Positions 1 through 64,000 of a DNA stretch of 64,000 nt are shown here, piece after piece (position 1 is the first letter of the stretch; the number at the start of each line of letters is the position of its first letter). Source of the DNA: Billgrantia campisalis (GTDB lineage Bacteria; Pseudomonadota; Gammaproteobacteria; Pseudomonadales; Halomonadaceae). The notes under the pieces were generated by a model. It saw only the letters and a program-made list of their open reading frames with translations, did not search any database and was not told the origin of the DNA. The stretch lies in assembly GCF_022341425.1 (NCBI RefSeq), contig NZ_JABFUC010000015.1, positions 62,001-126,000 on the forward strand, written 5' to 3'. The translations under genes were made by a program, and so were the position numbers.

Positions 1-581
1 GTGAGGCGCTCCAGCAGGTCGCTGCGGGCGTTGTCGTCGGCCTGTAGAAAGGCGGCGAACTCGCTCTGGGCCAGCAGCACGGCACGGGTGAACTGATCGA
101 AGGTGAGCCCCAGTCGCTCCGGCAGCAGGCGCTCGAACTCCCGCTTCTGGGCGGTGAGCAGGCGGTCGGCGTCCAGGTCGCGCAGCGACTGCTCGGCAGC
201 CTGCAGGCGGCCGGTGGCTTTCTCACGGGCGCGGCGCACCGCCCAGCGGGCGCGGTAGCGGCGGCCATCGCGGCCCAGGAAGTCCACCTCGGCATAGCCG
301 CTGGCGGTGCCGCGGCGCAGCAGGGTACGCGCATCGCTGGTGGTCAGGGTGGAGTCCGGGGTGTCGTCGATCTGGCTGTCGCGGCTGGGGGCCTGGCGCA
401 GCCGGGGGGTGCTGCCGTAGAGCGCCAGGCACAGGGCGTCGAGCAGGGTGCTCTTGCCCGCCCCGGTGGGGCCGGTAATGGCGAACAGGCCGGCGTCGGC
501 CAGCGGCGCGGCGGTGAAGTCGAGCTCGAGGGGGCCGGGCAGGGAGGCGAGGTTGGCCAGGCGCAGGGCGAGGATCTTCAT
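1..581 (-). CDS. sbcC: Exonuclease subunit SbcC, N-terminal part (gene runs off window)
   Basis: This is the first 193 residues of SbcC, the SMC-like ATPase subunit of the SbcCD nuclease that opens DNA hairpins and processes double-strand breaks in the cytoplasm. The protein starts MKILALRLANLASLPGPLEL, and a Walker A motif GPTGAGKST lies at residues 37-45, as in the family. The Q-loop region and coiled coil lie beyond position 1. The start codon (579-581) overlaps the sbcD stop by four bases (ATGA), so the two subunits are translationally coupled and sbcD is read first. Identity rests on the N-terminal ATPase sequence and the sbcD neighbour. Confidence 0.93.
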   Translation of the reverse strand, partial: MKILALRLANLASLPGPLELDFTAAPLADAGLFAITGPTGAGKSTLLDALCLALYGSTPRLRQAPSRDSQIDDTPDSTLTTSDARTLLRRGTASGYAEVDFLGRDGRRYRARWAVRRAREKATGRLQAAEQSLRDLDADRLLTAQKREFERLLPERLGLTFDQFTRAVLLAQSEFAAFLQADDNARSDLLERL

Positions 582-1870
582 GAGCGGCCCTCCCCGGGCG
601 GGTCAGCGGCGGTGTCGTCGTCCTCGCTCTCCAGCACGTCCTGGCGCAGCCGCTCGAAGTCGGCCAGCACGTCTTCGCCTGGGGGTTCGCCCCAGCGGGC
701 CTGCCAGGTGCGCTCGAAGAGCCGGCGGGGGCCGAGGGTCTCCAGGTCGACCCGCGCTGAGGCGGCCTCGCCTTCGACTTGGGGCAGGCGGCGCTCCAGG
801 CGCAGCAGGCGCAGGGCGCGACCGTCGAGGGCCGCCTCGACCTGGGCGCGCAGGTCGGGAATCGGAGCGTCCAGCTCCACGCGCACCTCCAGCCAGGGCC
901 ACAGCTCGCGGGGCCGGGCGGGGTCGTCCTCCAGCGCGTCCAGCTCGGCCAGCACGGCGTCCAGCGGTGCGGGGCCCAGGCGGTGCATGGCCACCGGGCG
1001 CGGCACGGGAATCGCCGTGGTGTCGACTAGTGCTTCACCGTCGAGCCGGGCCTCCACCACCTGGTGGGGGTAGTCCACCTCGCTGAAGTCCAGCGGCAGG
1101 GGGCTGCCGCTGTAGCGAATGCGCGCCTCGCCGACCTGCTGGGCGCGATGCAGGTGGCCCAGCGCCACGTAGGCGATGTCGGCGGGGAAGAGGGCGGCGG
1201 AGATCGACTCCTCGCCGCCGATCACGATGGGGCGTTCGCTGGCCTCGGACACCGCGGCGCCGTGCAGGTGGGCGTGGCTCATGGTCACCAGCGCCTGGCC
1301 GGGCTGGCGCTGGGCGCGAGCGGCTTCGATCAGCTGCCGGTGCACCCGGCTGATACCGGCCACATAGTCATTGCGCCCGGCGTCGTCCGTGGCCTCGTCC
1401 CGGGCCAGGCCGGCGCCGGTGACCTCGGCGGGGCGCAGGAAGGGCAGCGCCAGGCACCAGGCGCGGGTTTCGCCCGCCTCATCGGTCAACGGCACCAGCA
1501 GCCGTTCGGCGTCCAGGCGGCCGTCGTCCAGCCAGCTGACCCGGCCCAGGGCGTGGGTGCGCAGGCGGCGCATCAGCGGGGCGGGCAGCTCCACGCGGTT
1601 GCCGCTGTCGTGGTTGCCGGCGATCAGCACGATATCGAGCATCGGCAGGCGCTGATGGGCGCTGACGATGAAGTCGTAGAGCAGCCCCTGGGCCTGCAGC
1701 GAGGGGTTGACCACGTCGAAGAGGTCGCCGGCGACCAGGAGGGCGTCGGCCCGGCGTGCGGCCAGGGTGTCGAGCAGCCAGGTGAGGAAGGCGCGATGCT
1801 CGGCGTGGCGCTCCTGGCCGTGGAAGCTCTGGCCGAGGTGCCAGTCGGCGGTATGGATCAGCGTCATCAT
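578..1870 (-). CDS. sbcD: Exonuclease subunit SbcD (Mre11-type phosphoesterase)
   Basis: This 430-residue metallophosphoesterase is the nuclease subunit that pairs with SbcC. Visible metal-binding motifs are TADWHLGQ (residues 7-14), GDLFD (48-52), GNHDS (85-89), a SHAHLHG block near residue 197 and GHLHRAQQ near 236. Together they make the complete Mre11/SbcD active site. The length is slightly above the E. coli protein (about 400), with an acidic C-terminal tail. The frame opens with two adjacent ATG codons, and either could start. It is the first gene of a minus-strand sbcDC operon that faces away from endonuclease V. Confidence 0.95.
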   Translation of the reverse strand: MMTLIHTADWHLGQSFHGQERHAEHRAFLTWLLDTLAARRADALLVAGDLFDVVNPSLQAQGLLYDFIVSAHQRLPMLDIVLIAGNHDSGNRVELPAPLMRRLRTHALGRVSWLDDGRLDAERLLVPLTDEAGETRAWCLALPFLRPAEVTGAGLARDEATDDAGRNDYVAGISRVHRQLIEAARAQRQPGQALVTMSHAHLHGAAVSEASERPIVIGGEESISAALFPADIAYVALGHLHRAQQVGEARIRYSGSPLPLDFSEVDYPHQVVEARLDGEALVDTTAIPVPRPVAMHRLGPAPLDAVLAELDALEDDPARPRELWPWLEVRVELDAPIPDLRAQVEAALDGRALRLLRLERRLPQVEGEAASARVDLETLGPRRLFERTWQARWGEPPGEDVLADFERLRQDVLESEDDDTAADPPGEGRS

Positions 1871-1950
1871 GGGCGTCGGGGCTCCCTTCCCTGGCGGACG
1901 TCGAAAGGGGCTAGTCTACGCCAGTACAGATCGCGATTCAGGAGGGGAAC

Positions 1951-2649
1951 ATGACGGCGGTACCGTTGCACGACTGGGACTTGGCGCCCCGCGAGGCCAT
2001 CGCCCTGCAGCGCCGCCTGGCCGGGCGCGTGGAGCGCGCGGATCGCCTGGGCCCGGTGCGCCATATCGCCGGGGTGGATATCGGCTTCGAGGCCCAGGGC
2101 GAGATCACCCGCGCCGCGGTGGTGGTGCTGGCCTGGCCCGGCGCGCCGGGCGGTGAGTTCGCGGTGGTCGAGGAGGCGCTGCACCGCGAGCCAACGCGCA
2201 TGCCCTATGTGCCAGGGCTGCTGTCGTTTCGCGAGGTGCCGGCGGCGCTGGCCGCCTTCGAGCAATTAACGGTGCGCCCCGACCTGGTGATGGTGGATGG
2301 CCAGGGCATCGCGCACCCGCGCCGGCTGGGTGTGGCTTCTCATCTGGGGCTGTGGCTCGACCTGCCGACCATCGGGGTGGCCAAGTCGCGGCTCTGTGGA
2401 CGCCACGGCGAGCCGGGCCCCGAGCGCGGCGACTGGTCTCCGCTCACCGACGGTCCAGAGGACGAGGTGATCGGCGCGGTGCTGCGCTCGCGGGCGGGCG
2501 TCAAGCCGATCTTCGTCTCACCGGGGCATCGGCTCTCGCTGACCACCGCCCTGCACTGGGTGACGGCGTGCCTGGGGCGCACCAAGCTGCCGGAGCCGAC
2601 CCGGCTGGCTGATCGCCTGGCCTCGCGGCGGGGCGAGAAAAGTCGCTGA
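1951..2649 (+). CDS. nfi: Endonuclease V (deoxyinosine 3' endonuclease)
   Basis: This 232-residue DNA repair enzyme nicks DNA one base 3' of deoxyinosine. Family hallmarks are visible: GVDIGF with the catalytic aspartate at residue 43, YVPGLLSFRE with the glutamate at 95, and MVDGQGIAHPRRLG with the aspartate at 116. These are spaced as in the E. coli enzyme (D35, E89, D110). A strong ribosome binding site AGGAGGGG lies just upstream of the ATG. It is divergent from sbcDC and followed closely by the DUF1415 gene, with which it could share a transcript. Confidence 0.95.
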   Translation: MTAVPLHDWDLAPREAIALQRRLAGRVERADRLGPVRHIAGVDIGFEAQGEITRAAVVVLAWPGAPGGEFAVVEEALHREPTRMPYVPGLLSFREVPAALAAFEQLTVRPDLVMVDGQGIAHPRRLGVASHLGLWLDLPTIGVAKSRLCGRHGEPGPERGDWSPLTDGPEDEVIGAVLRSRAGVKPIFVSPGHRLSLTTALHWVTACLGRTKLPEPTRLADRLASRRGEKSR

Positions 2650-2721
2650 TGGCCGCCTTGGGCTTTGCATTCCTTGCCGTCGCGTTCGACCATGGGGGTC
2701 CGCCACCTGCCGAGCCTTGCC

Positions 2722-3282
2722 ATGCCTGCCTCGATTAGCCCCGCCCTCGCCGCGACCCGTACCTGGGTCGAGAGCTTTGTCGTCGCCCACGACGTTTGCC
2801 CCTTCGCCGGTCGTGAGCTTGCCCGTGACACCATTCGCTTTACGGAAGTGGAGGCCAGCGAGTGGGAACCGGCCCTGCTGACGCTGATCGAGGAGTGCCA
2901 TCGACTCGATGAGACGCCCGCGATCGAGACCACCCTGCTGGTGCTGCGTCATGGCCTGGGGGATTTCGACGACTACCTCGACTTCCTGGCCGTCGCCGAG
3001 GCGTTGATGGCCGAGCAGGGCTATACGGGCATCTACCAGCTGGCTAGTTTCCATCCCGACTACTGCTTCGAGGATACCGAGCCGGACGACCCCGCCAACT
3101 TCACCAATCGCTCCCCGTGGCCGATGCTGCACCTGCTGAGGGAGGCGAGCCTGGAACGGGCGCTGGCGCACTATGCCGACCCCGAGGCCATTCCCGAGCG
3201 CAACATCGAGGTGATGCGCCGGCTGGGCGCGGAGCATCTTGCCGCCAATCTGGTGAGGCTGCGCGACAAGAATGCTGTCTGA
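2722..3282 (+). CDS. DUF1415 family protein
   Basis: This 186-residue soluble protein matches the DUF1415 family, whose function is not known. Typical features are the early VCPFAG block and the conserved stretch YQLASFHPDYCFED followed by DDPANFTNRSPWP and HLLRE. The frame is open from 2665, but the conserved part begins around MPASISPALAATRTWVESF, so the ATG at 2722 is preferred. No transmembrane segment or signal peptide is seen. It lies 72 bases after the endonuclease V gene on the same strand. Confidence 0.82.
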   Translation: MPASISPALAATRTWVESFVVAHDVCPFAGRELARDTIRFTEVEASEWEPALLTLIEECHRLDETPAIETTLLVLRHGLGDFDDYLDFLAVAEALMAEQGYTGIYQLASFHPDYCFEDTEPDDPANFTNRSPWPMLHLLREASLERALAHYADPEAIPERNIEVMRRLGAEHLAANLVRLRDKNAV

Positions 3283-3443
3283 CCGGAAATTAATTTTTGG
3301 AAAAAATTTCCATTATTTTGCGGGCGGCGGCTGACGAAGGCAACGCCATGATCTATGGTGTTGAGGGGAGGTGGCGCGCCGTGCCACCCTGTTCGATCGT
3401 GGCCAGTGTTCAGCATGGCCGAGTTTTATCGCAAGGAGTCGAC

Positions 3444-3875
3444 ATGAGCATCAAGAAAACCGCAAGCGCCGTCTGGGAAGGCGGTATCAAGGATGGCGAG
3501 GGCCGCGTCTCCGCGCAGAGCGGCGTGCTAAAGGACGTGCCCTACAGCTTCGCCAAACGCTTCGAGGATGCCCCGGGCTCCAATCCCGAGGAGCTGATCG
3601 GGGCTGCCCACGCCGGCTGCTTCTCGATGGCGCTGTCGCTGATCATGGGCGAGGCGGGGCTGACCCCGGAGCGGATCAGCACCGAGGCGAGCGTCTCGCT
3701 GACCCAGGATGACGATGGCTTCAGCATCACCGCCATTCACCTGACCACCCGGGTCAAGAGCCCGGGGGCCGACGCGGCCGCCTTCGAAGAGGCCGCCAAC
3801 AAGGCCAAGGAGGGCTGTCCGGTGTCGCGGCTGCTAAACGCCGAGATCACCCTGGATGCCGCGCTGGAAAGTTGA
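3444..3875 (+). CDS. osmC: OsmC family peroxiredoxin
   Basis: This 143-residue organic-hydroperoxide reductase of the OsmC/Ohr family is the same length as E. coli OsmC. The two redox cysteines are at C59 (AAHAGCFSMAL) and C125 (EGCPVSRLL), the positions known for OsmC. The frame is open from 3297, but the ATG at 3444 has an AAGGAG ribosome binding site eight bases upstream and gives the family N-terminus MSIKKTASAVWEGG. It is expected to detoxify lipid and organic peroxides under osmotic or oxidative stress. Confidence 0.93.
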   Translation: MSIKKTASAVWEGGIKDGEGRVSAQSGVLKDVPYSFAKRFEDAPGSNPEELIGAAHAGCFSMALSLIMGEAGLTPERISTEASVSLTQDDDGFSITAIHLTTRVKSPGADAAAFEEAANKAKEGCPVSRLLNAEITLDAALES

Positions 3876-3901
3876 TACCACCCTGACAATGACTCATTAC
3901 C

Positions 3902-3923
3902 GCGGCCACCTTCGGGTGGCCGC
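3902..3923. terminator. Hairpin terminator between convergent genes
   Basis: This is a perfect 9-bp inverted repeat (GCGGCCACC / GGTGGCCGC) with a TTCG tetraloop. It lies between osmC and the convergent amidotransferase gene. There is no long T-run, but the very stable stem and its position fit a bidirectional terminator. Confidence 0.7.
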
Positions 3924-3936
3924 TGGCGTTCGGCAG

Positions 3937-4635
3937 TCATTCGGCTTTCATTGAGCGTTCAGGCGCGGCCATGCCGCGGCGGGCGGCCTTGATCAGGCCG
4001 CGAATCAGCCGCTGCTGGGGGCGGTTGAAGATCAGCCACTCGGGGTGCCACTGCACCCCGATCAGGAAGTCGTGGCGACTGGACTCGATGCCCTGCACCA
4101 GCCCCTCCCGGTCGCGGGCGACGATCTCGATGCCGTCGCCGGTCTCCTGCACCGCCTGGTGGTGCAGGCTGTTGATACGGCACCAGCTGACCTTGAGCAG
4201 GCGGTGCAGGTGGCTGTCGGCGACGATGTCCACCGTCTTGCGCGGCAGCACGGTGCGGCGTCGCTTGAGCCCCTCGTGGGTGGTATAGATGTCGGGGTCC
4301 AGGGTGCCGCCCAGGAAGACATTGAGCAGTTGGGCGCCGCGACAGATGCCCAGCACCGGCTTGTCCTGGGGAATGAAGCGCTCGATCAGTTCGAGCTCCA
4401 GCTCGTCCCGCTGGGGGTCGACGCGCACGTCGAGCTGCATCTCGCCGCCGTAGAGGTGCGCCTGGATGTCGTCGCCGCCGCCGATAATCAGGCCGTCGAG
4501 CCACTCCGGGAGCGGCCGTGAGGGCGACAGCCGCAGCGCTTCGCCGCCATGGCGCCAGACGGCGAACCAGTCGAACCACCAGGCGATGCGGCTCTTGTAG
4601 TCGGAGGTGGTGATGCCAATCAGTGGTCGTCTCAT
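3937..4635 (-). CDS. Class I glutamine amidotransferase / gamma-glutamyl hydrolase (peptidase C26)
   Basis: This 232-residue protein has the class I glutamine amidotransferase fold. It begins MRRPLIGITTSD, has the GLIIGGGDD loop (residues 48-56), the nucleophile in GICRGAQLLN (C98), and the C-terminal VQWHPEW that carries the catalytic His and Glu. It resembles PuuD-like gamma-glutamyl-GABA hydrolases. Its start codon overlaps the stop of the upstream amidoligase by four bases, so the pair is coupled. In the amidoligase systems described by comparative genomics, such a partner is thought to remove or supply the amide-linked group. The frame remains open upstream, but the conserved start is at 4635. 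Confidence 0.85.
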   Translation of the reverse strand: MRRPLIGITTSDYKSRIAWWFDWFAVWRHGGEALRLSPSRPLPEWLDGLIIGGGDDIQAHLYGGEMQLDVRVDPQRDELELELIERFIPQDKPVLGICRGAQLLNVFLGGTLDPDIYTTHEGLKRRRTVLPRKTVDIVADSHLHRLLKVSWCRINSLHHQAVQETGDGIEIVARDREGLVQGIESSRHDFLIGVQWHPEWLIFNRPQQRLIRGLIKAARRGMAAPERSMKAE

Positions 4636-5651
4636 GGGCTGACTCGACTCTCCCGAATCCATTCTCGTACCCGGTAGAACAGCCGGGTCAGCGGCGACAG
4701 GGTGTGATAGCGCACGTAGCGACGGGCGCGCTGGTGCAGCTGCTCCTGGTCGGCGGCGAGGCGCTCGACTTCCACCCAGCGGTTCCACTCCACGGTGGCT
4801 CCCCAGTCGGGCTGGGAGAGCTGGGCGTTGGGCAGCCGATAGTGGAAGGTGGGGCGCGCCTTGACCAGCCTGTCGCTGAACAGTTCGTGGGGATAGTCGG
4901 GGCGCAGGTAGGCAAACAGCGGGTAGAGATCGAGCTCGCGATTGCGGGTCGGGTTGTACTCGATGTAGTCGGCGATCAGGCGGTCGAGATTGGGGGCATA
5001 GTCCGGGTCGAGCACCTTGAGGGCGTAGTCCTTGGGAAAGGGGTTGGCGTGGGGCAGCACCTCGCGGGTGATGTCGACGTCGATTTCCTGTCGCAGCCAC
5101 TCGGCCAGCAGCAGGTAGGCGCGCAGCTGATCGAGCAGATGGGGCACTTCCAGGCTGGATACCTCGGGGTTGAGGTGCAGGCCGAAGCCGTAGAGCAGGC
5201 TGGCGTCGGTGCCCTTGGCGCCATGAGCGTGCAGGGCGGCGAAGAGGGCGTCGAGTTCGCCGAGCTCGTCCCAGGGCACCGGCGGGCAGACGATCTCGGT
5301 GGGTACCAGGCCGGTGACCACGTCACCGATCAGCTCGCGGGTCTTGCTGTGGAAATCCAGGCGCATCCGATGGCGCTGGCGTTCCCACTCGGTATCCTTG
5401 CGCGGCACTTCCTCGAGGACCTTGCTGTCAGGGTGGGCATACTGGGTGTCGAGCTCGATGACGAAGCTGCCCCAGCGGGTGTTGACCACCTTCTGGCGGT
5501 GGGGGCTGATCAGCTCGATGTCGCCGCCGAACAGCTCACGCACCAGCTCGGAGGTGGCCTGGGGCGGCAGGCCGGCAAACTCGATTTCCACCCCCACGTG
5601 GCGGGGCTCTCCTTGGAAATTGAGGGTCTCGGGTGGTGATTGCGGCAACAT
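4632..5651 (-). CDS. Putative amidoligase (ATP-grasp-like/GCS-related fold)
   Basis: This 339-residue protein matches the putative amidoligase family (Pfam amidoligase_2), related to glutamine synthetase and gamma-glutamylcysteine synthetase. The N-terminal block HVGVEIEFAGL carries the family glutamates, and WGSFVIELDTQY follows at about residues 65-76. The NPTRNRELDLYPLFAYL region also fits. It should form an amide bond between a carboxylate and an amine at the expense of ATP, but the substrate is unknown. The ATG at 5649-5651 is chosen because the conserved region starts soon after it; the longer open frame upstream looks non-coding. It is translationally coupled to the amidotransferase downstream. 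Confidence 0.82.
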   Translation of the reverse strand: MLPQSPPETLNFQGEPRHVGVEIEFAGLPPQATSELVRELFGGDIELISPHRQKVVNTRWGSFVIELDTQYAHPDSKVLEEVPRKDTEWERQRHRMRLDFHSKTRELIGDVVTGLVPTEIVCPPVPWDELGELDALFAALHAHGAKGTDASLLYGFGLHLNPEVSSLEVPHLLDQLRAYLLLAEWLRQEIDVDITREVLPHANPFPKDYALKVLDPDYAPNLDRLIADYIEYNPTRNRELDLYPLFAYLRPDYPHELFSDRLVKARPTFHYRLPNAQLSQPDWGATVEWNRWVEVERLAADQEQLHQRARRYVRYHTLSPLTRLFYRVREWIRESRVSP

Positions 5652-5784
5652 GGGGGCATCCTGTGCGATTCGAGCAAAGATCGCTGTCAGCCTACCATAG
5701 CGTTGTCCCGGCTCGGCAGGCAGCGCGGTAAGAGGCCCGCCAGGCGCCGGGCCGACGCACGGCGACGACACTCGACCAGAGGCG

Positions 5785-8127
5785 ATGACCAAGGGGGATG
5801 CAGAGACGATGTCAGCGGATTTTCTGCCGGCGCGGACACCGGCCAGCCGGCCAGCCGGCCTCTGGGCGTGGCTGCTGTGCGTGGCGACGGTGCTGCTGCT
5901 GGTCGCCGCCCCGGCAGTTGCCCAGACGCTGCCGATCACCGGCCTGGGCGTTGACGCCGAGGGTGGGGAGCACGACCCCCGCGCCTTTCAGCAGTCCCTG
6001 CAGGAGGTGATCGAGACCCTGGAGGACGCCGAGCAGCGCGGGGCGCTGCTCGAGAGCCTGCGCGAGCTACAGCGGGTCCAGGCCGAGGCCGCCGGCGGTA
6101 CCGGTATCGCGCCGCGACAGGGGCTGCTGGGTGCCCTGGCGGAGACCCTCAGCGACCTGGGCGAGCAGGCCGAGGCGGGGGAGTCGCCCATCGACGACTG
6201 GCAGCGGCAGCTGGATCAGGGCTGGGCGGATCTCAGCGAGCTGGTGGGGGAGACCGGCTCTGGCCAACTGATGCATTTCGTGGTCGACAGCACCGTGCTG
6301 CTGGGTATCTGGGTGGGCCTGCTGGTGATCCTGATCGCCCTGGGGCGGCTGCTGTTCCTGCGTCGACGGATGCCGCTGGACCTGCCTCGTGACCCACGGG
6401 GCTGGCTGCTGGCCCTGCACTTTCTGCGGCGCATGCTGCCCTGGGCGCTGGCGTTCGTGCTGGTGCTGGGGCTGGCACAGCTGCTGCCGCACAGTCCGGG
6501 GCGTGCCATGGCGCTGGTCATCGCCTATGTGGCGCTGTGCGGTCGGGCGCTGTCGGTGGTGGTGGAGTGCGTGGTCTCGGTGTTCACCCGCGGGCACCGC
6601 TTTATCGCGGTGCAGATCTTGCAGCAGCAGGCCCTGCGCCTGCTGTTCGTGATCGGGGCGCTTATAGCGCTGGGCGATGCGCTCAACTCCGAACGACTCA
6701 CGCAGATGATCGGCGATGACCTGGCCGCGCTGGGCTCGGTGCTGGCCAATATGCTGGCGGCGCTGCTCAGCGTGCGCTTCATCCTCAAGTTCAAGCGGCC
6801 GATCAAGCACCTGATCCGCAACCGGCCCTGGCGGGTGCGCCGGGAAGGCGGTTCCGGGCCCGATCTCGCGCGAATCATCGGCGGACTCTGGCACGTGCCG
6901 GCGCTGCTGGTGGTGGGCGGGTCGCTGATGGCGATCTTCGTTACCGTGGGCGACGTGGGCACGGCGCTGGCCCGCTCGATCATCTCCGCCGCGCTGCTGG
7001 TGCTGACGCTGGTGGTCACCGGACTGATTCGCCGACACGCCGAGCGTCGCAGCAAGCGGCGGCGGCTCAGCGACTACCGCCGCCGCCTGGAGCGCTTCGG
7101 CTATGCGCTCTCGCATATGGTGAGCTGGATCGTCTTCGCCGAGCTGACGCTGCAGGTGTGGGGCGGCTCGCTGTTCGGCCTCGGCCAGGCCGGAGTGGCC
7201 GGCGCCCGCATTGGCCAGGCGCTGCTGGCGCTGGGTTTCACCGTGCTGCTGGCGTGGCTGGTGTGGATCTTTGCCGATACCGCCATCCAGCGGGCACTGA
7301 TCTCCTCGGGGCGTTCGCGGGGGCGGCGGGTCAACAAGGCGCGTGCCCAGACCATCACGCCGATGATCCGCAACGTGATCTTCGCCACCATCGTGGTGAT
7401 CGCCAGCATCGTCGGCCTGGCCAACCTGGGGGTCAACGTCACGCCGCTGCTGGCGGGTGCCGGCGTCATCGGTCTGGCGCTGGGCTTCGGCGCCCAGACC
7501 CTGGTGCAGGATTTGATCACCGGCATCTTCATCATCATCGAAGACTCCCTGGCAGTGGACGACTTCGTGCAGATCAACGGCCACATCGGCACCGTCGAGG
7601 GGCTGACCCTGCGCACCGTGCGGCTGCGCGACCTGGACGCGGTGGTGCATATCATCACCTTCAGCCGTATCGAATCGATCCACAACATGTCGCGGCAGTT
7701 CGGCATTGCCCTGATGCGGCTGCGCATTCCCCACACCATGAAGATCGATGACGCCATCACCCTGATGCAGGAGACGGCGCTGGAGCTGCGCCAGGACCCG
7801 ATGATGCGCCACCATATCTGGTCGCCGCTGGAGATGCAGGGCATCCAGGCGTTCGAGGATGGCTGCCCAATCCTGCGCATGCGTTTTCGCACCGCTCCGG
7901 AAATGCAGTGGGACGTGGCGCGTGCTTTCAACCTGCTGCTCAAGCAGCGCATGGAGGCCCAGGAGATCGATCTCGATATGCCGCGGCTGAGCATCAGCAT
8001 GGAAGGTCGCGGTGCCGACAGCCTGGCTGACGACCCGAATCGGGACGGGCCGCGCGATACCGCGGGGCGTGAGCCCGGCGAGGCGAACCGAGCTGACTCT
8101 CGTGGCGCCGCCCCCGACCCCAGCTGA
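5785..8127 (+). CDS. Mechanosensitive ion channel of the MscS family, large YbiO-like form
   Basis: This is a 780-residue inner-membrane channel, or 772 residues if the second ATG at 5809 is used. It has an N-terminal signal peptide ending near APAVAQ, a periplasmic helical segment rich in Glu, Gln and Leu, then many hydrophobic helices from about residue 165. The MscS core is clear: AGAGVIGLALGFGAQTLVQD (pore helix) followed by the beta domain with DDFVQINGHIGTVE. The C-terminal tail is hydrophilic and disordered. Such channels release solutes during hypo-osmotic shock, which suits a halophile. It is divergent from the amidoligase gene and is followed by a strong hairpin. Confidence 0.9.
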   Translation: MTKGDAETMSADFLPARTPASRPAGLWAWLLCVATVLLLVAAPAVAQTLPITGLGVDAEGGEHDPRAFQQSLQEVIETLEDAEQRGALLESLRELQRVQAEAAGGTGIAPRQGLLGALAETLSDLGEQAEAGESPIDDWQRQLDQGWADLSELVGETGSGQLMHFVVDSTVLLGIWVGLLVILIALGRLLFLRRRMPLDLPRDPRGWLLALHFLRRMLPWALAFVLVLGLAQLLPHSPGRAMALVIAYVALCGRALSVVVECVVSVFTRGHRFIAVQILQQQALRLLFVIGALIALGDALNSERLTQMIGDDLAALGSVLANMLAALLSVRFILKFKRPIKHLIRNRPWRVRREGGSGPDLARIIGGLWHVPALLVVGGSLMAIFVTVGDVGTALARSIISAALLVLTLVVTGLIRRHAERRSKRRRLSDYRRRLERFGYALSHMVSWIVFAELTLQVWGGSLFGLGQAGVAGARIGQALLALGFTVLLAWLVWIFADTAIQRALISSGRSRGRRVNKARAQTITPMIRNVIFATIVVIASIVGLANLGVNVTPLLAGAGVIGLALGFGAQTLVQDLITGIFIIIEDSLAVDDFVQINGHIGTVEGLTLRTVRLRDLDAVVHIITFSRIESIHNMSRQFGIALMRLRIPHTMKIDDAITLMQETALELRQDPMMRHHIWSPLEMQGIQAFEDGCPILRMRFRTAPEMQWDVARAFNLLLKQRMEAQEIDLDMPRLSISMEGRGADSLADDPNRDGPRDTAGREPGEANRADSRGAAPDPS

Positions 8128-8160
8128 CCACCCGCCATTCACACCGCCACTCCCTCCTTG

Positions 8161-8188
8161 CCCCAGGCCGGCACTCGCCGGCCTGGGG
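8161..8188 (+). terminator. Hairpin terminator after the MscS gene
   Basis: This is a perfect 12-bp inverted repeat, CCCCAGGCCGGC / GCCGGCCTGGGG, with the 4-base loop ACTC. It starts 34 bases after the mscS stop codon and lies before the thu promoter region. It ends transcription of the channel gene or insulates the sugar cluster. Confidence 0.75.
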
Positions 8189-8248
8189 CGTTCGTGCCGA
8201 CGTTGCCTGTCGCCTCCATGCATGGAAATTAGACGAAAGTTTCAATAA

Positions 8249-8284
8249 GTAAGCGTTTACGGCTCAATGAGTAAACGTTTACTC
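8249..8284. promoter_or_regulatory. Tandem LacI-type operators in front of the thu cluster
   Basis: Two related palindromes are seen: GTAAGCGTTTAC at 8249-8260 and the perfect 16-bp GAGTAAACGTTTACTC at 8269-8284. Their centres are 22 bp apart, two helical turns. The central CG dinucleotide and AA(A)CGTTT core are typical of LacI/GalR operators. The matching regulator gene lies at the end of the same cluster (11604-12581), so repression in the absence of a sugar inducer is likely. Confidence 0.8.
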
Positions 8285-8349
8285 TTGATCCATCTCCGCG
8301 AGGAGCATTCACCCATGCCCACCAGGGCACGACCAGGAGGAGCCAGCTA

Positions 8350-9129
8350 ATGACGATCAAGGTCACGGTCTGGGGCGAGAACGTCCATGAGCAGGCCAAC
8401 GAAGTGGTAGCGCGGATCTATCCCGATGGCATGCATGCCTGCATCGCCGCCGCGCTCAACGAGGACGAGGCCATCGAGGCCCGCGCGGTCACCCTGCAGG
8501 ACCCCGAACATGGCCTCACCGAGGAGCTGCTGGAGGACACCGAGGTACTGCTGTGGTGGGGCCATGCAGCCCATGGCGAGGTGCGTGATGAGATCGTCGA
8601 CCGGGTCCAGGCGCGGGTGCTGCAGGGCATGGGGCTTCTGGTGCTGCACTCCGGGCACTACGCGAAGATTTTCAAGCGGCTGATGGGCACCACCTGCTCG
8701 CTGAAGTGGCGCGAGGCCGGCGAGCGCGAGCGGCTCTGGGTGGTCAATCCGGGGCATCCCATCGTGCAGGGCGTGGGCGACTATATCGAGTTGCCCCACA
8801 CCGAGATGTACGGCGAGCCCTTCGCCGTGCCCAACCCCGACGAGGTGATCTTCATCAGCGCCTTCGAAGGGGGCGAGGTGTTCCGCTCGGGGCTCACCTA
8901 CAAGCGCGGCAACGGCAAGATCTTCTACTTCCGTCCGGGGCACGAGACCTACCCCATCTACTACGACGCCAAGGTGCGCCGGGTGCTCAGGAATGCCGTG
9001 AAGTGGGCGCGCCCCGAGGGCTCATGCTGGATCGACAGCTGCCCCAATGTGCCGCCCGAGCAGGCGCCCGATCCGGTGGTGGTGAAAGGCGAGGGGCTGC
9101 ACCAGCCCGGCGAGGAGGGTTTCAAATGA
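8350..9129 (+). CDS. thuA: ThuA-like protein (trehalose utilisation family)
   Basis: This 259-residue protein is of the ThuA family, which has a class I amidotransferase-like fold without the glutaminase function. In rhizobia ThuAB converts trehalose and related disaccharides to 3-keto derivatives. Family features are the start MTIKVTVWGENVHE, LLWWGHAAHGEV, VLHSGHYAKIF, LPHTEMYGEPF and the C-terminal FRPGHETYPIYY. An AGGAGGAG ribosome binding site precedes the ATG. The stop overlaps the start of the dehydrogenase gene (ATGA), so the two are coupled, as in thuAB. Confidence 0.87.
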   Translation: MTIKVTVWGENVHEQANEVVARIYPDGMHACIAAALNEDEAIEARAVTLQDPEHGLTEELLEDTEVLLWWGHAAHGEVRDEIVDRVQARVLQGMGLLVLHSGHYAKIFKRLMGTTCSLKWREAGERERLWVVNPGHPIVQGVGDYIELPHTEMYGEPFAVPNPDEVIFISAFEGGEVFRSGLTYKRGNGKIFYFRPGHETYPIYYDAKVRRVLRNAVKWARPEGSCWIDSCPNVPPEQAPDPVVVKGEGLHQPGEEGFK

Positions 9130-10175
9130 TTCGACTGGCGATCATCGGTGCCGGCAGCATGGCCGGCGAGCATGCCAAGCATTTCGGGCGGCTTCACGGG
9201 GTCGAGGTGGTGGCGGTGTGCGATCTCGACGGCGATCGGGCGCGTGCCTTCGCCGACACCTACGGTATCCCCGAGGCCTATACCGACCTGGAGGCGATGC
9301 TGGCCCGGGACGACATCGACGCGGTGAGCAACGTCACCACGGACGCTGCCCACAAGGCGACCTCGCTTGCCGCCATCGCTAGCGGCAAGCACATCCTCTG
9401 CGAGAAGCCCCTGGCCACCAACGCTGCCGATGCCGAGGCGATGGCCGCGGCGGCCCGCGAGGCGGGGGTGATCAACATGGTCAACCTGAGCTACCGCAAC
9501 GCGCCGGCGATACATCAGGCCCGCGAGCTGATCGCCGCGGGAGCCCTGGGGCGCATCATGCATGTGGACGCCAGCTATCGCCAGAGCTGGCTGGTCAGCC
9601 ACGCCTGGGGGCGCTGGGACCAGGACAGCCAATGGCTGTGGCGGCTCTCCGAGGGACACGGCAGCAAGGGGGTGCTGGGCGACGTGGGGGTCCATATCCT
9701 CGATTTCGCCAGCTTCCCGGTGGGTGACATCAGCGCCGTCAACTGCAAGCTCAAGTGCTTCGACAAGGCCCCGGATAACCGCATCGGCGACTATCGGCTC
9801 GACGCCAACGACAGCGCCCTGATGCGTGTCGAATTCGCCGGCGGGGCGCTGGGCACCCTCCAGGCCACTCGCTGGGCTACCGGCCACCACAACTCCCTGA
9901 GCCTGAGCGTGCACGGCGACCGCGGTGCCCTGCGGGTCGACCTGGATGCGGCCAAGGATCGGCTGCAGGTGTGTCTGGGCGAGGACGTCCACCCGGCCCG
10001 CTGGCGCGAGGTCACGGCGCCCGACACCCCGAGCCTCTACCGCCGCTTCATCGCTGGCATCGAAAGCGGCCACAACGACCAGCCCGACTTCGCCCGCGGG
10101 GCGGCGCTGCAGCGGGTGCTGGACGCCTGCTTCGTCTCCGACGCCGAGGATCGCAGCCTGGCCCTGGCCGGCTGA
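9126..10175 (+). CDS. thuB: Gfo/Idh/MocA family sugar dehydrogenase (ThuB-like)
   Basis: This 349-residue NAD(P)-dependent oxidoreductase has the Rossmann motif GAGSMAGEHAKHF close to the N-terminus and the family EKPLATN motif near residue 100, which carries the catalytic lysine. The C-terminal alpha/beta domain contains GDVGVHILDFASF. A frame is open far upstream of this point inside thuA, but the real start is the ATG at 9126, which overlaps the thuA stop. Next to ThuA it probably oxidises a disaccharide at C3, by analogy with rhizobial ThuB. The exact sugar is not visible. Confidence 0.85.
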   Translation: MIRLAIIGAGSMAGEHAKHFGRLHGVEVVAVCDLDGDRARAFADTYGIPEAYTDLEAMLARDDIDAVSNVTTDAAHKATSLAAIASGKHILCEKPLATNAADAEAMAAAAREAGVINMVNLSYRNAPAIHQARELIAAGALGRIMHVDASYRQSWLVSHAWGRWDQDSQWLWRLSEGHGSKGVLGDVGVHILDFASFPVGDISAVNCKLKCFDKAPDNRIGDYRLDANDSALMRVEFAGGALGTLQATRWATGHHNSLSLSVHGDRGALRVDLDAAKDRLQVCLGEDVHPARWREVTAPDTPSLYRRFIAGIESGHNDQPDFARGAALQRVLDACFVSDAEDRSLALAG

Positions 10176-10219
10176 GCCCGGGCGTCTCTCCACCAACAAC
10201 CACAAGAGAGGAAACCACC

Positions 10220-11500
<1,281 letters not shown>

Positions 11501-11603
11501 GGGGCCCCTGCCTCGCGTCGCTCACGATTTTTCGGCACAATCATCGGCCGTCAAGGGCAGGCGGCGCCGCAGCGCGGCGCCGCGCCAACCGTGAGGCAGG
11601 CAG

Positions 11604-12581
11604 ATGAGCAGAGATTCGTCGCGATCGGCGACCATTCGGGAGATCGCCCGGCGCGCGGGGGTCTCCATCGCCTCGGTGAGCCGGGCCCTCAACGGCAAGC
11701 CGGGGTTGAGCGAGGCGCTGCGCGAACGCATCCTGGCGATCAGCCGGGAGGTGGCCTACCGGCCCAGCGCCGCCGCCCGTCAGCTGATCAGCGGCAAGGC
11801 GGCGGTGGTGGGCATCTCCCTGGGGTGCCAGGACATCGAGCTGCGCCCCTACTACATCCTGCTCTATCAGCACCTGACCCTGGCGCTCCACGAGCAGGGC
11901 ATGGTGCCGATCTTCTTCGCCCACGACCAGACGGCGACGCTGCCCGAACGGGCCGGCGCCGCCATCCTGCTCGGCGAGTTCCCCGGCGATCACCGCGCGA
12001 CCCGGCTGGCCGAGGCGGGCGTGCCCTGCGTGCGCATCGGCGAGGCCGGCGAGGGCTTCTCGGTGGCGCCGGACGACCGTCACGGCTTCGCTCGGGTGAC
12101 CCGCCACCTGATCGAGAGCGGCCGGCAGCGGATCGCCTTCGTGGGCGGCGATCTCGAGCAGCCCCACCCTCACCCACGCCTGGCGGGCTATCGCCAGGCG
12201 CTGGCCGAGACCGGCCTGGCCGAGCGGCTCTTCAGCCTGCCCCATGACGTCGCCTCGGCCTCGCTGACCGCCTACCGCTTCTTCGCGCCGCGGCTGGCGA
12301 GCTGGGGCGAGCCGCCCTTCGATGCCCTGGTGTGTGCCACCGACGAGATCGCCCTGGGCTGCCTGGCGGCCCTGGAGGATCACGGCATCGCCGTGCCCGG
12401 GCGGGTGGCCGTGACCGGCTTCGACGACCTGCCGCTGCTGGCGGCCCGCCTGACCACCCTGCGCCAGGACATCGCCGCCATCGCGGCCATGAGCGTGACG
12501 CTGCTGGGCGAGGCGCTGGCCGGAAAGCCGCCGCGCCACGTCTCCATTCCGGTGGAACTGGTGGTGCGCCAGAGCGGCTGA
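11604..12581 (+). CDS. LacI family transcriptional regulator of the thu cluster
   Basis: This 325-residue repressor has an N-terminal helix-turn-helix TIREIARRAGVSIASVSRAL (from about residue 11), then the hinge region YRPSAAARQLISGK and a periplasmic-binding-protein-like effector domain. FVGGD lies near residue 175 and VTGFDDLPLLAARLTTLRQD near the C-terminus, both standard LacI features. It is the last gene of the sugar cluster and is the obvious ligand-responsive regulator for the two palindromic operators at 8249-8284. The inducer is unknown, possibly trehalose or a 3-keto sugar. Confidence 0.92.
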   Translation: MSRDSSRSATIREIARRAGVSIASVSRALNGKPGLSEALRERILAISREVAYRPSAAARQLISGKAAVVGISLGCQDIELRPYYILLYQHLTLALHEQGMVPIFFAHDQTATLPERAGAAILLGEFPGDHRATRLAEAGVPCVRIGEAGEGFSVAPDDRHGFARVTRHLIESGRQRIAFVGGDLEQPHPHPRLAGYRQALAETGLAERLFSLPHDVASASLTAYRFFAPRLASWGEPPFDALVCATDEIALGCLAALEDHGIAVPGRVAVTGFDDLPLLAARLTTLRQDIAAIAAMSVTLLGEALAGKPPRHVSIPVELVVRQSG

Positions 12582-12667
12582 TGGTGGGACGGCGCGCTGG
12601 CCAGGGACGCCGTGGGCCGCGATGATGGCCAGTCCACGGTGGCGGGCAGTACCATGGGGCAGGAGGG

Positions 12668-14167
12668 GTGGACAGGCCCTCCGTTGCCAGGAGCCGCGAC
12701 GCCGTGATCACCGTCGAACGCAAGGACAGCTTCCACCTCAAGATCTCCCGGGTGCTGAAGGAGGAGACCTCCCATCGCCTGGATCTCTTCCTGTTCGTTC
12801 CCGGCGAGCTGGGGCTCAACGACCATGTGATTTCCGAAGACGCGTTCTACCACGGCGCCATTCACGTCAAGCGCACCTACTACAGCGACAAGCACCATCT
12901 GCCGCTGGTGCTCAGCCGGCTGGCCAGTCGCGGCAAGCTGAGTACCGAGCAGTACCGCCTGAGCCTGAGCCTCTACGCCTACCAGTATGCGGTGGCGCTG
13001 GAGCGGGCGACCCAGGAGCTGCTGCATACCGCCCGGGAGACCGCCGAGCGGGCCGAGGCCCTCGCCACGGCCGAGTCGGCAGGCGGCGAGGAGCGTCGCG
13101 ACCAGGCGCGTGTGCTGGAGCAGGCCGAGCGCTTCAACGCCCAGCTCGAGGAGCTGTGCGAGCTGGCCCAGAGCATCCTGCGACGCTTGCGGCGTCACCG
13201 CCCCAGCGAGGAGAGCCTGCACAAGTATTACGCCAATATCGACAACTACCTCTCCTGGTTCACCGAGCAGCAGCTGCTGGCCCTGGTGGCGCACCTGCCC
13301 CGTGGCAAGGGGTACCGGTCGATACGCAAGCGCCTGCTGATGATCTGTCAGGCCGAGAGCGAGCATCGCGAGCGGGCCGAATACAACTCGCCGCGGGTCA
13401 CCCGCGACCCCACCCGGATGTCCAACAAGATGCGGCTGCTAAGGCGGCTGATCGAGTACCCGGTGACCCTCAAGCAGCAGAGCCAGGAGCTGGGCAGCGG
13501 CGAGCAGAAGGCGGTCAAGGGCCTGGCCACGGCGGTGGTGATGATCTTCGTGTCGCTGGGGCTGCTGCATGCTCGCGACACCCTGGGGGATATCACCGCG
13601 CTGTTCGTGCTGGCCATGGCGGTGCTCTATGCCATGCGCGAGGTGTTCAAGGATGATCTGCGCAACACCCTTTGGCGTTGGTTGCGCAAAGGGCGTCCCA
13701 AGTGGCGTCGCCAGTACCTGGATGCCACCAGCAATGCCTTGGTCGGCCGCCAGTTGGAGTGGTTCGACTACAAGCGCTTCACGCGGCTTGACGAGGAGAT
13801 TCAGCGGGTTCGCAAGCGTAACGTCGCCCAGCGCGAAGAGGTGGTGCTGCACTACCGCTCCAGTTCACGGATGTCGCCGACGCGCTTTCTCAGCGGCTAC
13901 GAGAAGACCCGCGAAACGCTGTCGCTGGATCTCTCCCTGCTGGCGCGATTGATGGACAAGGGCAAGCACCATGTCTATCGGCTGAAGGAGGGCCAGGTGT
14001 CGCGGGAGTCGGTGGAGAAACGTCACCTGTTCAATCTGGTAATTCGCGAGGAGGGCGGCAGCGCTGAGCCGACGCTGCAGCGCTGGAAGATTGTCATGAG
14101 TCGTTCGCGGATTGTCGATGTCGAACGGGTCTATCAGGAGGGGGCGGATGACACGCAGCCCCGCTGA
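12668..14167 (+). CDS. Protein of unknown function with two central membrane helices
   Basis: I do not recognise this 499-residue protein. The N-terminal 250 residues are soluble, rich in Glu, Arg and Leu, with a coiled-coil-like stretch (TQELLHTARETAERAEALAT). Two hydrophobic helices lie at about residues 280-297 (ATAVVMIFVSLGLLH) and 302-320 (DITALFVLAMAVLYAM). A basic C-terminal region of about 175 residues ends DDTQPR. The layout suggests an inner-membrane protein with both large domains in the cytoplasm. The start could be this ATG or a GTG slightly inside. It lies between the LacI gene and the CBS gene without overlap, so there is no operon clue to its role. Confidence 0.75.
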   Translation: MDRPSVARSRDAVITVERKDSFHLKISRVLKEETSHRLDLFLFVPGELGLNDHVISEDAFYHGAIHVKRTYYSDKHHLPLVLSRLASRGKLSTEQYRLSLSLYAYQYAVALERATQELLHTARETAERAEALATAESAGGEERRDQARVLEQAERFNAQLEELCELAQSILRRLRRHRPSEESLHKYYANIDNYLSWFTEQQLLALVAHLPRGKGYRSIRKRLLMICQAESEHRERAEYNSPRVTRDPTRMSNKMRLLRRLIEYPVTLKQQSQELGSGEQKAVKGLATAVVMIFVSLGLLHARDTLGDITALFVLAMAVLYAMREVFKDDLRNTLWRWLRKGRPKWRRQYLDATSNALVGRQLEWFDYKRFTRLDEEIQRVRKRNVAQREEVVLHYRSSSRMSPTRFLSGYEKTRETLSLDLSLLARLMDKGKHHVYRLKEGQVSRESVEKRHLFNLVIREEGGSAEPTLQRWKIVMSRSRIVDVERVYQEGADDTQPR

Positions 14168-14358
14168 ACAGGCCCGGGTCGATTCTTCATCGCCATTTCA
14201 GTGCCTGAGGCCATTATGGTTGTTCCATGTCAATGGCGAACCGTTGATCTCTTGTTAGGCTGGTACGCAATAGCGCGGATTGTGAGAGCCGCCAACCCGG
14301 GCTAGAGTCAAGCTACACAATCCCTTGGCCCAGACGGCCCACTGCTGGAGATGCCACC

Positions 14359-15045
14359 ATGCGAGCTGCCGATGTCATGACGCCCAATGTCATAACCGTA
14401 TCCCCCGAAGCGGATGTCCAGGAGATTGCCCGCCTGCTGCTCGACAACAACATCAGCGCGCTGCCGGTGGTGGATGATGACCAGAAGGTACTGGGCATCG
14501 TCAGTGAGGGGGACCTGATGCGCCGGGTCGAGAACGGCACCCAGCGTCGCAAGTCCTGGTGGCTGCAGCTGTTCGAGGGCAGCAACCCCAGCGAGTACGT
14601 CAAGACCCATGCGCGCAAGGCCCGTGAGATCATGACCCCCGACCCGGTGACCGTCGGCGAGGACCAGTCGCTGCGCGAGATCGCCAAGCTGCTGGAGAAA
14701 CGCCATATCAAGCGGGTGCCGGTGGTGCGCGACGGCCGGCTGGTGGGCATCGTCAGCCGGGCCAACCTGCTGCGCGGCTTCTCCGCCGAGGCCGAGGCAG
14801 AACCGATGGCCAGCGCCGATGATCGCCAGATTCGCGACGCCATTCTCAAGGAGATCGACGACAACACTGGGGTCTGGGTCGATCGGATCAACATCATCGT
14901 CGCCGATGGCGCAGTGCAGGCCTGGGGCCTGGTGGAGAACCAGGATGAGCGGATGGCCGTTCAGGTGGCCATCGAGAATACCCCCGGGGTGAAGTCGGTG
15001 GAGAATAACGTGGGGCTGGTGCCGCGGGGCGTGGGCGGCTACTGA
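14359..15045 (+). CDS. CBS-CBS-BON domain protein
   Basis: This 228-residue cytoplasmic protein has two CBS domains and a C-terminal BON domain. The first CBS opens MRAADVMTPNVITVSPEADV, and the second has AREIMTPDPVTVGEDQSLRE at about residues 92-111. The BON domain (IRDAILKEID through NNVGLVPRG) covers about residues 155-222. CBS pairs sense adenosine nucleotides or S-adenosylmethionine, and BON domains are thought to contact membranes or other proteins. Standalone proteins of this type are common in proteobacteria and their function is mostly unassigned. It stands alone, with its own upstream region of 190 bases and a strong terminator after it. Confidence 0.9.
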   Translation: MRAADVMTPNVITVSPEADVQEIARLLLDNNISALPVVDDDQKVLGIVSEGDLMRRVENGTQRRKSWWLQLFEGSNPSEYVKTHARKAREIMTPDPVTVGEDQSLREIAKLLEKRHIKRVPVVRDGRLVGIVSRANLLRGFSAEAEAEPMASADDRQIRDAILKEIDDNTGVWVDRINIIVADGAVQAWGLVENQDERMAVQVAIENTPGVKSVENNVGLVPRGVGGY

Positions 15046-15071
15046 CCCTGCAGGGGCGCTTGCGCCATGCC

Positions 15072-15111
15072 AAACGCAGCGGGGCGGCCATCTGGCCGCC
15101 CCGCTGCGTTT
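15072..15111. terminator. Strong bidirectional terminator
   Basis: This is a perfect 19-bp inverted repeat with a 2-base loop. Its left arm begins AAACGCAGCGGGG at 15072 and its right arm ends CCCCGCTGCGTTT at 15111. The A-rich and T-rich ends give a T-tail in both directions. It lies between the convergent CBS-BON and aminotransferase genes. Confidence 0.88.
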
Positions 15112-15130
15112 ATGGCTGGCTTTCAGTGGG

Positions 15131-16255
15131 TCAGCCGATCTGCTTGAGGGCGGCTTCCAGATTGGCCAGGCTGCGCTGGCGATGGTGTAGCTTGTCGAGG
15201 CCGAACAGGCCGATCCGGAAGGCCTGATAGTCCTCACCCTCGTCGCACATCAGCGGCACGCCGGCGGCGATCTGCACGCCGGCGGCGGCGAATTTGCCGG
15301 CGATGCCCGGGTCGTCGTTGTAGCACACCACCACCCCCGGCGCCTCGAAGCCGGGTGCGGCCACGCTGCGATAGCCGTATTCGGCCAGCAGGGCCCGCAC
15401 GGCCTCGCCCAGAGCCAGCTGCTCATCGCGGACCTTGTCGAAGCCGTAGGCGTCGGTCTCGGCCATGATATCGCGCAGCCGGGCCAGGCCATCGGTGGGC
15501 ATGGTGGCATGGTAGGCGTGGCCGCCGGCCTCGTAGGTCTCCATGATGGTCAGCCACTTCTTGAGGTCGCAGGCGAAGCTGCTGCTGCTGGTGGCCTCGA
15601 TGCGCTCGCGCGCCTGCTCGGAGAGCATCACCATGCCGCAGCAGGGTAGGCCGCTCCAGCCCTTCTGGGGGGCGCTGACCAGCACATCGACGCCGATGGC
15701 CTGCATGTCCACCCACAGGGTGCCAGACGCAATGCAGTCGAGCACGAAGAGCCCGCCCACCGCGTGGACGGCCTTGGCGAGGCGCTCGAGGTAGTCGTCG
15801 GGCAGGAGGATGCCCGCCGAGGTCTCCACATGGGGGGCGAAGACCACCTCGGGACGCTGCTCGTGGATGGCCTGCTCGACCTCCTCGATGGGGGCCGGCG
15901 CGAAGGGCGACTGCGGGTCGCTCGGGTCCAGTCGGCGAGCCTTGAGCACCGAGATTGAGGCCGGTATGTCGCCCATCTCGAGGATCTGGCTCCAGCGGTA
16001 GCTGAACTGGCCGTTGCGCACCACCAGGCAGCGCTTGCCGGCGGCGAACTGGCGCGCCACGGCCTCCATGCCGAAGGTGCCGCTGCCCGGCACGATCACC
16101 GCGCTGTGAGCGTGATAGACCCGCTTGAGCGTGGCGGAGATATCGCGCATCACGCCCTGAAAGCGTTGGGACATATGGTTCAGCGAGCGGTCGGTGTAGA
16201 CCACCGAGTATTCCAGCAGCCCATCGGGGTCGACATCGGGTAGCAGGCCGGACAT
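15131..16255 (-). CDS. Class V aminotransferase (alanine/serine-glyoxylate aminotransferase family)
   Basis: This 374-residue PLP-dependent enzyme belongs to the subgroup that includes serine-glyoxylate, alanine-glyoxylate and 2-aminoethylphosphonate aminotransferases. The PLP lysine is K198 in SAPQKGWSG, the phosphate-binding stretch VPGSGTFGMEAV is at 55-66, and FVLDCIASG (170-178) supplies the PLP aspartate. The open frame extends upstream, but the ATG at 16253-16255 fits the family N-terminus MSGLLPDVDPDG. Substrates cannot be told from the sequence. Nearness to the sulfonate island suggests, but does not show, an amino-sulfonate or alanine/pyruvate role. Confidence 0.85.
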   Translation of the reverse strand: MSGLLPDVDPDGLLEYSVVYTDRSLNHMSQRFQGVMRDISATLKRVYHAHSAVIVPGSGTFGMEAVARQFAAGKRCLVVRNGQFSYRWSQILEMGDIPASISVLKARRLDPSDPQSPFAPAPIEEVEQAIHEQRPEVVFAPHVETSAGILLPDDYLERLAKAVHAVGGLFVLDCIASGTLWVDMQAIGVDVLVSAPQKGWSGLPCCGMVMLSEQARERIEATSSSSFACDLKKWLTIMETYEAGGHAYHATMPTDGLARLRDIMAETDAYGFDKVRDEQLALGEAVRALLAEYGYRSVAAPGFEAPGVVVCYNDDPGIAGKFAAAGVQIAAGVPLMCDEGEDYQAFRIGLFGLDKLHHRQRSLANLEAALKQIG

Positions 16256-16313
16256 CTCTCTCTCCCTGTTTCGTTCGGTGTGGGGACTCAAACCACTGAG
16301 GATATGCGCAACG

Positions 16314-16352
16314 CCCGCTGCGGGCCAGCGGGATATGCTGGCCCGCAGCGGG
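16314..16352. terminator. Long hairpin between methyltransferase and aminotransferase genes
   Basis: This is a perfect 16-bp inverted repeat, CCCGCTGCGGGCCAGC / GCTGGCCCGCAGCGGG, with a 7-base loop. There is no T-run on the minus-strand exit side. It lies just after the methyltransferase stop, so it may end that transcript or stabilise its 3' end. Confidence 0.55.
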
Positions 16353-16405
16353 TCGGTCGATGCCGGCGGTCTCACGGCAAGGGCGGGGGCCCTACCGTGA
16401 GGGCA

Positions 16406-17008
16406 TCAGGGGCTGCAGTAGTAGAGCCGCGCGGGCAGGATATTGAGCGGTTCGAAGTCGGTCTCCACGGCGGAGAAGACCCGGCGCAGGTCGGGCAGCA
16501 CCCGCGACGAGAACTGGTAGATCAGCATGGAGCCGGCGGGCGAGAGGGCGTCCACGCTGCCGCTGAGGATTCGCTCGCGAACGTCCTCCGGCATGGTGCT
16601 GAAGGGGATGCCCGCCAGGACATAGTCGGCCGGCGGCAGGCCCAGGCGTTCCAGCTCGGCCTGGACGCTCTCAGCCGAGCCCTTGACCACCTGCAGCCGA
16701 GGATCGGGCAGTGACTGCTCGAGAAACTCAACGAAGTCCTGGTTGGTTTCCAGCACCAGCAGCGTCGAGTCCGGGGGCATGCGGCGCAGCAGCTCCCGGG
16801 TGATGGTGCCAACGCCGGGACCGAACTCGACCACCACCCGGGCCCGCTCCCAGTCGATTCGGTCCAGCAGGCGCCTGACCAGGAAGGGAGAGCTGGGGAT
16901 GATCGAGCCCAGCATCTTGGGGTGCTTGAAGAAGTTGCGTGCGAAAAGCGAGAGCTGGGCGCGTCGCTGGGGTCCTGCCACGGCCTTGGGTCGGTCTTGC
17001 GCCGTCAT
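16406..17008 (-). CDS. SAM-dependent methyltransferase, phospholipid methyltransferase-like
   Basis: This 200-residue class I methyltransferase has the SAM-binding motif VVEFGPGVGTITREL in its first half and VLAGIPFSTMP as motif IV. The N-terminal segment FARNFFKHPKMLGSIIPSSPFLVRRLL is typical of PmtA-like phospholipid N-methyltransferases and of KsgA-related proteins. It could methylate phosphatidylethanolamine, but rRNA or other substrates are not excluded. The preferred start is the ATG at 17006-17008 (MTAQDRPKAV); the open frame extends 30 bases upstream. It is not obviously linked to its neighbours. Confidence 0.78.
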   Translation of the reverse strand: MTAQDRPKAVAGPQRRAQLSLFARNFFKHPKMLGSIIPSSPFLVRRLLDRIDWERARVVVEFGPGVGTITRELLRRMPPDSTLLVLETNQDFVEFLEQSLPDPRLQVVKGSAESVQAELERLGLPPADYVLAGIPFSTMPEDVRERILSGSVDALSPAGSMLIYQFSSRVLPDLRRVFSAVETDFEPLNILPARLYYCSP

Positions 17009-17394
17009 GGGCCTGCCTCCTGCATGTGGACGAAACATGCTTCCACTCTAGGCCAGTAAAGGCGGCCGTGGAAGAACCGGTTATGTTCCCACTGTAGCTG
17101 GCTTCGTCCAGGCGCTGCCGATAGCGCCGCTTGGGTTGCCTGGCATGAGGGGGAAAACCGTGAGCCAAGACGCTCCGGCTCGAGGTTTTGACCGAATGGA
17201 CAGTGTCTTGCCGCGTGCTTTTCCACTGGCCATGGCATTCAACTGGCCTTACCCACAGGTCATGACTGGTTCTATTGCCCCTGGGAGTTGGCAAGTAGCG
17301 TCAAGGGGAGTCAGTGGGTGAAGGGGCTTGACCGCACGGCCTTCGCGACGCTGACGACAGTCACAACAATGCCAACAGAGTCAGGTGACATCAG
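17009..17394. other. Intergenic region upstream of the tripartite tricarboxylate transporter
   Basis: These 386 bases lie between divergent genes and hold no convincing gene. Short frames on either strand lack a ribosome binding site or family likeness. The region presumably contains the promoters for tctCBA and the methyltransferase. I could not find a copy of the IclR or TauR boxes described elsewhere in this window. Confidence 0.5.
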
Positions 17395-18375
17395 ATGAAT
17401 ATCTCCACTAAATCTCTCCCCCTTGCCGTTGCATCTGCCATGGCGCTGACCTCCTTCGGTGCACTGGCCGACTATCCGGACGGCCCCATTACCGTGGTGG
17501 CGCCCTACGGCCCGGGCGGCTCCTCGGACTTGGCCGCCCGCACCATGGCATCCTCTATCCCCGACTACATCGGGGGGAACGTGCTGGTGGTCAACCGCAC
17601 CGGGGCGGCCGGGGTGGTGGGCTCGAATTTCGTGCGCAATGCCGCTCCGGACGGCGAGACCCTGCTGCTGGCTCGTTACGGGTCCCATGCGACAGGGCCT
17701 GCCCTGAACCCGGATGCCCCCTATGACTGGGACGACTTTACCTATCTCGGCATGCTATCGCTGGATGCCTTTGTCTGCATCGTCCCCGCAGACTCTCCCT
17801 ACGATAACCTGGATGAGTGGCGCGAAGGGGTCGCGGCCAGCCCCGGCAAGTACAGCTACTCGACCTCGGGGTTCGGCACCGGCAATCACCTGGTCGTGTC
17901 CCTGCTGCTCGATAGCCAAGGCATCGATCCGGACACCGCCAACCACGTCCCCTATGAAGGCGACGGGGAGGTGGTCTCCTCGGTGGTGGGCGGCCATGTG
18001 GACTTCACCTGTGTCAACCTCTCCCCGGCCCTGGGGCAGATCAATTCGGGTACCGTCAAGCCGCTTGGCGTGACGACGCCCGAGCGCGTCGATGACCTGC
18101 CGGAGGTGCCCTCTTTCTCAGAGCTGGGCTACGACAGCATGGAAGCCGGGGTCGGCTGGAGTGCACTGGTCGGTCCTCCCGACCTGAATGGCGAAATTGT
18201 CGAGGCCTGGACCGCAGCACTGGCCCAACTGAAGGACTCTGAAAGCTGGAACGCCGCTGTGCTTCGTCTAGGCGCGATCCCCAGCGTCATGTCGCCCGAG
18301 GAGACCAAGGATTTCGTAGGCAGCCAGGTCGGCGTGATTCGCGATATCGTCGAGCGCCTGGATCTCGCCAACTGA
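17395..18375 (+). CDS. tctC: Tripartite tricarboxylate transporter substrate-binding protein (TctC family)
   Basis: This 326-residue periplasmic binding protein has a signal peptide cleaved after FGALA. The mature protein starts DYPDGPITVVAPYGPGGSSD, the classic beginning of Bug/TctC proteins. It captures an organic anion for the TctBA membrane pair. A ribosome binding site AGGTGA precedes the ATG. It is the first gene of tctCBA, followed downstream by an IclR regulator, pta and a sulfite exporter. In Chromohalobacter a TctCBA-type system has been linked to sulfolactate uptake, so an organosulfonate substrate is a reasonable guess, but a plain carboxylate is possible. Confidence 0.9.
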   Translation: MNISTKSLPLAVASAMALTSFGALADYPDGPITVVAPYGPGGSSDLAARTMASSIPDYIGGNVLVVNRTGAAGVVGSNFVRNAAPDGETLLLARYGSHATGPALNPDAPYDWDDFTYLGMLSLDAFVCIVPADSPYDNLDEWREGVAASPGKYSYSTSGFGTGNHLVVSLLLDSQGIDPDTANHVPYEGDGEVVSSVVGGHVDFTCVNLSPALGQINSGTVKPLGVTTPERVDDLPEVPSFSELGYDSMEAGVGWSALVGPPDLNGEIVEAWTAALAQLKDSESWNAAVLRLGAIPSVMSPEETKDFVGSQVGVIRDIVERLDLAN

Positions 18376-18483
18376 GCCTGTCATTACCGCGTCTGAGGGG
18401 GCTGCCGGGCGGCCCCCCGTGACGTTATTCATCATGTTCGGCAGTTCAGCTCTCCGAGATTCCTATCAAGGGCGGGTATTACC

Positions 18484-18999
18484 ATGACCATGAGACTCAA
18501 GGAAGTCGGCATTGGCCTATTCGTCTTGGCCCTGGCTTTTCTTCTTCTTATCTTCCTGATTCCAGAGGGCATACCGCAGCCTAGCCGGTTGCGGGAGGGC
18601 CAGCTGTCGCCGCGCTTCTGGCCGCTGATCGCTACCTCGATTCTGGTGATGTCAGGGGTGGTGCTGACCGCGATGGCGTGGTTCGAGAAAGGCCAGGGTA
18701 CGCCAACTGAGAGCGATGAAGATGACGAGCCGCTTCCCTTCACCAGCGCCATTGTCGGGCTGGTCGTCGGCTTCGTTCTGCTATCCGGCTACTACTGGGC
18801 GATGACGCGGCTAGGCATGGTCGTCGCTTCTGCAGTAGGGATTGTGCTGCTGGCATATGCCTACGGCGAACGTCGCTGGCAGGTCCTGATACCCGTGGCG
18901 CTGTTGTTGCCGGTGGCCCTCTATCTGTTCTTCGTCTATGTGGCGGGAATCCCCATTCCCGATCCCCTGGCCCGAACGGTTTTCCGCGCGCTTTTCTGA
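18484..18999 (+). CDS. tctB: Tripartite tricarboxylate transporter small membrane subunit (TctB family)
   Basis: This 171-residue inner-membrane protein has four predicted hydrophobic helices: residues 8-25, 40-60, 85-105, and a pair around 110-150. It carries an acidic cytoplasmic loop EDDEPLPF between the second and third. Length, topology and position between tctC and tctA identify the small subunit of the transporter. It cannot transport alone. The gap to tctC is about 108 bases and to tctA 66 bases, so the three genes probably form one transcript. Confidence 0.88.
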   Translation: MTMRLKEVGIGLFVLALAFLLLIFLIPEGIPQPSRLREGQLSPRFWPLIATSILVMSGVVLTAMAWFEKGQGTPTESDEDDEPLPFTSAIVGLVVGFVLLSGYYWAMTRLGMVVASAVGIVLLAYAYGERRWQVLIPVALLLPVALYLFFVYVAGIPIPDPLARTVFRALF

Positions 19000-19065
19000 G
19001 CGGGCCAATACGGTTCACCTCCCTGAGAACACTGTCGCCTGGCCTGGGCGCAGAAGGACGTATTC

Positions 19066-20586
19066 ATGATAATCGACAACTTTGCTCAAGGCCTCGAGCT
19101 CTTCCTGAGCTGGGGCAATGTACTGGCGATATTGATCGGTGTGCTGGCGGGGATCGTGTTCGGTGCCATCCCCGGCCTGACGGGAACCATGGCCGTGGCC
19201 CTGGTGCTGCCCTTCACCTTTTCCCTGCCGCCGGTGACCGGCATCCTGCTGCTGGTCGGCGTCTACAAGGGGGCGGTCTACGGCGGCTCGATCCCGGCGA
19301 TCCTGATCAAGACGCCGGGCACACCCGGCGGTGCCTGCACCGTGATGGATGGCTACCCGCTGGCCCGCCAGGGCAAGGCGGGTAAGGCGCTCAACATGGC
19401 GCTCTACTCGTCGGCCTGTGCCGACTTCATCTCCAACCTGGCGCTGATCTTCCTGGCCGGCTTTATCGCGGCCTTTGCGCTGCGCTTCGGCCCGCCGGAG
19501 TTCTTTGCCTTGATGTGCTTCTCGCTGACTATCATCGCCGGTGTCTCGGGCAGCTCGCTGATGAAGGGGCTCGCCTCCGCGGCATTGGGCCTGCTGCTGG
19601 CCAGCGTGGGCCTGGATATCATCTTCGGTACGCCGCGCTTCGCCTTCGGCGAGGTGGAGCTGACTGCCGGGCTCAATTTCATTCCGATCCTGATCGGCCT
19701 GTTCGCCATGCCGGAGATCATCAATCAGTTCACCAAGCGCTACCGGGTCGCTACCCGGATTGCCGAGGCGGCCAATGCGCGGGTCAGCTGGCAGGAGTTC
19801 AAGGGGTCGCTGCGCAGCATCCTGCGCGGCAGCGTTATCGGTGTGGTGCTGGGTGCCATTCCGGGCATCGGCGGGGCACCGGCGGCGTTCGTCTCCTATG
19901 GAGCGGCGCAGCGCGCTTCCAAGAATAGTGACAACTTTGGGAAGGGAGAACTTGAAGGGGTTGCGGCCTCCGAGGCCGGCAACAATGGGGTCTGTGGCGC
20001 GACCATGATTCCGCTGCTGTCGCTGGGGGTGCCGGGGGACGTGATCACCGCGGTGATCCTCGGCGCCTTCATGATTCACGGCCTGACGCCGGGGCCACTG
20101 CTGTTTCAGGAGAACATCGACATTGTCTACGCCATCTTCTGCGGCATTCTGCTCAGCTCGGTGTTCATGGTGATGTGGGGCAAGCTGGGTATCCGGGTAT
20201 TCGCCCGCATTGCCGATATCCCCAATACCGTGCTCTTCCCCGCGGTGCTGGTGCTCTGTGTCTTCGGCGCCTATGCGGTCAACAGCAATCCCTTCGATGT
20301 GCTGGTGATGTTTCTGGTCGGCATTCTGGGCTTCGGGATGCTCAAGGCCAATATCCCGCCGGCCCCCTTCCTGATCGCCTTCGTGCTGGGCCCGATGCTG
20401 GAGAACAACCTCAGACGCGCCCTGCAAATGTCGAACGGCGATTACTCGATCCTGCTGCGCAACGAGATCACGATCTTCTTCCTGGCGCTGACGGCGCTGT
20501 CGCTGATTCTGATCACCATCCGCAACCTGAAGCGCTGGCGGCGGAGAACGGCAGCGCGTCGTGACGATGCATCCTTGGCGGGTTGA
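19066..20586 (+). CDS. tctA: Tripartite tricarboxylate transporter large membrane subunit (TctA family)
   Basis: This 506-residue permease of the TctA family has 11-12 hydrophobic helices. Signature stretches are GAIPGLTGTMAVALVLPFTF near the N-terminus, YGGSIPAILIKTPGTPGGAC, and the second repeat GAIPGIGGAPAAFVSYGAAQ. It is the channel-forming subunit driven by a cation gradient and works with TctB and the binding protein TctC. The C-terminus is basic. The gene is convergent with the iclR gene, with about 110 bases between them. Confidence 0.93.
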   Translation: MIIDNFAQGLELFLSWGNVLAILIGVLAGIVFGAIPGLTGTMAVALVLPFTFSLPPVTGILLLVGVYKGAVYGGSIPAILIKTPGTPGGACTVMDGYPLARQGKAGKALNMALYSSACADFISNLALIFLAGFIAAFALRFGPPEFFALMCFSLTIIAGVSGSSLMKGLASAALGLLLASVGLDIIFGTPRFAFGEVELTAGLNFIPILIGLFAMPEIINQFTKRYRVATRIAEAANARVSWQEFKGSLRSILRGSVIGVVLGAIPGIGGAPAAFVSYGAAQRASKNSDNFGKGELEGVAASEAGNNGVCGATMIPLLSLGVPGDVITAVILGAFMIHGLTPGPLLFQENIDIVYAIFCGILLSSVFMVMWGKLGIRVFARIADIPNTVLFPAVLVLCVFGAYAVNSNPFDVLVMFLVGILGFGMLKANIPPAPFLIAFVLGPMLENNLRRALQMSNGDYSILLRNEITIFFLALTALSLILITIRNLKRWRRRTAARRDDASLAG

Positions 20587-20700
20587 GCCCTCGCCGGCAC
20601 GACTGGCTGGTCCTCAAGGGCCGGCCAGCTTGCCTGTTCGGTTGTGGCTGAGTCTGTCCCAACGCTGGGCGAGTATCGATGGCCTTTTGCCGAGTGAGGC

Positions 20701-21522
20701 TCAGGCTTCCGAGCCGGCCAGGCTGTCGTCCCGGGGCATGGCCTGCTGGTCGATGGCGGCAATGGCTTTGGCGGCACGCTGCAGGGCCGGAAGACACTCG
20801 AGGGCCTTCTCTTTGGTCATGCGCATGATGGGTGCCTGGATGGCGATACCCAGGTTGGATTTGCCCCTTGGGCTGGGGGCCAGCACGGCGATGCAGAGCA
20901 GGCCGGGCAGAAACTCCTCGTCATCGAAGGCGTAGCCCTTCTGGCGAACCGTTTCGATCTCGGCCTCGAGAGCCGTGAGGTCGGTCAGCGTATTGCGGGT
21001 GAACGGCTTGAGGGGGATTTCACCGAGCAGTCGCCGCCGCTGGGCCGGACCCATCTGGGCCAGGAACAGCTTGCCGCTGGCCGAGCAGTGCACTGGCACC
21101 CTGGAGCCGGGCTGCAGGTAGAAGCGCAGGGCCTCAGACGTCTCGACGCGGTCGAGGTAGAGCACTTCACCGCCCGACAGGGCGGTGATGTTGCAGCTCT
21201 CGCCGATTTCGTCGACCAACTGGCTGAGCACTGCATGGCGGGCGCCGTGCACGGTGTCGTTGAGCAGCAGATTTTCCGCCAGCCGGCGCAGTCGGCTGCC
21301 CTTGCTGTAATGGCGGCTATCGGCCTCGCGCTGCAGCATGCCAGAGCCTTCCAGCTGCTGCAGCATGCGGTGCAGGGTGGGTTTGGGCAGTCCGGTCTCG
21401 TCGACCAGGCTCTGCAGGGTAAAGAACTGATCCTTCTCGGCAATCACTTCCAGCAGCGCCAGCAGGCGTTGGGCGGGGGTGTCGCCGTCGAGCTTGGTGA
21501 TCTCGGATTTTTGGCGGGTCAT
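20701..21522 (-). CDS. IclR family transcriptional regulator
   Basis: This 273-residue IclR regulator has an N-terminal winged helix (TPAQRLLALLEVIAEKDQFF, then SLVDETGLPKPTLHRMLQQL) and the effector domain with VHCSASGKLFLAQM and a C-terminal LGIAIQAP block. The ATG at 21520-21522 is chosen over a longer open frame because the family motif begins there and the upstream part is AT-rich promoter DNA. It is divergent from pta. Inverted repeats of the form TTYCG-N5-CGGAA lie in the shared promoter and again before xsc, so it probably controls the pta, tauE and xsc genes and itself. Confidence 0.9.
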   Translation of the reverse strand: MTRQKSEITKLDGDTPAQRLLALLEVIAEKDQFFTLQSLVDETGLPKPTLHRMLQQLEGSGMLQREADSRHYSKGSRLRRLAENLLLNDTVHGARHAVLSQLVDEIGESCNITALSGGEVLYLDRVETSEALRFYLQPGSRVPVHCSASGKLFLAQMGPAQRRRLLGEIPLKPFTRNTLTDLTALEAEIETVRQKGYAFDDEEFLPGLLCIAVLAPSPRGKSNLGIAIQAPIMRMTKEKALECLPALQRAAKAIAAIDQQAMPRDDSLAGSEA

Positions 21523-21636
21523 GGCGTGGTCTCCCTTTGGCGCCAAGGTAAGGGGTTCTTTAAAAGAAATCAATTTGTCCCGTTTTTTGAAATTTACGTT
21601 GACGTAGGCGAGCGGGATGGCTAGATTTTGATTAAA

Positions 21637-21651
21637 TTTCGTTATCCGGAA
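21637..21651. promoter_or_regulatory. Putative IclR box in the pta promoter
   Basis: TTTCGTTATCCGGAA fits an inverted repeat TTYCG-N5-CGGAA. It starts 67 bases before the start codon of the 18-codon leader frame of pta. The xsc promoter has the better copy at nearly the same distance. A weaker candidate, TCCCGTTTTTTGAAA, lies at 21578-21592 nearer to the iclR start. Confidence 0.5.
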
Positions 21652-21703
21652 CTTTTTGTACCATAAAAATAGTATCGAGTAACACATGCCCTGGAGGATC
21701 CCG

Positions 21704-21760
21704 ATGAGAACAGACAGCACTCCCTATACCCGAGCGGCCGCGCAGGGCAAGTCGACATGA
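21704..21760 (+). CDS. 18-residue leader frame in front of pta, a remnant-like copy of the Xsc N-terminus
   Basis: An ATG with an ideal ribosome binding site (GGAGG at 21693-21697) opens a frame of 18 codons, MRTDSTPYTRAAAQGKST. Its TGA overlaps the pta start (ATGA at 21757-21760). The peptide aligns without gaps to the first 18 residues of Xsc in this window, MSTDNTPDTRPVVQGKQT; the ribosome binding site and upstream DNA also align. In xsc the next codon is ATG in frame. Here one base is missing, so the next ATG becomes the pta start in another frame. It may couple pta translation or simply be a scar of an xsc-pta rearrangement. Confidence 0.65.
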   Translation: MRTDSTPYTRAAAQGKST

Positions 21761-22779
21761 AAGCATTGAATCGGATAGTGGAACGGGCGTGTCGGGAGCC
21801 CAAGCGCATCGTGCTCTGTGAAGGGGAAGACGAGCGGGTGCTTCAGGCGGCCGTCAAGGCGGCCAGGGCAGGCATCGCTCGCATCCTGCTGGTGGGCAGG
21901 CGTCAGGCCATGGTGGACGTGGCGGCCGATCGGGGACTCGACCTGACCGGCATCGAACTGCTCGACCCCGCTGATTCGCCCCTGAGCGAGCCGCTGGCCA
22001 CGGCGCTGCATGAGCTTCGTCGACGCAAGGGCATGACCCGTGAGCAGGCCGACGCCGCGGTGCGAGAGCCGCTGTGCTTCGCCAACCTGCTGGTGCGTGA
22101 AGGGTACGCCGATGGCAGCGTGGCCGGTGCGGTCAACACCACCGCCGATGTGGTACGCACGGCTATCCAGGTCCTCGGCCTGGCACCGGGCTGTCGGCTG
22201 GTCTCGAGCTTCTTCCTGATGATGCTGTGCCAGCCATTCCACAGCCTGAAGGGCGGCCTCATCTTTTCCGACTGTGGACTGGTGATCGACCCCGATGCCA
22301 AGGAGCTGGCGGAGATTGCCCTGGCCGCGGCGGATAGTGCCGAAGCGCTGCTGGGTGAGGAACCGCGGGTGGCGATGCTGTCGTTCTCTACCAGCGGCAG
22401 CGCTCGCCACGGCAGCGTGGAGAAGGTCGTGCAGGCCGCCAGGGAGGTGAAGGCCCGGCGCCCTGCCCTGGCCATCGATGAAGACGTGCAGCTCGATGCC
22501 GCCATCGTGGCCGAGATCGCCGAACGCAAACTGCCGGAATCCCGGGTCAAGGGTAATGCCAATGTGCTGATCTTTCCCGACCTGGAAGCGGGCAATATCG
22601 GCTACAAGCTGGCTGAGCGCATCGGCGGGGCCGAGGCGATCGGACCGCTGCTCCAGGGGCTGGCGAAACCGGCCAACGACCTGTCGCGGGGCTGCAGCGT
22701 TGACGATATCTACCATGTCATCGCCGTGACCGGCGTCCAGGCCCAGGCGGCCGAAGCGCGCCACACCGCGGGCGCCTGA
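21757..22779 (+). CDS. pta: Phosphate acetyltransferase, short single-domain form
   Basis: This 340-residue Pta catalyses acetyl phosphate + CoA to acetyl-CoA + phosphate. Family features are RIVLCEGEDERVLQAA near the N-terminus, AGAVNTTADVVRTAIQ, SSFFLMM, and the C-terminal ANDLSRGCSVDDIYHVIAVT. It lacks the DRTGG/N-terminal domains of the long form also present in this window (41210-43387). Short Pta next to xsc or tauE is the known arrangement for sulfoacetaldehyde degradation, where Xsc delivers acetyl phosphate. It is followed by tauE after four bases and preceded by the overlapping leader frame. Confidence 0.93.
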   Translation: MKALNRIVERACREPKRIVLCEGEDERVLQAAVKAARAGIARILLVGRRQAMVDVAADRGLDLTGIELLDPADSPLSEPLATALHELRRRKGMTREQADAAVREPLCFANLLVREGYADGSVAGAVNTTADVVRTAIQVLGLAPGCRLVSSFFLMMLCQPFHSLKGGLIFSDCGLVIDPDAKELAEIALAAADSAEALLGEEPRVAMLSFSTSGSARHGSVEKVVQAAREVKARRPALAIDEDVQLDAAIVAEIAERKLPESRVKGNANVLIFPDLEAGNIGYKLAERIGGAEAIGPLLQGLAKPANDLSRGCSVDDIYHVIAVTGVQAQAAEARHTAGA

Positions 22780-22783
22780 TCCC

Positions 22784-23533
22784 ATGGCACTCGAGACGCT
22801 GCTGGCGTTCCTGCTGATTGCCGCCCTGGCGGGCTACTTCCAGACGGTGACCGGCTTCGGGCTGGGCATGATCGTGATGGGAGCGACCAGCGGGCTCGGT
22901 ATCGCGCCGGTGGCATCGGTCGCCGCCGTCGTCAGCCTGATGACGCTGATCAACTGCCTGGTGGCCCTGCCGGGTCGGCTGCAGCATGTCGACTGGCCGT
23001 CGGCCTGGGCAGCGGTAGCCGGCATCGTGCCGATGATCATGGTGGGCGTGCTGCTGCTCGACTACCTGAGCGGCAGCGCCGCCACCCTGCTCAGCCTGCT
23101 GCTGGGCGTGGTCGTTCTCTATGGTGGTGCCAGCCTGCTGCTCCAGCCGAGCCGTCAGCAGCGGCTCTCCTCACGGCGCAGCTTCGCTCTGTTCGGTGGC
23201 CTCTCCGGGCTGCTGGGCGGGCTCTTCGGCATGGCCGGCCCGCCCTTGATCTATCACTGCTACCGTCAGCCCATCGAGCCGATCCGAATCCGCAACCTGC
23301 TGATCCTGCTCTTTGCGGCGACCTCCGGCGTGCGCACCCTGTTCGTGGTCTCCCTGGGGCAGATGACCGCTGAGATCCTCTGGCTCACAGTCTGGTCGGT
23401 GCCGGTCATCGCGCTTGCCACCTACGCGGGGCGCCGTTTCCCGCTGCCCTTTTCCCCGCTGGTCATGCGCCGCATCGCCTTCCTGGTGTTGCTGGTGATG
23501 GGGGTCAGCCTGATCGCCTCCGCGCTTGCCTGA
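22784..23533 (+). CDS. tauE: TauE/SafE family sulfite exporter
   Basis: This 249-residue inner-membrane protein has about eight hydrophobic helices and two repeats of the TauE/SafE domain. The first is GYFQTVTGFGLGMIVMGAT (residues 17-35) and the second is GLSGLLGGLFGMAGPPLIYH (about 143-162). Proteins of this family export sulfite or sulfoacetate-type anions released during sulfonate breakdown. The four-base gap to pta indicates co-transcription, so sulfite export is coupled to the acetyl phosphate branch. The exported anion is not proven by sequence. Confidence 0.87.
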   Translation: MALETLLAFLLIAALAGYFQTVTGFGLGMIVMGATSGLGIAPVASVAAVVSLMTLINCLVALPGRLQHVDWPSAWAAVAGIVPMIMVGVLLLDYLSGSAATLLSLLLGVVVLYGGASLLLQPSRQQRLSSRRSFALFGGLSGLLGGLFGMAGPPLIYHCYRQPIEPIRIRNLLILLFAATSGVRTLFVVSLGQMTAEILWLTVWSVPVIALATYAGRRFPLPFSPLVMRRIAFLVLLVMGVSLIASALA

Positions 23534-23582
23534 TCTTACATCTGAGGAGTGGCCATTTTCCTGGCGTCCGGGGTGAGCCGGC

Positions 23583-25172
23583 TCAAGGTCCTGTCCGCTC
23601 CGAAGCTTTCGCCGCAGCGGCGCCAGCGGCTCGCCGGTAGTCAACGATCTCGCCGCTGGCGAGTCGCTGCCGGTAGCGCTTGAGCTCGCGCTTGACCACC
23701 GGGGCAAGCAGATAGATGCCGAGGATATTGGGCACACAGATCACGAAGACCAGCGCGTCGGAGAGTGTGAGCATCGACTGCAGCTGGATCATCGAACCGA
23801 TCACGATGAAAGTGCAGAACAGCAGCTTGAACAGATTGCGCCCCCACTGGCCTTCGCCGAACAGGTAGCACCACCCCTTGAGGCCGTAGTAGGACCAGGA
23901 GACGGCGGTAGAGAAGGCGAACAGCAGTGCGGCCACCGACAGCGGCAGCGGGAACCAGGCGACGTTTCGCTCGAAGGCCTGGGAGGTCATCTGGATGCCG
24001 CTGGCGGCTTCAGTCAGGCCCGGGTCGTAGTAGAGGGTGGTAACGATCACCAGGCCGGTGAGGCTGCAGATGATGATGGTATCCACCAGCGGCTCGAGCA
24101 GCGAAACATACCCCTCGGTCATCGGATCGCGGGTGCGCACCGCGGCATGGGCGATGGCCGAGGAGCCGATGCCGGCTTCGTTGGAGAATACCGCCCGCTG
24201 AAAGCCGATGATCATGGCGCCCAGGGCTCCGCCCGCAACACCCTCGGTCGTGAAGGCACCGTGAAAGATCGCCTGGATGGCGAAGGGAATCGCTTCTGCA
24301 TTCATGGCCAGGATCAGCAGCGCCATGCTGCAGTAGAGGATGGCCATGACGGGCACCACCTTCTCGGTGACCCGGGCAATGGACTTGATACCGCCGAGAA
24401 TCACCAGCCCGATGAGCGCGGCCAGGAAGAGGCCGAACAGCCACCCCTTGTCGGCAAACCAGCTGGTGTCGGCGCCGCCGGTGACATTGACGAACTGCAT
24501 GAAGGCCTGGTTGGACTGGAACATATTGCCGATGCCCAGACAGCCGATCACGATCCCGATCGCATAGAACTTGCCCAACGCCTTGCCGAGGCGGGGCAGG
24601 CCGCGCTCGGACAGCCCTCGGGAGAGATAGAACATGGGGCCGCCGGAAACGCTGCCGTCGGCGTTCTGGCGGCGGTAGTGGGTGGCCAGGAAACACTCGA
24701 CGAACTTGGTGGACATGCCGAGAAAGCCGGCGAGTATCATCCAGAACAGCACGCCCGGCCCGCCCAGGGCGATGGCGATGGCGACCCCGCCGATATTGCC
24801 GATGCCCACGGTGCCGGAGACGGCGGTGGCCAAGGCCTGGAAATGCGAGACTTCGCCGCGGGCCCGGGGATGGGCGTAGTCGCCGCGTACCAGCTTAAAG
24901 GCGTGGCCCAGGCCGCGTAGATTGATGAAGTTGAAGTAGAAGGTGCTGAACACCGCGCCGGCGATCAGCCACAGCACCACCAGCGGCAGCTCGGCGCCGA
25001 ACAGCGGCAGGGTGAAGAAAATTAGCGAGGAGACCGCCGATGCCACCGGGGCGATCAGGGTCTCGGCAGCCTGGTCGATGCCGGCCGCCTTGGCGCTGGG
25101 TACGACGCCTAGCAGCGGTGCTGCCAGGGCCCCGGCCCAGGCGCGTGACGCGGGCAGGATAGCGAGTCGCAT
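23583..25172 (-). CDS. Alanine/amino acid:sodium (cation) symporter of the AGCS family
   Basis: This 529-residue inner-membrane transporter has about 10-11 helices after a hydrophobic N-terminus. AGCS signatures are GTVGIGNIGGVAIAIALGGPG and the downstream SGGPMFYLSRGL, plus AVFSNEAGIGSSAIAHAAV. Substrates of the family are alanine and glycine. Its place in the taurine island and the four direct-repeat boxes upstream suggest it carries taurine, alanine or a related beta-amino compound, but this is inference. The charged C-terminal tail ends EIVDYRRAAGAAAAKASER. It is transcribed from the opposite strand to pta-tauE. Confidence 0.9.
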   Translation of the reverse strand: MRLAILPASRAWAGALAAPLLGVVPSAKAAGIDQAAETLIAPVASAVSSLIFFTLPLFGAELPLVVLWLIAGAVFSTFYFNFINLRGLGHAFKLVRGDYAHPRARGEVSHFQALATAVSGTVGIGNIGGVAIAIALGGPGVLFWMILAGFLGMSTKFVECFLATHYRRQNADGSVSGGPMFYLSRGLSERGLPRLGKALGKFYAIGIVIGCLGIGNMFQSNQAFMQFVNVTGGADTSWFADKGWLFGLFLAALIGLVILGGIKSIARVTEKVVPVMAILYCSMALLILAMNAEAIPFAIQAIFHGAFTTEGVAGGALGAMIIGFQRAVFSNEAGIGSSAIAHAAVRTRDPMTEGYVSLLEPLVDTIIICSLTGLVIVTTLYYDPGLTEAASGIQMTSQAFERNVAWFPLPLSVAALLFAFSTAVSWSYYGLKGWCYLFGEGQWGRNLFKLLFCTFIVIGSMIQLQSMLTLSDALVFVICVPNILGIYLLAPVVKRELKRYRQRLASGEIVDYRRAAGAAAAKASERTGP

Positions 25173-25298
25173 AAACAGGGTGCCTCGGGATCATTGTCGT
25201 TGTTATAGCGGGCCGGCCCTTGCCAGGCCGCCCGGTTGGCCGCGATGTGGCCAACCGTGGTGTCGTGCTTTGAGCCTAACAGGCTTGGTGGCGTATGA

Positions 25299-25376
25299 AT
25301 GGGACCAGTTTTGGTGTGGCGATGGGGCCAGTTTGGTGTGCCTATGGCGCCAGTTCCGGTGTGGCGATGGGCCACG
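25299..25376 (-). promoter_or_regulatory. Four direct-repeat MocR/TauR-type boxes upstream of the AGCS symporter
   Basis: On the minus strand, four boxes run towards the AGCS gene: CGTGGCCCAT (25367-25376), CTGGCGCCAT (25344-25353), CTGGCCCCAT (25322-25331) and CTGGTCCCAT (25299-25308). Spacings are 23, 22 and 23 bp, about two helical turns each. The same CTGG-type boxes with 23-bp spacing occur as pairs before tauX and tauK. TauR in Rhodobacter is known to bind direct repeats of a CTGGAC-type motif. The nearest box is about 125 bases from the start codon. Confidence 0.7.
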
Positions 25377-25425
25377 TCTGGCGTGGCCTTTCCTCGGCCG
25401 GTGAGCGGTGATGGCGGCATGCCCG

Positions 25426-27159
25426 TTAACGGCGGCGTCGACCGCTGATCAGATCGACGATTTCCTCGAACAGGTGGCTATCCAGGGCCTGGGACATGTC
25501 GGTGGCCAGGCAGCGACGATAGAAGGGGCTGAGATCCAGGCCCACGCCCAGGCCCAGGATCTCGATCTGGCCTTCCCGGGCGCGCCGGGCGACGACCTCC
25601 TTCAGGTGGTTGTCCAGGTAGTAGGCATCGTTGGCCAGGTTGGTGGCGCTGTCTGCCGGGCACCCGTCGGAGATCACGATCAAAATGCGTCGGGTCTCGG
25701 AGCGGGTGAGCAGGCGTTCGCAGGCCCACTCCACCGCCTCGCCGTCGATGCCTTCACGAAACAGGTCGGGCTTGAGCAGCGCCGCGATGTCGCTGCGGGC
25801 GCGTCGCCAGCTGCGGTCGGCCTCCTTGAATACCATGTGGCACACCTCGTTCAGGCGCCCTGGTCCGCGGGGCCGGCCGCCGCGCAGCCACGCCTGATAG
25901 GCGCGACCGCCGTTCCAGGCCCCGGTGGTGAAGCCGAGCAGCTCGGTGCTGGCGCCGATCATCTCCAGGGCGCGCATCACACTCTCGACCATCATCGCCA
26001 CCGGCATGATGTGGTGCTTCATGGACCCCGAGCAGTCGATCAGCAGGCTGACCGCACAGTCGGTGCCTAGCTTGAGCTGCTGGCGATAGAACAGGCGACG
26101 TTCGGTGGGTGAGCTGACCAGCTGGGCGAGTCGACGCCCGTCGATGTGCCCCTCCTCCTCGCCATAGGCCCAGCCGTCGGGGCGCGGCTCCCAAAGCACA
26201 TGGCCAAGACGGCGAGCCAGGCGCGGCAGGTTGATGGCCTGTTCCGCGGTGGCCTGGTCCAGTCGTTCGCGGTACTCGCGTAGCAGGGCCCGGCGCACCA
26301 GGCTGCCGGCTGCGACCTCGCGATCGAAGCGTGTGGTGAATACCCGGTAGGAGAGCGCGGCGTCCTCGAAGACCTTGCTGCGCCCGGATGTTGTCGCCGC
26401 GATGCCGTTGTCATCTCCGTCGCCTTCCTCGAAATCGAGCAGCAGGGCGAAGGCGTCGGTGGTCTCCTCTTCTCGCTCCTTGGCATCGTCCTCGCTGGCG
26501 CTAGCCGCGCGCGCTGCCCGGACTCGCGCACCGATGATGCGGGCGATGGCCAGGGAGTGCACGGCGTAGGCTGCCTGGTCGTGGCGCTGGCGACGCAGGC
26601 CGGCCAGCGGGGTGCCCAGCTCGTCAGCCAGGCCATAGCGGGTGCTCTCGATAAAGCCCTCGGTCTCCTCCAGCACCGGCCGGGCGTGCAGCCGGGACCA
26701 GCACATCTGCGCCACGGTGTAGAGCAGGATACCGATGCTTCCCTCGGTCAGCCCGGAGCGGTGGAAGGCGTGGGACCAGCGCTCGAAGCGCTGCCGGAGA
26801 TTGGCGGCCATGCCGGGCATGTCGTTAGGCGCGAAGGTTTCCACCCGCAGCTGCTCGAGCAGTTCGAAGAACAGCCGCTCGACCGGGTCTTCCGGGCAGA
26901 GACGTCGGTGGAGGGCCGCATCGGAGTGCAACAGGCGCAAGGCCATGCCGTCGGCGGCGGCCCGGCAATCGCTGAACGCATCCTGCGCGGGGTCAATGCG
27001 CAGGTGCGGCGCATGAGTCGGCAGGCGTATCTCGCCTTGGTAGAGACGCCTTCCGCGGTAGTGCAGATCGGCATCACCGGTCAGGGCGCGCAGGCTGGCC
27101 GCGCACAGCTGCTCGATGCGCTCCTGGCGGCGCGCCTGCTGCTGGGGGCTCGTGGTCAT
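25426..27159 (-). CDS. CobT-like protein with C-terminal von Willebrand A domain
   Basis: This 577-residue protein is related to cobaltochelatase subunit CobT. An N-terminal helical region and a central acidic linker (EDDAKEREEETTDAF, EEGDGDDNG) precede a vWA domain that begins around SLLIDCSGSMKHHI, with the MIDAS motif DCSGSM. The C-terminus includes VISDGCPADSATN. The start ATG overlaps the stop of the CobS-like gene (ATGA at 27156-27159), so it is coupled to the ATPase. CobST normally act with CobN to insert cobalt in aerobic cobalamin synthesis, but no cobN or other cob gene is visible here. A chaperone role on another partner is possible. Confidence 0.85.
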   Translation of the reverse strand: MTTSPQQQARRQERIEQLCAASLRALTGDADLHYRGRRLYQGEIRLPTHAPHLRIDPAQDAFSDCRAAADGMALRLLHSDAALHRRLCPEDPVERLFFELLEQLRVETFAPNDMPGMAANLRQRFERWSHAFHRSGLTEGSIGILLYTVAQMCWSRLHARPVLEETEGFIESTRYGLADELGTPLAGLRRQRHDQAAYAVHSLAIARIIGARVRAARAASASEDDAKEREEETTDAFALLLDFEEGDGDDNGIAATTSGRSKVFEDAALSYRVFTTRFDREVAAGSLVRRALLREYRERLDQATAEQAINLPRLARRLGHVLWEPRPDGWAYGEEEGHIDGRRLAQLVSSPTERRLFYRQQLKLGTDCAVSLLIDCSGSMKHHIMPVAMMVESVMRALEMIGASTELLGFTTGAWNGGRAYQAWLRGGRPRGPGRLNEVCHMVFKEADRSWRRARSDIAALLKPDLFREGIDGEAVEWACERLLTRSETRRILIVISDGCPADSATNLANDAYYLDNHLKEVVARRAREGQIEILGLGVGLDLSPFYRRCLATDMSQALDSHLFEEIVDLISGRRRR

Positions 27160-28136
27160 GTGGGATCTGCCTCCCGCACCCTGGCCTCGTCGAGCTCCTC
27201 GTCGAAGCAGCGCTGGTAATACTCGGCGACGATGGGGCGCTCGGCCTCGTCGCACTTGTTGAGGAACGACAGGCGGAAGGCCAGGGCCGGGCTGCGGAAG
27301 ATCTCGCAGTTCTCTGCCCAGGTGATCACCGTGCGCGGGGACATCAGCGTCGACAGGTCGCCGGTGGCAAAGCCCTGGCGGGTGAGGTTGGCGACCGCGA
27401 CCATCGAGGCAATCAGCTTGCGCCCCTTGTCGCTGTCCTTGGACGGTACCCGGCCGAGCACGATGGCGACCTCCTCGTCGCGGGGCAGGTAGTCGAGCTT
27501 GGCGACGATGTTCCAGCGGTCGATCTGGGCGTGGTTGAGCACCTGGGTGCCCTGATAGAGCCCCGTGAGGTTGCCCAGCCCCACGGTGTTGGCGGTGGCG
27601 AACAGCCGGAAGTGGGGATGGGGATGGATCACCCGGTTCTGGTCGAGCAGGGTGAAATGGCCATCGCGCTCGAGGATGCGCTGGATGACGAACATCACGT
27701 CCGGTCGGCCGGCGTCGTACTCATCGAAGATCAGCGCCACCGGACGCTGCAGCGACCAGGGCACGATGCCCTCCTGGAACTCGGTGACCTGCACCCCCTC
27801 GCGTACCACGATGGCATCCTTGCCCACCAGATCCAGGCGGCTGATGTGGCCGTCCAGGTTGACCCTCATGCAGGGCCAGTTCAGCCGAGCCGCCACCTGC
27901 TCGATATGGGTCGACTTTCCGGTGCCGTGTAGCCCCTGAACCATGACGCGTCGGTTGCGGGTGAAGCCGGCCAGAATCGCCAGGGTCACGTCGGGATTGA
28001 AGCGGTAGGCCTCGTCGACATCCGGTACGTAGTCATCACGCTCGCGGAAGGCTGGCACCTGCAGGTCGCTGTCGATGCCAAAGAGTTCGCGGACCGAACG
28101 CATGAGATCGGGCTGGATGTTGATCGGATCTGTCAT
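27156..28136 (-). CDS. CobS-like AAA+ ATPase (MoxR/CobS family)
   Basis: This 326-residue AAA+ ATPase is clearly of CobS type. It has FGIDSDLQVPAF near residue 18, Walker A GLHGTGKSTHIEQVAARLNW, Walker B PVALIFDEYDAGRPDVMF and sensor region RLFATANTVGLGN. CobS works as a ring with CobT. The two genes form a coupled pair divergent from xsc, whose promoter region they share (28137-28390). The chosen start is MTDPINIQPD at 28134-28136. A few upstream codons are also open but lack a better ribosome binding site. Confidence 0.9.
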   Translation of the reverse strand: MTDPINIQPDLMRSVRELFGIDSDLQVPAFRERDDYVPDVDEAYRFNPDVTLAILAGFTRNRRVMVQGLHGTGKSTHIEQVAARLNWPCMRVNLDGHISRLDLVGKDAIVVREGVQVTEFQEGIVPWSLQRPVALIFDEYDAGRPDVMFVIQRILERDGHFTLLDQNRVIHPHPHFRLFATANTVGLGNLTGLYQGTQVLNHAQIDRWNIVAKLDYLPRDEEVAIVLGRVPSKDSDKGRKLIASMVAVANLTRQGFATGDLSTLMSPRTVITWAENCEIFRSPALAFRLSFLNKCDEAERPIVAEYYQRCFDEELDEARVREADPT

Positions 28137-28265
28137 CACTGTCTCCTTGCCCCCCTGGGGTCTGGCCATGGGGCTCTGGCCATGGGGATCGCGGCCTCGC
28201 TGTCGGGGAGGGGCCTTGTTGGTGCTCCGTCATCATAGGTCGGTTTCATAAAAAGAGTCAAAGTG

Positions 28266-28340
28266 TATCGTTTTATGGAATTTAAGCTTGACGGCCGGGC
28301 GGCGCGAGCCTAGAGTCAACGTGGATTCCGATAAACGGAA
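28266..28340. promoter_or_regulatory. Putative IclR boxes in the xsc promoter region
   Basis: A 7-bp inverted repeat with a 5-base spacer, GATTCCGATAAACGGAATC, lies at 28324-28342 (core TTCCG-N5-CGGAA at 28326-28340), starting 65 bases before the xsc ATG. A second weaker site, TATCGTTTTATGGAA, is at 28266-28280 closer to the cobS side. The same TTYCG-N5-CGGAA pattern occurs before pta, next to the IclR gene. This suggests one IclR protein controls both, but binding is not shown. Confidence 0.6.
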
Positions 28341-28390
28341 TCATAGGTTTCATATAAATCGAAACGGCCAATGTCGCCCGGAGGACTCCC

Positions 28391-30211
28391 ATGAGCACCG
28401 ACAACACCCCCGATACTCGCCCTGTCGTGCAGGGCAAGCAGACCATGACCCCGTCCGAGGCCTTCGTCGAAACCCTGGTGGCTAACGGCGTCACCGATAT
28501 GTTCGGCATCATGGGCTCGGCCTTCATGGACGCCATGGATATCTTCGCCCCGGCCGGCATCCGCCTGGTGCCGGTGGTGCACGAGCAGGGTGCCGCCCAT
28601 ATGGCCGACGGCTATGCGCGGGTCTCCGGTCGCCACGGGGTGGTGATCGGCCAGAACGGACCCGGCATCTCCAACTGCGTGACAGGTATCGCGGCGGCCT
28701 ACTGGGCGCACAGCCCGGTGGTGATCGTCACTCCCGAGGCGGGCACCAACGGGATCGGCCTGGGCGGCTTCCAGGAGTGCCACCAGCTGCCCATGTTCCA
28801 GGAATTCACCAAGTACCAGGGCCACGTCACCCACCCGGCCCGGATGGCCGAATACACCGGGCGCTGTTTCGATCGCGCCATGTCGGAGATGGGACCGACC
28901 CAGCTGAACATCCCGCGCGACTACTTCTACGGTGAGATCGAGTGCGAGATTCCCGAGCCGTCGCGGCTGGATCGCGGGCCCGGCGGTACCAAGAGCCTCG
29001 ATGAGGCCGCCGAGCTTCTGGCGGGCGCCAAGTTCCCGGTGATCGTCTCCGGCGGCGGGGTGGTGATGGCCGATGGCGTCGAGGAATGCAAAGCCCTGGC
29101 CGAGCGGCTGGGCGCACCGGTGGTCAACAGCTACCAGCACAACGACTCCTTCCCGGCCAGCCATCCGCTGTGGTGCGGCCCACTGGGCTACCAGGGCTCC
29201 AAGGCGGGCATGAAGCTGATCGCCCAGGCCGACGTGGTGGTGGCGCTGGGCACGCGGTTGGGGCCGTTCGGCACCCTGCCCCAGCACGGCCTGGACTACT
29301 GGCCGAAGAATGCCAAGATCATCCAGATCGACGCCGACCATAAGATGCTCGGGCTGGTGAAGAAGATCGCGGTGGGCATCTGCGGCGACGCCAAGGCGGC
29401 GGCCGAGGCGCTCAGCGAGCGTCTGGCCGGTCGCGAGCTGGCCTGCGATGCTACCAAGGCGAGTCGCGCCGACCAGATCGCCAGCGAGAAGGCGGCCTGG
29501 GAGAAGGAGCTGGACGAGTGGACCCACGAGAAGGACCCGTTCAGCCTCGACGCCATTGAGGAGGCCAGGGGCGAGCGGCCGTTCTCCGGCGGCGAGTACC
29601 TGCACCCGCGTCAGGTGCTGCGCGAGCTCGAGAAGGCCATGCCCGAGGACGTGATGGTCTCCACCGATATCGGCAACATCAACGCCGTGGCCCACAGCTA
29701 CCTGCGCTTCGAAAAGCCGCGCAGCTTCTTTGCGCCGATGAGCTTTGGCAACTGCGGCTATGCGCTGCCGACCATCATCGGCGCCAAGGCGGCGGCCCCG
29801 CACCGTCCGGCGATCGCCTACGCCGGCGACGGTGCCTGGGGCATGAGCCTGATGGAGACCATGACCGCGGTTCGGGAAAACATCCCGGTGACCGCGGTGG
29901 TGTTCCACAACCGCCAGTGGGGCGCGGAGAAGAAGAACCAGGTTGAGTTCTACAACCGTCGCTTCGTGGCGGGCGAGCTGGATAACCAGAGCTTCGCCGA
30001 GATCGGCCGGGCGATGGGGGCCGAGGGCATCACCGTGGATAGGCTCGAGGACGTGGGTCCGGCGCTGAAGAAAGCGGTGGAGATGCAGATGAACGAGGGC
30101 AAGACCTGCATCATCGAGGTGATGTGTACCCGCGAACTGGGCGACCCGTTCCGCCGCGACGCGCTGAAGAAGCCGGTGCGCCTGCTGGAGAAGTACCAGG
30201 ACTACGTCTGA
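28391..30211 (+). CDS. xsc: Sulfoacetaldehyde acetyltransferase
   Basis: This 606-residue thiamine diphosphate enzyme converts sulfoacetaldehyde + phosphate to acetyl phosphate + sulfite, the C-S bond cleavage step for taurine and related C2 sulfonates. It has the ThDP glutamate in VPVVHEQGAAHMADGYAR and the metal/ThDP motif YAGDGAWGMSLMETM followed by VVFHNRQWGAEKKNQ. Xsc-type blocks such as GQNGPGISNCVTG and TKYQGHVTHPARMAEY are present. It has an N-terminal extension of 18 residues before MTPSEAFVETL, where many Xsc proteins begin. A GGAGG ribosome binding site precedes the first ATG. Acetyl phosphate goes to Pta. Confidence 0.96.
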   Translation: MSTDNTPDTRPVVQGKQTMTPSEAFVETLVANGVTDMFGIMGSAFMDAMDIFAPAGIRLVPVVHEQGAAHMADGYARVSGRHGVVIGQNGPGISNCVTGIAAAYWAHSPVVIVTPEAGTNGIGLGGFQECHQLPMFQEFTKYQGHVTHPARMAEYTGRCFDRAMSEMGPTQLNIPRDYFYGEIECEIPEPSRLDRGPGGTKSLDEAAELLAGAKFPVIVSGGGVVMADGVEECKALAERLGAPVVNSYQHNDSFPASHPLWCGPLGYQGSKAGMKLIAQADVVVALGTRLGPFGTLPQHGLDYWPKNAKIIQIDADHKMLGLVKKIAVGICGDAKAAAEALSERLAGRELACDATKASRADQIASEKAAWEKELDEWTHEKDPFSLDAIEEARGERPFSGGEYLHPRQVLRELEKAMPEDVMVSTDIGNINAVAHSYLRFEKPRSFFAPMSFGNCGYALPTIIGAKAAAPHRPAIAYAGDGAWGMSLMETMTAVRENIPVTAVVFHNRQWGAEKKNQVEFYNRRFVAGELDNQSFAEIGRAMGAEGITVDRLEDVGPALKKAVEMQMNEGKTCIIEVMCTRELGDPFRRDALKKPVRLLEKYQDYV

Positions 30212-30226
30212 AGCTGCGCGTCGGAC

Positions 30227-30332
30227 TCGAGCCGCCGATCCGGCGGCTCGAAATTCGGCGCACAAGCTGGCATAACGTTCCATTGGATGATCCCCGGTCG
30301 CCGGGCAGTCTGTCGCTGCCGGACCGGGGATC
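30227..30332 (+). terminator. Two successive hairpins after xsc
   Basis: The first is a perfect 11-bp stem, TCGAGCCGCCG / CGGCGGCTCGA, at 30227-30251 with a 3-base loop, 16 bases after the xsc stop. The second is a larger imperfect hairpin with outer arms GATCCCCGGTC (30289-30299) and GACCGGGGATC (30322-30332) followed by TCGTTT. They separate xsc from thiO and probably terminate or attenuate transcription. Confidence 0.7.
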
Positions 30333-30396
30333 TCGTTTGGTGGGCTGAAACGGTGGCTGCGGGGCAGTCACCCCGGGCCATGAGGGGCAATGCGAT

Positions 30397-31539
30397 ATGC
30401 AAGACGTCTTGATCATTGGCGGCGGTGTCATCGGCATGATGACCGCCTGGCAGCTGGCCGAGGCCGGCTGTTCCGTCACCTTGCTTGAACGCCGGCGGTG
30501 CGGCGAAGAGGCCTCCTGGGCCGGGGGGGGCATCGTCTCCCCCCTGTACCCCTGGCGCTACAGCGAGCCGGTCTCCAGCCTGGCGCGCTTTGCCGAGCAT
30601 GAGTATCCGCAGCTGGCCGCCCGGCTGCTCGAGGAGACCGGCATCGATCCCGAGTATCGCCAGAAGGGGCTGCTCTATCTGCGCGTTGACGATGGCGACA
30701 GGGCCTTCGACTGGGCGCGCCGACTCGGCAAGCCGCTCGAGGCGGTCGGTGCCGATCTCATCTATGCCAAGGAGCCGTGGCTGGCCGAGGGGATCGACTC
30801 GGGGCTGTGGATGCCGACCCTGGGCAGCATTCGCAATCCGCGCCTCTGCCAGGCGCTGCGGGCCCGGCTGATGGCGCTTCCGGGCGTGACACTGAAGGAA
30901 GGGATGGAGGTCGAGCGGCTGTGCGTCGAAGGAGGGCGGGTGAGCGGGGTGGAGACGCCCCGCGGGCACCTGGCCGCCGGCCGGGTGGTGCTGTGCGGCG
31001 GGGCCTGGAGCGGGCAGCTGCTCGGCACGCTGGGCCTGGCGCTGCCGGTTCGCCCGGTGAAGGGGCAGATGATGCTGTTTCTCACCCCGCCGATGGCCGG
31101 GGGCAGGCAACTCCTCGAACGGGTGGTGCTGGCCGACGGCCGCTATCTGATCCCCCGCGGGGACGGACGGGTGCTGATCGGTTCGACCCTGGAAGAGGCC
31201 GACTTCGACAAGACTCCCACGGATGAGGCTCGCGAGTCGCTGCGCCAAAGCGCACTGGCCATGCTGCCGGCCCTGGCCGACTGCGCCATCGAGCACCATT
31301 GGGCTGGGCTTCGGCCGGCCGCGCCCGACGGGATTCCCTTCATCGGTGAGCTGCCGGGGATCCGCGGGCTCTTTGTCAACGCCGGCCACTACCGCAACGG
31401 CCTGGTGCTGGCACCGGCATCGACACGGCTGCTGGTCGACCGACTGCTGGGGCGCTCCCCATTGATCGACCCCACGCCGTATACCCCTCACTACCATCCT
31501 CTGAAAGCAGTGGCTGATCCTGGCCAAACCATTGAATAA
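30397..31539 (+). CDS. thiO: Glycine oxidase ThiO (FAD-dependent)
   Basis: This 380-residue flavoprotein of the DAO family has the dinucleotide-binding motif VLIIGGGVIGMMTAWQLAEAG at its N-terminus. The WAGGGIVSPLYPWRY stretch (residues 45-59) is typical of ThiO, and the C-terminus has HHWAGLRPAAPDGIPFIGEL and NAGHYRNGLVLAP. ThiO oxidises glycine to the imine used in thiazole synthesis. The partners thiS and thiG lie 8.6 kb downstream on the same strand, beyond the taurine genes. An alternative amine or sarcosine-like substrate is possible, given the context. A poor ribosome binding site (GAGGGG) precedes the ATG. Confidence 0.87.
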   Translation: MQDVLIIGGGVIGMMTAWQLAEAGCSVTLLERRRCGEEASWAGGGIVSPLYPWRYSEPVSSLARFAEHEYPQLAARLLEETGIDPEYRQKGLLYLRVDDGDRAFDWARRLGKPLEAVGADLIYAKEPWLAEGIDSGLWMPTLGSIRNPRLCQALRARLMALPGVTLKEGMEVERLCVEGGRVSGVETPRGHLAAGRVVLCGGAWSGQLLGTLGLALPVRPVKGQMMLFLTPPMAGGRQLLERVVLADGRYLIPRGDGRVLIGSTLEEADFDKTPTDEARESLRQSALAMLPALADCAIEHHWAGLRPAAPDGIPFIGELPGIRGLFVNAGHYRNGLVLAPASTRLLVDRLLGRSPLIDPTPYTPHYHPLKAVADPGQTIE

Positions 31540-31553
31540 CCGGCGAAAAAATC

Positions 31554-31586
31554 CTGGCCCAATAGGTCGTTCCCAACTGGCGCTAA
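31554..31586 (+). promoter_or_regulatory. Paired TauR-type boxes in front of tauXY
   Basis: CTGGCCCAAT at 31554-31563 and CTGGCGCTAA at 31577-31586 are direct repeats spaced 23 bp start to start. The same two-box arrangement, with almost the same letters, is found before tauK. A TAGTCT hexamer 21 bases after the second box could be the -10 element, making the boxes suitable activator sites. A further CTGGCC lies at 31520. Confidence 0.72.
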
Positions 31587-31700
31587 GCGAGAGCAGAGCA
31601 CACCAGTAGTCTCGTTGTCAGGCTCTGACCGATGGCACTCGCCATGCAGACAGAGCCTCACTCGCTATCGCGACTATCAGCCAGTTTACGGGAGAGACAA

Positions 31701-32093
31701 ATGCGCCAGCCGGATGTGGAATTTCTCAAGGCCTTCAGCGACGCCCTCAATCGTCACGATATCGATGCGGTCATGGCGATGATGACCGATGACTGCGTGT
31801 TTCATGCCGTGGCCGGCCCTGAGCTGGTCGGCAAGAGCTTCGTCGGCCAGGCCGAGGTGCGGCAAGGGCTGGAGAACGCCTGGAAGACGGCTCCCGATGC
31901 CTGCTGGGTGGATGGCGAGCACTTCGTGATCGGTGACCGCGGCTTTTCGGAAACCACCTACAAGGGCACGACCACCGACGGGGTTCGCTCCGAGGCTCGG
32001 ATGATCGATGCCTTCACCTTCCGCGACGGCAAGATTGCCGTCAAGAATGCCTTCCGCAAGAACCGTCCGCCGGTCGCCGGCGGCGACCGCTAA
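31701..32093 (+). CDS. tauX: Taurine dehydrogenase small subunit TauX (SnoaL/NTF2-like fold)
   Basis: This 130-residue protein has the SnoaL/NTF2-like pattern: FLKAFSDALNRHDIDAVMAMMTDDCVFH, then the FTFRDGKIAVKNAFRKNRPP C-terminal strand. TauX in Rhodobacter is the small partner of the flavoprotein TauY, together oxidising taurine to sulfoacetaldehyde and ammonia. The ATG at 31701 has a GGGAGAGA ribosome binding site and gives MRQPDVEFLKAFSD; the frame is open from 31632 but without a good site. It precedes tauY by 46 bases on the same strand, behind paired TauR boxes. Confidence 0.85.
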   Translation: MRQPDVEFLKAFSDALNRHDIDAVMAMMTDDCVFHAVAGPELVGKSFVGQAEVRQGLENAWKTAPDACWVDGEHFVIGDRGFSETTYKGTTTDGVRSEARMIDAFTFRDGKIAVKNAFRKNRPPVAGGDR

Positions 32094-32139
32094 GCCCGTT
32101 CCGTCGTCACGGCCCAGCAATGACAGCAAGGAGTCGATC

Positions 32140-33579
32140 ATGGAGACAATCGCCAGCAGGGCGCGAGACGAGAAGTGCCGTGCGACCGCCCCCTCTCAGC
32201 CATATGATCCGGCTTACGATCCGCTTAGAAGTGCGACGCCGGGGCAGGGCCGTGACTACGCTCCCACCTACTGGATCGGTACGGCGGGGGAGCCGCCTGC
32301 CGACGATGGCCCGGTGACCGCCGACATGGATGTCGACGTGGTGATTGTCGGGGCCGGCTTCACCGGCCTGACGGCGGCTATTTTTCTGGCCCAGGAGTAC
32401 GGCATTCGCGCCACGGTGCTCGAGGCCAATCGCACCAGCTGGGGCTGCAGCACCCGTAACGGTGGCCAGGCCCAGTGCGCCTCGGGGCGGCTCAAACGCT
32501 CCCAGTGGATCGAGCGCTATGGCCTGGATACCGCGCTAAAGCTGCATCGTGAGTGCCTGGCGGGCATGGAGACCTTCAAGTCGCTGATTCGGGATATCGA
32601 CTGTGAGCCTCAGCATGGCGGGCACCTTTACGTGGCCCACCGCGACAAGGTCATGCCGACACTCGAAAAGGAAGCCAAGCTGCTGCGCGAGATCTTCGAC
32701 TACGATGCCCAGATCCTGGATGCCGAGACGGTCAAGCGCGACTGGATCGGCGATCAGGAGGCGGCCGGCGCCATGCATGAGCCCGAGGGCATCGGCATTC
32801 ACGCCGGAAAGCTGGCCTTCGGCTATCTCGAGAAGGCGAGATCGCTGGGGGCCCGTGTACACCCCTCGAGTCCCGTGCAGGGCTGGGAAACCCGCAATGG
32901 CGTTCACTACCTGCAAACGCCTGGAGGGGTGGTCAAGGCGCGTGCGGTAGGCATCGCCACCGGCGGCTACACTTCCCAGAGCCTGCACCCCCAGCTCAAG
33001 AATCGGCTGCTGCCGATCCTGTCGAACTCGATCGTCACCCGGCCGCTCACCCCGGGTGAAATCGAAGCCTGTAGCCTGCGTACCCACCAGGTCATCACCG
33101 ATACCCGCGTGCTGCGACACTATTACCGCCTGCTGCCGGACAACCGGCTGCAGATCGGCAGCCGCAGTGCGATCACCGGGCGTGATGCGCCCCAGAAAAA
33201 ATACGAAAACGTGCTGGTGAGCAACATGGTTCGCAAGTTTCCAGCATTGACAGGGGTCGCGCTGGACTACTCCTGGTGGGGCTGGGTGGATGTCAGCCAT
33301 GACATGATGCCGCGCATTCACCAGCCGGACCCCAAGGAAGCCATCTTTTATGCCCTGGGGTACGGGGGCAACGGGGTCATGTACTCGGCCCAGGCGGGGC
33401 GTCGCCTGGCCCAGTGGATCGCCGGTGACGGCAAGCAGCTCGACCTGCCGATCTTCACCTCCAAGCTGCCGTTCCCGAATATCCGGGAAAAGGTCGAATC
33501 CCAGGCCTTCGCCCCCTTCCGGCGATTCGGGCAGCGCTTTCTCTATCGCTGGTACTACCTGAAGGACGAGGTGCTCTAA
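32140..33579 (+). CDS. tauY: Taurine dehydrogenase large subunit TauY (FAD-dependent)
   Basis: This 479-residue FAD-dependent oxidoreductase of the DAO/gamma-glutamylputrescine oxidase type begins with about 60 residues before the FAD motif VDVVIVGAGFTGLTAAIFLA. It contains SWGCSTRNGGQAQCASGR and a C-terminal YALGYGGNGVMYSAQAGRRL block for FAD binding. Paired with tauX, adjacent tauR and tauKLM, it is the large subunit that oxidises taurine to sulfoacetaldehyde. The start at 32140 follows an AAGGAG site (32127-32132). A longer open frame in the same phase overlaps tauX and is not used. Confidence 0.87.
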   Translation: METIASRARDEKCRATAPSQPYDPAYDPLRSATPGQGRDYAPTYWIGTAGEPPADDGPVTADMDVDVVIVGAGFTGLTAAIFLAQEYGIRATVLEANRTSWGCSTRNGGQAQCASGRLKRSQWIERYGLDTALKLHRECLAGMETFKSLIRDIDCEPQHGGHLYVAHRDKVMPTLEKEAKLLREIFDYDAQILDAETVKRDWIGDQEAAGAMHEPEGIGIHAGKLAFGYLEKARSLGARVHPSSPVQGWETRNGVHYLQTPGGVVKARAVGIATGGYTSQSLHPQLKNRLLPILSNSIVTRPLTPGEIEACSLRTHQVITDTRVLRHYYRLLPDNRLQIGSRSAITGRDAPQKKYENVLVSNMVRKFPALTGVALDYSWWGWVDVSHDMMPRIHQPDPKEAIFYALGYGGNGVMYSAQAGRRLAQWIAGDGKQLDLPIFTSKLPFPNIREKVESQAFAPFRRFGQRFLYRWYYLKDEVL

Positions 33580-33601
33580 GTGAGTCGGTGGGGGAGTGGT
33601 G

Positions 33602-35077
33602 CTACTCCCCCGGCGTCATTGCCAGCGGCATCAGTCGGGCCAGGCGTTCAATGCCTGGCTCGATGCGCTCCTCGGGAATGGCTGAGAAGCCCAGGCGCAG
33701 GTACTCCCTGGCGGGACGGTCGAAATAGTGCAGGTCGCCGCGTTCCAGCAGGATGCCTTCCTCCCGAGCCAGCGCCTGGAGGCGCTGGCAGTCCAGCCCT
33801 TCGGGGCCTCTGATCCAGAAGCAGGAGCCGCCGTAGGTGGAGGGGGTATAGCAGTCGGGGAGATGACGCTCGAGGGCCTCGCTCATGCGCTGCCAGCGCG
33901 CTTGGAACGTCTGGTGAATCTGCCGGATCAGCGCATCGTGATAGCCGCGCTCGAGAAACAGCGCCAGGGCGCGCTGGTTGTTGGTAGGCGGGTGGCGCAG
34001 CATTAGCCGCCGCAGTGCGCGAGCCTCGCGAATCAACGTCGGGTGGGCAACCATGTAGCCGAGCCGAAGCCCCGGCGCCAGGGTCTTGGAGAGGCTGCCG
34101 ACATAGATGACCCGACTATGCCGGTCGAGACTCTTGAGGGCAGGCGTGGGGTTGCTGAGGTAATTGGTCTCGCTGTCGTAGTCGTCCTCGATGATCAGGA
34201 AGTTATCGATTTCGGCCATGTCCAGCAGCTGTCGGCGGCGCTCCAGCGGCATGGTCACCGTGGTGGGACTCTGGTGGCTGGGGGTCGTGTAGACCAGCTG
34301 GCATTGGGTCAGCTCCTCGATGGGCCGCATGCCCTGTTCGTCCACCGGCAGCAGGCGAATGTCGTCGGTGAAGATCCGCGCGATGTTGTACATGTCCACA
34401 TAGCCGGGGTTCTCCATGCCGAATTGCCGGCCCGGCTTGAGCAGCAGCATGGCGGCGATCCAGAGCGCCTGCTGGGTGCCGACAGTGACCAGAATCTCCT
34501 CGGGCTTGGCCCAGACTCCCCGTCGCGGCAGCAGCCGCTGATGAATCTGTTCGACCAGTAGCGGGTCGTCATCGCTGAGATGATCGACCGACCAGCTGCG
34601 AATCGCCGGCACGCTCATGGAATCGCGGCTGCATTCCCGCCAGTGCTGGGTGGGAAAGAGTGCGGGATCGATCTGGCCGTAGAGGAACGGATAGTCATAG
34701 CGGTGCCAGTCGCTGGGTTTGCGAATGGTTGCCTGCTGGGATGGGCGGACCGTCAGCAGCTCTTCCCAGGGCATGCGCTCGGCATCGATGTCGTTGAGTC
34801 GGACCGGCTTCTCGGCACGGCCCTCGAGGATCTCCGGGTTGACAAAATAGCCGCTGCGGCTCTTGGCGATCAGGTAACCATCATCGAGCAGCTGCTCATA
34901 GGCCAGCATCACCGTATTGCGCGCGACCTGAAGCTCCTTGGCAAGCTTGCGACTGGAGGGCAGGGCCTCATCCAGGGGGAGATGGCCGTCCAGGATGGCG
35001 TGGACGATTTGCTCGCGAAGCTGCTGTTGCAGGCTCGCTGGCTGGTTCGAATCGAGGTGGAACAGAAGCTGGCTCAT
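33602..35077 (-). CDS. tauR: TauR, MocR-type regulator of taurine catabolism
   Basis: This 491-residue MocR/GntR regulator fuses an N-terminal winged helix (QQQLREQIVHAILDGHLPLD and SSRKLAKELQVARNTVMLAYEQL) to an aminotransferase-like domain. The PLP lysine is visible in YVGSLSKTLAPGLRLGYMV. TauR is the known activator of taurine genes in alphaproteobacteria and responds to taurine through PLP. It lies between tauXY and tauKLM and is transcribed opposite to both. Both neighbours carry the paired CTGG-type boxes. Whether it also controls the AGCS symporter is inferred from boxes there. Confidence 0.92.
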   Translation of the reverse strand: MSQLLFHLDSNQPASLQQQLREQIVHAILDGHLPLDEALPSSRKLAKELQVARNTVMLAYEQLLDDGYLIAKSRSGYFVNPEILEGRAEKPVRLNDIDAERMPWEELLTVRPSQQATIRKPSDWHRYDYPFLYGQIDPALFPTQHWRECSRDSMSVPAIRSWSVDHLSDDDPLLVEQIHQRLLPRRGVWAKPEEILVTVGTQQALWIAAMLLLKPGRQFGMENPGYVDMYNIARIFTDDIRLLPVDEQGMRPIEELTQCQLVYTTPSHQSPTTVTMPLERRRQLLDMAEIDNFLIIEDDYDSETNYLSNPTPALKSLDRHSRVIYVGSLSKTLAPGLRLGYMVAHPTLIREARALRRLMLRHPPTNNQRALALFLERGYHDALIRQIHQTFQARWQRMSEALERHLPDCYTPSTYGGSCFWIRGPEGLDCQRLQALAREEGILLERGDLHYFDRPAREYLRLGFSAIPEERIEPGIERLARLMPLAMTPGE

Positions 35078-35446
35078 GAGTCACTCGATCAGGGTGCCGC
35101 TCCGCGCCCGGTAGCGGCAGTGAAGGCTGCCCCGCGCGGTACGAAGAGTGGTGCTCAAGGGTTGATCCACATGCCATCGAACATGCCAAGAAAATCGCCG
35201 GATGTCCAGTTTGATTATTGTGAAATCAATTGCTTGAAATCGGCAAAGCACGAAGAACAGTGCGGGTGCCGTGGGGGATGATTTGTCGGTGAGCTGGACC
35301 AATCGATGGGCGGTGTCTGGCCCTAGTCTCTGTCGGCAGGGGGGATAAAGTGAGAGTCACGGAGCAGCGTAGAACTCACGGAATGATCCGAGCGCCTGTT
35401 TCTGGGGAATACAAGCTCAATAACAACACCTTGCTGGGAGAACGAC
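35078..35446. other. Divergent tauR-tauK regulatory region
   Basis: These 369 bases contain no gene that I can support. They hold the paired TauR boxes (35294-35326), a GATAAA hexamer 18 bases downstream at 35344-35349 that could be a -10 for tauK, and an isolated inverted box GATGTCCAG (35201-35209) towards tauR. The ribosome binding site for tauK (GGGAGAACG) ends just before its ATG. Confidence 0.6.
35294..35326 (+). promoter_or_regulatory. Paired TauR-type boxes in front of tauKLM
   Basis: CTGGACCAAT at 35294-35303 and CTGGCCCTAG at 35317-35326 are direct repeats 23 bp apart. First boxes at tauX and tauK agree as CTGG(C/A)CCAAT, and second boxes as CTGGC(G/C)CTA(A/G). This close match at two independent promoters of one pathway supports a real MocR-type operator. 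Confidence 0.75.
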
Positions 35447-36445
35447 ATGAAAAAGATGATGCTTCCTGTAGCCGTAGCGGCCGTCAGTGCCGTCATCAGC
35501 CAGAATGCCCTGGCCGAGACCTGGCGCATGGCGCTGGGCGATGCCCAGGGTGGGACCCAGTACGCGATGGGAGAAAAGTTTGCCCAGCTGATTCATGAAA
35601 AAACCGATGGTCAGGTCAATGTCGATCTGTTTCCCAATGGTCAGCTAGGCAGTGAGCAGGACACGGTCAGCGGCGCCAGTATGGGTCTGCTGGATTTTTC
35701 GGTGCTGGCGATCAATAACATTACGCCTTTCTCGCCCACGGTGGGCGTGTTGACACTTCCCTACGTTATCACGGGACCGGAGGATGCCAAGGTGCTTACC
35801 CAGGGTGAGATCGGTGAGCAGCTGACGGAAAATACCATTCGCGATGCCGGCGTCAGGATTCTTTCCTGGGCCTATTCGGGGTGTCGGGTACTGAGCAACT
35901 CCAGCAAACCGGTTGCCAGCCCGGACGATCTGCGTGGGCTGACCATCCGCGTGCCGCGTAACGAGATCATGATCGCCTCCTACCAGGAGTGGGGTGTCAA
36001 TCCGCTGCCCATGGCTTGGTCGGAGACCTTCACGGCCCTGCAGCAGGGCGTCGTGGATGGGCAGGACAACCCTTATATCACCATCAATGCGATGAAGTTC
36101 TACGAGGTTCAGGATTACATCACCGATATCTGCTACGTGTTCTCGCTCGAACCGCTGATCATCAGCGAGTCCAAGTTCCAGAGTCTGAGCCCGGACATGC
36201 AGGAGATCGTGCTGGAGGCGGGGCGTGAGGCCACTGCCTACAGCTATGACTACCTGCTGGATTCGGAAGAGGCGATCAAGCAGGCATTGGTGGAAGAGCA
36301 CGGGATGCAAATCATCGAGCCGGCCAATGGCGAGCAGGAGTGGATCGAGCGGGCTTCCAGCATCTGGCCGCGCTTCTACGACAGCATCGGCGGTGAGGAG
36401 CGGCTCGAGGCGGCGCTCCAGGCCCTGGGGCGAGACCTCAACTGA
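35447..36445 (+). CDS. tauK: TRAP transporter solute-binding protein TauK (DctP family)
   Basis: This 332-residue periplasmic binding protein has a signal peptide cleaved after NALA. The mature protein starts ETWRMALGDAQGGTQYAMGE, and the conserved DctP stretch FTALQQGVVDGQDNPYITI is present, with NPLPMAW just before it. In Rhodobacter the TauKLM TRAP system imports taurine. The gene starts behind the TauR boxes and is followed by tauL after 86 bases. A substrate other than taurine is possible, but regulation and neighbours point to it. Confidence 0.88.
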   Translation: MKKMMLPVAVAAVSAVISQNALAETWRMALGDAQGGTQYAMGEKFAQLIHEKTDGQVNVDLFPNGQLGSEQDTVSGASMGLLDFSVLAINNITPFSPTVGVLTLPYVITGPEDAKVLTQGEIGEQLTENTIRDAGVRILSWAYSGCRVLSNSSKPVASPDDLRGLTIRVPRNEIMIASYQEWGVNPLPMAWSETFTALQQGVVDGQDNPYITINAMKFYEVQDYITDICYVFSLEPLIISESKFQSLSPDMQEIVLEAGREATAYSYDYLLDSEEAIKQALVEEHGMQIIEPANGEQEWIERASSIWPRFYDSIGGEERLEAALQALGRDLN

Positions 36446-36531
36446 CCTATACCCCTGAATGCGCTGCACCGGCCTGGGGTCGGTGCAGCGTTCGTACCTT
36501 GTGGATAGAACATCGGTGAGGTGTTGGCCAA

Positions 36532-37080
36532 ATGAAACAGGTGATCTTTAAAGTGCTGGACAACCTGGAAAACTATCTGTGCCAGTTTCTCCTGGTGTTC
36601 TTCGTAGTGCTTCTGTTTATCCAGATCGTGCTGCGAAATGTGCTCAGCGGCTCTTTGGCCTGGGGGGATGAGTTGGCCACCTACGCCTTCGTGTGGTTTG
36701 CCTATATGGGGGCGGTCTATGCGGCCAAGATGTCGGCGCATAACCGCGTCACCTTTCAGTTTCGCTTCTTCCCGCGAGTCGTGGAGAAGGTCTGTAATAT
36801 CTTCACCGATCTTGTCTGGGTCGGGTTCAATCTCTACTTCGTCTACCTGAGCTACGACTTTGTTTTCAATAAAATGAATGTGTTCTGGAAGTCCCAGACA
36901 ATGGGGGTTCCGATGAAGTACTTCTACATGATCCTTCCGCTTGCCTTCTTGATCATGTCGATTCGGATTCTGCAGAACATGTATGTAAAACACGTCATGA
37001 ACAAGCAGGTGATGGATCCGGAAGATGCACAGATAGAAGAGATGAAGCGCATGCAGAACAATACTGACGGTAAGAGCTGA
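36532..37080 (+). CDS. tauL: TRAP transporter small permease TauL (DctQ family)
   Basis: This 182-residue inner-membrane protein has four hydrophobic helices, at about residues 15-35, 50-70, 90-110 and 128-148. The DctQ signature LRNVLSGSLAWGDELATYAFVWFAYMGA lies near the second helix; it carries the conserved Trp-Gly-Asp-Glu around residue 43. The long hydrophilic C-terminus ends NNTDGKS. It sits between tauK and tauM, 18 bases from tauM, and forms the membrane complex with it. Confidence 0.88.
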   Translation: MKQVIFKVLDNLENYLCQFLLVFFVVLLFIQIVLRNVLSGSLAWGDELATYAFVWFAYMGAVYAAKMSAHNRVTFQFRFFPRVVEKVCNIFTDLVWVGFNLYFVYLSYDFVFNKMNVFWKSQTMGVPMKYFYMILPLAFLIMSIRILQNMYVKHVMNKQVMDPEDAQIEEMKRMQNNTDGKS

Positions 37081-37098
37081 GCGAGCGGAGATAACGTC

Positions 37099-38439
37099 AT
37101 GGATCCCACCATTGTCTATGTGCTGTTTGGCACTTTCTTCCTGCTATTGTTGCTGGGGGCTCCCATTACGGCGTCACTCGGCGTGTCGGCCCTGGCAGCC
37201 TTTCTCTATATAGGGCAGAACCCAGCTTCTTTCGTGCAGATCGCCTTTACCTCGGTGGGCTCCTTCCCGCTGATGGCGCTGCCGGCCTTCATACTGGCGG
37301 GCGCCCTGATGGAAGCCTCGGGGATATCGCGCCGGCTGGTGGATATCGCCGAAGCATTCGCCGGCCCGGCTACCGGGGGGCTGGCGGCGGCAACGGTCTT
37401 TGCCTGTATGTTCTTCGGTGCCATCTCGGGGTCTGGGCCGGCTACCACGGCCGCCGTGGGTATGCTGATGATTCCCGCCATGGTGCAGCGTCACTACGAC
37501 AAGAGCTATGCCTCGGCGATCACCGCGTCTTCCGGGGGGCTGGGCGTGGTGATCCCGCCGTCGATCCCCATGGTCATCTTCGGTATCACCGGCATGGGCA
37601 TGATGCCACCGCCGGAAGCGATTGCGGAGCATGGCAGCTTCCAGACGCTGTCGATTCCTAAGCTGTTCATCGCCGGCATCTTCCCGGGTATGGTGATCGC
37701 CGGCAGCTTGCTGACCATGAATTACCTACTGTCGAAGAAACACGGCTACCGCGGACTGACGGATCACTGGTCGACGGCCTCGATCAAGACGGCGCTGCGC
37801 CGCGGTATCTGGTCCATTCTGGCGCCCATCATCATCCTTGGCGGCATCTACTCTGGGGTCTTCACGCCTACTGAGTCGGCCATCGTGGCGATCTTCTACA
37901 CCCTGGTGGTGGGGATTTTCATCCACAAGGAGCTCAAGTTCCGCCCGGCCATGAAAACCCTGGAGACCACCACCTGGATCAGCGGTCGGGTGCTGCTGAT
38001 TCTGTTCACCGCCACGGTATTCGGTCGCTTGCTGGTCGAGCAGCGTGTCCCGGCCTATATCGCCTCGGCGATGCTGGACTTTACCCAGAACATGTACCTC
38101 ATCTGGGCCATGATCATCATGTTCCTGCTGTTCGTCGGTATGTTCATGGAGACCCTGGCGGCCATCATGATCCTGACCCCGGTGCTGCTGCCCATCATGT
38201 ACATGCTGGGTGCCGATCCCGTGCACGTGGGCATTGTGATGGTCTGCGCCCTGGCGATCGGCTTTCAGACGCCGCCGCTGGGGGAGAACCTGTTCGTCGC
38301 CTCGGGTATCGGTGGTGCCTCCATCGAGGAAATCTCCTACCGTGCGCTGCCGTTTGCCGCCGCCTCGATCATCGCGCTGTTCATCATCGCCTATGTCCCG
38401 GAGATCGCTCTCTGGCTGCCCAGAGTCATGGGCTACTGA
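37099..38439 (+). CDS. tauM: TRAP transporter large permease TauM (DctM family)
   Basis: This 446-residue sodium-driven permease has about 12 helices. DctM signatures are FPLMALPAFILAGALMEASG, FGAISGSGPATTAAVGMLMI with its conserved Ser-Gly-Ser-Gly-Pro, SSGGLGVVIPPSIPMVIFG, and GVFTPTESAIVAIFY. It imports the compound presented by TauK. An inserted loop around PPPEAIAEHGSFQTLSI is seen before the sixth helix, somewhat longer than usual. It is followed by the UspA gene after about 40 bases. Confidence 0.92.
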   Translation: MDPTIVYVLFGTFFLLLLLGAPITASLGVSALAAFLYIGQNPASFVQIAFTSVGSFPLMALPAFILAGALMEASGISRRLVDIAEAFAGPATGGLAAATVFACMFFGAISGSGPATTAAVGMLMIPAMVQRHYDKSYASAITASSGGLGVVIPPSIPMVIFGITGMGMMPPPEAIAEHGSFQTLSIPKLFIAGIFPGMVIAGSLLTMNYLLSKKHGYRGLTDHWSTASIKTALRRGIWSILAPIIILGGIYSGVFTPTESAIVAIFYTLVVGIFIHKELKFRPAMKTLETTTWISGRVLLILFTATVFGRLLVEQRVPAYIASAMLDFTQNMYLIWAMIIMFLLFVGMFMETLAAIMILTPVLLPIMYMLGADPVHVGIVMVCALAIGFQTPPLGENLFVASGIGGASIEEISYRALPFAAASIIALFIIAYVPEIALWLPRVMGY

Positions 38440-38479
38440 TCTGAGTATTGGATCATTTTCAGACTTCACGGGAGGGCGT

Positions 38480-38968
38480 ATGGAAAAATCGATCGAGAAC
38501 ATCCTGTGCTGTGTCGGGCTTCGCAGCGATAGCCAGGTGGTGCTGGAGCAGGCGGTCAGGCTGGCATTGGCCACCGGAGCCAGGCTGCATCTCTTGCATG
38601 CCGTCAAGTCCCTGGATGACGACGTGATGAACACCCTGCGCGTCAATATTCGCGACAAGCAGACCCTTCAGGCGCTGATTCGCAAGCGCCTGGAAGATGC
38701 CCGCCAGCAGCTGGATGCCAAGCTGGAGAATTTCTTTAGTGCCTGGGGCGAAGACGGTGACGCCTTGGCATCCCGTGTCGCCAGTCGAGACGTGGTCGAA
38801 GGCTATCCCGCCAAGGTCATCGTCCAGCGGGCATCGAAGCTGAGCTGTGACCTGATCGTGATGGCCTCCAACAAGCGTGGGTTTACCGCCTCCTACGCCG
38901 GCAAGGTGACGCGAGGCGTCCTCAAGCGCAGCCAGGTGCCAGTCGTGGTGGTTCCACCGCCTGAGTAG
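38480..38968 (+). CDS. Universal stress protein of the UspA family
   Basis: This 162-residue UspA-fold protein starts ENILCCVGLRSDSQVVLEQA and ends with VTRGVLKRSQVPVVVVPPPE, where GKVTRGVLKRS is the nucleotide-binding loop. UspA proteins encoded with TRAP transporters, such as TeaD with the ectoine transporter, bind ATP and modulate uptake. The position just after tauM suggests the same here. The ATG at 38480 has a GGGAGG ribosome binding site; the frame is also open through the end of tauM, but that part is non-coding in this phase. Confidence 0.85.
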   Translation: MEKSIENILCCVGLRSDSQVVLEQAVRLALATGARLHLLHAVKSLDDDVMNTLRVNIRDKQTLQALIRKRLEDARQQLDAKLENFFSAWGEDGDALASRVASRDVVEGYPAKVIVQRASKLSCDLIVMASNKRGFTASYAGKVTRGVLKRSQVPVVVVPPPE

Positions 38969-39079
38969 GGGCGAGCCGGCGGCGTCTATCACTTTTCCAT
39001 CCATATGAGTGCTCGAATGGTGCCGAAACGGTGCCGGGGGTGCGCTCGTGCCCAGGATCGCTCGAAGGAAGTGCACAAC

Positions 39080-40132
39080 ATGATCATCGAACGTGGAAAG
39101 CGAGCCATGCGAAGTCCCATCACCCTGTCCCGTGCAGCTGTCGACGGATTTCCCCAGGTCATGCCAGGGGTGCTGATCTGCATCACCATTGCCTTGGCAA
39201 CGACCTTTATCGCCGATCACTACGGCGGCCCCACGCTGCTCTATGCCCTGCTGTTCGGCATGGCGCTGCATTTCCTCTCGGAGGAGGGGCGCTGCGTGGC
39301 GGGTATCGAGTTTGCGGCCCGCACCATCCTGCGTTTCGGGGTTGCCCTGTTGGGGGTGAGGATCACCGTTGAGCAGGTCACGTCGCTTGGCATTGGGCCA
39401 ATCGTCACGGTGGTGGCCGGTGTGGTGCTGACCATTCTGATAGGGGTCCTGCTGGCCAGGCTGCTTGGGCTGCACCGTGACATGGGGCTATTGACGGGCG
39501 GGGCCGTGGCGATCTGCGGCGCCTCGGCGGCGCTGGCGCTCTCGGCGGTGATGCCTCGCGGGGCCAACAGCGAGCGCAATACCATCCTCACGGTGGTGGG
39601 GGTCACCACCCTGTCGACGGCGGCCATGGTGCTCTATCCGCTGATTGCCGGCGTGCTGAGTCTCACCGACCAGCAGGCTGGGGTCTTTCTCGGGGGTACC
39701 ATCCATGACGTGGCCCAGGTCGTCGGTGCGGGCTACATGATCTCGGAGGATGCCGGGGATGTCGCTACCTTCGTCAAGCTGATGCGTGTGGCGATGCTGG
39801 TCCCGGTGGTGATGTGCTTCATTCTGCTATTTCGCCATGCGGAAGGCAGCCAGAACAGCAGTAAGATACCCCGCCTTCCCGGCTTTCTGGTCGCCTTCGT
39901 GATGCTGGTGATCATCAACAGTTTCGGGGCCATTCCGACGAGCGTTGCCGATGGCATGACGGACCTGTCGCGCTGGTGCCTGGTCACTGCCATTGCGGCC
40001 CTGGGGATCAAGACCTCTTTCCAGAAGCTGGCCGTGGTGGGGTGGAAGCCGGTCATCCTGATGGTCTCCGAGACCCTGTTCCTGCTCGGGCTGGTGCTGG
40101 CCTTCATCCTGTTTGGCGTGGTGAGTCTGTGA
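39080..40132 (+). CDS. tauZ: TauZ-like putative sulfate/sulfite exporter (YeiH family)
   Basis: This 350-residue protein has about 10 hydrophobic helices and matches the YeiH/UPF0324 family. It shows GGPTLLYALLFGMALHFL near the N-terminus, FGVALLGVRITVEQV, AICGASAALALSAVMP and GGTIHDVAQVVGAGYM. Members in sulfonate clusters (TauZ, SuyZ) are proposed to export sulfate or sulfite. It would remove the sulfite product of Xsc together with TauE. The start at 39080 follows AAGGAAG; an earlier ATG at 39005 is also open. The stop overlaps the thiS start by one base. Confidence 0.85.
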   Translation: MIIERGKRAMRSPITLSRAAVDGFPQVMPGVLICITIALATTFIADHYGGPTLLYALLFGMALHFLSEEGRCVAGIEFAARTILRFGVALLGVRITVEQVTSLGIGPIVTVVAGVVLTILIGVLLARLLGLHRDMGLLTGGAVAICGASAALALSAVMPRGANSERNTILTVVGVTTLSTAAMVLYPLIAGVLSLTDQQAGVFLGGTIHDVAQVVGAGYMISEDAGDVATFVKLMRVAMLVPVVMCFILLFRHAEGSQNSSKIPRLPGFLVAFVMLVIINSFGAIPTSVADGMTDLSRWCLVTAIAALGIKTSFQKLAVVGWKPVILMVSETLFLLGLVLAFILFGVVSL

Positions 40133-40332
40133 TGCAAGTGTGGATCAACGGCGAGAGCCGTCTGCTGAGCCCGGAAACGACGATCCGTCAGCTGCTGGTG
40201 GCTAACCGGCTGGAAGGGCGGCGTGTGGCGGTCGAGTTGAACGAAGAAATCGTTCCTCGCAGCCAGCACGAGACTTGCCAGATCCGTCATGGGGATCGCG
40301 TCGAAATCGTCCATGCCATTGGCGGCGGCTGA
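40132..40332 (+). CDS. thiS: Sulfur carrier protein ThiS
   Basis: This 66-residue ubiquitin-like protein starts [13 protein letters not shown] and ends [10 protein letters not shown] with the C-terminal Gly-Gly needed for thiocarboxylate formation. It carries sulfur for thiazole synthesis by ThiG. The start overlaps the tauZ stop by one base (TGATG), so translation is probably coupled, and thiG follows after 23 bases. It is a small but complete gene, of normal length for the family. Confidence 0.93.
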
Positions 40333-40355
40333 ACCTGAACGAGGAGGAGATCGCA

Positions 40356-41159
40356 ATGCATGACCAACCTTTCGATGATGCCCCGCTGGTGGTGGCAGGC
40401 AGACGCTTCCAATCGCGCCTGATGGTGGGGACCGGAAAATACCGGGATTTCGACGAGACGGCCAGGGCACTGGAGGCGAGCGGTACCGAGGTGGTGACCT
40501 TCGCCGTGCGGCGCACCAACCTGGGCCAGAATACCGATGAGCCCAACCTGCTGGATGCGGTGTCGCCGGAGCGCTATACGCTGTTGCCCAACACCGCAGG
40601 CTGCTACGACGCCCGTGCCGCAGTGCGCACCTGCAGGCTGGCCCGCGAACTGTTGGATGGGCATAACCTGGTCAAGCTCGAGGTACTGGGGGACGACACG
40701 ACCCTGTATCCCAATGTGGTAGAGACCCTGAAGGCGGCCGAGGAGTTGGTAAAGGACGGCTTCGATGTCATGGCCTATACCAGCGACGACCCCATCGTCG
40801 CCCTGGAGCTCGAGCGGCTGGGCTGCTGTGCGGTCATGCCGCTGGGGTCGCTGATCGGCTCGGGCTGTGGCATCCAGAACCCGCACAACATCCGCCTGAT
40901 CATCGAGCGCGCCAGGGTGCCGGTGCTTATCGATGCCGGCATCGGCACGCCGTCCGAAGCGGCCCTGGCCATGGAACTGGGCTGCGATGCGGTGCTGATG
41001 AACTCGGCGATTGCCCACTCACCCCGGCCGATTCGCATGGCCCATGCGATGAAACGCGCCGTGGAAGCCGGGCGGACGGCCTTCCTGGCCGGACGCATGC
41101 CGCGCCGCGACCGGGCGGAAGCCTCGTCGCCGAAGAGTGGGCGTATTGCTGCCACGTGA
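40356..41159 (+). CDS. thiG: Thiazole synthase ThiG
   Basis: This 267-residue TIM-barrel enzyme combines dehydroglycine, 1-deoxy-D-xylulose 5-phosphate and ThiS thiocarboxylate into the thiazole phosphate of thiamine. The catalytic lysine is in [10 protein letters not shown]; other family blocks are [28 protein letters not shown] and [22 protein letters not shown]. The ribosome binding site GAGGAGGAGA lies just before the ATG at 40356; a longer open frame from 40275 overlaps thiS and is rejected. Thiamine is the cofactor of Xsc, which may explain the location. Confidence 0.94.
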
Positions 41160-41207
41160 GACCTCGACCCCGCTCATGATGAGCGTGGGGCGCGGGCGAG
41201 CGAGGTC
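41160..41207. terminator. Hairpin between convergent thiG and pta
   Basis: Arms GACCTCG (41160-41166) and CGAGGTC (41201-41207) enclose an inner paired part, CCCC / GGGG and CTCAT / ATGAG. It sits in the 50-base gap between convergent stop codons. There is no T-run, so this is a likely rather than certain bidirectional terminator. Confidence 0.5.
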
Positions 41208-41209
41208 AC

Positions 41210-43387
41210 CTAGTCCCGCTGCGCCGCCTGGATGGCGGTCAGGGCGATGGTGAAGACGATGTCGTCCACCAGGGCGCCGCGGGAGAGGTCGTTCACCGGC
41301 TTGTTGAGGCCCTGCAGCATGGGGCCGACGCTGACCACCCGGGCGCTGCGTTGTACGGCCTTGTAGGTGGTGTTGCCGGTGTTGAGATCGGGGAACACGA
41401 ACACCGTGGCGCGGCCGGCCACCGGCGAGTCCGGGGCCTTCTGGCGGCCCACGCTCCCGATGGCCGCGGCGTCGTACTGCAGCGGGCCGTCGATCGGCAG
41501 CTCCGGGGCCTGCTGCTGGGCCAGGCGGGTGGCCGCGCGCACCTTCTCCACGTCGGCGCCGGAGCCGGATTCGCCGGTGGAGTAGCTGATCATCGCCACC
41601 CGCGGCTCGATGCCGAAGGCCTGGGCCGAGCGGGCGCTCTGGAGGGCGATCTCGGCCAGGGCCTCGGCGTCGGGGTCGGGGTTCACCGCGCAGTCGCCGT
41701 AGACCACCACCTGCTCGGGCAGCAGCATGAAGAAGATCGACGATACCAGGCGGTAGTCGGGGGCGGACTTGATCAGCTGGAAGGCCGGACGCACGGTGTT
41801 GGCGGTGGTGTGCACCGCCCCGGAGACCAGGCCGTCCACCTCGTCGAGGGCCAGCATCATGGTGCCGAGCACCACGCTGTCCTGCAGCTGGGCCTCGGCG
41901 GTGAGCGCGTTCAGCTTGCCGCTGCGGCGCTCGACCATGGGGGCCACGTAGCGGGCCCGGATGCGGTCGGGGTCGATGATCTCCAGGTCGTCGGGCAGCT
42001 CGATGCCGCGGTTGCGGGCGACTTCCTCGACCTCCTCGCGGCGCGCCAGCAGCACGCAGCGGGCGATGCCGCGGCGCTGGCAGATGGCCGCCGCCTCCAC
42101 GGTGCGCGGCTCGCTGCCCTCGGGCAGGATGATGCGCTTGTCGGCCTGCTGGGCGAGCTTGACCAGCTGGTGGCGAAAGGCGGAGGGCGAGAGGCGCCGG
42201 GCGTAGCCGCGGCTGAGGTGGTCCTTGAGCCACTCGAGGTCGATATAGCCGGCCACGAAGCGAGTCACCTGTTCGGCGCGCTCCAGGTCGTCCATGGGAA
42301 TGTCGTTGCCCATGGCGGCCAGGTGCTTGGCGGTGGTGAAGCTGTCGGTGTCCACCGCCAGCACCGGCATGCCGGTCTTCAGCGCCGGGCGACACATTTC
42401 CACCATGCTGTCGTTGGGCATGAAGCCGTTGGTCAGCAGCACCCCGGCCATGGGCACGCCGTTCATGGTGGCCAGCGCCGAGGCCAGTACGATGTCGTCG
42501 CGGTCGCCCGAGGTGACGATCAGGCTGCCGGGACGGAAGGCGTGCAGGGCGTTGGCGGCGCTGCGGGCGCACAGGCTGGTGGAGAGTACCCGGCGGCTGG
42601 CGGCGTCGCCCTCGTTGAGAAACTCCGCGCCCAGCGCCCGGGCCACGTCGAGCACCCGCGGGGCGACCAGCGCCGGGTTGTAGGGCACCACGCCGATCAG
42701 GTGAAAGCGGTCGGTGGCAAGCGCGGGGGAGTAGCGGCGCAGCTCGGCCAGCAGTTCGTCATCGAGCGTCTTGCTGGCGGTTCCCGGGGCCAGGGCAGGC
42801 GCCTTCTCGGGGTCGGGCAGGTTGCGCATGCGCATCAGGATGCAGCCCAGGGTGCGCGTCGAGCCCACCCCGCCGAAGGCTCGGGCATGCATGTCGAGCT
42901 GCTCGGCCAGCGCCTGGGGGTCGTGCATGTCACCGCTGCCCACCAGGATGATCCGCGCATTCAGGGCGTGGGCCAACTGGGCGTTGAGTGAGGTGGCATA
43001 GGTGCCGTGGGAGGTGGGCACCAGGCCCTCCACCACGATCAGGTCGGGGCGGCTGCCGTCATGTGACTCCATCGCCTGGTCGTGCAGGTCGATCACCTGC
43101 TCCATCAGCACATCGAGGCGATCCTGACGCAGCAGGCGCTCCATATGGGCCTGGGCGAGCGGGGGCGGCGGGCGCAGGCCCAGGGTGGTGCCGACCAGCG
43201 CCGTGGAGCGGTCGGGGCCGGGGCCATTGAGTTCGTCCTGGCGGAACGGCTTGAGAAAGCCCGCCTTCAGGCCAATGGTGTCCAGCGCCTGGATCAGGCC
43301 CAGGCTGGCCGAGGTCAGGCCGACGCCCTCGCTGGTGGGCACCATCAGCAGGACCTGGGGCTGCGGGTGGGCGTTGCGCGGTGTCAT
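41210..43387 (-). CDS. pta: Phosphate acetyltransferase, long form with N-terminal regulatory domains
   Basis: This 725-residue class II Pta has an N-terminal P-loop-like domain ([20 protein letters not shown]), a DRTGG domain around residues 220-330, and the C-terminal catalytic domain with [32 protein letters not shown] and [21 protein letters not shown]. It interconverts acetyl-CoA and acetyl phosphate in the main acetate pathway. The start overlaps the ackA stop by four bases (ATGA). The second, short Pta in the sulfonate island has no such N-terminal region, so the two copies probably have separate regulation. Confidence 0.94.
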
Positions 43388-44562
43388 GCGTGACCCTCTT
43401 GGAGTAGCTGGCGGGTTTCGGCGGCGATGCGCCCCTCTTCATCGGTGGGAATGACCCACAGCTGCGGGCCGCCGGCGTCGATGCGGCCTTCCCGGCCGAG
43501 CGTGGTTGACCGGTTGGCGGCGGCGTCGAGACGACAGCCGAAATGCGGCAGCGCCTCGACCACCCGCTGGCGAACCTGGGGCGAGTTCTCGCCGATGCCG
43601 CCGGTGAAGACGATGCCGTCCAGCCGCGGCAGGGCGCAGGAGAGGGCGGCCAGCGACTTGGCGATGCGGTAGCAGAACACCTCGATGGCCAGCTCGGCCC
43701 CGGCGTGACCCGCCTTGGCGGCGCTCTCCAGCTCGCGCATGTCGTTGGTCAGCCCGGACAGCCCCAGCAGGCCGCTGCCCCGGTTGAGCACCTCGTCGAT
43801 ACGCGCCAGGCTCCAGCCCAGCTGGCGCGCCAGATGGGCGTGCAGGCCCGGGTCCACGTCGCCGCTGCGGGTACCCATCACCAGGCCCTCCAGGGGCGTC
43901 AGGCCCATGCTGGTGTCGCGGCTCTGGCCCTCCCACACCGCGGCGGTGGAGCAGCCGTTGCCCAGGTGGGCGGTCAGCCAGCCGCCGCTATCGAGGCCGC
44001 TCAAGGCGTCGGCACGGGCACTGACATAGGCGTGGCTGGTGCCATGAAAGCCGTAGCGACGAATGCCATGGTCGCGATAGAGCGCTTCCGGCAGCGCATA
44101 GCGGTAGGCGCGCGGGGGCAGCGTCTGGTGAAAGGCGGTATCGAACACCGCTACCTGGGGCAGCGCGGCGAACACCTGGCGGGTGGCCGCGATGCCCTGC
44201 AGGTTGGCGGGATTGTGCAGCGGCGCCAGGGCGGCGGTTGCCTCGATGGCGGCCACGACGTCATCGTCGATCCGCGCGGCACGGGTGAAGCGCTCGCCAC
44301 CGTGGACGATGCGGTGGCCCACGGCGCCGGGACGGCGGCCCTCCAGGCGCGTCAGTATCGCCTCGAGGGCGGCGGTGTGGTCGGCGCCGGAGAGCGCTTG
44401 GGTATAGGTCTCCCCCTGGCTGTCGGTGCCCTTGAGGCGGGCGTCGCTGCTGCCCAGCCGTTCGGCCAGTCCGGCCAGCCGCGGCTGGTCGGGGGTGTCT
44501 GGCACCAGGGCATACTTGATCGAGGAGGAACCGCAGTTGATGACCAGCACCGGGGCGTTCAT
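43384..44562 (-). CDS. ackA: Acetate kinase
   Basis: This 392-residue enzyme forms acetyl phosphate from acetate and ATP. Signatures are [16 protein letters not shown] at the N-terminus, [47 protein letters not shown] and [13 protein letters not shown]. All ASKHA family phosphate motifs are seen. The start at 44560-44562 gives [11 protein letters not shown]; the open frame continues upstream but without similarity. It is the first gene of an ackA-pta operon. Confidence 0.95.
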
Positions 44563-44698
44563 CGAGTCTCCACTGGCTAGGGATAATTTAGACCTTAGTC
44601 TATCATGTGTTGCGTTGCAGCAGTGAGCATCGGGAGTCGTCTTCCCCGGACAAGGCTGGCATGCTGAGTGCCTTCTCGAAACCCCAGGGAATCCCGCC

Positions 44699-45631
44699 AT
44701 GTCGATAGCCTCCGCGACCCAGGCCGCTTCGGGCCCGCTGCCGCGCCATCTCGCCGTGCTGATCCTGGCCAGCGTGGCCACCCTGTTCGCCGGTAATCAT
44801 GTGGCGGCCCGGCTGGCCTTCGATGACGGTACCGGCCTGCTGTTGGCGGTGCTGGTGCGTTCGGCAACGGCTCTGGCGGTGCTCTCGGTGCTGTTCGTGG
44901 CACAGGGCAAGCGCCTGGTGCTGCCAAGGGCGACGTGGCCCTGGCAGCTCGCGGTGGGCGCACTCATTGCCGTGCAGAGCCTGATGCTCTATTCGTCGGT
45001 GGCGCGTATTCCGGTCGTGGTGGCGCTGCTCCTGATGAACACCTTTCCGATCCAGCTGGCGCTGCTGACCTGGGCGCTGGGCGGGCCGCGGCCCACGCTG
45101 CGGGCGGCGCTGATCATGGCGGTCATCCTGGCCGGTCTGGTGGTGGTGCTCGACGTGCCGACCTGGGTGGCCAATCCCGAGGCGATGGGGCCCGACTGGC
45201 GCTCGGGCGTGGCCTTCGGGCTGATTGCCGCGGCGGGGTTGGCCGGTGCCCTGTGGATCACCGAGCACCACCTCGGTGCGGTGGGCAGCACCCTGCGCAG
45301 TCTGTTGACCATGCTGACGGTGCTGGTCGCCATGCTGCTGGCCGGCACGCTGAGCCTGGTGCCTGGCGGGATGGCGCTGCCGGCATCCACTACCGGCTGG
45401 GTAGGGCTGGGCGCGCTGGCGGTGCTCTATAGCGTGGCCTTCTCCCTGCTGTTCATCAGCGTGCCGCGACTGGATATGGCGCGTAATGCACCGGTGATGA
45501 ACGTCGAGCCGGTCGCCTCGCTGGCGTTGGGCTACCTTGTGCTGGGGCAGATGCTCTCGGGGGTGCAGCTGCTGGGCGGCGCCATCGTGCTGGGTGGGAT
45601 CGTGGTGCTGAGCCTGTCGCGGCAGCGCTGA
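44699..45631 (+). CDS. EamA/DMT superfamily transporter
   Basis: This 310-residue membrane protein has about ten hydrophobic helices in two EamA repeats. The first covers [20 protein letters not shown] to [17 protein letters not shown], and the second ends [23 protein letters not shown] proteins export metabolites or amino acids. No substrate clue comes from neighbours, which are the divergent ackA and an outer-membrane protein. The long first cytoplasmic part and the typical proline-rich loop after helix 3 are normal for the family. Confidence 0.85.
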
Positions 45632-45716
45632 GGCACTTAATCCTTGCGTGCGGCCGGCCTCTGTACCAGACTGTTGTCTGAGTAGGGAAACACTGTTTCC
45701 TAATTGGAGGTAGACC

Positions 45717-46253
45717 ATGAAAATTTTTGCTGTTACGTCGATTTCCGCCCTGCTGCTGGCGGGTGCCTTCGCCACCACCGCCCAGGCCCAGCAGCCTTTC
45801 TATCCCCAGGCCTATGTGGGGGGTGACGCGATGTTCTGGAGCCTCGATCCGGACGGCGCCTCTTCCTTCGATGGCGTGGGCCTGCGTCTCAACGGCGGTG
45901 CTCAGTTCAACGAGTTCTTCGCCGTGGAGGGCCACCTGGGCACCGGCGGCTCCGACACCAACCAGGGGGTGAAGGCAGAGCTCGACTATATCGTGGGTGC
46001 CTACGCCAAGGGCATCGTGCCGGTCTCCCAGGAGTTTCGGATCTACGGCCTGGCCGGCGTGACCGAGGTCAAGATGACCGGCTCCGCCGGCGGTTTTTCG
46101 GGTAGCGATCGCGAGAGTGACTTCTCCTACGGCGCCGGGGCCGAGTTCGACGTGGCGCCCAACCTGTCGGTCGGCGCCGACTACATGCGCTACCTGGACA
46201 AGTCTGACGGCACCTTCGATGCCGCCAGCGTGGGCGTACGCTATCGGTTCTAA
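45717..46253 (+). CDS. Outer-membrane beta-barrel protein
   Basis: This 178-residue protein has a signal peptide cleaved after TAQA and a mature part with alternating hydrophobic/hydrophilic strands ending in YRF, the usual C-terminal aromatic signal for BAM-assembled barrels. Strands such as QAYVGGDAMFWSL, DYIVGAYAKGIV and GADYMRYL are visible. It resembles small OmpA-like/OmpW-like eight-stranded barrels. A GGAGG ribosome binding site precedes the ATG. Function is unknown, and a strong hairpin follows. Its AT-richer start suggests a separately regulated gene. Confidence 0.85.
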   Translation: MKIFAVTSISALLLAGAFATTAQAQQPFYPQAYVGGDAMFWSLDPDGASSFDGVGLRLNGGAQFNEFFAVEGHLGTGGSDTNQGVKAELDYIVGAYAKGIVPVSQEFRIYGLAGVTEVKMTGSAGGFSGSDRESDFSYGAGAEFDVAPNLSVGADYMRYLDKSDGTFDAASVGVRYRF

Positions 46254-46276
46254 GGCGACACACGACGCAGAACTCT

Positions 46277-46304
46277 CGCCCCCGGCACCCAGGTGTCGGG
46301 GGCG
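46277..46304 (+). terminator. Terminator after the outer-membrane protein gene
   Basis: Stem CGCCCCCGGCACC / GGTGTCGGGGGCG (13 bp with one G-T pair, 2-base loop) begins 24 bases after the stop codon and is followed by TTCTGT. Confidence 0.75.
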
Positions 46305-46484
46305 TTCTGTCATGGGGTGTGCACAATTTTGGTGCGGGTTCCGGGCGGGCCGTTCCTTCGCGGTGAAAAACGCGCTGGGCGTGTCGCTGGGGGCGCGCGA
46401 TGGGCCCCGGGCCAAGGTGCTGCGATGAACTGGCATGCCTCGTGCATGACATGACTATCTTCCTTCCGGTCCGAGGGTAATGCC

Positions 46485-47414
46485 ATGCCTGTCCACGATG
46501 CTCTGACGCCGCGCCTGCTGTTCACCGACCTGGACGGTTCGCTGCTCGACCCGCACTGCCCAGACGGGTCCCCGGCGCGTCCCTGGCTTGCACGACTCAA
46601 GCAGCACGGGGTGCCGGTGATTCCGGTCACCTGCCGGACGCGCAGCGAGCTTGCGCCGCTGCGCCTGGCCCTGGGCCTTGCCGACACCCCCTTCATCGCC
46701 GAGAACGGCGCCGTGGTCGGGCTGCCGCCGGCCTGGTGCCATGCCCGGCTGGACCGTCGCCCGGGGCCCGACGGGCTGGTGGTCAAGACCCTGGGGGTGG
46801 ACATCGGCTTCATTCGCAAGCGGCTCTCGGTATGGCGCCAGCGGCTGGGGGCGGACTTCACCCTGATGAGCGAGATAGCGCTGGAGGAGCTGAGCGTGGT
46901 GGCCGGGCTCGAAGAGGGCGAGGCGCGCCTGGCGCGCATGCGCGAGGGCAGCGAGCCGCTGCTGTGGCACGGCGACGACGCCCAGCTCGAGGCCTTGCGC
47001 GAGGGGCTGGCGGGTGACGGTCTCAGCCTGCTGCGCGGGGAGCGCTTCTGGCACGTCACCGGCCAGGCCGACAAGGGCCGCGCCGTCGACTGGCTGCTGA
47101 GCCGTTTCGAAGCGCTGCGCGGCCGTCGCCCGCACACGCTGGCGCTGGGCGATGGCCCCAACGACGTGGGGATGCTCGAGGCGGTGGACCAGGCGGTGGT
47201 GATCCGCAACCGCCACGGCCTCACCGTCGAGCCGGCGCAGCCGGCCCTGTATCGCACCGTGGCCACCGGGGCCGCCGGCTGGGTCGAGGGAGTGGCCCAC
47301 TGGTGGGGGCGAGCCGACAGCCGGTTGATCCCCCGGGCAGCGGCCGATTCCCGCCGCCACGCAGCGGTGAGTGCCAAGATGCCGGTAATGGCGAGCGCCG
47401 AGATGCCGGTGTGA
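46485..47414 (+). CDS. Mannosyl-3-phosphoglycerate phosphatase-like HAD hydrolase (YedP type)
   Basis: This 309-residue HAD phosphatase has motif I LLFTDLDGSLLDPH (D at residues 15 and 17), IPVTCRTRSEL as motif II and LALGDGPNDVGMLEAVD as motif IV. FIAENGAVVGLP matches mannosyl-3-phosphoglycerate phosphatases, which make the compatible solute mannosylglycerate. No synthase gene is in the window, so it may act on another sugar phosphate (YedP-type). The C-terminal tail contains a small internal repeat (AKMPVMASAEMPV), probably a slippage-type duplication. Confidence 0.82.
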   Translation: MPVHDALTPRLLFTDLDGSLLDPHCPDGSPARPWLARLKQHGVPVIPVTCRTRSELAPLRLALGLADTPFIAENGAVVGLPPAWCHARLDRRPGPDGLVVKTLGVDIGFIRKRLSVWRQRLGADFTLMSEIALEELSVVAGLEEGEARLARMREGSEPLLWHGDDAQLEALREGLAGDGLSLLRGERFWHVTGQADKGRAVDWLLSRFEALRGRRPHTLALGDGPNDVGMLEAVDQAVVIRNRHGLTVEPAQPALYRTVATGAAGWVEGVAHWWGRADSRLIPRAAADSRRHAAVSAKMPVMASAEMPV

Positions 47415-47498
47415 GGGTGGCGAGGCGGTGAGTGGCATCACGCGCCCTGGCTCGGTGCCCTGGCTCGGCGCGAGAGACGGCCTTGCCGTCGGTCGAGT

Positions 47499-48707
47499 TT
47501 AGCCGGCCGGCCAGCGTCCGCTGTCCATCCACTGTTTGAGGCTGGCCGGCAGCCGGGTGAGTTCGTCCCCCTCCAGCACCGCGACCCCCAGGCGCTGGGC
47601 GCGGCGCAGATGGGATTCGCGTTGCCCGGCACTGCCCAGGGGGGCGTCGCTCAGCACTACCCGGGTGGCCCCGAGCTCGTCGCCGTGCTCGGCCAGTTCA
47701 TAGAGGCGGTGCAGCACCGCGGCATCATCGTCGGGGCGTGCCAGGCATTCGAGGATCAGCGGCCGGTTGCGGTGCACGGCGAGGCAGTCGAACACCGTGG
47801 GTTCGTCGTTGTGGCGTCCGCTGAGATCGAGCACATGGGCCTCGCCGCAGGCCCTCTGCAGCCCGGCGTCCCGGGCGCTTAGCCAGGCGTATTCGCCGAG
47901 CCAGCCCCCCGTCAGGTAGTCGGCCGCCGCCGGGGTGGCCACGCTCAGTGTCCGTGGCTGCTGCTGGGACCAGCCGATCAGCCCCGCCTCGCTGAGCCGC
48001 TGCAGGGCGTCGGTCTCGGGAAAGGGCGGGGTGTGGGTGAGCAGGTGCGATGGGTCGGCGGCCCTCCCGGCGGCTTCCGGGGAGGGCGCGAGCAGCCCCT
48101 TGAGCTCCACGAGCAGCGCTGCGATGCGCGGCGCCTGATGGGCCAGGAAGCGGGTCAGGGGCCGGCGTGAAATCACTGTCTCCCGCCACTCGGCGCCGTC
48201 CGAGGCCGCCCGGATGCGCTTGCGGCCATGGGCCTGAAGGATAAGATCGGCGGTCAGCACCGCGGTGATCGGCAGGCGCTGCAGGGAGTGGGGATCGAGT
48301 GTCGGGCCGAGGCGGTGGATGACGTCGCGTTCGGGGTCGAGGTGCAGACAGTCGGCGTCACAGTGGCGCATGGCCTGCTGGAACAGCAGGGCGGTCAAGC
48401 GGTCGCCGCCGGCCAGGTCGCAGGTGACCTCGAGTGGCGGCACCTCGCGCTGCTGACTGGCCAGCTCGTCGGCAAGCGCCAGGGCGAGCTCGGCGATGCG
48501 CTGCGGGTCGCCTTGGGGCAGGCCTTCATGCAGGCGGATCTCGTGGGCCTCGGGCAGTTCGTGCTGCAACAGGATGCGTAGCCGCTCGGCGGCCTGCTGC
48601 CCGCGTCGGCAGGCCACCAGCACGATTCGTTCGGGTCGCAGCTGAAGCAGCGGAATCAGGGTACGCTCGGGATGCTCGTTGACCAGCGCGATGTGCAGGT
48701 GGGACAT
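47499..48707 (-). CDS. CARF-DUF1887 nuclease-like protein (Card1/Can2 family) with altered active site
   Basis: This 402-residue protein has an N-terminal CARF-like Rossmann domain (MSHLHIALVNEHPERTLIPL, then the DLAGGDRLTALLFQQAM ligand loop near residue 110), a middle winged-helix region, and a C-terminal DUF1887 nuclease domain that starts GGWLGEYAWL. In Card1/Can2 proteins the active site reads D...ExK. Here D307 is present (FDCLAV) and E320 is in LILECLAR, but the lysine is L322 (codon 47742-47744). It may have lost or altered cleavage while keeping cyclic oligoadenylate binding. It lies next to the type III-A locus and is a likely accessory protein of it. Confidence 0.82.
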   Translation of the reverse strand: MSHLHIALVNEHPERTLIPLLQLRPERIVLVACRRGQQAAERLRILLQHELPEAHEIRLHEGLPQGDPQRIAELALALADELASQQREVPPLEVTCDLAGGDRLTALLFQQAMRHCDADCLHLDPERDVIHRLGPTLDPHSLQRLPITAVLTADLILQAHGRKRIRAASDGAEWRETVISRRPLTRFLAHQAPRIAALLVELKGLLAPSPEAAGRAADPSHLLTHTPPFPETDALQRLSEAGLIGWSQQQPRTLSVATPAAADYLTGGWLGEYAWLSARDAGLQRACGEAHVLDLSGRHNDEPTVFDCLAVHRNRPLILECLARPDDDAAVLHRLYELAEHGDELGATRVVLSDAPLGSAGQRESHLRRAQRLGVAVLEGDELTRLPASLKQWMDSGRWPAG

Positions 48708-48906
48708 GGCCTCGTTCCTTCTGCGGCGGCGGCGACCGATCGGGGTGGGATGGCCGCCCTCATAGAAGACAGGCTATATCCCTTGCTTGCCGTCTGTCGC
48801 CATCGCGGCGAAAAAAACGTTGTCGTGCAAGCCCCCCCATTGCTGAGTCGTGACGGTGGAGCAGGCCGGTCGGGAGAGGTTGTCAGTCAGCGCAGTGCTG
48901 GTAAAC

Positions 48907-48930
48907 TTGTACGGTTAGTTGAACATGTGG
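48907..48930. promoter_or_regulatory. Possible YefM operator
   Basis: TTGTACGGTTAGTTGAACAT contains TTGTAC and an imperfect inverted partner, lying about 25-45 bases before the yefM ATG. YefM-family antitoxins bind palindromes with a TGTACA core. The match is partial, so the call is tentative. Confidence 0.35.
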
Positions 48931-48952
48931 GGTCGGGCATGTGGAGGAAAAC

Positions 48953-49234
48953 ATGAACATCGTCTCCTTTACCGAGGCACGCAACAGTCTCAAGCGAGTG
49001 CTGGATCAGGTGGTCAGTGACGCCGACTGCACGGTGATCACTCGGCGCGATGCCGAGGATGCGGTGGTGATGTCGCTGGAGTACTACAACAGCCTGATGG
49101 AGACCGTGCATCTGCTGAAGTCCCCGGCCAACGCCGAGCACCTGGCGCGCTCCATCGAGCAGTATCGCCAGGGGCAGGCGAAACAGCGTGATCCGATCGA
49201 CGACCCGGGCCCCGAGAAGGCTCTCGATGACTAG
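48953..49234 (+). CDS. yefM: YefM-type antitoxin (Phd/YefM family)
   Basis: This 93-residue antitoxin starts [20 protein letters not shown] and has the [24 protein letters not shown] core of YefM. The N-terminal part binds DNA and the C-terminal part blocks the toxin. A strong ribosome binding site GGAGG lies before the ATG at 48953. The end overlaps the toxin start by eight bases. It is on the opposite strand to cas6 and the CARF protein and stands between them. Confidence 0.92.
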
Positions 49235-49493
49235 GCTGCTGGCCTGGACCGACGAGGCGTGGCGGGATTACCTCTACTGGCAGGGACAGGATCGCAAGAC
49301 GCTGAGGCGCATCAACAAGCTGATCCAGGAGACCCAGCGCACCCCTTTCGAAGGCATCGGCAAGCCCGAACCCCTCAAGGAGAACCTCTCGGGCTTTTGG
49401 TCGCGGCGCATCGATGAGTCCCACCGGCTGGTCTATGCCGTGGACGAGGGCTACCTCACCATCCTCTCCTGCCGCTACCACTACCTGAAGTAG
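49227..49493 (+). CDS. yoeB: YoeB-type ribosome-dependent mRNA endonuclease toxin
   Basis: This 88-residue toxin has the YoeB pattern [47 protein letters not shown], then [10 protein letters not shown] and the catalytic C-terminal CRYHYLK with its His-Tyr pair. E. coli YoeB has the same length (84) and end. It cleaves mRNA at the ribosome when the antitoxin is lost. The start at 49227 overlaps the yefM stop region. Confidence 0.94.
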
Positions 49494-49528
49494 CGATAGT
49501 ATTGAGGATGAGACAATCGAGTTTGGGG

Positions 49529-50479
49529 TTACGACTGATGTAATCGATAGCGCCCCAGGCCGAAGCTCGTATTCTTTCCCAGGTGCGTGTATTGGCCCAG
49601 CCACAGCCAGGGAAGCCAGTGGGCTAGCTGACCATGCAGCGTCAAGGTTCCGACTAGGCCATCCATGGCCATGCGCTGCTGTTGTCGGCTGGAGTAGCGC
49701 TGCCATTGATAGAGCCGGGTGCTGGCATCGAGCCGAATGCTTTCCAGGCTTGCGTCTTTCGGTGCTGCTGGCAACGCGCCCAGATAACAGTGGGCATACA
49801 GCGCTACCTTACGCTCCAGCGTGCGCAGCACGATAGATGCAGTGAGCTGCCAGCTGTTGCATAGCTTGCCGTGGTACTGAAGTCGCGTGGGAGTGTCCAA
49901 CTGCAGGGTGACCGTGCTTGTCTCGGCGGGAATCTCCGGCAGTGCCAGCCGGGCACGGTGCGGAGTGACGCTACCGGTGTCGGGAGTGAACACCGTCAGC
50001 CAGTCGTCGGGTGTCCGTTCCCACTCGACAGCGGTCAGCGTGGCTCGGGCTCGGCCCTTGCCCAGGCCGTGCCAGGCGGCACGCTGCCAAGCAAGGATCA
50101 GCGTTCCCAACTGCGCCTGTGCCGGGCCGAACAGCACCATCTCGAAGTGGAAACGTTCGCCGGGGGCCAAGGTTGTGGGTGTGCCCAGCGGCACCTCGAT
50201 AACATAAGGTGCGGGTACCTCGGGAAAGCGTGCGGCCAGCTCCGTCGAGGGGCGTGGTTGAAACAGAGCGGGGTATTGGCAGGCTTCCAGCAGTGGGCAG
50301 CCCTCGCAGGTGTTTTGACGCGTGATGCAGCTGACCGAGCGCAGCCCATGGCCTAAGCTGCCGCGCAGCATGGAGCCGGGATAGGCGGGAAGATGCAGGG
50401 GAGCCTCGGCCTGCAGGGTAAAACGGTAGCGGGCGAGCGGCAGCGTATCGCCCGGGCGGCACAGCGGTAGATCATTCAT
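49529..50479 (-). CDS. cas6: CRISPR pre-crRNA endoribonuclease Cas6
   Basis: This 316-residue RAMP protein belongs to the Cas6 family (two ferredoxin-like domains). It carries YRFTLQAEAPLHLPAYPGSMLRG at the N-terminus, a Cys-rich stretch (CITRQNTCEGCPLLEAC), and the glycine-rich C-terminal LGKNTSFGLGRYRL. It should cut the repeat RNA at the base of its hairpin, leaving the 8-nt handle ATTGAGAC. The start overlaps the csm5 end by eight bases, so it is the last gene of the minus-strand csm operon. Confidence 0.9.
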   Translation of the reverse strand: MNDLPLCRPGDTLPLARYRFTLQAEAPLHLPAYPGSMLRGSLGHGLRSVSCITRQNTCEGCPLLEACQYPALFQPRPSTELAARFPEVPAPYVIEVPLGTPTTLAPGERFHFEMVLFGPAQAQLGTLILAWQRAAWHGLGKGRARATLTAVEWERTPDDWLTVFTPDTGSVTPHRARLALPEIPAETSTVTLQLDTPTRLQYHGKLCNSWQLTASIVLRTLERKVALYAHCYLGALPAAPKDASLESIRLDASTRLYQWQRYSSRQQQRMAMDGLVGTLTLHGQLAHWLPWLWLGQYTHLGKNTSFGLGRYRLHQS

Positions 50480-52166
50480 TCAGCGGTTTCCACAGTTCCT
50501 TGAGCTTCTTGTTTTTCTTGCGATCCACGCCCCATAGCTGGCAGCAGGCACTGAATAGTTCGCGGGTTTCGGTCTTCAACTCGGGGTCACCCTCTTCGAC
50601 TACCTTGGCGACGGCCTGGTTGAGTAGCGTGCGCAGTTCGCCCGAGACATCGCTGATCTTGAAGCGCTGGTCGTTGGCCAGCTTCTCGCGCAACGCTTCC
50701 ACCGCTCGTCCGGCTGGCGTGAGCCGCTCCATACGCTCGGCTTTCTCGCGCTGGGCACGTTCCATCTCGGCCAGTTCGGCCTCCTGCTGGCGTTGCCTGG
50801 CCTGCGCCTCCTTTCGAGCCGCACGCAGCTCGGCCAGTTCGTCCCGGCAGGCGTCAAACTCCGCTGCCCAGCCGACGCTGGTCGCCTTGAGCGGCTCCAG
50901 GGCGGATAGGTTCAGCGGTTCATCGGCGTTTTCCACCAGCACCCAGCCAAGGGGCAGACCGAACTGTCCCTGACGTGGGGAAGGGGTTGCAAGCCAGGCG
51001 GTACTCGGTGTGTCGGAAAATTTGCGCCTTTTACCTAGTGATACATCGATATCGCGCAGCCCATCCCAGGTCTTGCTCTCGGCACCGGCGTAGTGGCCCA
51101 GGCGCATCAGAGCAGCCCGGCCCTCTCGCAGCGGCGATTCCAGCTCGCGCAGCAGGCGGCGCATCAGCGTGATCCAGCTGGTTTCCGGCGCGCAGTAGCA
51201 GCCCTGGTGGACATCCTGGCGCTCCAGGCGGGCCAGCTCGGCCTCTAGCTGGGGCAGTGCAAAGCGATTCTGCGCCACAAAGACCTGCTCGAGTGTCAGC
51301 TCCGCCAACTGCCGGTCGCCTTTGCCGCCACGCTTCTCGAGGAAGTCGCGGCGAACCGTCAACCGGGTATCGAAGGCACGCACCGCAAAGGGCGGGATGA
51401 CTTCCAGCGGCACGTGGTTCTTGTAGAAACTATTTCTGCTGTCGCGGGCGTTGGCCTCGTCGGGCGTTTTGCGAGACACCTGTTGGGCAAACAGGATCTG
51501 TCGTGGCAGCGCGCGGCTGGTCATGGCATCGGCCAGTTTGATACCGGCAAAGGGGTCCTGATCGATATGCTTGTCATCGTAGTTCAGAAGCCCCTGCTCA
51601 ATCATGCGTGCCTTCTTGTTCCTGTCAACACGCTGTTTCTCGAGTGCTTGGCTTTGCGCTCGAGCGCCAAGATTGGTAATGGCCGTGCGCAGCACGCCCT
51701 TGAGGGTCGAGCCGGGAATCACCGGCTGCTGTGTCAGCGGCGAGGTCAGGGTGGCGGCAACCTCCAGCCGGGCGCGTTCGTTTGGCTTGGTGCCGATGCC
51801 CAGCTTGTCCCGGTAGTAGCGCTCGAACTGGGGGGTGATCGGACGAACATCCCGGGCCGCACTCTTGAGCGTCTCTCGATGTTCATGAAAGAAGCGCTGC
51901 AGCCGCACAAAGGCGCGCTGCACCTGTGCCGCCTGGCGCTTGCGATCGCCGCCGTCTTCCAGCAGTGGTACGTCATCGCAGCATTGTTCCAGCGCTTGGC
52001 GTTGCCCAGCGTTGAGCAGCGACATCATGGCCAGGGGGTCGAGCTCGAAGAGCCGCCCGTCATCGACCACATAGCGGGTGGCGTCGATATCCTGGCCGGT
52101 GCCGATATGTACCGGCGCCAGGGTGGTTAGCCGCAGGGCATAGTGTTGGGTGTCGCGTTCCGTCAT
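50472..52166 (-). CDS. csm5: Csm5, type III-A RAMP protein with C-terminal coiled-coil extension
   Basis: This 564-residue protein begins YALRLTTLAPVHIGTGQDID, the standard start of Csm5, and has the IPGSTLKGVLRTAI glycine-rich segment near residue 155. The RAMP part appears to end with FGLPLGWVLV near residue 411. It is followed by about 150 more residues: a charged coiled coil (about 437-481, rich in Glu, Arg, Gln) and a helical end. Typical Csm5 is 340-400 residues, so this extension is unusual. It caps the Csm complex at the crRNA 3' end. It overlaps csm4 by one base. Confidence 0.88.
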   Translation of the reverse strand: MTERDTQHYALRLTTLAPVHIGTGQDIDATRYVVDDGRLFELDPLAMMSLLNAGQRQALEQCCDDVPLLEDGGDRKRQAAQVQRAFVRLQRFFHEHRETLKSAARDVRPITPQFERYYRDKLGIGTKPNERARLEVAATLTSPLTQQPVIPGSTLKGVLRTAITNLGARAQSQALEKQRVDRNKKARMIEQGLLNYDDKHIDQDPFAGIKLADAMTSRALPRQILFAQQVSRKTPDEANARDSRNSFYKNHVPLEVIPPFAVRAFDTRLTVRRDFLEKRGGKGDRQLAELTLEQVFVAQNRFALPQLEAELARLERQDVHQGCYCAPETSWITLMRRLLRELESPLREGRAALMRLGHYAGAESKTWDGLRDIDVSLGKRRKFSDTPSTAWLATPSPRQGQFGLPLGWVLVENADEPLNLSALEPLKATSVGWAAEFDACRDELAELRAARKEAQARQRQQEAELAEMERAQREKAERMERLTPAGRAVEALREKLANDQRFKISDVSGELRTLLNQAVAKVVEEGDPELKTETRELFSACCQLWGVDRKKNKKLKELWKPLNE

Positions 52167-53143
52167 CAGGCCACCTCCTTGTCGAGTGAGGCGCCGGCGC
52201 TGACCGGCACAGCCGGCGCATAGCCCTGATGCACTGTCTCGGGCAGGGCGCGGGAAAGCTCGCCGTTGCCACCCAGGCCAGTGCCCACCCAGGTAAGCGC
52301 GGCAGGTGCATGGCGGGTCATCAGGGCGCCGGTCTGTGCCATGATCACCGGGTTCTTGTAGGGTTGCCCCGACACCGCCGCCAGGTCGCCATGGCGACCA
52401 AAGCGCACGTGCAGGCTGTAGAAGCTCTCTCTTGCCACCCAGGCGTCATTTTCTTCCGTATCGGCTGCTGGCACGCAGGGTCCCAGGGTCAGCCAATGGC
52501 GAGCGGAAGCTGGCTCAGGCAGCGCTTCGCAGCTTACTACGCGAAACTTGCCAAGCCCGGTGGTGGCCTCCTTGCCGAAACCCTGCTGGCCGCAGCGAGC
52601 CATCAGCTGCTTCAGGGTGGCGACCTCCAGGCGATCATCCAGCACGACATAGAGATCCAGGCGGGTACCGGGGGCATAGTGGCTCACCGAGCGGCTGTAG
52701 GGGGCGAACTGCCCGGTGCCAGTGGTATTGGTCAGCCGATTGATGGTGTTGTGGCTCTGCTCCTCCAGGTGAGGGGCTGGCACCTTGCCATCATCTTGGT
52801 GGCCGCACGCGACCAGATGCTGGTGCCAGGTCTCCAGCGGCTCGCCCGATTTCGATTCCGGCAACCACTGCCGACGCTTGGCCGCTTTGCGGTTGCTCGC
52901 ATCGGCCATATTGAAGCCGATCAGGTGGGCCGGCAGCGTGGGGCGGGGGAGAAAACCGTGGGGCAGCGCGTCGGAAACCACGAGAAAGGGGCGCCCCTTG
53001 CCATAGCCCGCCAGGCACGCCGTTAGGGTTTCGAGGCCGTTCAGGTGGCGCAGTGTCCAGCAAAGTTGGCCAAACAGCGTGTCGCCCTTCAGCGGTGTGG
53101 CGAATGCGGTCAAGGGTTCGATGGTAAGGCGATAGCGGGACAT
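52166..53143 (-). CDS. csm4: Csm4, type III-A RAMP protein
   Basis: This 325-residue Csm4 binds the 5' handle of crRNA and contacts Cas10. N-terminal YRLTIEPLTAFATPLKGDTLFGQLCW and the following PFLVSDALP-like region (RPFLVVSDALPHGFLPRP) are typical. A glycine-rich loop near residue 190 (CGQQGFGKEATTGLGKFRV) fits the RAMP G-loop. It is preceded by csm3 after 47 bases and followed directly by csm5. Confidence 0.9.
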   Translation of the reverse strand: MSRYRLTIEPLTAFATPLKGDTLFGQLCWTLRHLNGLETLTACLAGYGKGRPFLVVSDALPHGFLPRPTLPAHLIGFNMADASNRKAAKRRQWLPESKSGEPLETWHQHLVACGHQDDGKVPAPHLEEQSHNTINRLTNTTGTGQFAPYSRSVSHYAPGTRLDLYVVLDDRLEVATLKQLMARCGQQGFGKEATTGLGKFRVVSCEALPEPASARHWLTLGPCVPAADTEENDAWVARESFYSLHVRFGRHGDLAAVSGQPYKNPVIMAQTGALMTRHAPAALTWVGTGLGGNGELSRALPETVHQGYAPAVPVSAGASLDKEVA

Positions 53144-53190
53144 GGCGGTTCCTTGTCAGGCGGTGGCAAGCATGGCGGTGGTGCGCCGGT

Positions 53191-53910
53191 TCAGGTGGCG
53201 CTCAGCGCCTCGCGCAGGCGCGGGCAGAGATTGGTATCGCCCTGCTGAAGGCGGGAGAAGCGCACCTTGCCATAGCCACGGCTGCCGCTGCCGCCCAGGC
53301 CGTCCAGCTCCAGCAGGGCCAGGCCGCGCAGCAGAAGGTCGAGCAGAGCGTCATCGTCATCGGTCAAACGCTTGAAGGTCAGGCGGAAGTCGAAGCGTGC
53401 GCCGGCCGGTACCCGCTCGATAAAGCGCGGGTTCTGCGCCACCCCGCGAATGCGGTCGATGCTGTTCTCGCTCTTCTCCTCGGTGAGCGGCTGGCGCCGC
53501 TCGGCCCAGTCGATCTCTTCAAGCCATGAGGAACAGAGTTGGCAGTCCCAGAAGGCAAGCCGTGTGGGGCCCAGCGCCAGCGCTTCATCCATATCGAGTT
53601 TGGCGTCGCCGCTGGTGCCGAACAGCTGTACCACTCGCTTCGCCATGGCGGTATCTTCGGCCTGGCTGGCCTGTTCCCAGCTCACCGGGCCGCCGTTGCT
53701 TGCTACCACGGCACCCGCCTGCCACTCCAGCAGGCTGCGGACCTTGCCCTTGAGTGAGGAGCCGGGAATATAGGGCAGCTCGGTTAGGGGATGTTTGACC
53801 ACCGGGCTGTCGATGCCGCCGATGCGCATGCCGGCGCTGCCCGCGCCGATATGCAGGCCGGTCACCACCTCAAGCGTCCCCTCCAGAATGTCTATAGCTT
53901 CCAGTTTCAT
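53191..53910 (-). CDS. csm3: Csm3, backbone RAMP nuclease of the Csm complex
   Basis: This 239-residue Csm3 forms the helical backbone and cuts target RNA at 6-nt intervals. GLHIGAGSAGMRIGGIDSPV contains the catalytic Asp (D34 counted from this start, close to D32/D33 of characterised Csm3), and YIPGSSLKGKVRSLLEWQAG follows. The ATG at 53910 is preferred because AAGGAG lies nine bases upstream and it gives the usual N-terminus; an earlier ATG at 53931 has no ribosome binding site. The C-terminal glycine loop LDGLGGSGSRGYGKVRF is intact, so target RNA cleavage should be active. Confidence 0.92.
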   Translation of the reverse strand: MKLEAIDILEGTLEVVTGLHIGAGSAGMRIGGIDSPVVKHPLTELPYIPGSSLKGKVRSLLEWQAGAVVASNGGPVSWEQASQAEDTAMAKRVVQLFGTSGDAKLDMDEALALGPTRLAFWDCQLCSSWLEEIDWAERRQPLTEEKSENSIDRIRGVAQNPRFIERVPAGARFDFRLTFKRLTDDDDALLDLLLRGLALLELDGLGGSGSRGYGKVRFSRLQQGDTNLCPRLREALSAT

Positions 53911-53946
53911 ATCCTTAATCTCCTTGGCCATGGCATGTGATGGTGT

Positions 53947-54324
53947 TCAGCGGCGCGACTTTGCCTGGGCTTCCTTGAGCTTGCGAAAGCCGATGGTGGC
54001 TTCCAGGAAATGCTTGCAGCGGGTCAGGTGCTCAAGCGATTCAATCTGGCGAATCAGCTCCACAAAGGCGTTGTAGAACACTTCATCGACATGCTGGCGC
54101 CCATGGGCATAGGCCACCTGGGCATTGAGCATCTTGACCAGCGGCTTGATCTCTTCCCACTTTTCCGGCTGCTGGCGGGCCTGGGTCTCCAGGCGGACCA
54201 GTTCATCATAGAAGCGCCGAAGCTGGCTCGATTCCGGCTTGCGAAACATGCCGGCGAACTGCTCGGCATTTTTGTCATAGAGCTCGGCGCTGGGGTTGCG
54301 CAGATCGAAAGGCGTGTCGCTCAT
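53947..54324 (-). CDS. csm2: Csm2, small subunit of the Csm complex
   Basis: This 125-residue all-helical protein matches Csm2: YDKNAEQFAGMFRKPESSQLRRFYDEL, then IKPLVKMLNAQVAYAHGR and FLEATIGFRKLKEAQ. It forms the inner filament that lies along the crRNA-target duplex. It sits between cas10 and csm3 as in canonical III-A operons. No unusual features are seen. Confidence 0.9.
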   Translation of the reverse strand: MSDTPFDLRNPSAELYDKNAEQFAGMFRKPESSQLRRFYDELVRLETQARQQPEKWEEIKPLVKMLNAQVAYAHGRQHVDEVFYNAFVELIRQIESLEHLTRCKHFLEATIGFRKLKEAQAKSRR

Positions 54325-54359
54325 CTGGTCTCTCCCGGTGGCATTGAGAAAAAGCTGGC

Positions 54360-57047
54360 TCAGCGCAGCTGATAGAGCAGGTGTTGTATGGCAATCTGGA
54401 AGCGTTGACGGTGCTGAGTGATGCCCTGGGCAATCGGCGACAGCACATCGTCACACGCCTGGCGTTGGCGCTCAGCATAGGCGTCGCGCGTTTCGCCAGG
54501 ACGTTTCGAAAGCTTATCGATCACGTTGCGCTGGGTGCGGTAGCTCAGATAGCTGCGCCACAGCCCCGCCTCTGGGCGTACTTGGGCTTCGCTTGCCATC
54601 TGGGACAGCTCCAGCAGGCCATAGAGGTAGCCGGTGGAAAGCGGTACCGCGGCCTCGCGACGTTGGGCCAACAGGCGCTCGGAAGTGTGCAGCAGCTCAG
54701 CCAGCACCGGCCAGCCAAGGGTCTGGCCGTATAGCGTGACGTGATCCTTGCCGGGCTCGGCCTTGGCCAGCTCCAGTGCCTGCTCGCTCTGCTCGGCCAG
54801 CGCCTGAATGGGCGCGCCGGGTTTGACCTGCAGCAGGCCGGCGCTGAAGTGCAGCCCGGGGTTGTGTGCGGCAAAGCGCTCGAACTGCTGGCGCATCTGC
54901 AGCGCCAGGCGGGTTGTCTGCTTCCAGGGACCGATCAGGAAGAAGTCGTCGCCGCCGGCAAACACCGTATAGGTGTTCGGCGCGTGGCGGGCACACCAGG
55001 CCGGCAGCCAGAGGCTATAGAAGAAGTGCATCTGGCGGGAGAGTGCCGCCATGCGAGCAAAGCTGGGCTGGGCCAGACCGCGCTCGAACAACAGCCCCAG
55101 GTCATCCACGTCGCCCTTGAGGATATGCAGGGCGCGTTGGCCAACCCAGTGGTCCTCTTTGAGCAGTGGGCCGCGGTCCTCGCAGGCCAGGTGCTCCAGC
55201 GTCTTGATCTTGCCGGGCGCTATTTCATCGAGCGGAGCATGGTCGCCGTAGCGCTGCTGCTCGTAGCCATCGGGTGAGCCGAACAGCGGCACATAGGCGT
55301 TGATAAAGCGCCGTGCATAGCCATGGAACAGGCTGGTGTCGTCGAGGGTGGGCAGTGAAATATCCCAGCAGCGCACCAGTTCGCCCTGCTTGGCCAGGGC
55401 GCCGAACTGGCCGCTGGCCTCGCCCGGGCCGGTAAAGCCGACGCCATAGCCGAAAATGGCCAGCGTCAAGCCGTCATGCAGCGGCTGGCCACGCGTAATG
55501 ACCAGCCGCTGATGGCGAGGCTGTGCCAGCCACTCACCGATCTGGACCTGGTCGCGGGCCAACCGGCTGACCCAGGGGCTCTGCGTGTTATCGCGCTCCA
55601 GCCGCACCTCGGCCGGTGAGCGGCCGTCCAGGGCGCAGATGCCTTTCTCTTGATCAAAGCGACTTAAAAAGTTGCTCTGAATGATGGGCACTTCCGGGTC
55701 GGTCAGCGACAGCCGCTGGTATTTGGCGGTCTCCAGTGCCGCAAACAGGCGCTGCATCAGGTGGCGAAAAGGCGGTTCTTGCCCGCCTTTTCCAGCCAGG
55801 AAGTCGTTAGCGCAGGCTTCTGTGGTGGCCAGGCCGATGCCGGAAAGGTGGAAACTGTGCTGGCCAAACCAGTCTTGGCACTCTGTCGCCACCCGGGCAA
55901 TGGCGGCCTGGGTGCGCGGTGTGTTGGGCGCCACCAGCATGAACTTGCCGGCGGCGTTGGTAATTTGGCTGGTTGCGGGCAGCGCCAGAGCTTCGAGCAG
56001 GCGCAGGGCGGCCAGTTCGCACAGCAGCGACACATAGAATGACTTACCACGCAGCAGCTTGTTGGCCCTCTTGCGAGTCTCGCCACCAGCGCTGAAGATG
56101 AAGTCCTGAATGCCGAAGAAATCACCCTGAATCAGCAGGAACTTGGCCTCGTCCCAGTCTTGGCGATATTGCATGGCCTTGCGCACCTGTTCTGGATCGT
56201 CGCCTCGCTCATGGTGATAGCGCCATAGCGCCGTGGCCATGGCTGCCACCGTATGGCTATGGTCGTAGAGCGACACATCCGGGCGGCTGTTGAACGCTGT
56301 TGCCGCGGGGATGGACTGAGCGGTTTCCATCCATAGACTATCGAAATGGTCCAGCCACAGTGGCCACTGTTTGCGGTGGCTGGGTGGGATCCGCTCCAGC
56401 TTGTGGCAGAACTGTTCCCATAGCGCCAGGTACTCGGCCTGGGCCGCACCGTTGTTGTCCGGCTCGGCCTGATCCCGCGCTACGGGAAACAGGCTTTCGG
56501 GATTCAGCGGCGCCAGCGGGTAGCGATACTTCAACTGGTCGATGGCACTGGCTTGCTCTTCCCGGTAAAGCGGCTCGAAGAGTGAGAGCAGCCGGGTGCG
56601 GTAGTGGTTGCGCTCCTCGGCCTTGTTGTATTCGGCAAAGGTTTCACGCTCGAAGCCGGAGGCGATGCGATCCGCCGTGGCGATCACCCACTGCAGCAGG
56701 GTATCGGGCTTGTGATGCATGGCTGCGGCGTTGAGCAGCGAGTCATCCGCTCCCTGTGACTTCCAGCTCGCAAAGGGCGCTACGCTGTCGCCGGTAAGGT
56801 GGGGTAGGTGGCGCTCGATACGATCCAGACACAGCGCCGTATAGGCGGCATGTTTGTGGCTGTGAAAGCCCTTCTCCTTGTTGAAGGGGCAGTAAAGATG
56901 AACATTGGCGTCGATGTGCGACTTGGGCGCTTCCACCCGTGCACGTTCGCCGAGCTTGCCCAGGTCGTGCACCAGGCCGGCAAAGGCCACTCGGCTGCTG
57001 GCCTGCAGCAGCGCCTGATCAACCGTTTGAGAATCGTTGGCCTGCAT
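54360..57047 (-). CDS. cas10: Cas10/Csm1 with HD nuclease and GGDD cyclase motifs
   Basis: This 895-residue signature protein of type III-A has an N-terminal HD domain (FAGLVHDLGKLGERA, HD at 27-28) for single-stranded DNA cleavage. The Palm domain carries GGDD at residues 698-701 (FAGGDDFFLIG) for synthesis of cyclic oligoadenylates on target RNA binding. Both active sites are intact. The first Palm/zinc region includes FIFSAGGETRKRANKLLRGKSF. The ATG at 57045-57047 overlaps the ring nuclease stop by one base (TGATG); a TTG one codon earlier is less likely. Confidence 0.95.
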   Translation of the reverse strand: MQANDSQTVDQALLQASSRVAFAGLVHDLGKLGERARVEAPKSHIDANVHLYCPFNKEKGFHSHKHAAYTALCLDRIERHLPHLTGDSVAPFASWKSQGADDSLLNAAAMHHKPDTLLQWVIATADRIASGFERETFAEYNKAEERNHYRTRLLSLFEPLYREEQASAIDQLKYRYPLAPLNPESLFPVARDQAEPDNNGAAQAEYLALWEQFCHKLERIPPSHRKQWPLWLDHFDSLWMETAQSIPAATAFNSRPDVSLYDHSHTVAAMATALWRYHHERGDDPEQVRKAMQYRQDWDEAKFLLIQGDFFGIQDFIFSAGGETRKRANKLLRGKSFYVSLLCELAALRLLEALALPATSQITNAAGKFMLVAPNTPRTQAAIARVATECQDWFGQHSFHLSGIGLATTEACANDFLAGKGGQEPPFRHLMQRLFAALETAKYQRLSLTDPEVPIIQSNFLSRFDQEKGICALDGRSPAEVRLERDNTQSPWVSRLARDQVQIGEWLAQPRHQRLVITRGQPLHDGLTLAIFGYGVGFTGPGEASGQFGALAKQGELVRCWDISLPTLDDTSLFHGYARRFINAYVPLFGSPDGYEQQRYGDHAPLDEIAPGKIKTLEHLACEDRGPLLKEDHWVGQRALHILKGDVDDLGLLFERGLAQPSFARMAALSRQMHFFYSLWLPAWCARHAPNTYTVFAGGDDFFLIGPWKQTTRLALQMRQQFERFAAHNPGLHFSAGLLQVKPGAPIQALAEQSEQALELAKAEPGKDHVTLYGQTLGWPVLAELLHTSERLLAQRREAAVPLSTGYLYGLLELSQMASEAQVRPEAGLWRSYLSYRTQRNVIDKLSKRPGETRDAYAERQRQACDDVLSPIAQGITQHRQRFQIAIQHLLYQLR

Positions 57048-58216
57048 CAAGTGGCTCCTCCCTGCGATACGTGAGGGGTAGGTGAAGAATCAAGTGGCCC
57101 GTCCAGTGGATGATGCGTGAGTGTGATCTGCTCCGGGCATAGCGTCAGCGCCCAGCCGCTATGTCGCTGGTGGCGTACGTTAGCGATCATGAAAGGTTCT
57201 GCCAGGCGGCGGCCCAGGCCCAGCTTCAGCTTGCGGTGCAGGGTGGAGCGGCGTGTGCGCAGCGGGCCCAGGTCCAGGCCATCCTCCAGGGCAGCCAGGC
57301 TGCGGGGAGAAAGGCGGTCTTCCAGGTCGAAGTGGCGAATCACTCCGAGCATCTCATTGGCCAGCGCCCGGTCGGGGTGGCCTTCCACCGGCGGGGTTAG
57401 CGGCTCTGCGCGCTGCTGACAGCGGTGCACGAACCACAGGTAAAGCATCCATTCCATGGGCTCAAGCGTGACGCTGATACCGTTGCAGATCAGCCGAGGG
57501 GTACTTACGGAAACCCTTAGCTGAGCTGGTTGCGTTGCTGCGTTTAGCAGTGCCACTGCGTCGCTGAAGCTGAGCTGCTGCACCAGCGCCTCTTGTGGCA
57601 GCTCATCGCGCAGACGCACAAAGGGGATGCGTGCCAGCGTGACCTCGGCGCGGCGAGTATCCAGCGGTTTGCCATCGCGGGTATAGATCACCTGAGACTC
57701 CGGGGTGGGGTAGAAGAACTCAGGGTGCGATTCGAAGCGTTCGCTGACCAGCACATGGGAGAGCGTGTCCTGCTCTCGGCCATATAGCGACAGTGCATAG
57801 CCAATATAGAAGCCCATTGTCTTGCGGCCTCCTGCCAGAGAGACATGCAGAGCGGTATCCGGGCGTGAGGTGAAATCGCGTACGCGCTGAGTGATGAAGT
57901 TGGCTGCGGCGGCGTTATCGTCTGGAGTGCGAATATCTTCTAGTGGTCGGCCCTGGCTGTCAGGAATGATATGCAGGTGGGTGGTGGAGAAGCGAATGTC
58001 GGGTAGGCCATAGTCGGCGATCAGCTTGGGTAGGCGGGCGTTGGCGCCGGTGAGCAGGGTTAGTTCGGCACGCTGCGCGCCTTCCAGCGTGGTAATCAGA
58101 TGCAGCTCGGCGCCCACCAGACTGGTGGACGACTCGCGATGGAATGCGTAGAGCGTTTCCGTTACGACCTGCGGTGACAGCCCGGCCACCATCAGAAAAA
58201 TCGGCTGCTGTGCCAT
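57047..58216 (-). CDS. CRISPR-associated CARF ring nuclease of the NE0113 (Csm6-like) family
   Basis: This 389-residue protein has a CARF domain of the Cas_NE0113 family. It starts FLMVAGLSPQVVTETLYAFH, continues LITTLEGAQRAELTLL, and has the ligand-binding LHVSLAGGRKTMGFYIGYAL and LSHVLVSERFESHPEFFYP. The C-terminal 160 residues form a separate domain (LEPMEWMLYLWFVHRCQQ, then LGPLRTRRSTLHRKLKLGLG), probably winged helix, without the RxxxxH HEPN motif of true Csm6. It likely binds and degrades cyclic oligoadenylates. A GGAG ribosome binding site precedes the ATG. It is the first gene of the interference operon. Confidence 0.85.
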   Translation of the reverse strand: MAQQPIFLMVAGLSPQVVTETLYAFHRESSTSLVGAELHLITTLEGAQRAELTLLTGANARLPKLIADYGLPDIRFSTTHLHIIPDSQGRPLEDIRTPDDNAAAANFITQRVRDFTSRPDTALHVSLAGGRKTMGFYIGYALSLYGREQDTLSHVLVSERFESHPEFFYPTPESQVIYTRDGKPLDTRRAEVTLARIPFVRLRDELPQEALVQQLSFSDAVALLNAATQPAQLRVSVSTPRLICNGISVTLEPMEWMLYLWFVHRCQQRAEPLTPPVEGHPDRALANEMLGVIRHFDLEDRLSPRSLAALEDGLDLGPLRTRRSTLHRKLKLGLGRRLAEPFMIANVRHQRHSGWALTLCPEQITLTHHPLDGPLDSSPTPHVSQGGAT

Positions 58217-58544
58217 GTCTGGCTCCTTGTTGGCCGCACCTACTGAGCGGCGTTTGCTTCCCTGGCACCCTGTGACGAAGGCTGAACTTCCCCTCCATGC
58301 TATGCGAAGTTGCCGTTACCGCAAGTCCACCTCGGTCGACTTGGGGGTAATCGGCAGCATACAAGCTCCCTGAACGCACGGTCATGGCAGGGATCTTGAA
58401 CCTTCCGCGTGAGAATTTGGGACTTCGTAAGGTTATGAACCAGCAGCCAAAACCTTTCGAAGCTCAGCGGTGAGCGAGTGCCCGGCTAGGCTTAGTGCGA
58501 ATAGGAAATATGTGCCATGCCTCGTCGGTGCGGAGGGAGTCGAA
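58217..58544. other. Divergent promoter region between the interference and adaptation operons
   Basis: These 328 bases hold no supported gene or CRISPR repeat remnant. Base composition is lower in GC than in the flanking genes. The GGAGGGAG site before cas2 lies at its right end, and the region must hold both promoters. No clear operator was recognised. Confidence 0.5.
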
Positions 58545-58820
58545 ATGCGAAAGCTCTACCTCGCCTGTTACGACATCACTTGTCCCAAGCGGCTGCGTAT
58601 GTGCCTCAAGGTGCTCAAAGGGTATGCCAGCGGGCGGCAGTACTCCTGCTTCGAGTGCTATCTCACGCACCGCGAGCGGGAAGAGCTGCTGGCCACCATG
58701 CGCGACCTGACTGAGGGTGACGACGCCTTTGCACTGCTCTGCCTGCAGCGCCAGCGCACCATTCATCCGCTGGGGCAGGGCGTGGCGCCGCTTGATGAAG
58801 CCTTCATGTGGGTGGGGTGA
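58545..58820 (+). CDS. cas2: Cas2 (first copy)
   Basis: This 91-residue Cas2 has the ferredoxin-like start KLYLACYDITCPKRLRMCLKVL with the conserved Asp (YDI) and the SCFECYLTHREREEL segment. Cas2 bridges two Cas1 dimers in the spacer integration complex. The start at 58545 has a GGAGGGAG ribosome binding site; a longer open frame upstream is not used. It is followed by cas1 after 11 bases. Confidence 0.9.
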   Translation: MRKLYLACYDITCPKRLRMCLKVLKGYASGRQYSCFECYLTHREREELLATMRDLTEGDDAFALLCLQRQRTIHPLGQGVAPLDEAFMWVG

Positions 58821-58831
58821 GGGGAGCAACG

Positions 58832-59770
58832 ATGAGCCGACATCTGTATCTGGACCATGCCAATACGCAGCTGGCGCTGGACGGGCGAAGCCTGACAGTG
58901 AAAGTGCCCGAGCGGCCGGTGGCCCATGTGCCACTGCATCTCTTGGAACGTGTGACCATCGTGGCGGATATCGAGGTTTCCACCCGCCTGTTGCACCGGC
59001 TTTCCAGCGCCGGAATCACAATCACCTTGTTGTCGCCGCGAAGCAAGAGCCAGGCCACCGAGTGTCTGACACCGATTCACGGCAACCATGGGCGGCGCTT
59101 GCAGCAGTATGCGCTGGTGTTGGATGACGCACGCTGCCTGACGTGGGCTCGGCTGCTGGTGCGCTGGAAGGTCAAGGCGCAACGCCATCAGTTACTACGC
59201 TTTGCGGCGCGACGTGGCGCCGAGGCGGGTCGCTGTCGCCGGGCGGAGCGAGAGCTGGCATTGCTTCAAAAGCAGGTATCGGATGCTGATGCGCAGCAGC
59301 TGCTGGGCCTGGAGGGTAGCGCTGCACGCGCCTACTTTGGCGTTTTCCAACGCCTGGTACCCGCCAGCCTTGGGTTCAGCGGACGTCGGAAGCGGCCCGC
59401 TCCGGACCCGGTGAATGCGCTGCTGTCGCTCACCTACAGCATGCTGACCAGCGAGTGCAGCCGGGCACTGCAGCTGGCCGGGCTGGACCCAGCCTACGGG
59501 GTTTACCACCGCGTGGGTTACGGTAGGCCTTCGCTGGCCTGCGATCTCGTGGAACTGGTGAGGCCGCAAGCTGACCACTTCGTGTGGCGCTTGGTGGCGA
59601 GGCAGGATCTGCGGGCCCACCACTTCACGCGCCAGTTGGGTGCCTGTCTGCTCAAGAAAGAGGGAAGGGGAATCTACTTTCCCTGCTATGAGGTGCGATT
59701 GGCGCCGTGCCGACGTCATATCCATAGGTTGGCGCGGCGGCTCTGCCAGCGCTGGGAACAGGAGGGCTAG
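58832..59770 (+). CDS. cas1: Cas1 integrase (catalytic)
   Basis: This 312-residue Cas1 has the full active site: E161 in LEGSAARAYFG, H226 in YGVYHRVGYGRPSL, D238 and E241 in CDLVELVRP. The N-terminal beta domain (residues 4-70) and the all-alpha domain are both complete. It integrates new spacers at the leader end of the array. The ATG at 58832 follows GGGGAGC; eight extra codons upstream are possible. The next gene starts two codons after its stop (TAGCATG), a tight operon. Confidence 0.94.
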   Translation: MSRHLYLDHANTQLALDGRSLTVKVPERPVAHVPLHLLERVTIVADIEVSTRLLHRLSSAGITITLLSPRSKSQATECLTPIHGNHGRRLQQYALVLDDARCLTWARLLVRWKVKAQRHQLLRFAARRGAEAGRCRRAERELALLQKQVSDADAQQLLGLEGSAARAYFGVFQRLVPASLGFSGRRKRPAPDPVNALLSLTYSMLTSECSRALQLAGLDPAYGVYHRVGYGRPSLACDLVELVRPQADHFVWRLVARQDLRAHHFTRQLGACLLKKEGRGIYFPCYEVRLAPCRRHIHRLARRLCQRWEQEG

Positions 59771-59771
59771 C

Positions 59772-60485
59772 ATGAGTACGGATACGGCCATTATGGCGAC
59801 ACTATTCATTCATGGCCGCCAGCTGCAGCAGTGGCGGCTGGTCGGCAATACCCTTTCGGTGCGTATGCAGCGGCGTGCCGAGCAGCTGTTTCCGCTCAGC
59901 CGGCTGCGTCGAGTGATCTTTATCGAGCGTGCCCCCGGCGACATGCGCTACCTCTGGAAACTGCTCGAGATGGGAGTGGGCGTGACCTTCATGGGCAGCC
60001 GAGGCCGCCTGATCGGCGCCTTCAATGCGCCCGCAATAGAGAGCAGCCCGCTTCCCCTACTGGCAGAACGGTTGATGCACAACAGTCACCTTCGCGACTG
60101 GCTGGCGGACTGGCAGGATGATCAAGTGCGGCACCTCGAGCGAGATATCACCCTGCAGCTGCGTGAGCAGGCAGGGCGCTGCCGCCATTCGCTGAGCGAG
60201 GATGCCCGTGACTGGCTTGATGGCCTGACAGGGGCCCTGCTCAATGATGTTGCTGCCGAGTATCAACTGGATAGCGCCCAACGGCCGGCGCGCTGTCTGA
60301 TCACCACGCTGCACCGGATGCTGTTGCCCTGGGTAATGGTGCAGGGGCGCTGGTGGCTGCGACACCGGCCGGCACCCGACGTGCAGCAGTGCTGCCAGGC
60401 CTTCGAGGCGTTCAGCGAGGGCCTGGAGAACCATATGCAGCGCTTGCTGCTGCAGCTGGAATTGAGGGCGGATGAATGGCTGTAA
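59772..60485 (+). CDS. Cas1-like protein lacking catalytic motifs (Cas1 prime)
   Basis: This 237-residue protein resembles the N-terminal half of Cas1: TLFIHGRQLQQWRLVGNTLS, LFPLSRLRRVIFIERAPG, then LWKLLEMGVGVTFMGSRGRL. It aligns with the neighbouring Cas1 (HLYLDHANTQLALDGRSLTV, LHLLERVTIVAD, LLHRLSSAGITITLLSPRSK). A helical domain follows. The ExxxAR-YFG and HxxxYGRPSL-xxDLVE motifs are missing and the protein is about 75 residues shorter. It may be a structural partner in a Cas1-Cas1 prime heterocomplex. It lies between cas1 and the second cas2, and its stop overlaps the cas2 start by ten bases. Confidence 0.8.
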   Translation: MSTDTAIMATLFIHGRQLQQWRLVGNTLSVRMQRRAEQLFPLSRLRRVIFIERAPGDMRYLWKLLEMGVGVTFMGSRGRLIGAFNAPAIESSPLPLLAERLMHNSHLRDWLADWQDDQVRHLERDITLQLREQAGRCRHSLSEDARDWLDGLTGALLNDVAAEYQLDSAQRPARCLITTLHRMLLPWVMVQGRWWLRHRPAPDVQQCCQAFEAFSEGLENHMQRLLLQLELRADEWL

Positions 60486-60805
60486 CAGGGGTGAACTGGC
60501 TGGTATGTTACGACATCCGTGACTCGCGGCGGCTGCGTCGGGTCCACCGTTGCTGCCGCCACTGGGGCATGCCTTTGCAGCGTTCGGTCTTTGCCTGCGC
60601 ATTGAAAGCAGAAGATCTGGGTGTCATGATTGAAGAACTGAGAAGCCTGATGGATGAGGGTGAAGACGATGTGCGGCTTTATCCGATCGAGGATCTTGCC
60701 AATGCCATCATCCAGGGCACCACGCGGCTGCCGTTGATGGTAGAGTCATTGATCCGCATGCAGCAACAAGGCATTGTCGACGATGACAGAGAGCCCGAAG
60801 GCTAA
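60476..60805 (+). CDS. cas2: Cas2 (second copy)
   Basis: This 109-residue second Cas2 has WLVCYDIRDSRRLRRVHRCC with the conserved aspartate and MPLQRSVFACALKAEDLGVM. It differs strongly from the first Cas2 and is longer, with an acidic C-terminus. It starts inside the end of the Cas1-like gene, so translation is coupled. Its stop lies 111 bases before the first repeat, so it is the last gene before the leader. Confidence 0.9.
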   Translation: MAVTGVNWLVCYDIRDSRRLRRVHRCCRHWGMPLQRSVFACALKAEDLGVMIEELRSLMDEGEDDVRLYPIEDLANAIIQGTTRLPLMVESLIRMQQQGIVDDDREPEG

Positions 60806-60916
60806 GGCAGTTCACCGCTCTTTCACAATGCAGTGTACTGTAGGGTGGGTGACGGGCATCGTTGTGCTAAACCAAGCTGTAAACGGCTGCTGGCACTGGG
60901 CTTTTGGGGTGGAGCT
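60806..60916 (+). promoter_or_regulatory. CRISPR leader
   Basis: These 111 bases between cas2 and the first repeat should contain the array promoter and the integration-specifying leader. The array is read in the + direction: the repeat ends in ATTGAGAC, the usual 8-nt crRNA 5' handle, so new spacers should enter here. A TTTCAC hexamer at about 60820 and TACTGTA at about 60835 are possible promoter parts, weakly supported. Confidence 0.6.
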
Positions 60917-63900
60917 GTAAGAACACTTCCCTGGCATAGAAGGGATTGAGACGGGCGCTGTGTGTTTCCATTGGCGATGCCTGTCGTAAGAACACTTCCC
61001 TGGCATAGAAGGGATTGAGACCAATCACATCGTCTTGATCCGCGCTCGTCGTGCGTAAGAACACTTCCCTGGCATAGAAGGGATTGAGACATTGCAGTAC
61101 ACGCCGTAAAAACCGCCGGTCATCGGTAAGAACACTTCCCTGGCATAGAAGGGATTGAGACTCATGTTCTGACCTCGATTTCGACAACTTTGTTATGTAA
61201 GAACACTTCCCTGGCATAGAAGGGATTGAGACTTCACACAGCGGTCGACGCCGTTACCGTTAATGACGTAAGAACACTTCCCTGGCATAGAAGGGATTGA
61301 GACTTCGGGGAACGGGGGCGGTTCGCCGCCGCATACGTCGTAAGAACACTTCCCTGGCATAGAAGGGATTGAGACTGCGCTTCGGTGTTGGGGTCGTCAG
61401 GGTGAACAAGTAAGAACACTTCCCTGGCATAGAAGGGATTGAGACGTATAACATCGAACTGGTGCGGTATTTCAGTCGGGTAAGAACACTTCCCTGGCAT
61501 AGAAGGGATTGAGACTCGCCAGCCTGCGCGATGCTTTCCAGCAGTTCGGTAAGAACACTTCCCTGGCATAGAAGGGATTGAGACTTCACACAGCGGTCGA
61601 CGCCGTTACCGTTAATGACGTAAGAACACTTCCCTGGCATAGAAGGGATTGAGACCGTTACGCCGTGCGTACTGCCCGCGCCTTTAGCGTAAGAACACTT
61701 CCCTGGCATAGAAGGGATTGAGACGTCTTTTCCTTTTTCAGTAAGACGCGCGGCGATAGTAAGAACACTTCCCTGGCATAGAAGGGATTGAGACGTAGCA
61801 TAAATCCACGCCAAAAGCGCCATTACTGTGTAAGAACACTTCCCTGGCATAGAAGGGATTGAGACTTCCAGTGCGTCAAACGGTATCGTCACCGACATGC
61901 GTAAGAACACTTCCCTGGCATAGAAGGGATTGAGACGGGCGCGTGTGGCCGAAACAGGGCGCGCATACGGGTAAGAACACTTCCCTGGCATAGAAGGGAT
62001 TGAGACCCTCGCTGTACGTAAACACGAACACCCCAAACAGTAAGAACACTTCCCTGGCATAGAAGGGATTGAGACTAGCCCGAATCCTCCAATACGCGAA
62101 CGCCGGTCAAGTAAGAACACTTCCCTGGCATAGAAGGGATTGAGACCAGTGTCAGCGGCTTGCTCAGTTGCTTCGGTCAGTAAGAACACTTCCCTGGCAT
62201 AGAAGGGATTGAGACTTCGCGGTTCGGGCGCGAACGTCGGCAGCTTCAAGTAAGAACACTTCCCTGGCATAGAAGGGATTGAGACCAAAAAATTCGCCCG
62301 GCTCAACGGCCGGGCTTTCGTAAGAACACTTCCCTGGCATAGAAGGGATTGAGACGCCTTCTCTTCGTTCGGTACAAAACCGTACCCGGGTAAGAACACT
62401 TCCCTGGCATAGAAGGGATTGAGACCACTCTGACCCGTATCGTATAACGTAAACATCGTCGTAAGAACACTTCCCTGGCATAGAAGGGATTGAGACCCAT
62501 GTCGGCGTAGTCCTCCGTCCGCATGCTGATGTAAGAACACTTCCCTGGCATAGAAGGGATTGAGACTCAGAATGCCTAAGGAGGGGATGTATGGCGTTTA
62601 GTAAGAACACTTCCCTGGCATAGAAGGGATTGAGACTGTCGCATGGTCGTATCTCCCGTTATCAAATGCGTAAGAACACTTCCCTGGCATAGAAGGGATT
62701 GAGACCTTCCAGAATATCCCATTCTTCCTTTGAAACGCCGTAAGAACACTTCCCTGGCATAGAAGGGATTGAGACGTCGTATCTCCCGCCATTCAAAGGC
62801 CATAAGCATGGTAAGAACACTTCCCTGGCATAGAAGGGATTGAGACCAGACCCCACTTTCCGGTATGCAATCAGCCCCGTCGTAAGAACACTTCCCTGGC
62901 ATAGAAGGGATTGAGACAAGTCACGGCCCGCTATCAGCGCAAGTCGTTGGGTAAGAACACTTCCCTGGCATAGAAGGGATTGAGACTTACCTTGTGTGTA
63001 TGTATATAATATATCAGCTCGTAAGAACACTTCCCTGGCATAGAAGGGATTGAGACATTTAATTCTTCATCAAAACGTTCTTCCAGTTCGTAAGAACACT
63101 TCCCTGGCATAGAAGGGATTGAGACATAGGCGGATTGCCCGCTGCCGCCGACTACGCTGGTAAGAACACTTCCCTGGCATAGAAGGGATTGAGACGCAGC
63201 GCGCCAATTCCTCCGCCATGCGCGCTTGAGGTAAGAACACTTCCCTGGCATAGAAGGGATTGAGACAAGTCACGGCCCGCTATCAGCGCAAGTCGTTGGG
63301 TAAGAACACTTCCCTGGCATAGAAGGGATTGAGACTTACCTTGTGTGTATGTATATAATATATCAGCTCGTAAGAACACTTCCCTGGCATAGAAGGGATT
63401 GAGACATTTAATTCTTCATCAAAACGTTCTTCCAGTTCGTAAGAACACTTCCCTGGCATAGAAGGGATTGAGACATAGGCGGATTGCCCGCTGCCGCCGA
63501 CTACGCTGGTAAGAACACTTCCCTGGCATAGAAGGGATTGAGACGCAGCGCGCCAATTCCTCCGCCATGCGCGCTTGAGGTAAGAACACTTCCCTGGCAT
63601 AGAAGGGATTGAGACAGCAATGTTTTCATGTCAGCCGCCCTCGTCCAGTAAGAACACTTCCCTGGCATAGAAGGGATTGAGACTTCTCGTTGACTTCGAC
63701 AAGCCCATTCTTGACGAGTAAGAACACTTCCCTGGCATAGAAGGGATTGAGACACCGCGCGGCGCGCCGCTCCGCAAGGTATTCCGCGTAAGAACACTTC
63801 CCTGGCATAGAAGGGATTGAGACATCGGCAATAGTTTGCAATTCGAGTCTGACCCATCGTAAGAACACTTCCCTGGCATAGAAGGGATTGAGACGCAATA

Positions 63901-64000
63901 ATAAAGACCGCAATACCTATCCATCCTTTGTAAGAACACTTCCCTGGCATAGAAGGGATTGAGACGTGATGCTCGTCGCTCCTAGCGATAGTCACGGCCG
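60917..64000 (+). CRISPR. Type III-A CRISPR array, 44 repeats, continuing beyond the window
   Basis: There are forty-four identical 36-bp repeats (first at 60917-60952, last at 63930-63965). Each starts GTAAGAACACTTCCC and ends AGGGATTGAGAC, with an internal TCCCT/AGGGA stem and an 8-base loop. They enclose 43 spacers of 32-36 bp, plus 35 bases after the last repeat that reach the window end, probably a full spacer. No repeat is degenerate, so the distal end is not reached. Spacers 29-33 are repeated exactly as 34-38, and spacer 5 equals spacer 10, leaving 37 different spacers among the 43. Cas6 is expected to cut before the final ATTGAGAC. Confidence 0.99.
62882..63579 (+). repeat. Exact tandem duplication of five repeat-spacer units in the array
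   Basis: The block 62882-63230 (349 bases, five repeats and five spacers) is followed directly by an identical copy at 63231-63579. All five spacers are the same in order and sequence. The boundaries coincide with repeats, as expected for unequal recombination between repeats or slipped replication, not for five independent acquisitions. Confidence 0.98.

Follow-up and report, generated by a model that had tools for sequence, protein, structure and literature searches.

A conserved cas2-cas1-cas1'-cas2' adaptation module with a degenerate Cas1 paralogue beside a type III-A CRISPR locus

Gene content of the locus

Within the window (the whole stretch of 64,000 nucleotides analysed here, from Billgrantia campisalis contig NZ_JABFUC010000015.1), we identified four adjacent genes on the plus strand, in the order cas2-cas1-cas1'-cas2', located directly upstream of a CRISPR array and on the strand opposite to a type III-A (Csm) operon (Table 1). 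The two Cas2 and two Cas1-type proteins described in the initial annotation are indeed encoded in one tight operon, cas1 and cas1' being separated by a single base and cas1' and cas2' overlapping by 10 bases; these spacings were reproduced exactly from the reading frames. An alternative GTG start of cas1 is open at 58808. A promoter and terminator scan of the four-gene operon gave nothing above chance.

The curated Pfam cut-offs are passed by Cas1 and by both Cas2 proteins, Cas1' alone remaining under its cut-off, and in the whole genome one Cas1 match (E <=1e-10) and two Cas2 matches (E <=0.001) were obtained, all within this operon. The operon matches neither the canonical adaptation module of one Cas1 and one Cas2, as two of each are present, nor an RT-Cas1 module, as Cas1 has 312 aa with Cas_Cas1 as its sole Pfam match.

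Table 1. Coordinates of the adaptation operon, the array and the neighbouring effector genes in the window.
Feature	Position	Strand	Basis and remarks
cas6	49529..50479	-	Pfam E 2.6e-15; PADLOC Cas6 E 2.4e-94
type III-A effector genes cas10/csm1, csm2, csm3, csm4, csm5	50472..57050	-	NCBIfam
NE0113-type CARF ring nuclease/Csm6-like protein	57047..58216	-	NCBIfam TIGR02584 E 6.9e-74; divergent to the four-gene module
cas2 (first Cas2 family, 91 aa)	58545..58820	+	Pfam CRISPR_Cas2 E 6.4e-10; family alignment of 80; Y9 D10 ... Q32 x S34 ... E37, C-terminal W89-V-G
cas1 (312 aa; E161, H226, D238 intact)	58832..59770	+	Pfam Cas_Cas1 E 4.1e-73
cas1' (237 aa), degenerate Cas1 paralogue without Glu helix, His and Asp	59772..60485	+	
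cas2' (second Cas2 family, 109 aa)	60476..60805	+	Pfam E 7.7e-18; family alignment of 76; YDI...RRLRRVHR, QRSVF, DDVRLYP
presumed leader, cas2' stop to first repeat, 111 bases	60806..60916	+	inferred from position and repeat orientation
CRISPR array, 44 repeats of 36 nt (GTAAGAACACTTCCCTGGCATAGAAGGGATTGAGAC)	60917..63965	+	may extend beyond the window

Among the effector subunits, Csm1 (E 4.7e-192), Csm2 (E 1.9e-16), Csm3 (E 8.7e-67) and Csm4 (E 5.8e-29) were recognised by NCBIfam, and csm5 was assigned partly from its position (E 2e-6, 27.5 bits vs a cut-off of 38.3). The array spacers have 33-36 nt, mostly 33-35 nt, and gave zero matches in a phage collection.

The two Cas2 proteins belong to distinct conserved families (alignments of 80 and 76), the first marked by Gln-Lys-Ser and a C-terminal Tyr-x-Gly, and the second by Gln-Tyr-Ser-Val-Phe and Asp-Asp-x-Arg-x-Tyr. 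The first Cas2 of the window has drifted, with Tyr replacing the Lys found in 98% of the family and Trp replacing the C-terminal Tyr.

Fold and active site of Cas1'

The AlphaFold model of the window Cas1', obtained with 68 family members (pLDDT 94.4, pTM 0.90), presents a predicted beta-rich N-terminal domain and a helical C-terminal domain, the architecture that had been proposed from the sequence. Its best Foldseek matches in the PDB are Cas1s (T. maritima Cas1, E 3.5e-7), and in the VIA structure comparison 7cr6_C and 4xtk_B were aligned over residues 8-237, with 226-227 residues superposed on Cas1 structures at an rmsd of 3.2-3.3. The 50 matches listed of 121 (E <=0.001) are all Cas1, Cas1-Cas2 or casposase entries, among them 2yzs and 3god, which we take to be Cas1 although their titles do not say so. 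The fold search with 59772-60485 thus lands inside the Cas1 family, as the initial annotation had it, and a fold outside this family is ruled out by the structural matches (Z 18.2 for both 7cr6_C and 4xtk_B; listed entries all of Cas1 type). For a second family member (L065; pLDDT 92.9, pTM 0.72), the 50 listed matches are likewise all Cas1-family, with Z up to 13.4 and an rmsd of ~9-15 for full-length matches and of 3-4 for those on the helical domain alone; the lower Z and large full-length rmsd probably reflect a different predicted inter-domain angle.

Profile comparisons point in the same direction: hhalign of 68 Cas1' against 81 Cas1 sequences gave E 4.9e-26 (global) and 5.8e-21 (local), and a smaller first set of Cas1' and Cas1 sequences gave E 2.4e-12. 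Against Pfam Cas_Cas1, the window Cas1' reaches E 0.0097 (15.5 bits vs a cut-off of 22.3) over its N-terminal part only, and the Cas1' of L065, L061 and L074 exceed the cut-off. The PADLOC profile PDLC01185 matches the window Cas1' weakly (E 3.1e-6, 25 bits) and is matched by 63/68 Cas1' (best E 6.7e-147). The family was recognised by a family profile and by the Cas1 alignment. Searches with the window Cas1' sequence gave nothing in 57 other nearest-relative genomes (36 of the same genus), and peptide patterns retrieved no relatives from the genome-contig collection; its divergence is too great for such searches, and distant family members may be present there. A sequence search of solved structures with this protein alone gave no Cas1 match. 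The Cas1' of locus L083 had no match in the plasmid collection searched. Cas1' is a true Cas1 paralogue, and the window copy is a Cas1 homologue and not an active Cas1.

The catalytic residues E161, H226 and D238, given as intact in the window Cas1, are present and invariant in 81/81 aligned module Cas1s. Their absence from the window Cas1' was likewise borne out: in the Cas1' family alignment (68) no column corresponds to the Cas1 Glu helix, and Q170 and T179 occupy the His and Asp positions (an earlier alignment shifts these positions slightly, with neither His nor Asp there). The His column holds His in 1/68 Cas1' by alignment; a stricter motif search found four Cas1' with His and a looser one an intact His-Asp pair in 7/68, the control recovering 77/81 Cas1. 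All seven fall in one subclade of ten, their phyla, according to record titles, including Nitrospirota, Planctomycetota, Myxococcota and Bacillota, and in six of them a Glu lies three positions ahead of the aligned Tyr and may be a displaced active-site Glu; hence, not every family member is provably dead. Asp is kept in 54/68 Cas1' and is Thr in the window copy, a distribution that suggests a stepwise decay, with the Glu helix lost first, His next and Asp last. The residues R185, N195, R244, K276 and R279, invariant or nearly so in Cas1, are mostly gone from Cas1', and in the N-terminal domain P34 is kept in 67/68 and R40 in 61/68 Cas1'. DNA holding by Cas1' is an assumption, since most other residues of the active-site region that are invariant in Cas1 are gone.

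Distribution and history of the module

We observed the module, using the PADLOC profile, in 16/274 genomes of the class (window included) and, at E 1e-5, in 6/398 genomes of the phylum; five further class genomes matched only via another Cas1, some of these fused and one (L049) truncated by its contig end. Contig ends also truncate L044 and L054. A scan of genome contigs with the Cas1 alignment gave at least 574 loci, of which the best 80 were kept, and cas1' is present in 69 of these (68 by HMM, plus L074), a proportion that is not a prevalence because the loci were selected for similarity to Cas1s of loci that carry cas1'. All four genes are open in 64 of the 69 Cas1'-bearing loci. In L074 a diverged Cas1' is fused in frame with Cas2' in one open frame, L071 and L095 are incomplete where their contigs end, and in L101 and L117 (the latter near a contig end) cas2' is recognisable with a broken frame; L131 has cas1, cas1' and cas2', with no first cas2 detected. 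Extra DNA lies inside the module in at least four loci (L066, L087, L103 and L115). The remaining 11 of the best 80 loci are arranged as cas2-cas1-cas2', without cas1' and with both Cas2s; cas2' is intact in 10 of them and looks broken in L093.

For contrast, the Cas1 Pfam model retained 30 loci from a sample of the class. Four of these, the window among them, have the four-gene set; in one (L165) two Cas2s occur but no intact cas1'; and at the other 25, cas1' is missing and no more than a single Cas2 lies within ~1.5 kb. According to record titles, many of them of metagenome bins, cas1' occurs in six phyla (Pseudomonadota, Nitrospirota, Acidobacteriota, Planctomycetota, Myxococcota and Bacillota). 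The order cas2-cas1-cas1'-cas2', for which a search across genomes had been proposed, recurs in dozens of them and is a conserved kind of module; this recurrence rules out chance or mis-annotation as the source of the four-gene set.

Repeats were detected at 43 of the best 80 loci, and in 41 of these 43 the main repeat has 36-38 nt with GGGATT near its 3' end (in either orientation); L075 and L125 have partial repeats only. Csm-like genes flank 14/80 loci, and the GGDD proteins tested from other loci (9/9) have much stronger matches to III-B Cas10 than to III-A. A tie of the module to one effector type was therefore dropped, with III-A beside some loci and III-B beside others.

The module has already been noticed by annotators and is uncharacterised in the open-licence literature searched. 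PDLC01185 is named 'Cas1, diverged variant, second in the loci' in PADLOC, and Cas1' shares with it both the profile match and the position as second Cas1; it is a name only, with catalysis, the two Cas2s and function unmentioned there. For the III-A locus of Methylobacter sp. KS41 'two copies of cas1/cas2' were reported, and the same doubling was stated for Acidithiobacillus ferrivorans YL15 (PMC6119699). The KS41 locus (L083, according to its record title) carries the four-gene module, and in the portion of that article dealing with it the second Cas1 and its active site are not analysed. Vestigial Cas1-solo proteins are, like Cas1', Cas1 homologues with non-conserved catalytic residues, but they are described as standing alone, whereas cas1' is embedded in a Cas1-Cas2 operon next to arrays (PMC9755687). 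We found no functional study of Cas1' in the open-licence literature searched, and a description behind the PADLOC profile is possible.

In a Cas1 tree (108 rows, quick method), the module Cas1s are split from ordinary Cas1s with an SH-aLRT of 97, and the window Cas1 lies on a long branch (1.9), its placement being unsure. Locus L049, labelled as outgroup, falls inside the module Cas1s. Explaining where cas1' is absent takes about five changes (a clade of eight, plus L063, L093, L127 and L165), a count that by itself cannot separate gain from loss; all cas1'-less rows are nested among Cas1'-bearing rows, which suggests loss, and L165 retains a short piece that aligns with the beginning of the Cas1' profile (10.7 bits), which also points to loss. 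It seems that cas1' was lost about five times, both Cas2s usually staying. The initial annotation had counted relatives with an absent or broken cas1' and working acquisition as evidence against its reading; the absence part is borne out by these inferred losses and the one remnant, and, as for acquisition, all 11 Cas1'-less loci among the best 80 have detectable repeats, so that CRISPR persists without Cas1', the presence of arrays being no proof of ongoing uptake.

For cas1', dN/dS could be computed in 13 of 15 hand-picked close pairs, where it ranges from 0.04 to 0.58 and is higher than that of cas1 in 12 of the 13; the pairs are relatives that do not include the window copy, they share members and some of their dS values are saturated. 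As judged from these codon comparisons, Cas1' is under purifying selection in relatives and evolves faster than Cas1, which, together with the approximately five inferred losses, indicates that it is useful but dispensable.

Possible assemblies of the four proteins

Known Cas1-Cas2 integrases are near-symmetric and built from identical Cas1 copies, part of which are catalytically idle. Four Cas1 are arranged around two Cas2 (PMC9048733), and in the I-F integrase active Cas1 subunits lie at the ends of the repeat channel and inactive ones form its walls (PMC12259127). The window operon resembles this canonical integrase (4 Cas1 : 2 Cas2) in its Cas1 with intact E-H-D, its Cas2, the adjoining array and the Cas1' fold, and differs from it in that Cas2 comes in two families and Cas1 is accompanied by a degenerate second copy. 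A duplicated Cas1 with the fold retained but the chemistry gone fits the inactive Cas1 place of known integrases, and the division of labour between active and inactive Cas1 may, in this module, be written into the genes. The four-gene set, with a dead Cas1 and two Cas2s, suggests a memory-writing machine of unlike parts with separate jobs, and that the integrase is asymmetric or heteromeric is a good inference.

We favour, with somewhat more belief than doubt, a heteromeric spacer integrase with a core of Cas2 and Cas2', to which Cas1' contributes as a dedicated protomer without catalytic activity. The four gene products would assemble into one complex, in which Cas2 and Cas2' would heterodimerise into the core, Cas1 would provide the catalytically active protomers and Cas1', a duplicate from which first the Glu helix and later, for the most part, the His would have disappeared, would take the place of the inactive protomer. 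The full-length Cas1 fold, the homology to Cas1, the loss of catalytic residues, the conservation of the module, the two separate Cas2 families, purifying selection and the Cas1'-Cas1 correlation (partial correlation 0.38 over 64 modules, bootstrap 0.25-0.47) argue for this assembly. The approximately five apparent losses of cas1', with the system persisting without it, stand against it, as do the disappearance of most other conserved residues around the active site and the seven Cas1' that retain His and Asp; Cas1 homodimers could form just as well. An idle Cas1 encoded as a separate, decayed gene, together with two kinds of Cas2, would allow each integrase position to be mutated alone.

A more tentative extension, which we regard as rather doubtful, is that the half-sites are asymmetric (Cas2 vs Cas2' and Cas1 vs Cas1') and that the complex itself determines which end of the prespacer is placed at the leader. 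If so, spacer orientation would be set without a PAM, which type III systems could exploit, as their guides must match one RNA strand; direct uptake by type III was PAM-independent in all systems tested (PMC9048733). With such a module, the choice of orientation by the integrase would become testable.

Cas1' might instead act alongside an ordinary Cas1-Cas2 hexamer in an accessory or regulatory role, for instance by capturing prespacers, protecting their ends or serving as a competitor subunit, and would then bind Cas1 via its N-terminal domain without being a stable integrase subunit. Its absence from some loci in which the other genes stay, and its dN/dS above that of Cas1, speak for such a factor, which we nevertheless consider unlikely, since the whole Cas1 architecture is kept and not just a binding domain, the gene lies between two integrase genes with ends touching or overlapping, and in L074 it is fused in frame to cas2'. 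Still less probable is a decaying duplicate of little function, kept by operon position and translational coupling: the seemingly stepwise disappearance of Glu, His and Asp, the inferred gene losses with one short remnant and the weak profile match of the window copy are in its favour, and it is opposed by 13/13 computable dN/dS values below 0.6 in relatives, by two near-invariant N-terminal residues and by the presence of cas1' in records of six phyla. The openness of the aligned cas1' copies carries no weight here, because they were collected as open frames.

Returning to the heteromeric integrase, the links of Cas1' to its possible partners may be examined. Over the 64 modules, partial correlations of Cas1' are 0.24 with Cas2 and -0.11 with Cas2' (bootstrap -0.21 to 0.01), and, with near pairs only, 0.21 (Cas1), 0.28 (Cas2) and 0.21 (Cas2'); the comparison was made on raw distances, and the evidence it offers is weak in either direction. 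It gives no special Cas1'-Cas2' link, and both Cas2s remain in the 11 Cas1'-less loci of the best 80 (of at least 574), so that the initial suggestion that each Cas1 works with its own Cas2 finds no support. A split into two complexes with different jobs, one formed by Cas1 and Cas2 and the other by Cas1' and Cas2', would agree with the gene order (cas2-cas1, then cas1'-cas2'), with the one fusion and with L131, and is the least probable arrangement given that Cas1' has no active site, that Cas2' stays with an intact frame in 10/11 loci without Cas1', that the Cas1'-Cas2' correlation is negative over all pairs, though positive with near pairs only, and that marks of the first Cas2 follow Cas1'. 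These marks are the C-terminal Tyr, kept in 67/69, and the Gly, kept in 64/69 Cas1'-bearing loci of the best 80, both being missing (0/8) in the old Cas1'-less clade of eight; the four single losses of cas1' keep the Tyr. This pattern, amounting to one evolutionary event, hints that the tail of the first Cas2 may touch Cas1'. The Cas1'-Cas2' fusion of L074 speaks for a pairing of these two proteins, opposite to the other evidence.

Retained residues and a fusion in Cas1'

In seven loci from other genomes (L103, at 3779-4606, L105, L114, L122, L131, L133 and L134), Cas1', the degenerate Cas1 paralogue, retains the His-Asp pair, with a nearby glutamate in six of the seven. These members may represent half-way forms of a decay of the active site, in which the Glu helix, then the histidine and then the aspartate would have been lost. 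In a Pseudomonadales bin, a single open frame of 343 amino acid residues (L074:10927-11958) spans Cas1' and Cas2', the second Cas2 family, and constitutes a natural fusion.

Altered or incomplete modules

The cas2' gene is broken in L101 (after 3251) and L117 (after 3051), and cas1' is present in both. The first cas2 was not detectable in L131 upstream of 4137, though this locus has cas1'. In L066, cas1 and cas1' are separated by an open frame resembling a histidine kinase (3933-4715), with Pfam matches to HATPase_c (E 3.7e-19) and HisKA (E 1.9e-9). In L165, a short remnant matching the start of cas1' (2471-2650) is located between cas1 and cas2'.

Type III locus and CRISPR array of the window

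The Card1-like protein is predicted to be a second signalling effector, in addition to the NE0113-type CARF protein. The toxin-antitoxin pair lies within the type III locus, flanked by the Card1-like gene and cas6.

Additional features of the window's type III locus
Feature	Position	Strand	Matches
Card1-like CARF-PDDEXK nuclease	47499-48707		Pfam Card1_endonuc E 1.6e-9; PADLOC E 4.5e-40
YefM-like antitoxin and YoeB-like toxin pair	48941-49493	+	Pfam E 3.6e-23 and 6.9e-42

Within the CRISPR array, 62882-63181 and 63231-63530 are exact 300-base copies, offset by 349 bases, which constitute a tandem duplication of approximately five repeat-spacer units. A further near-copy (98%) relates 61192-61303 to 61544-61655.
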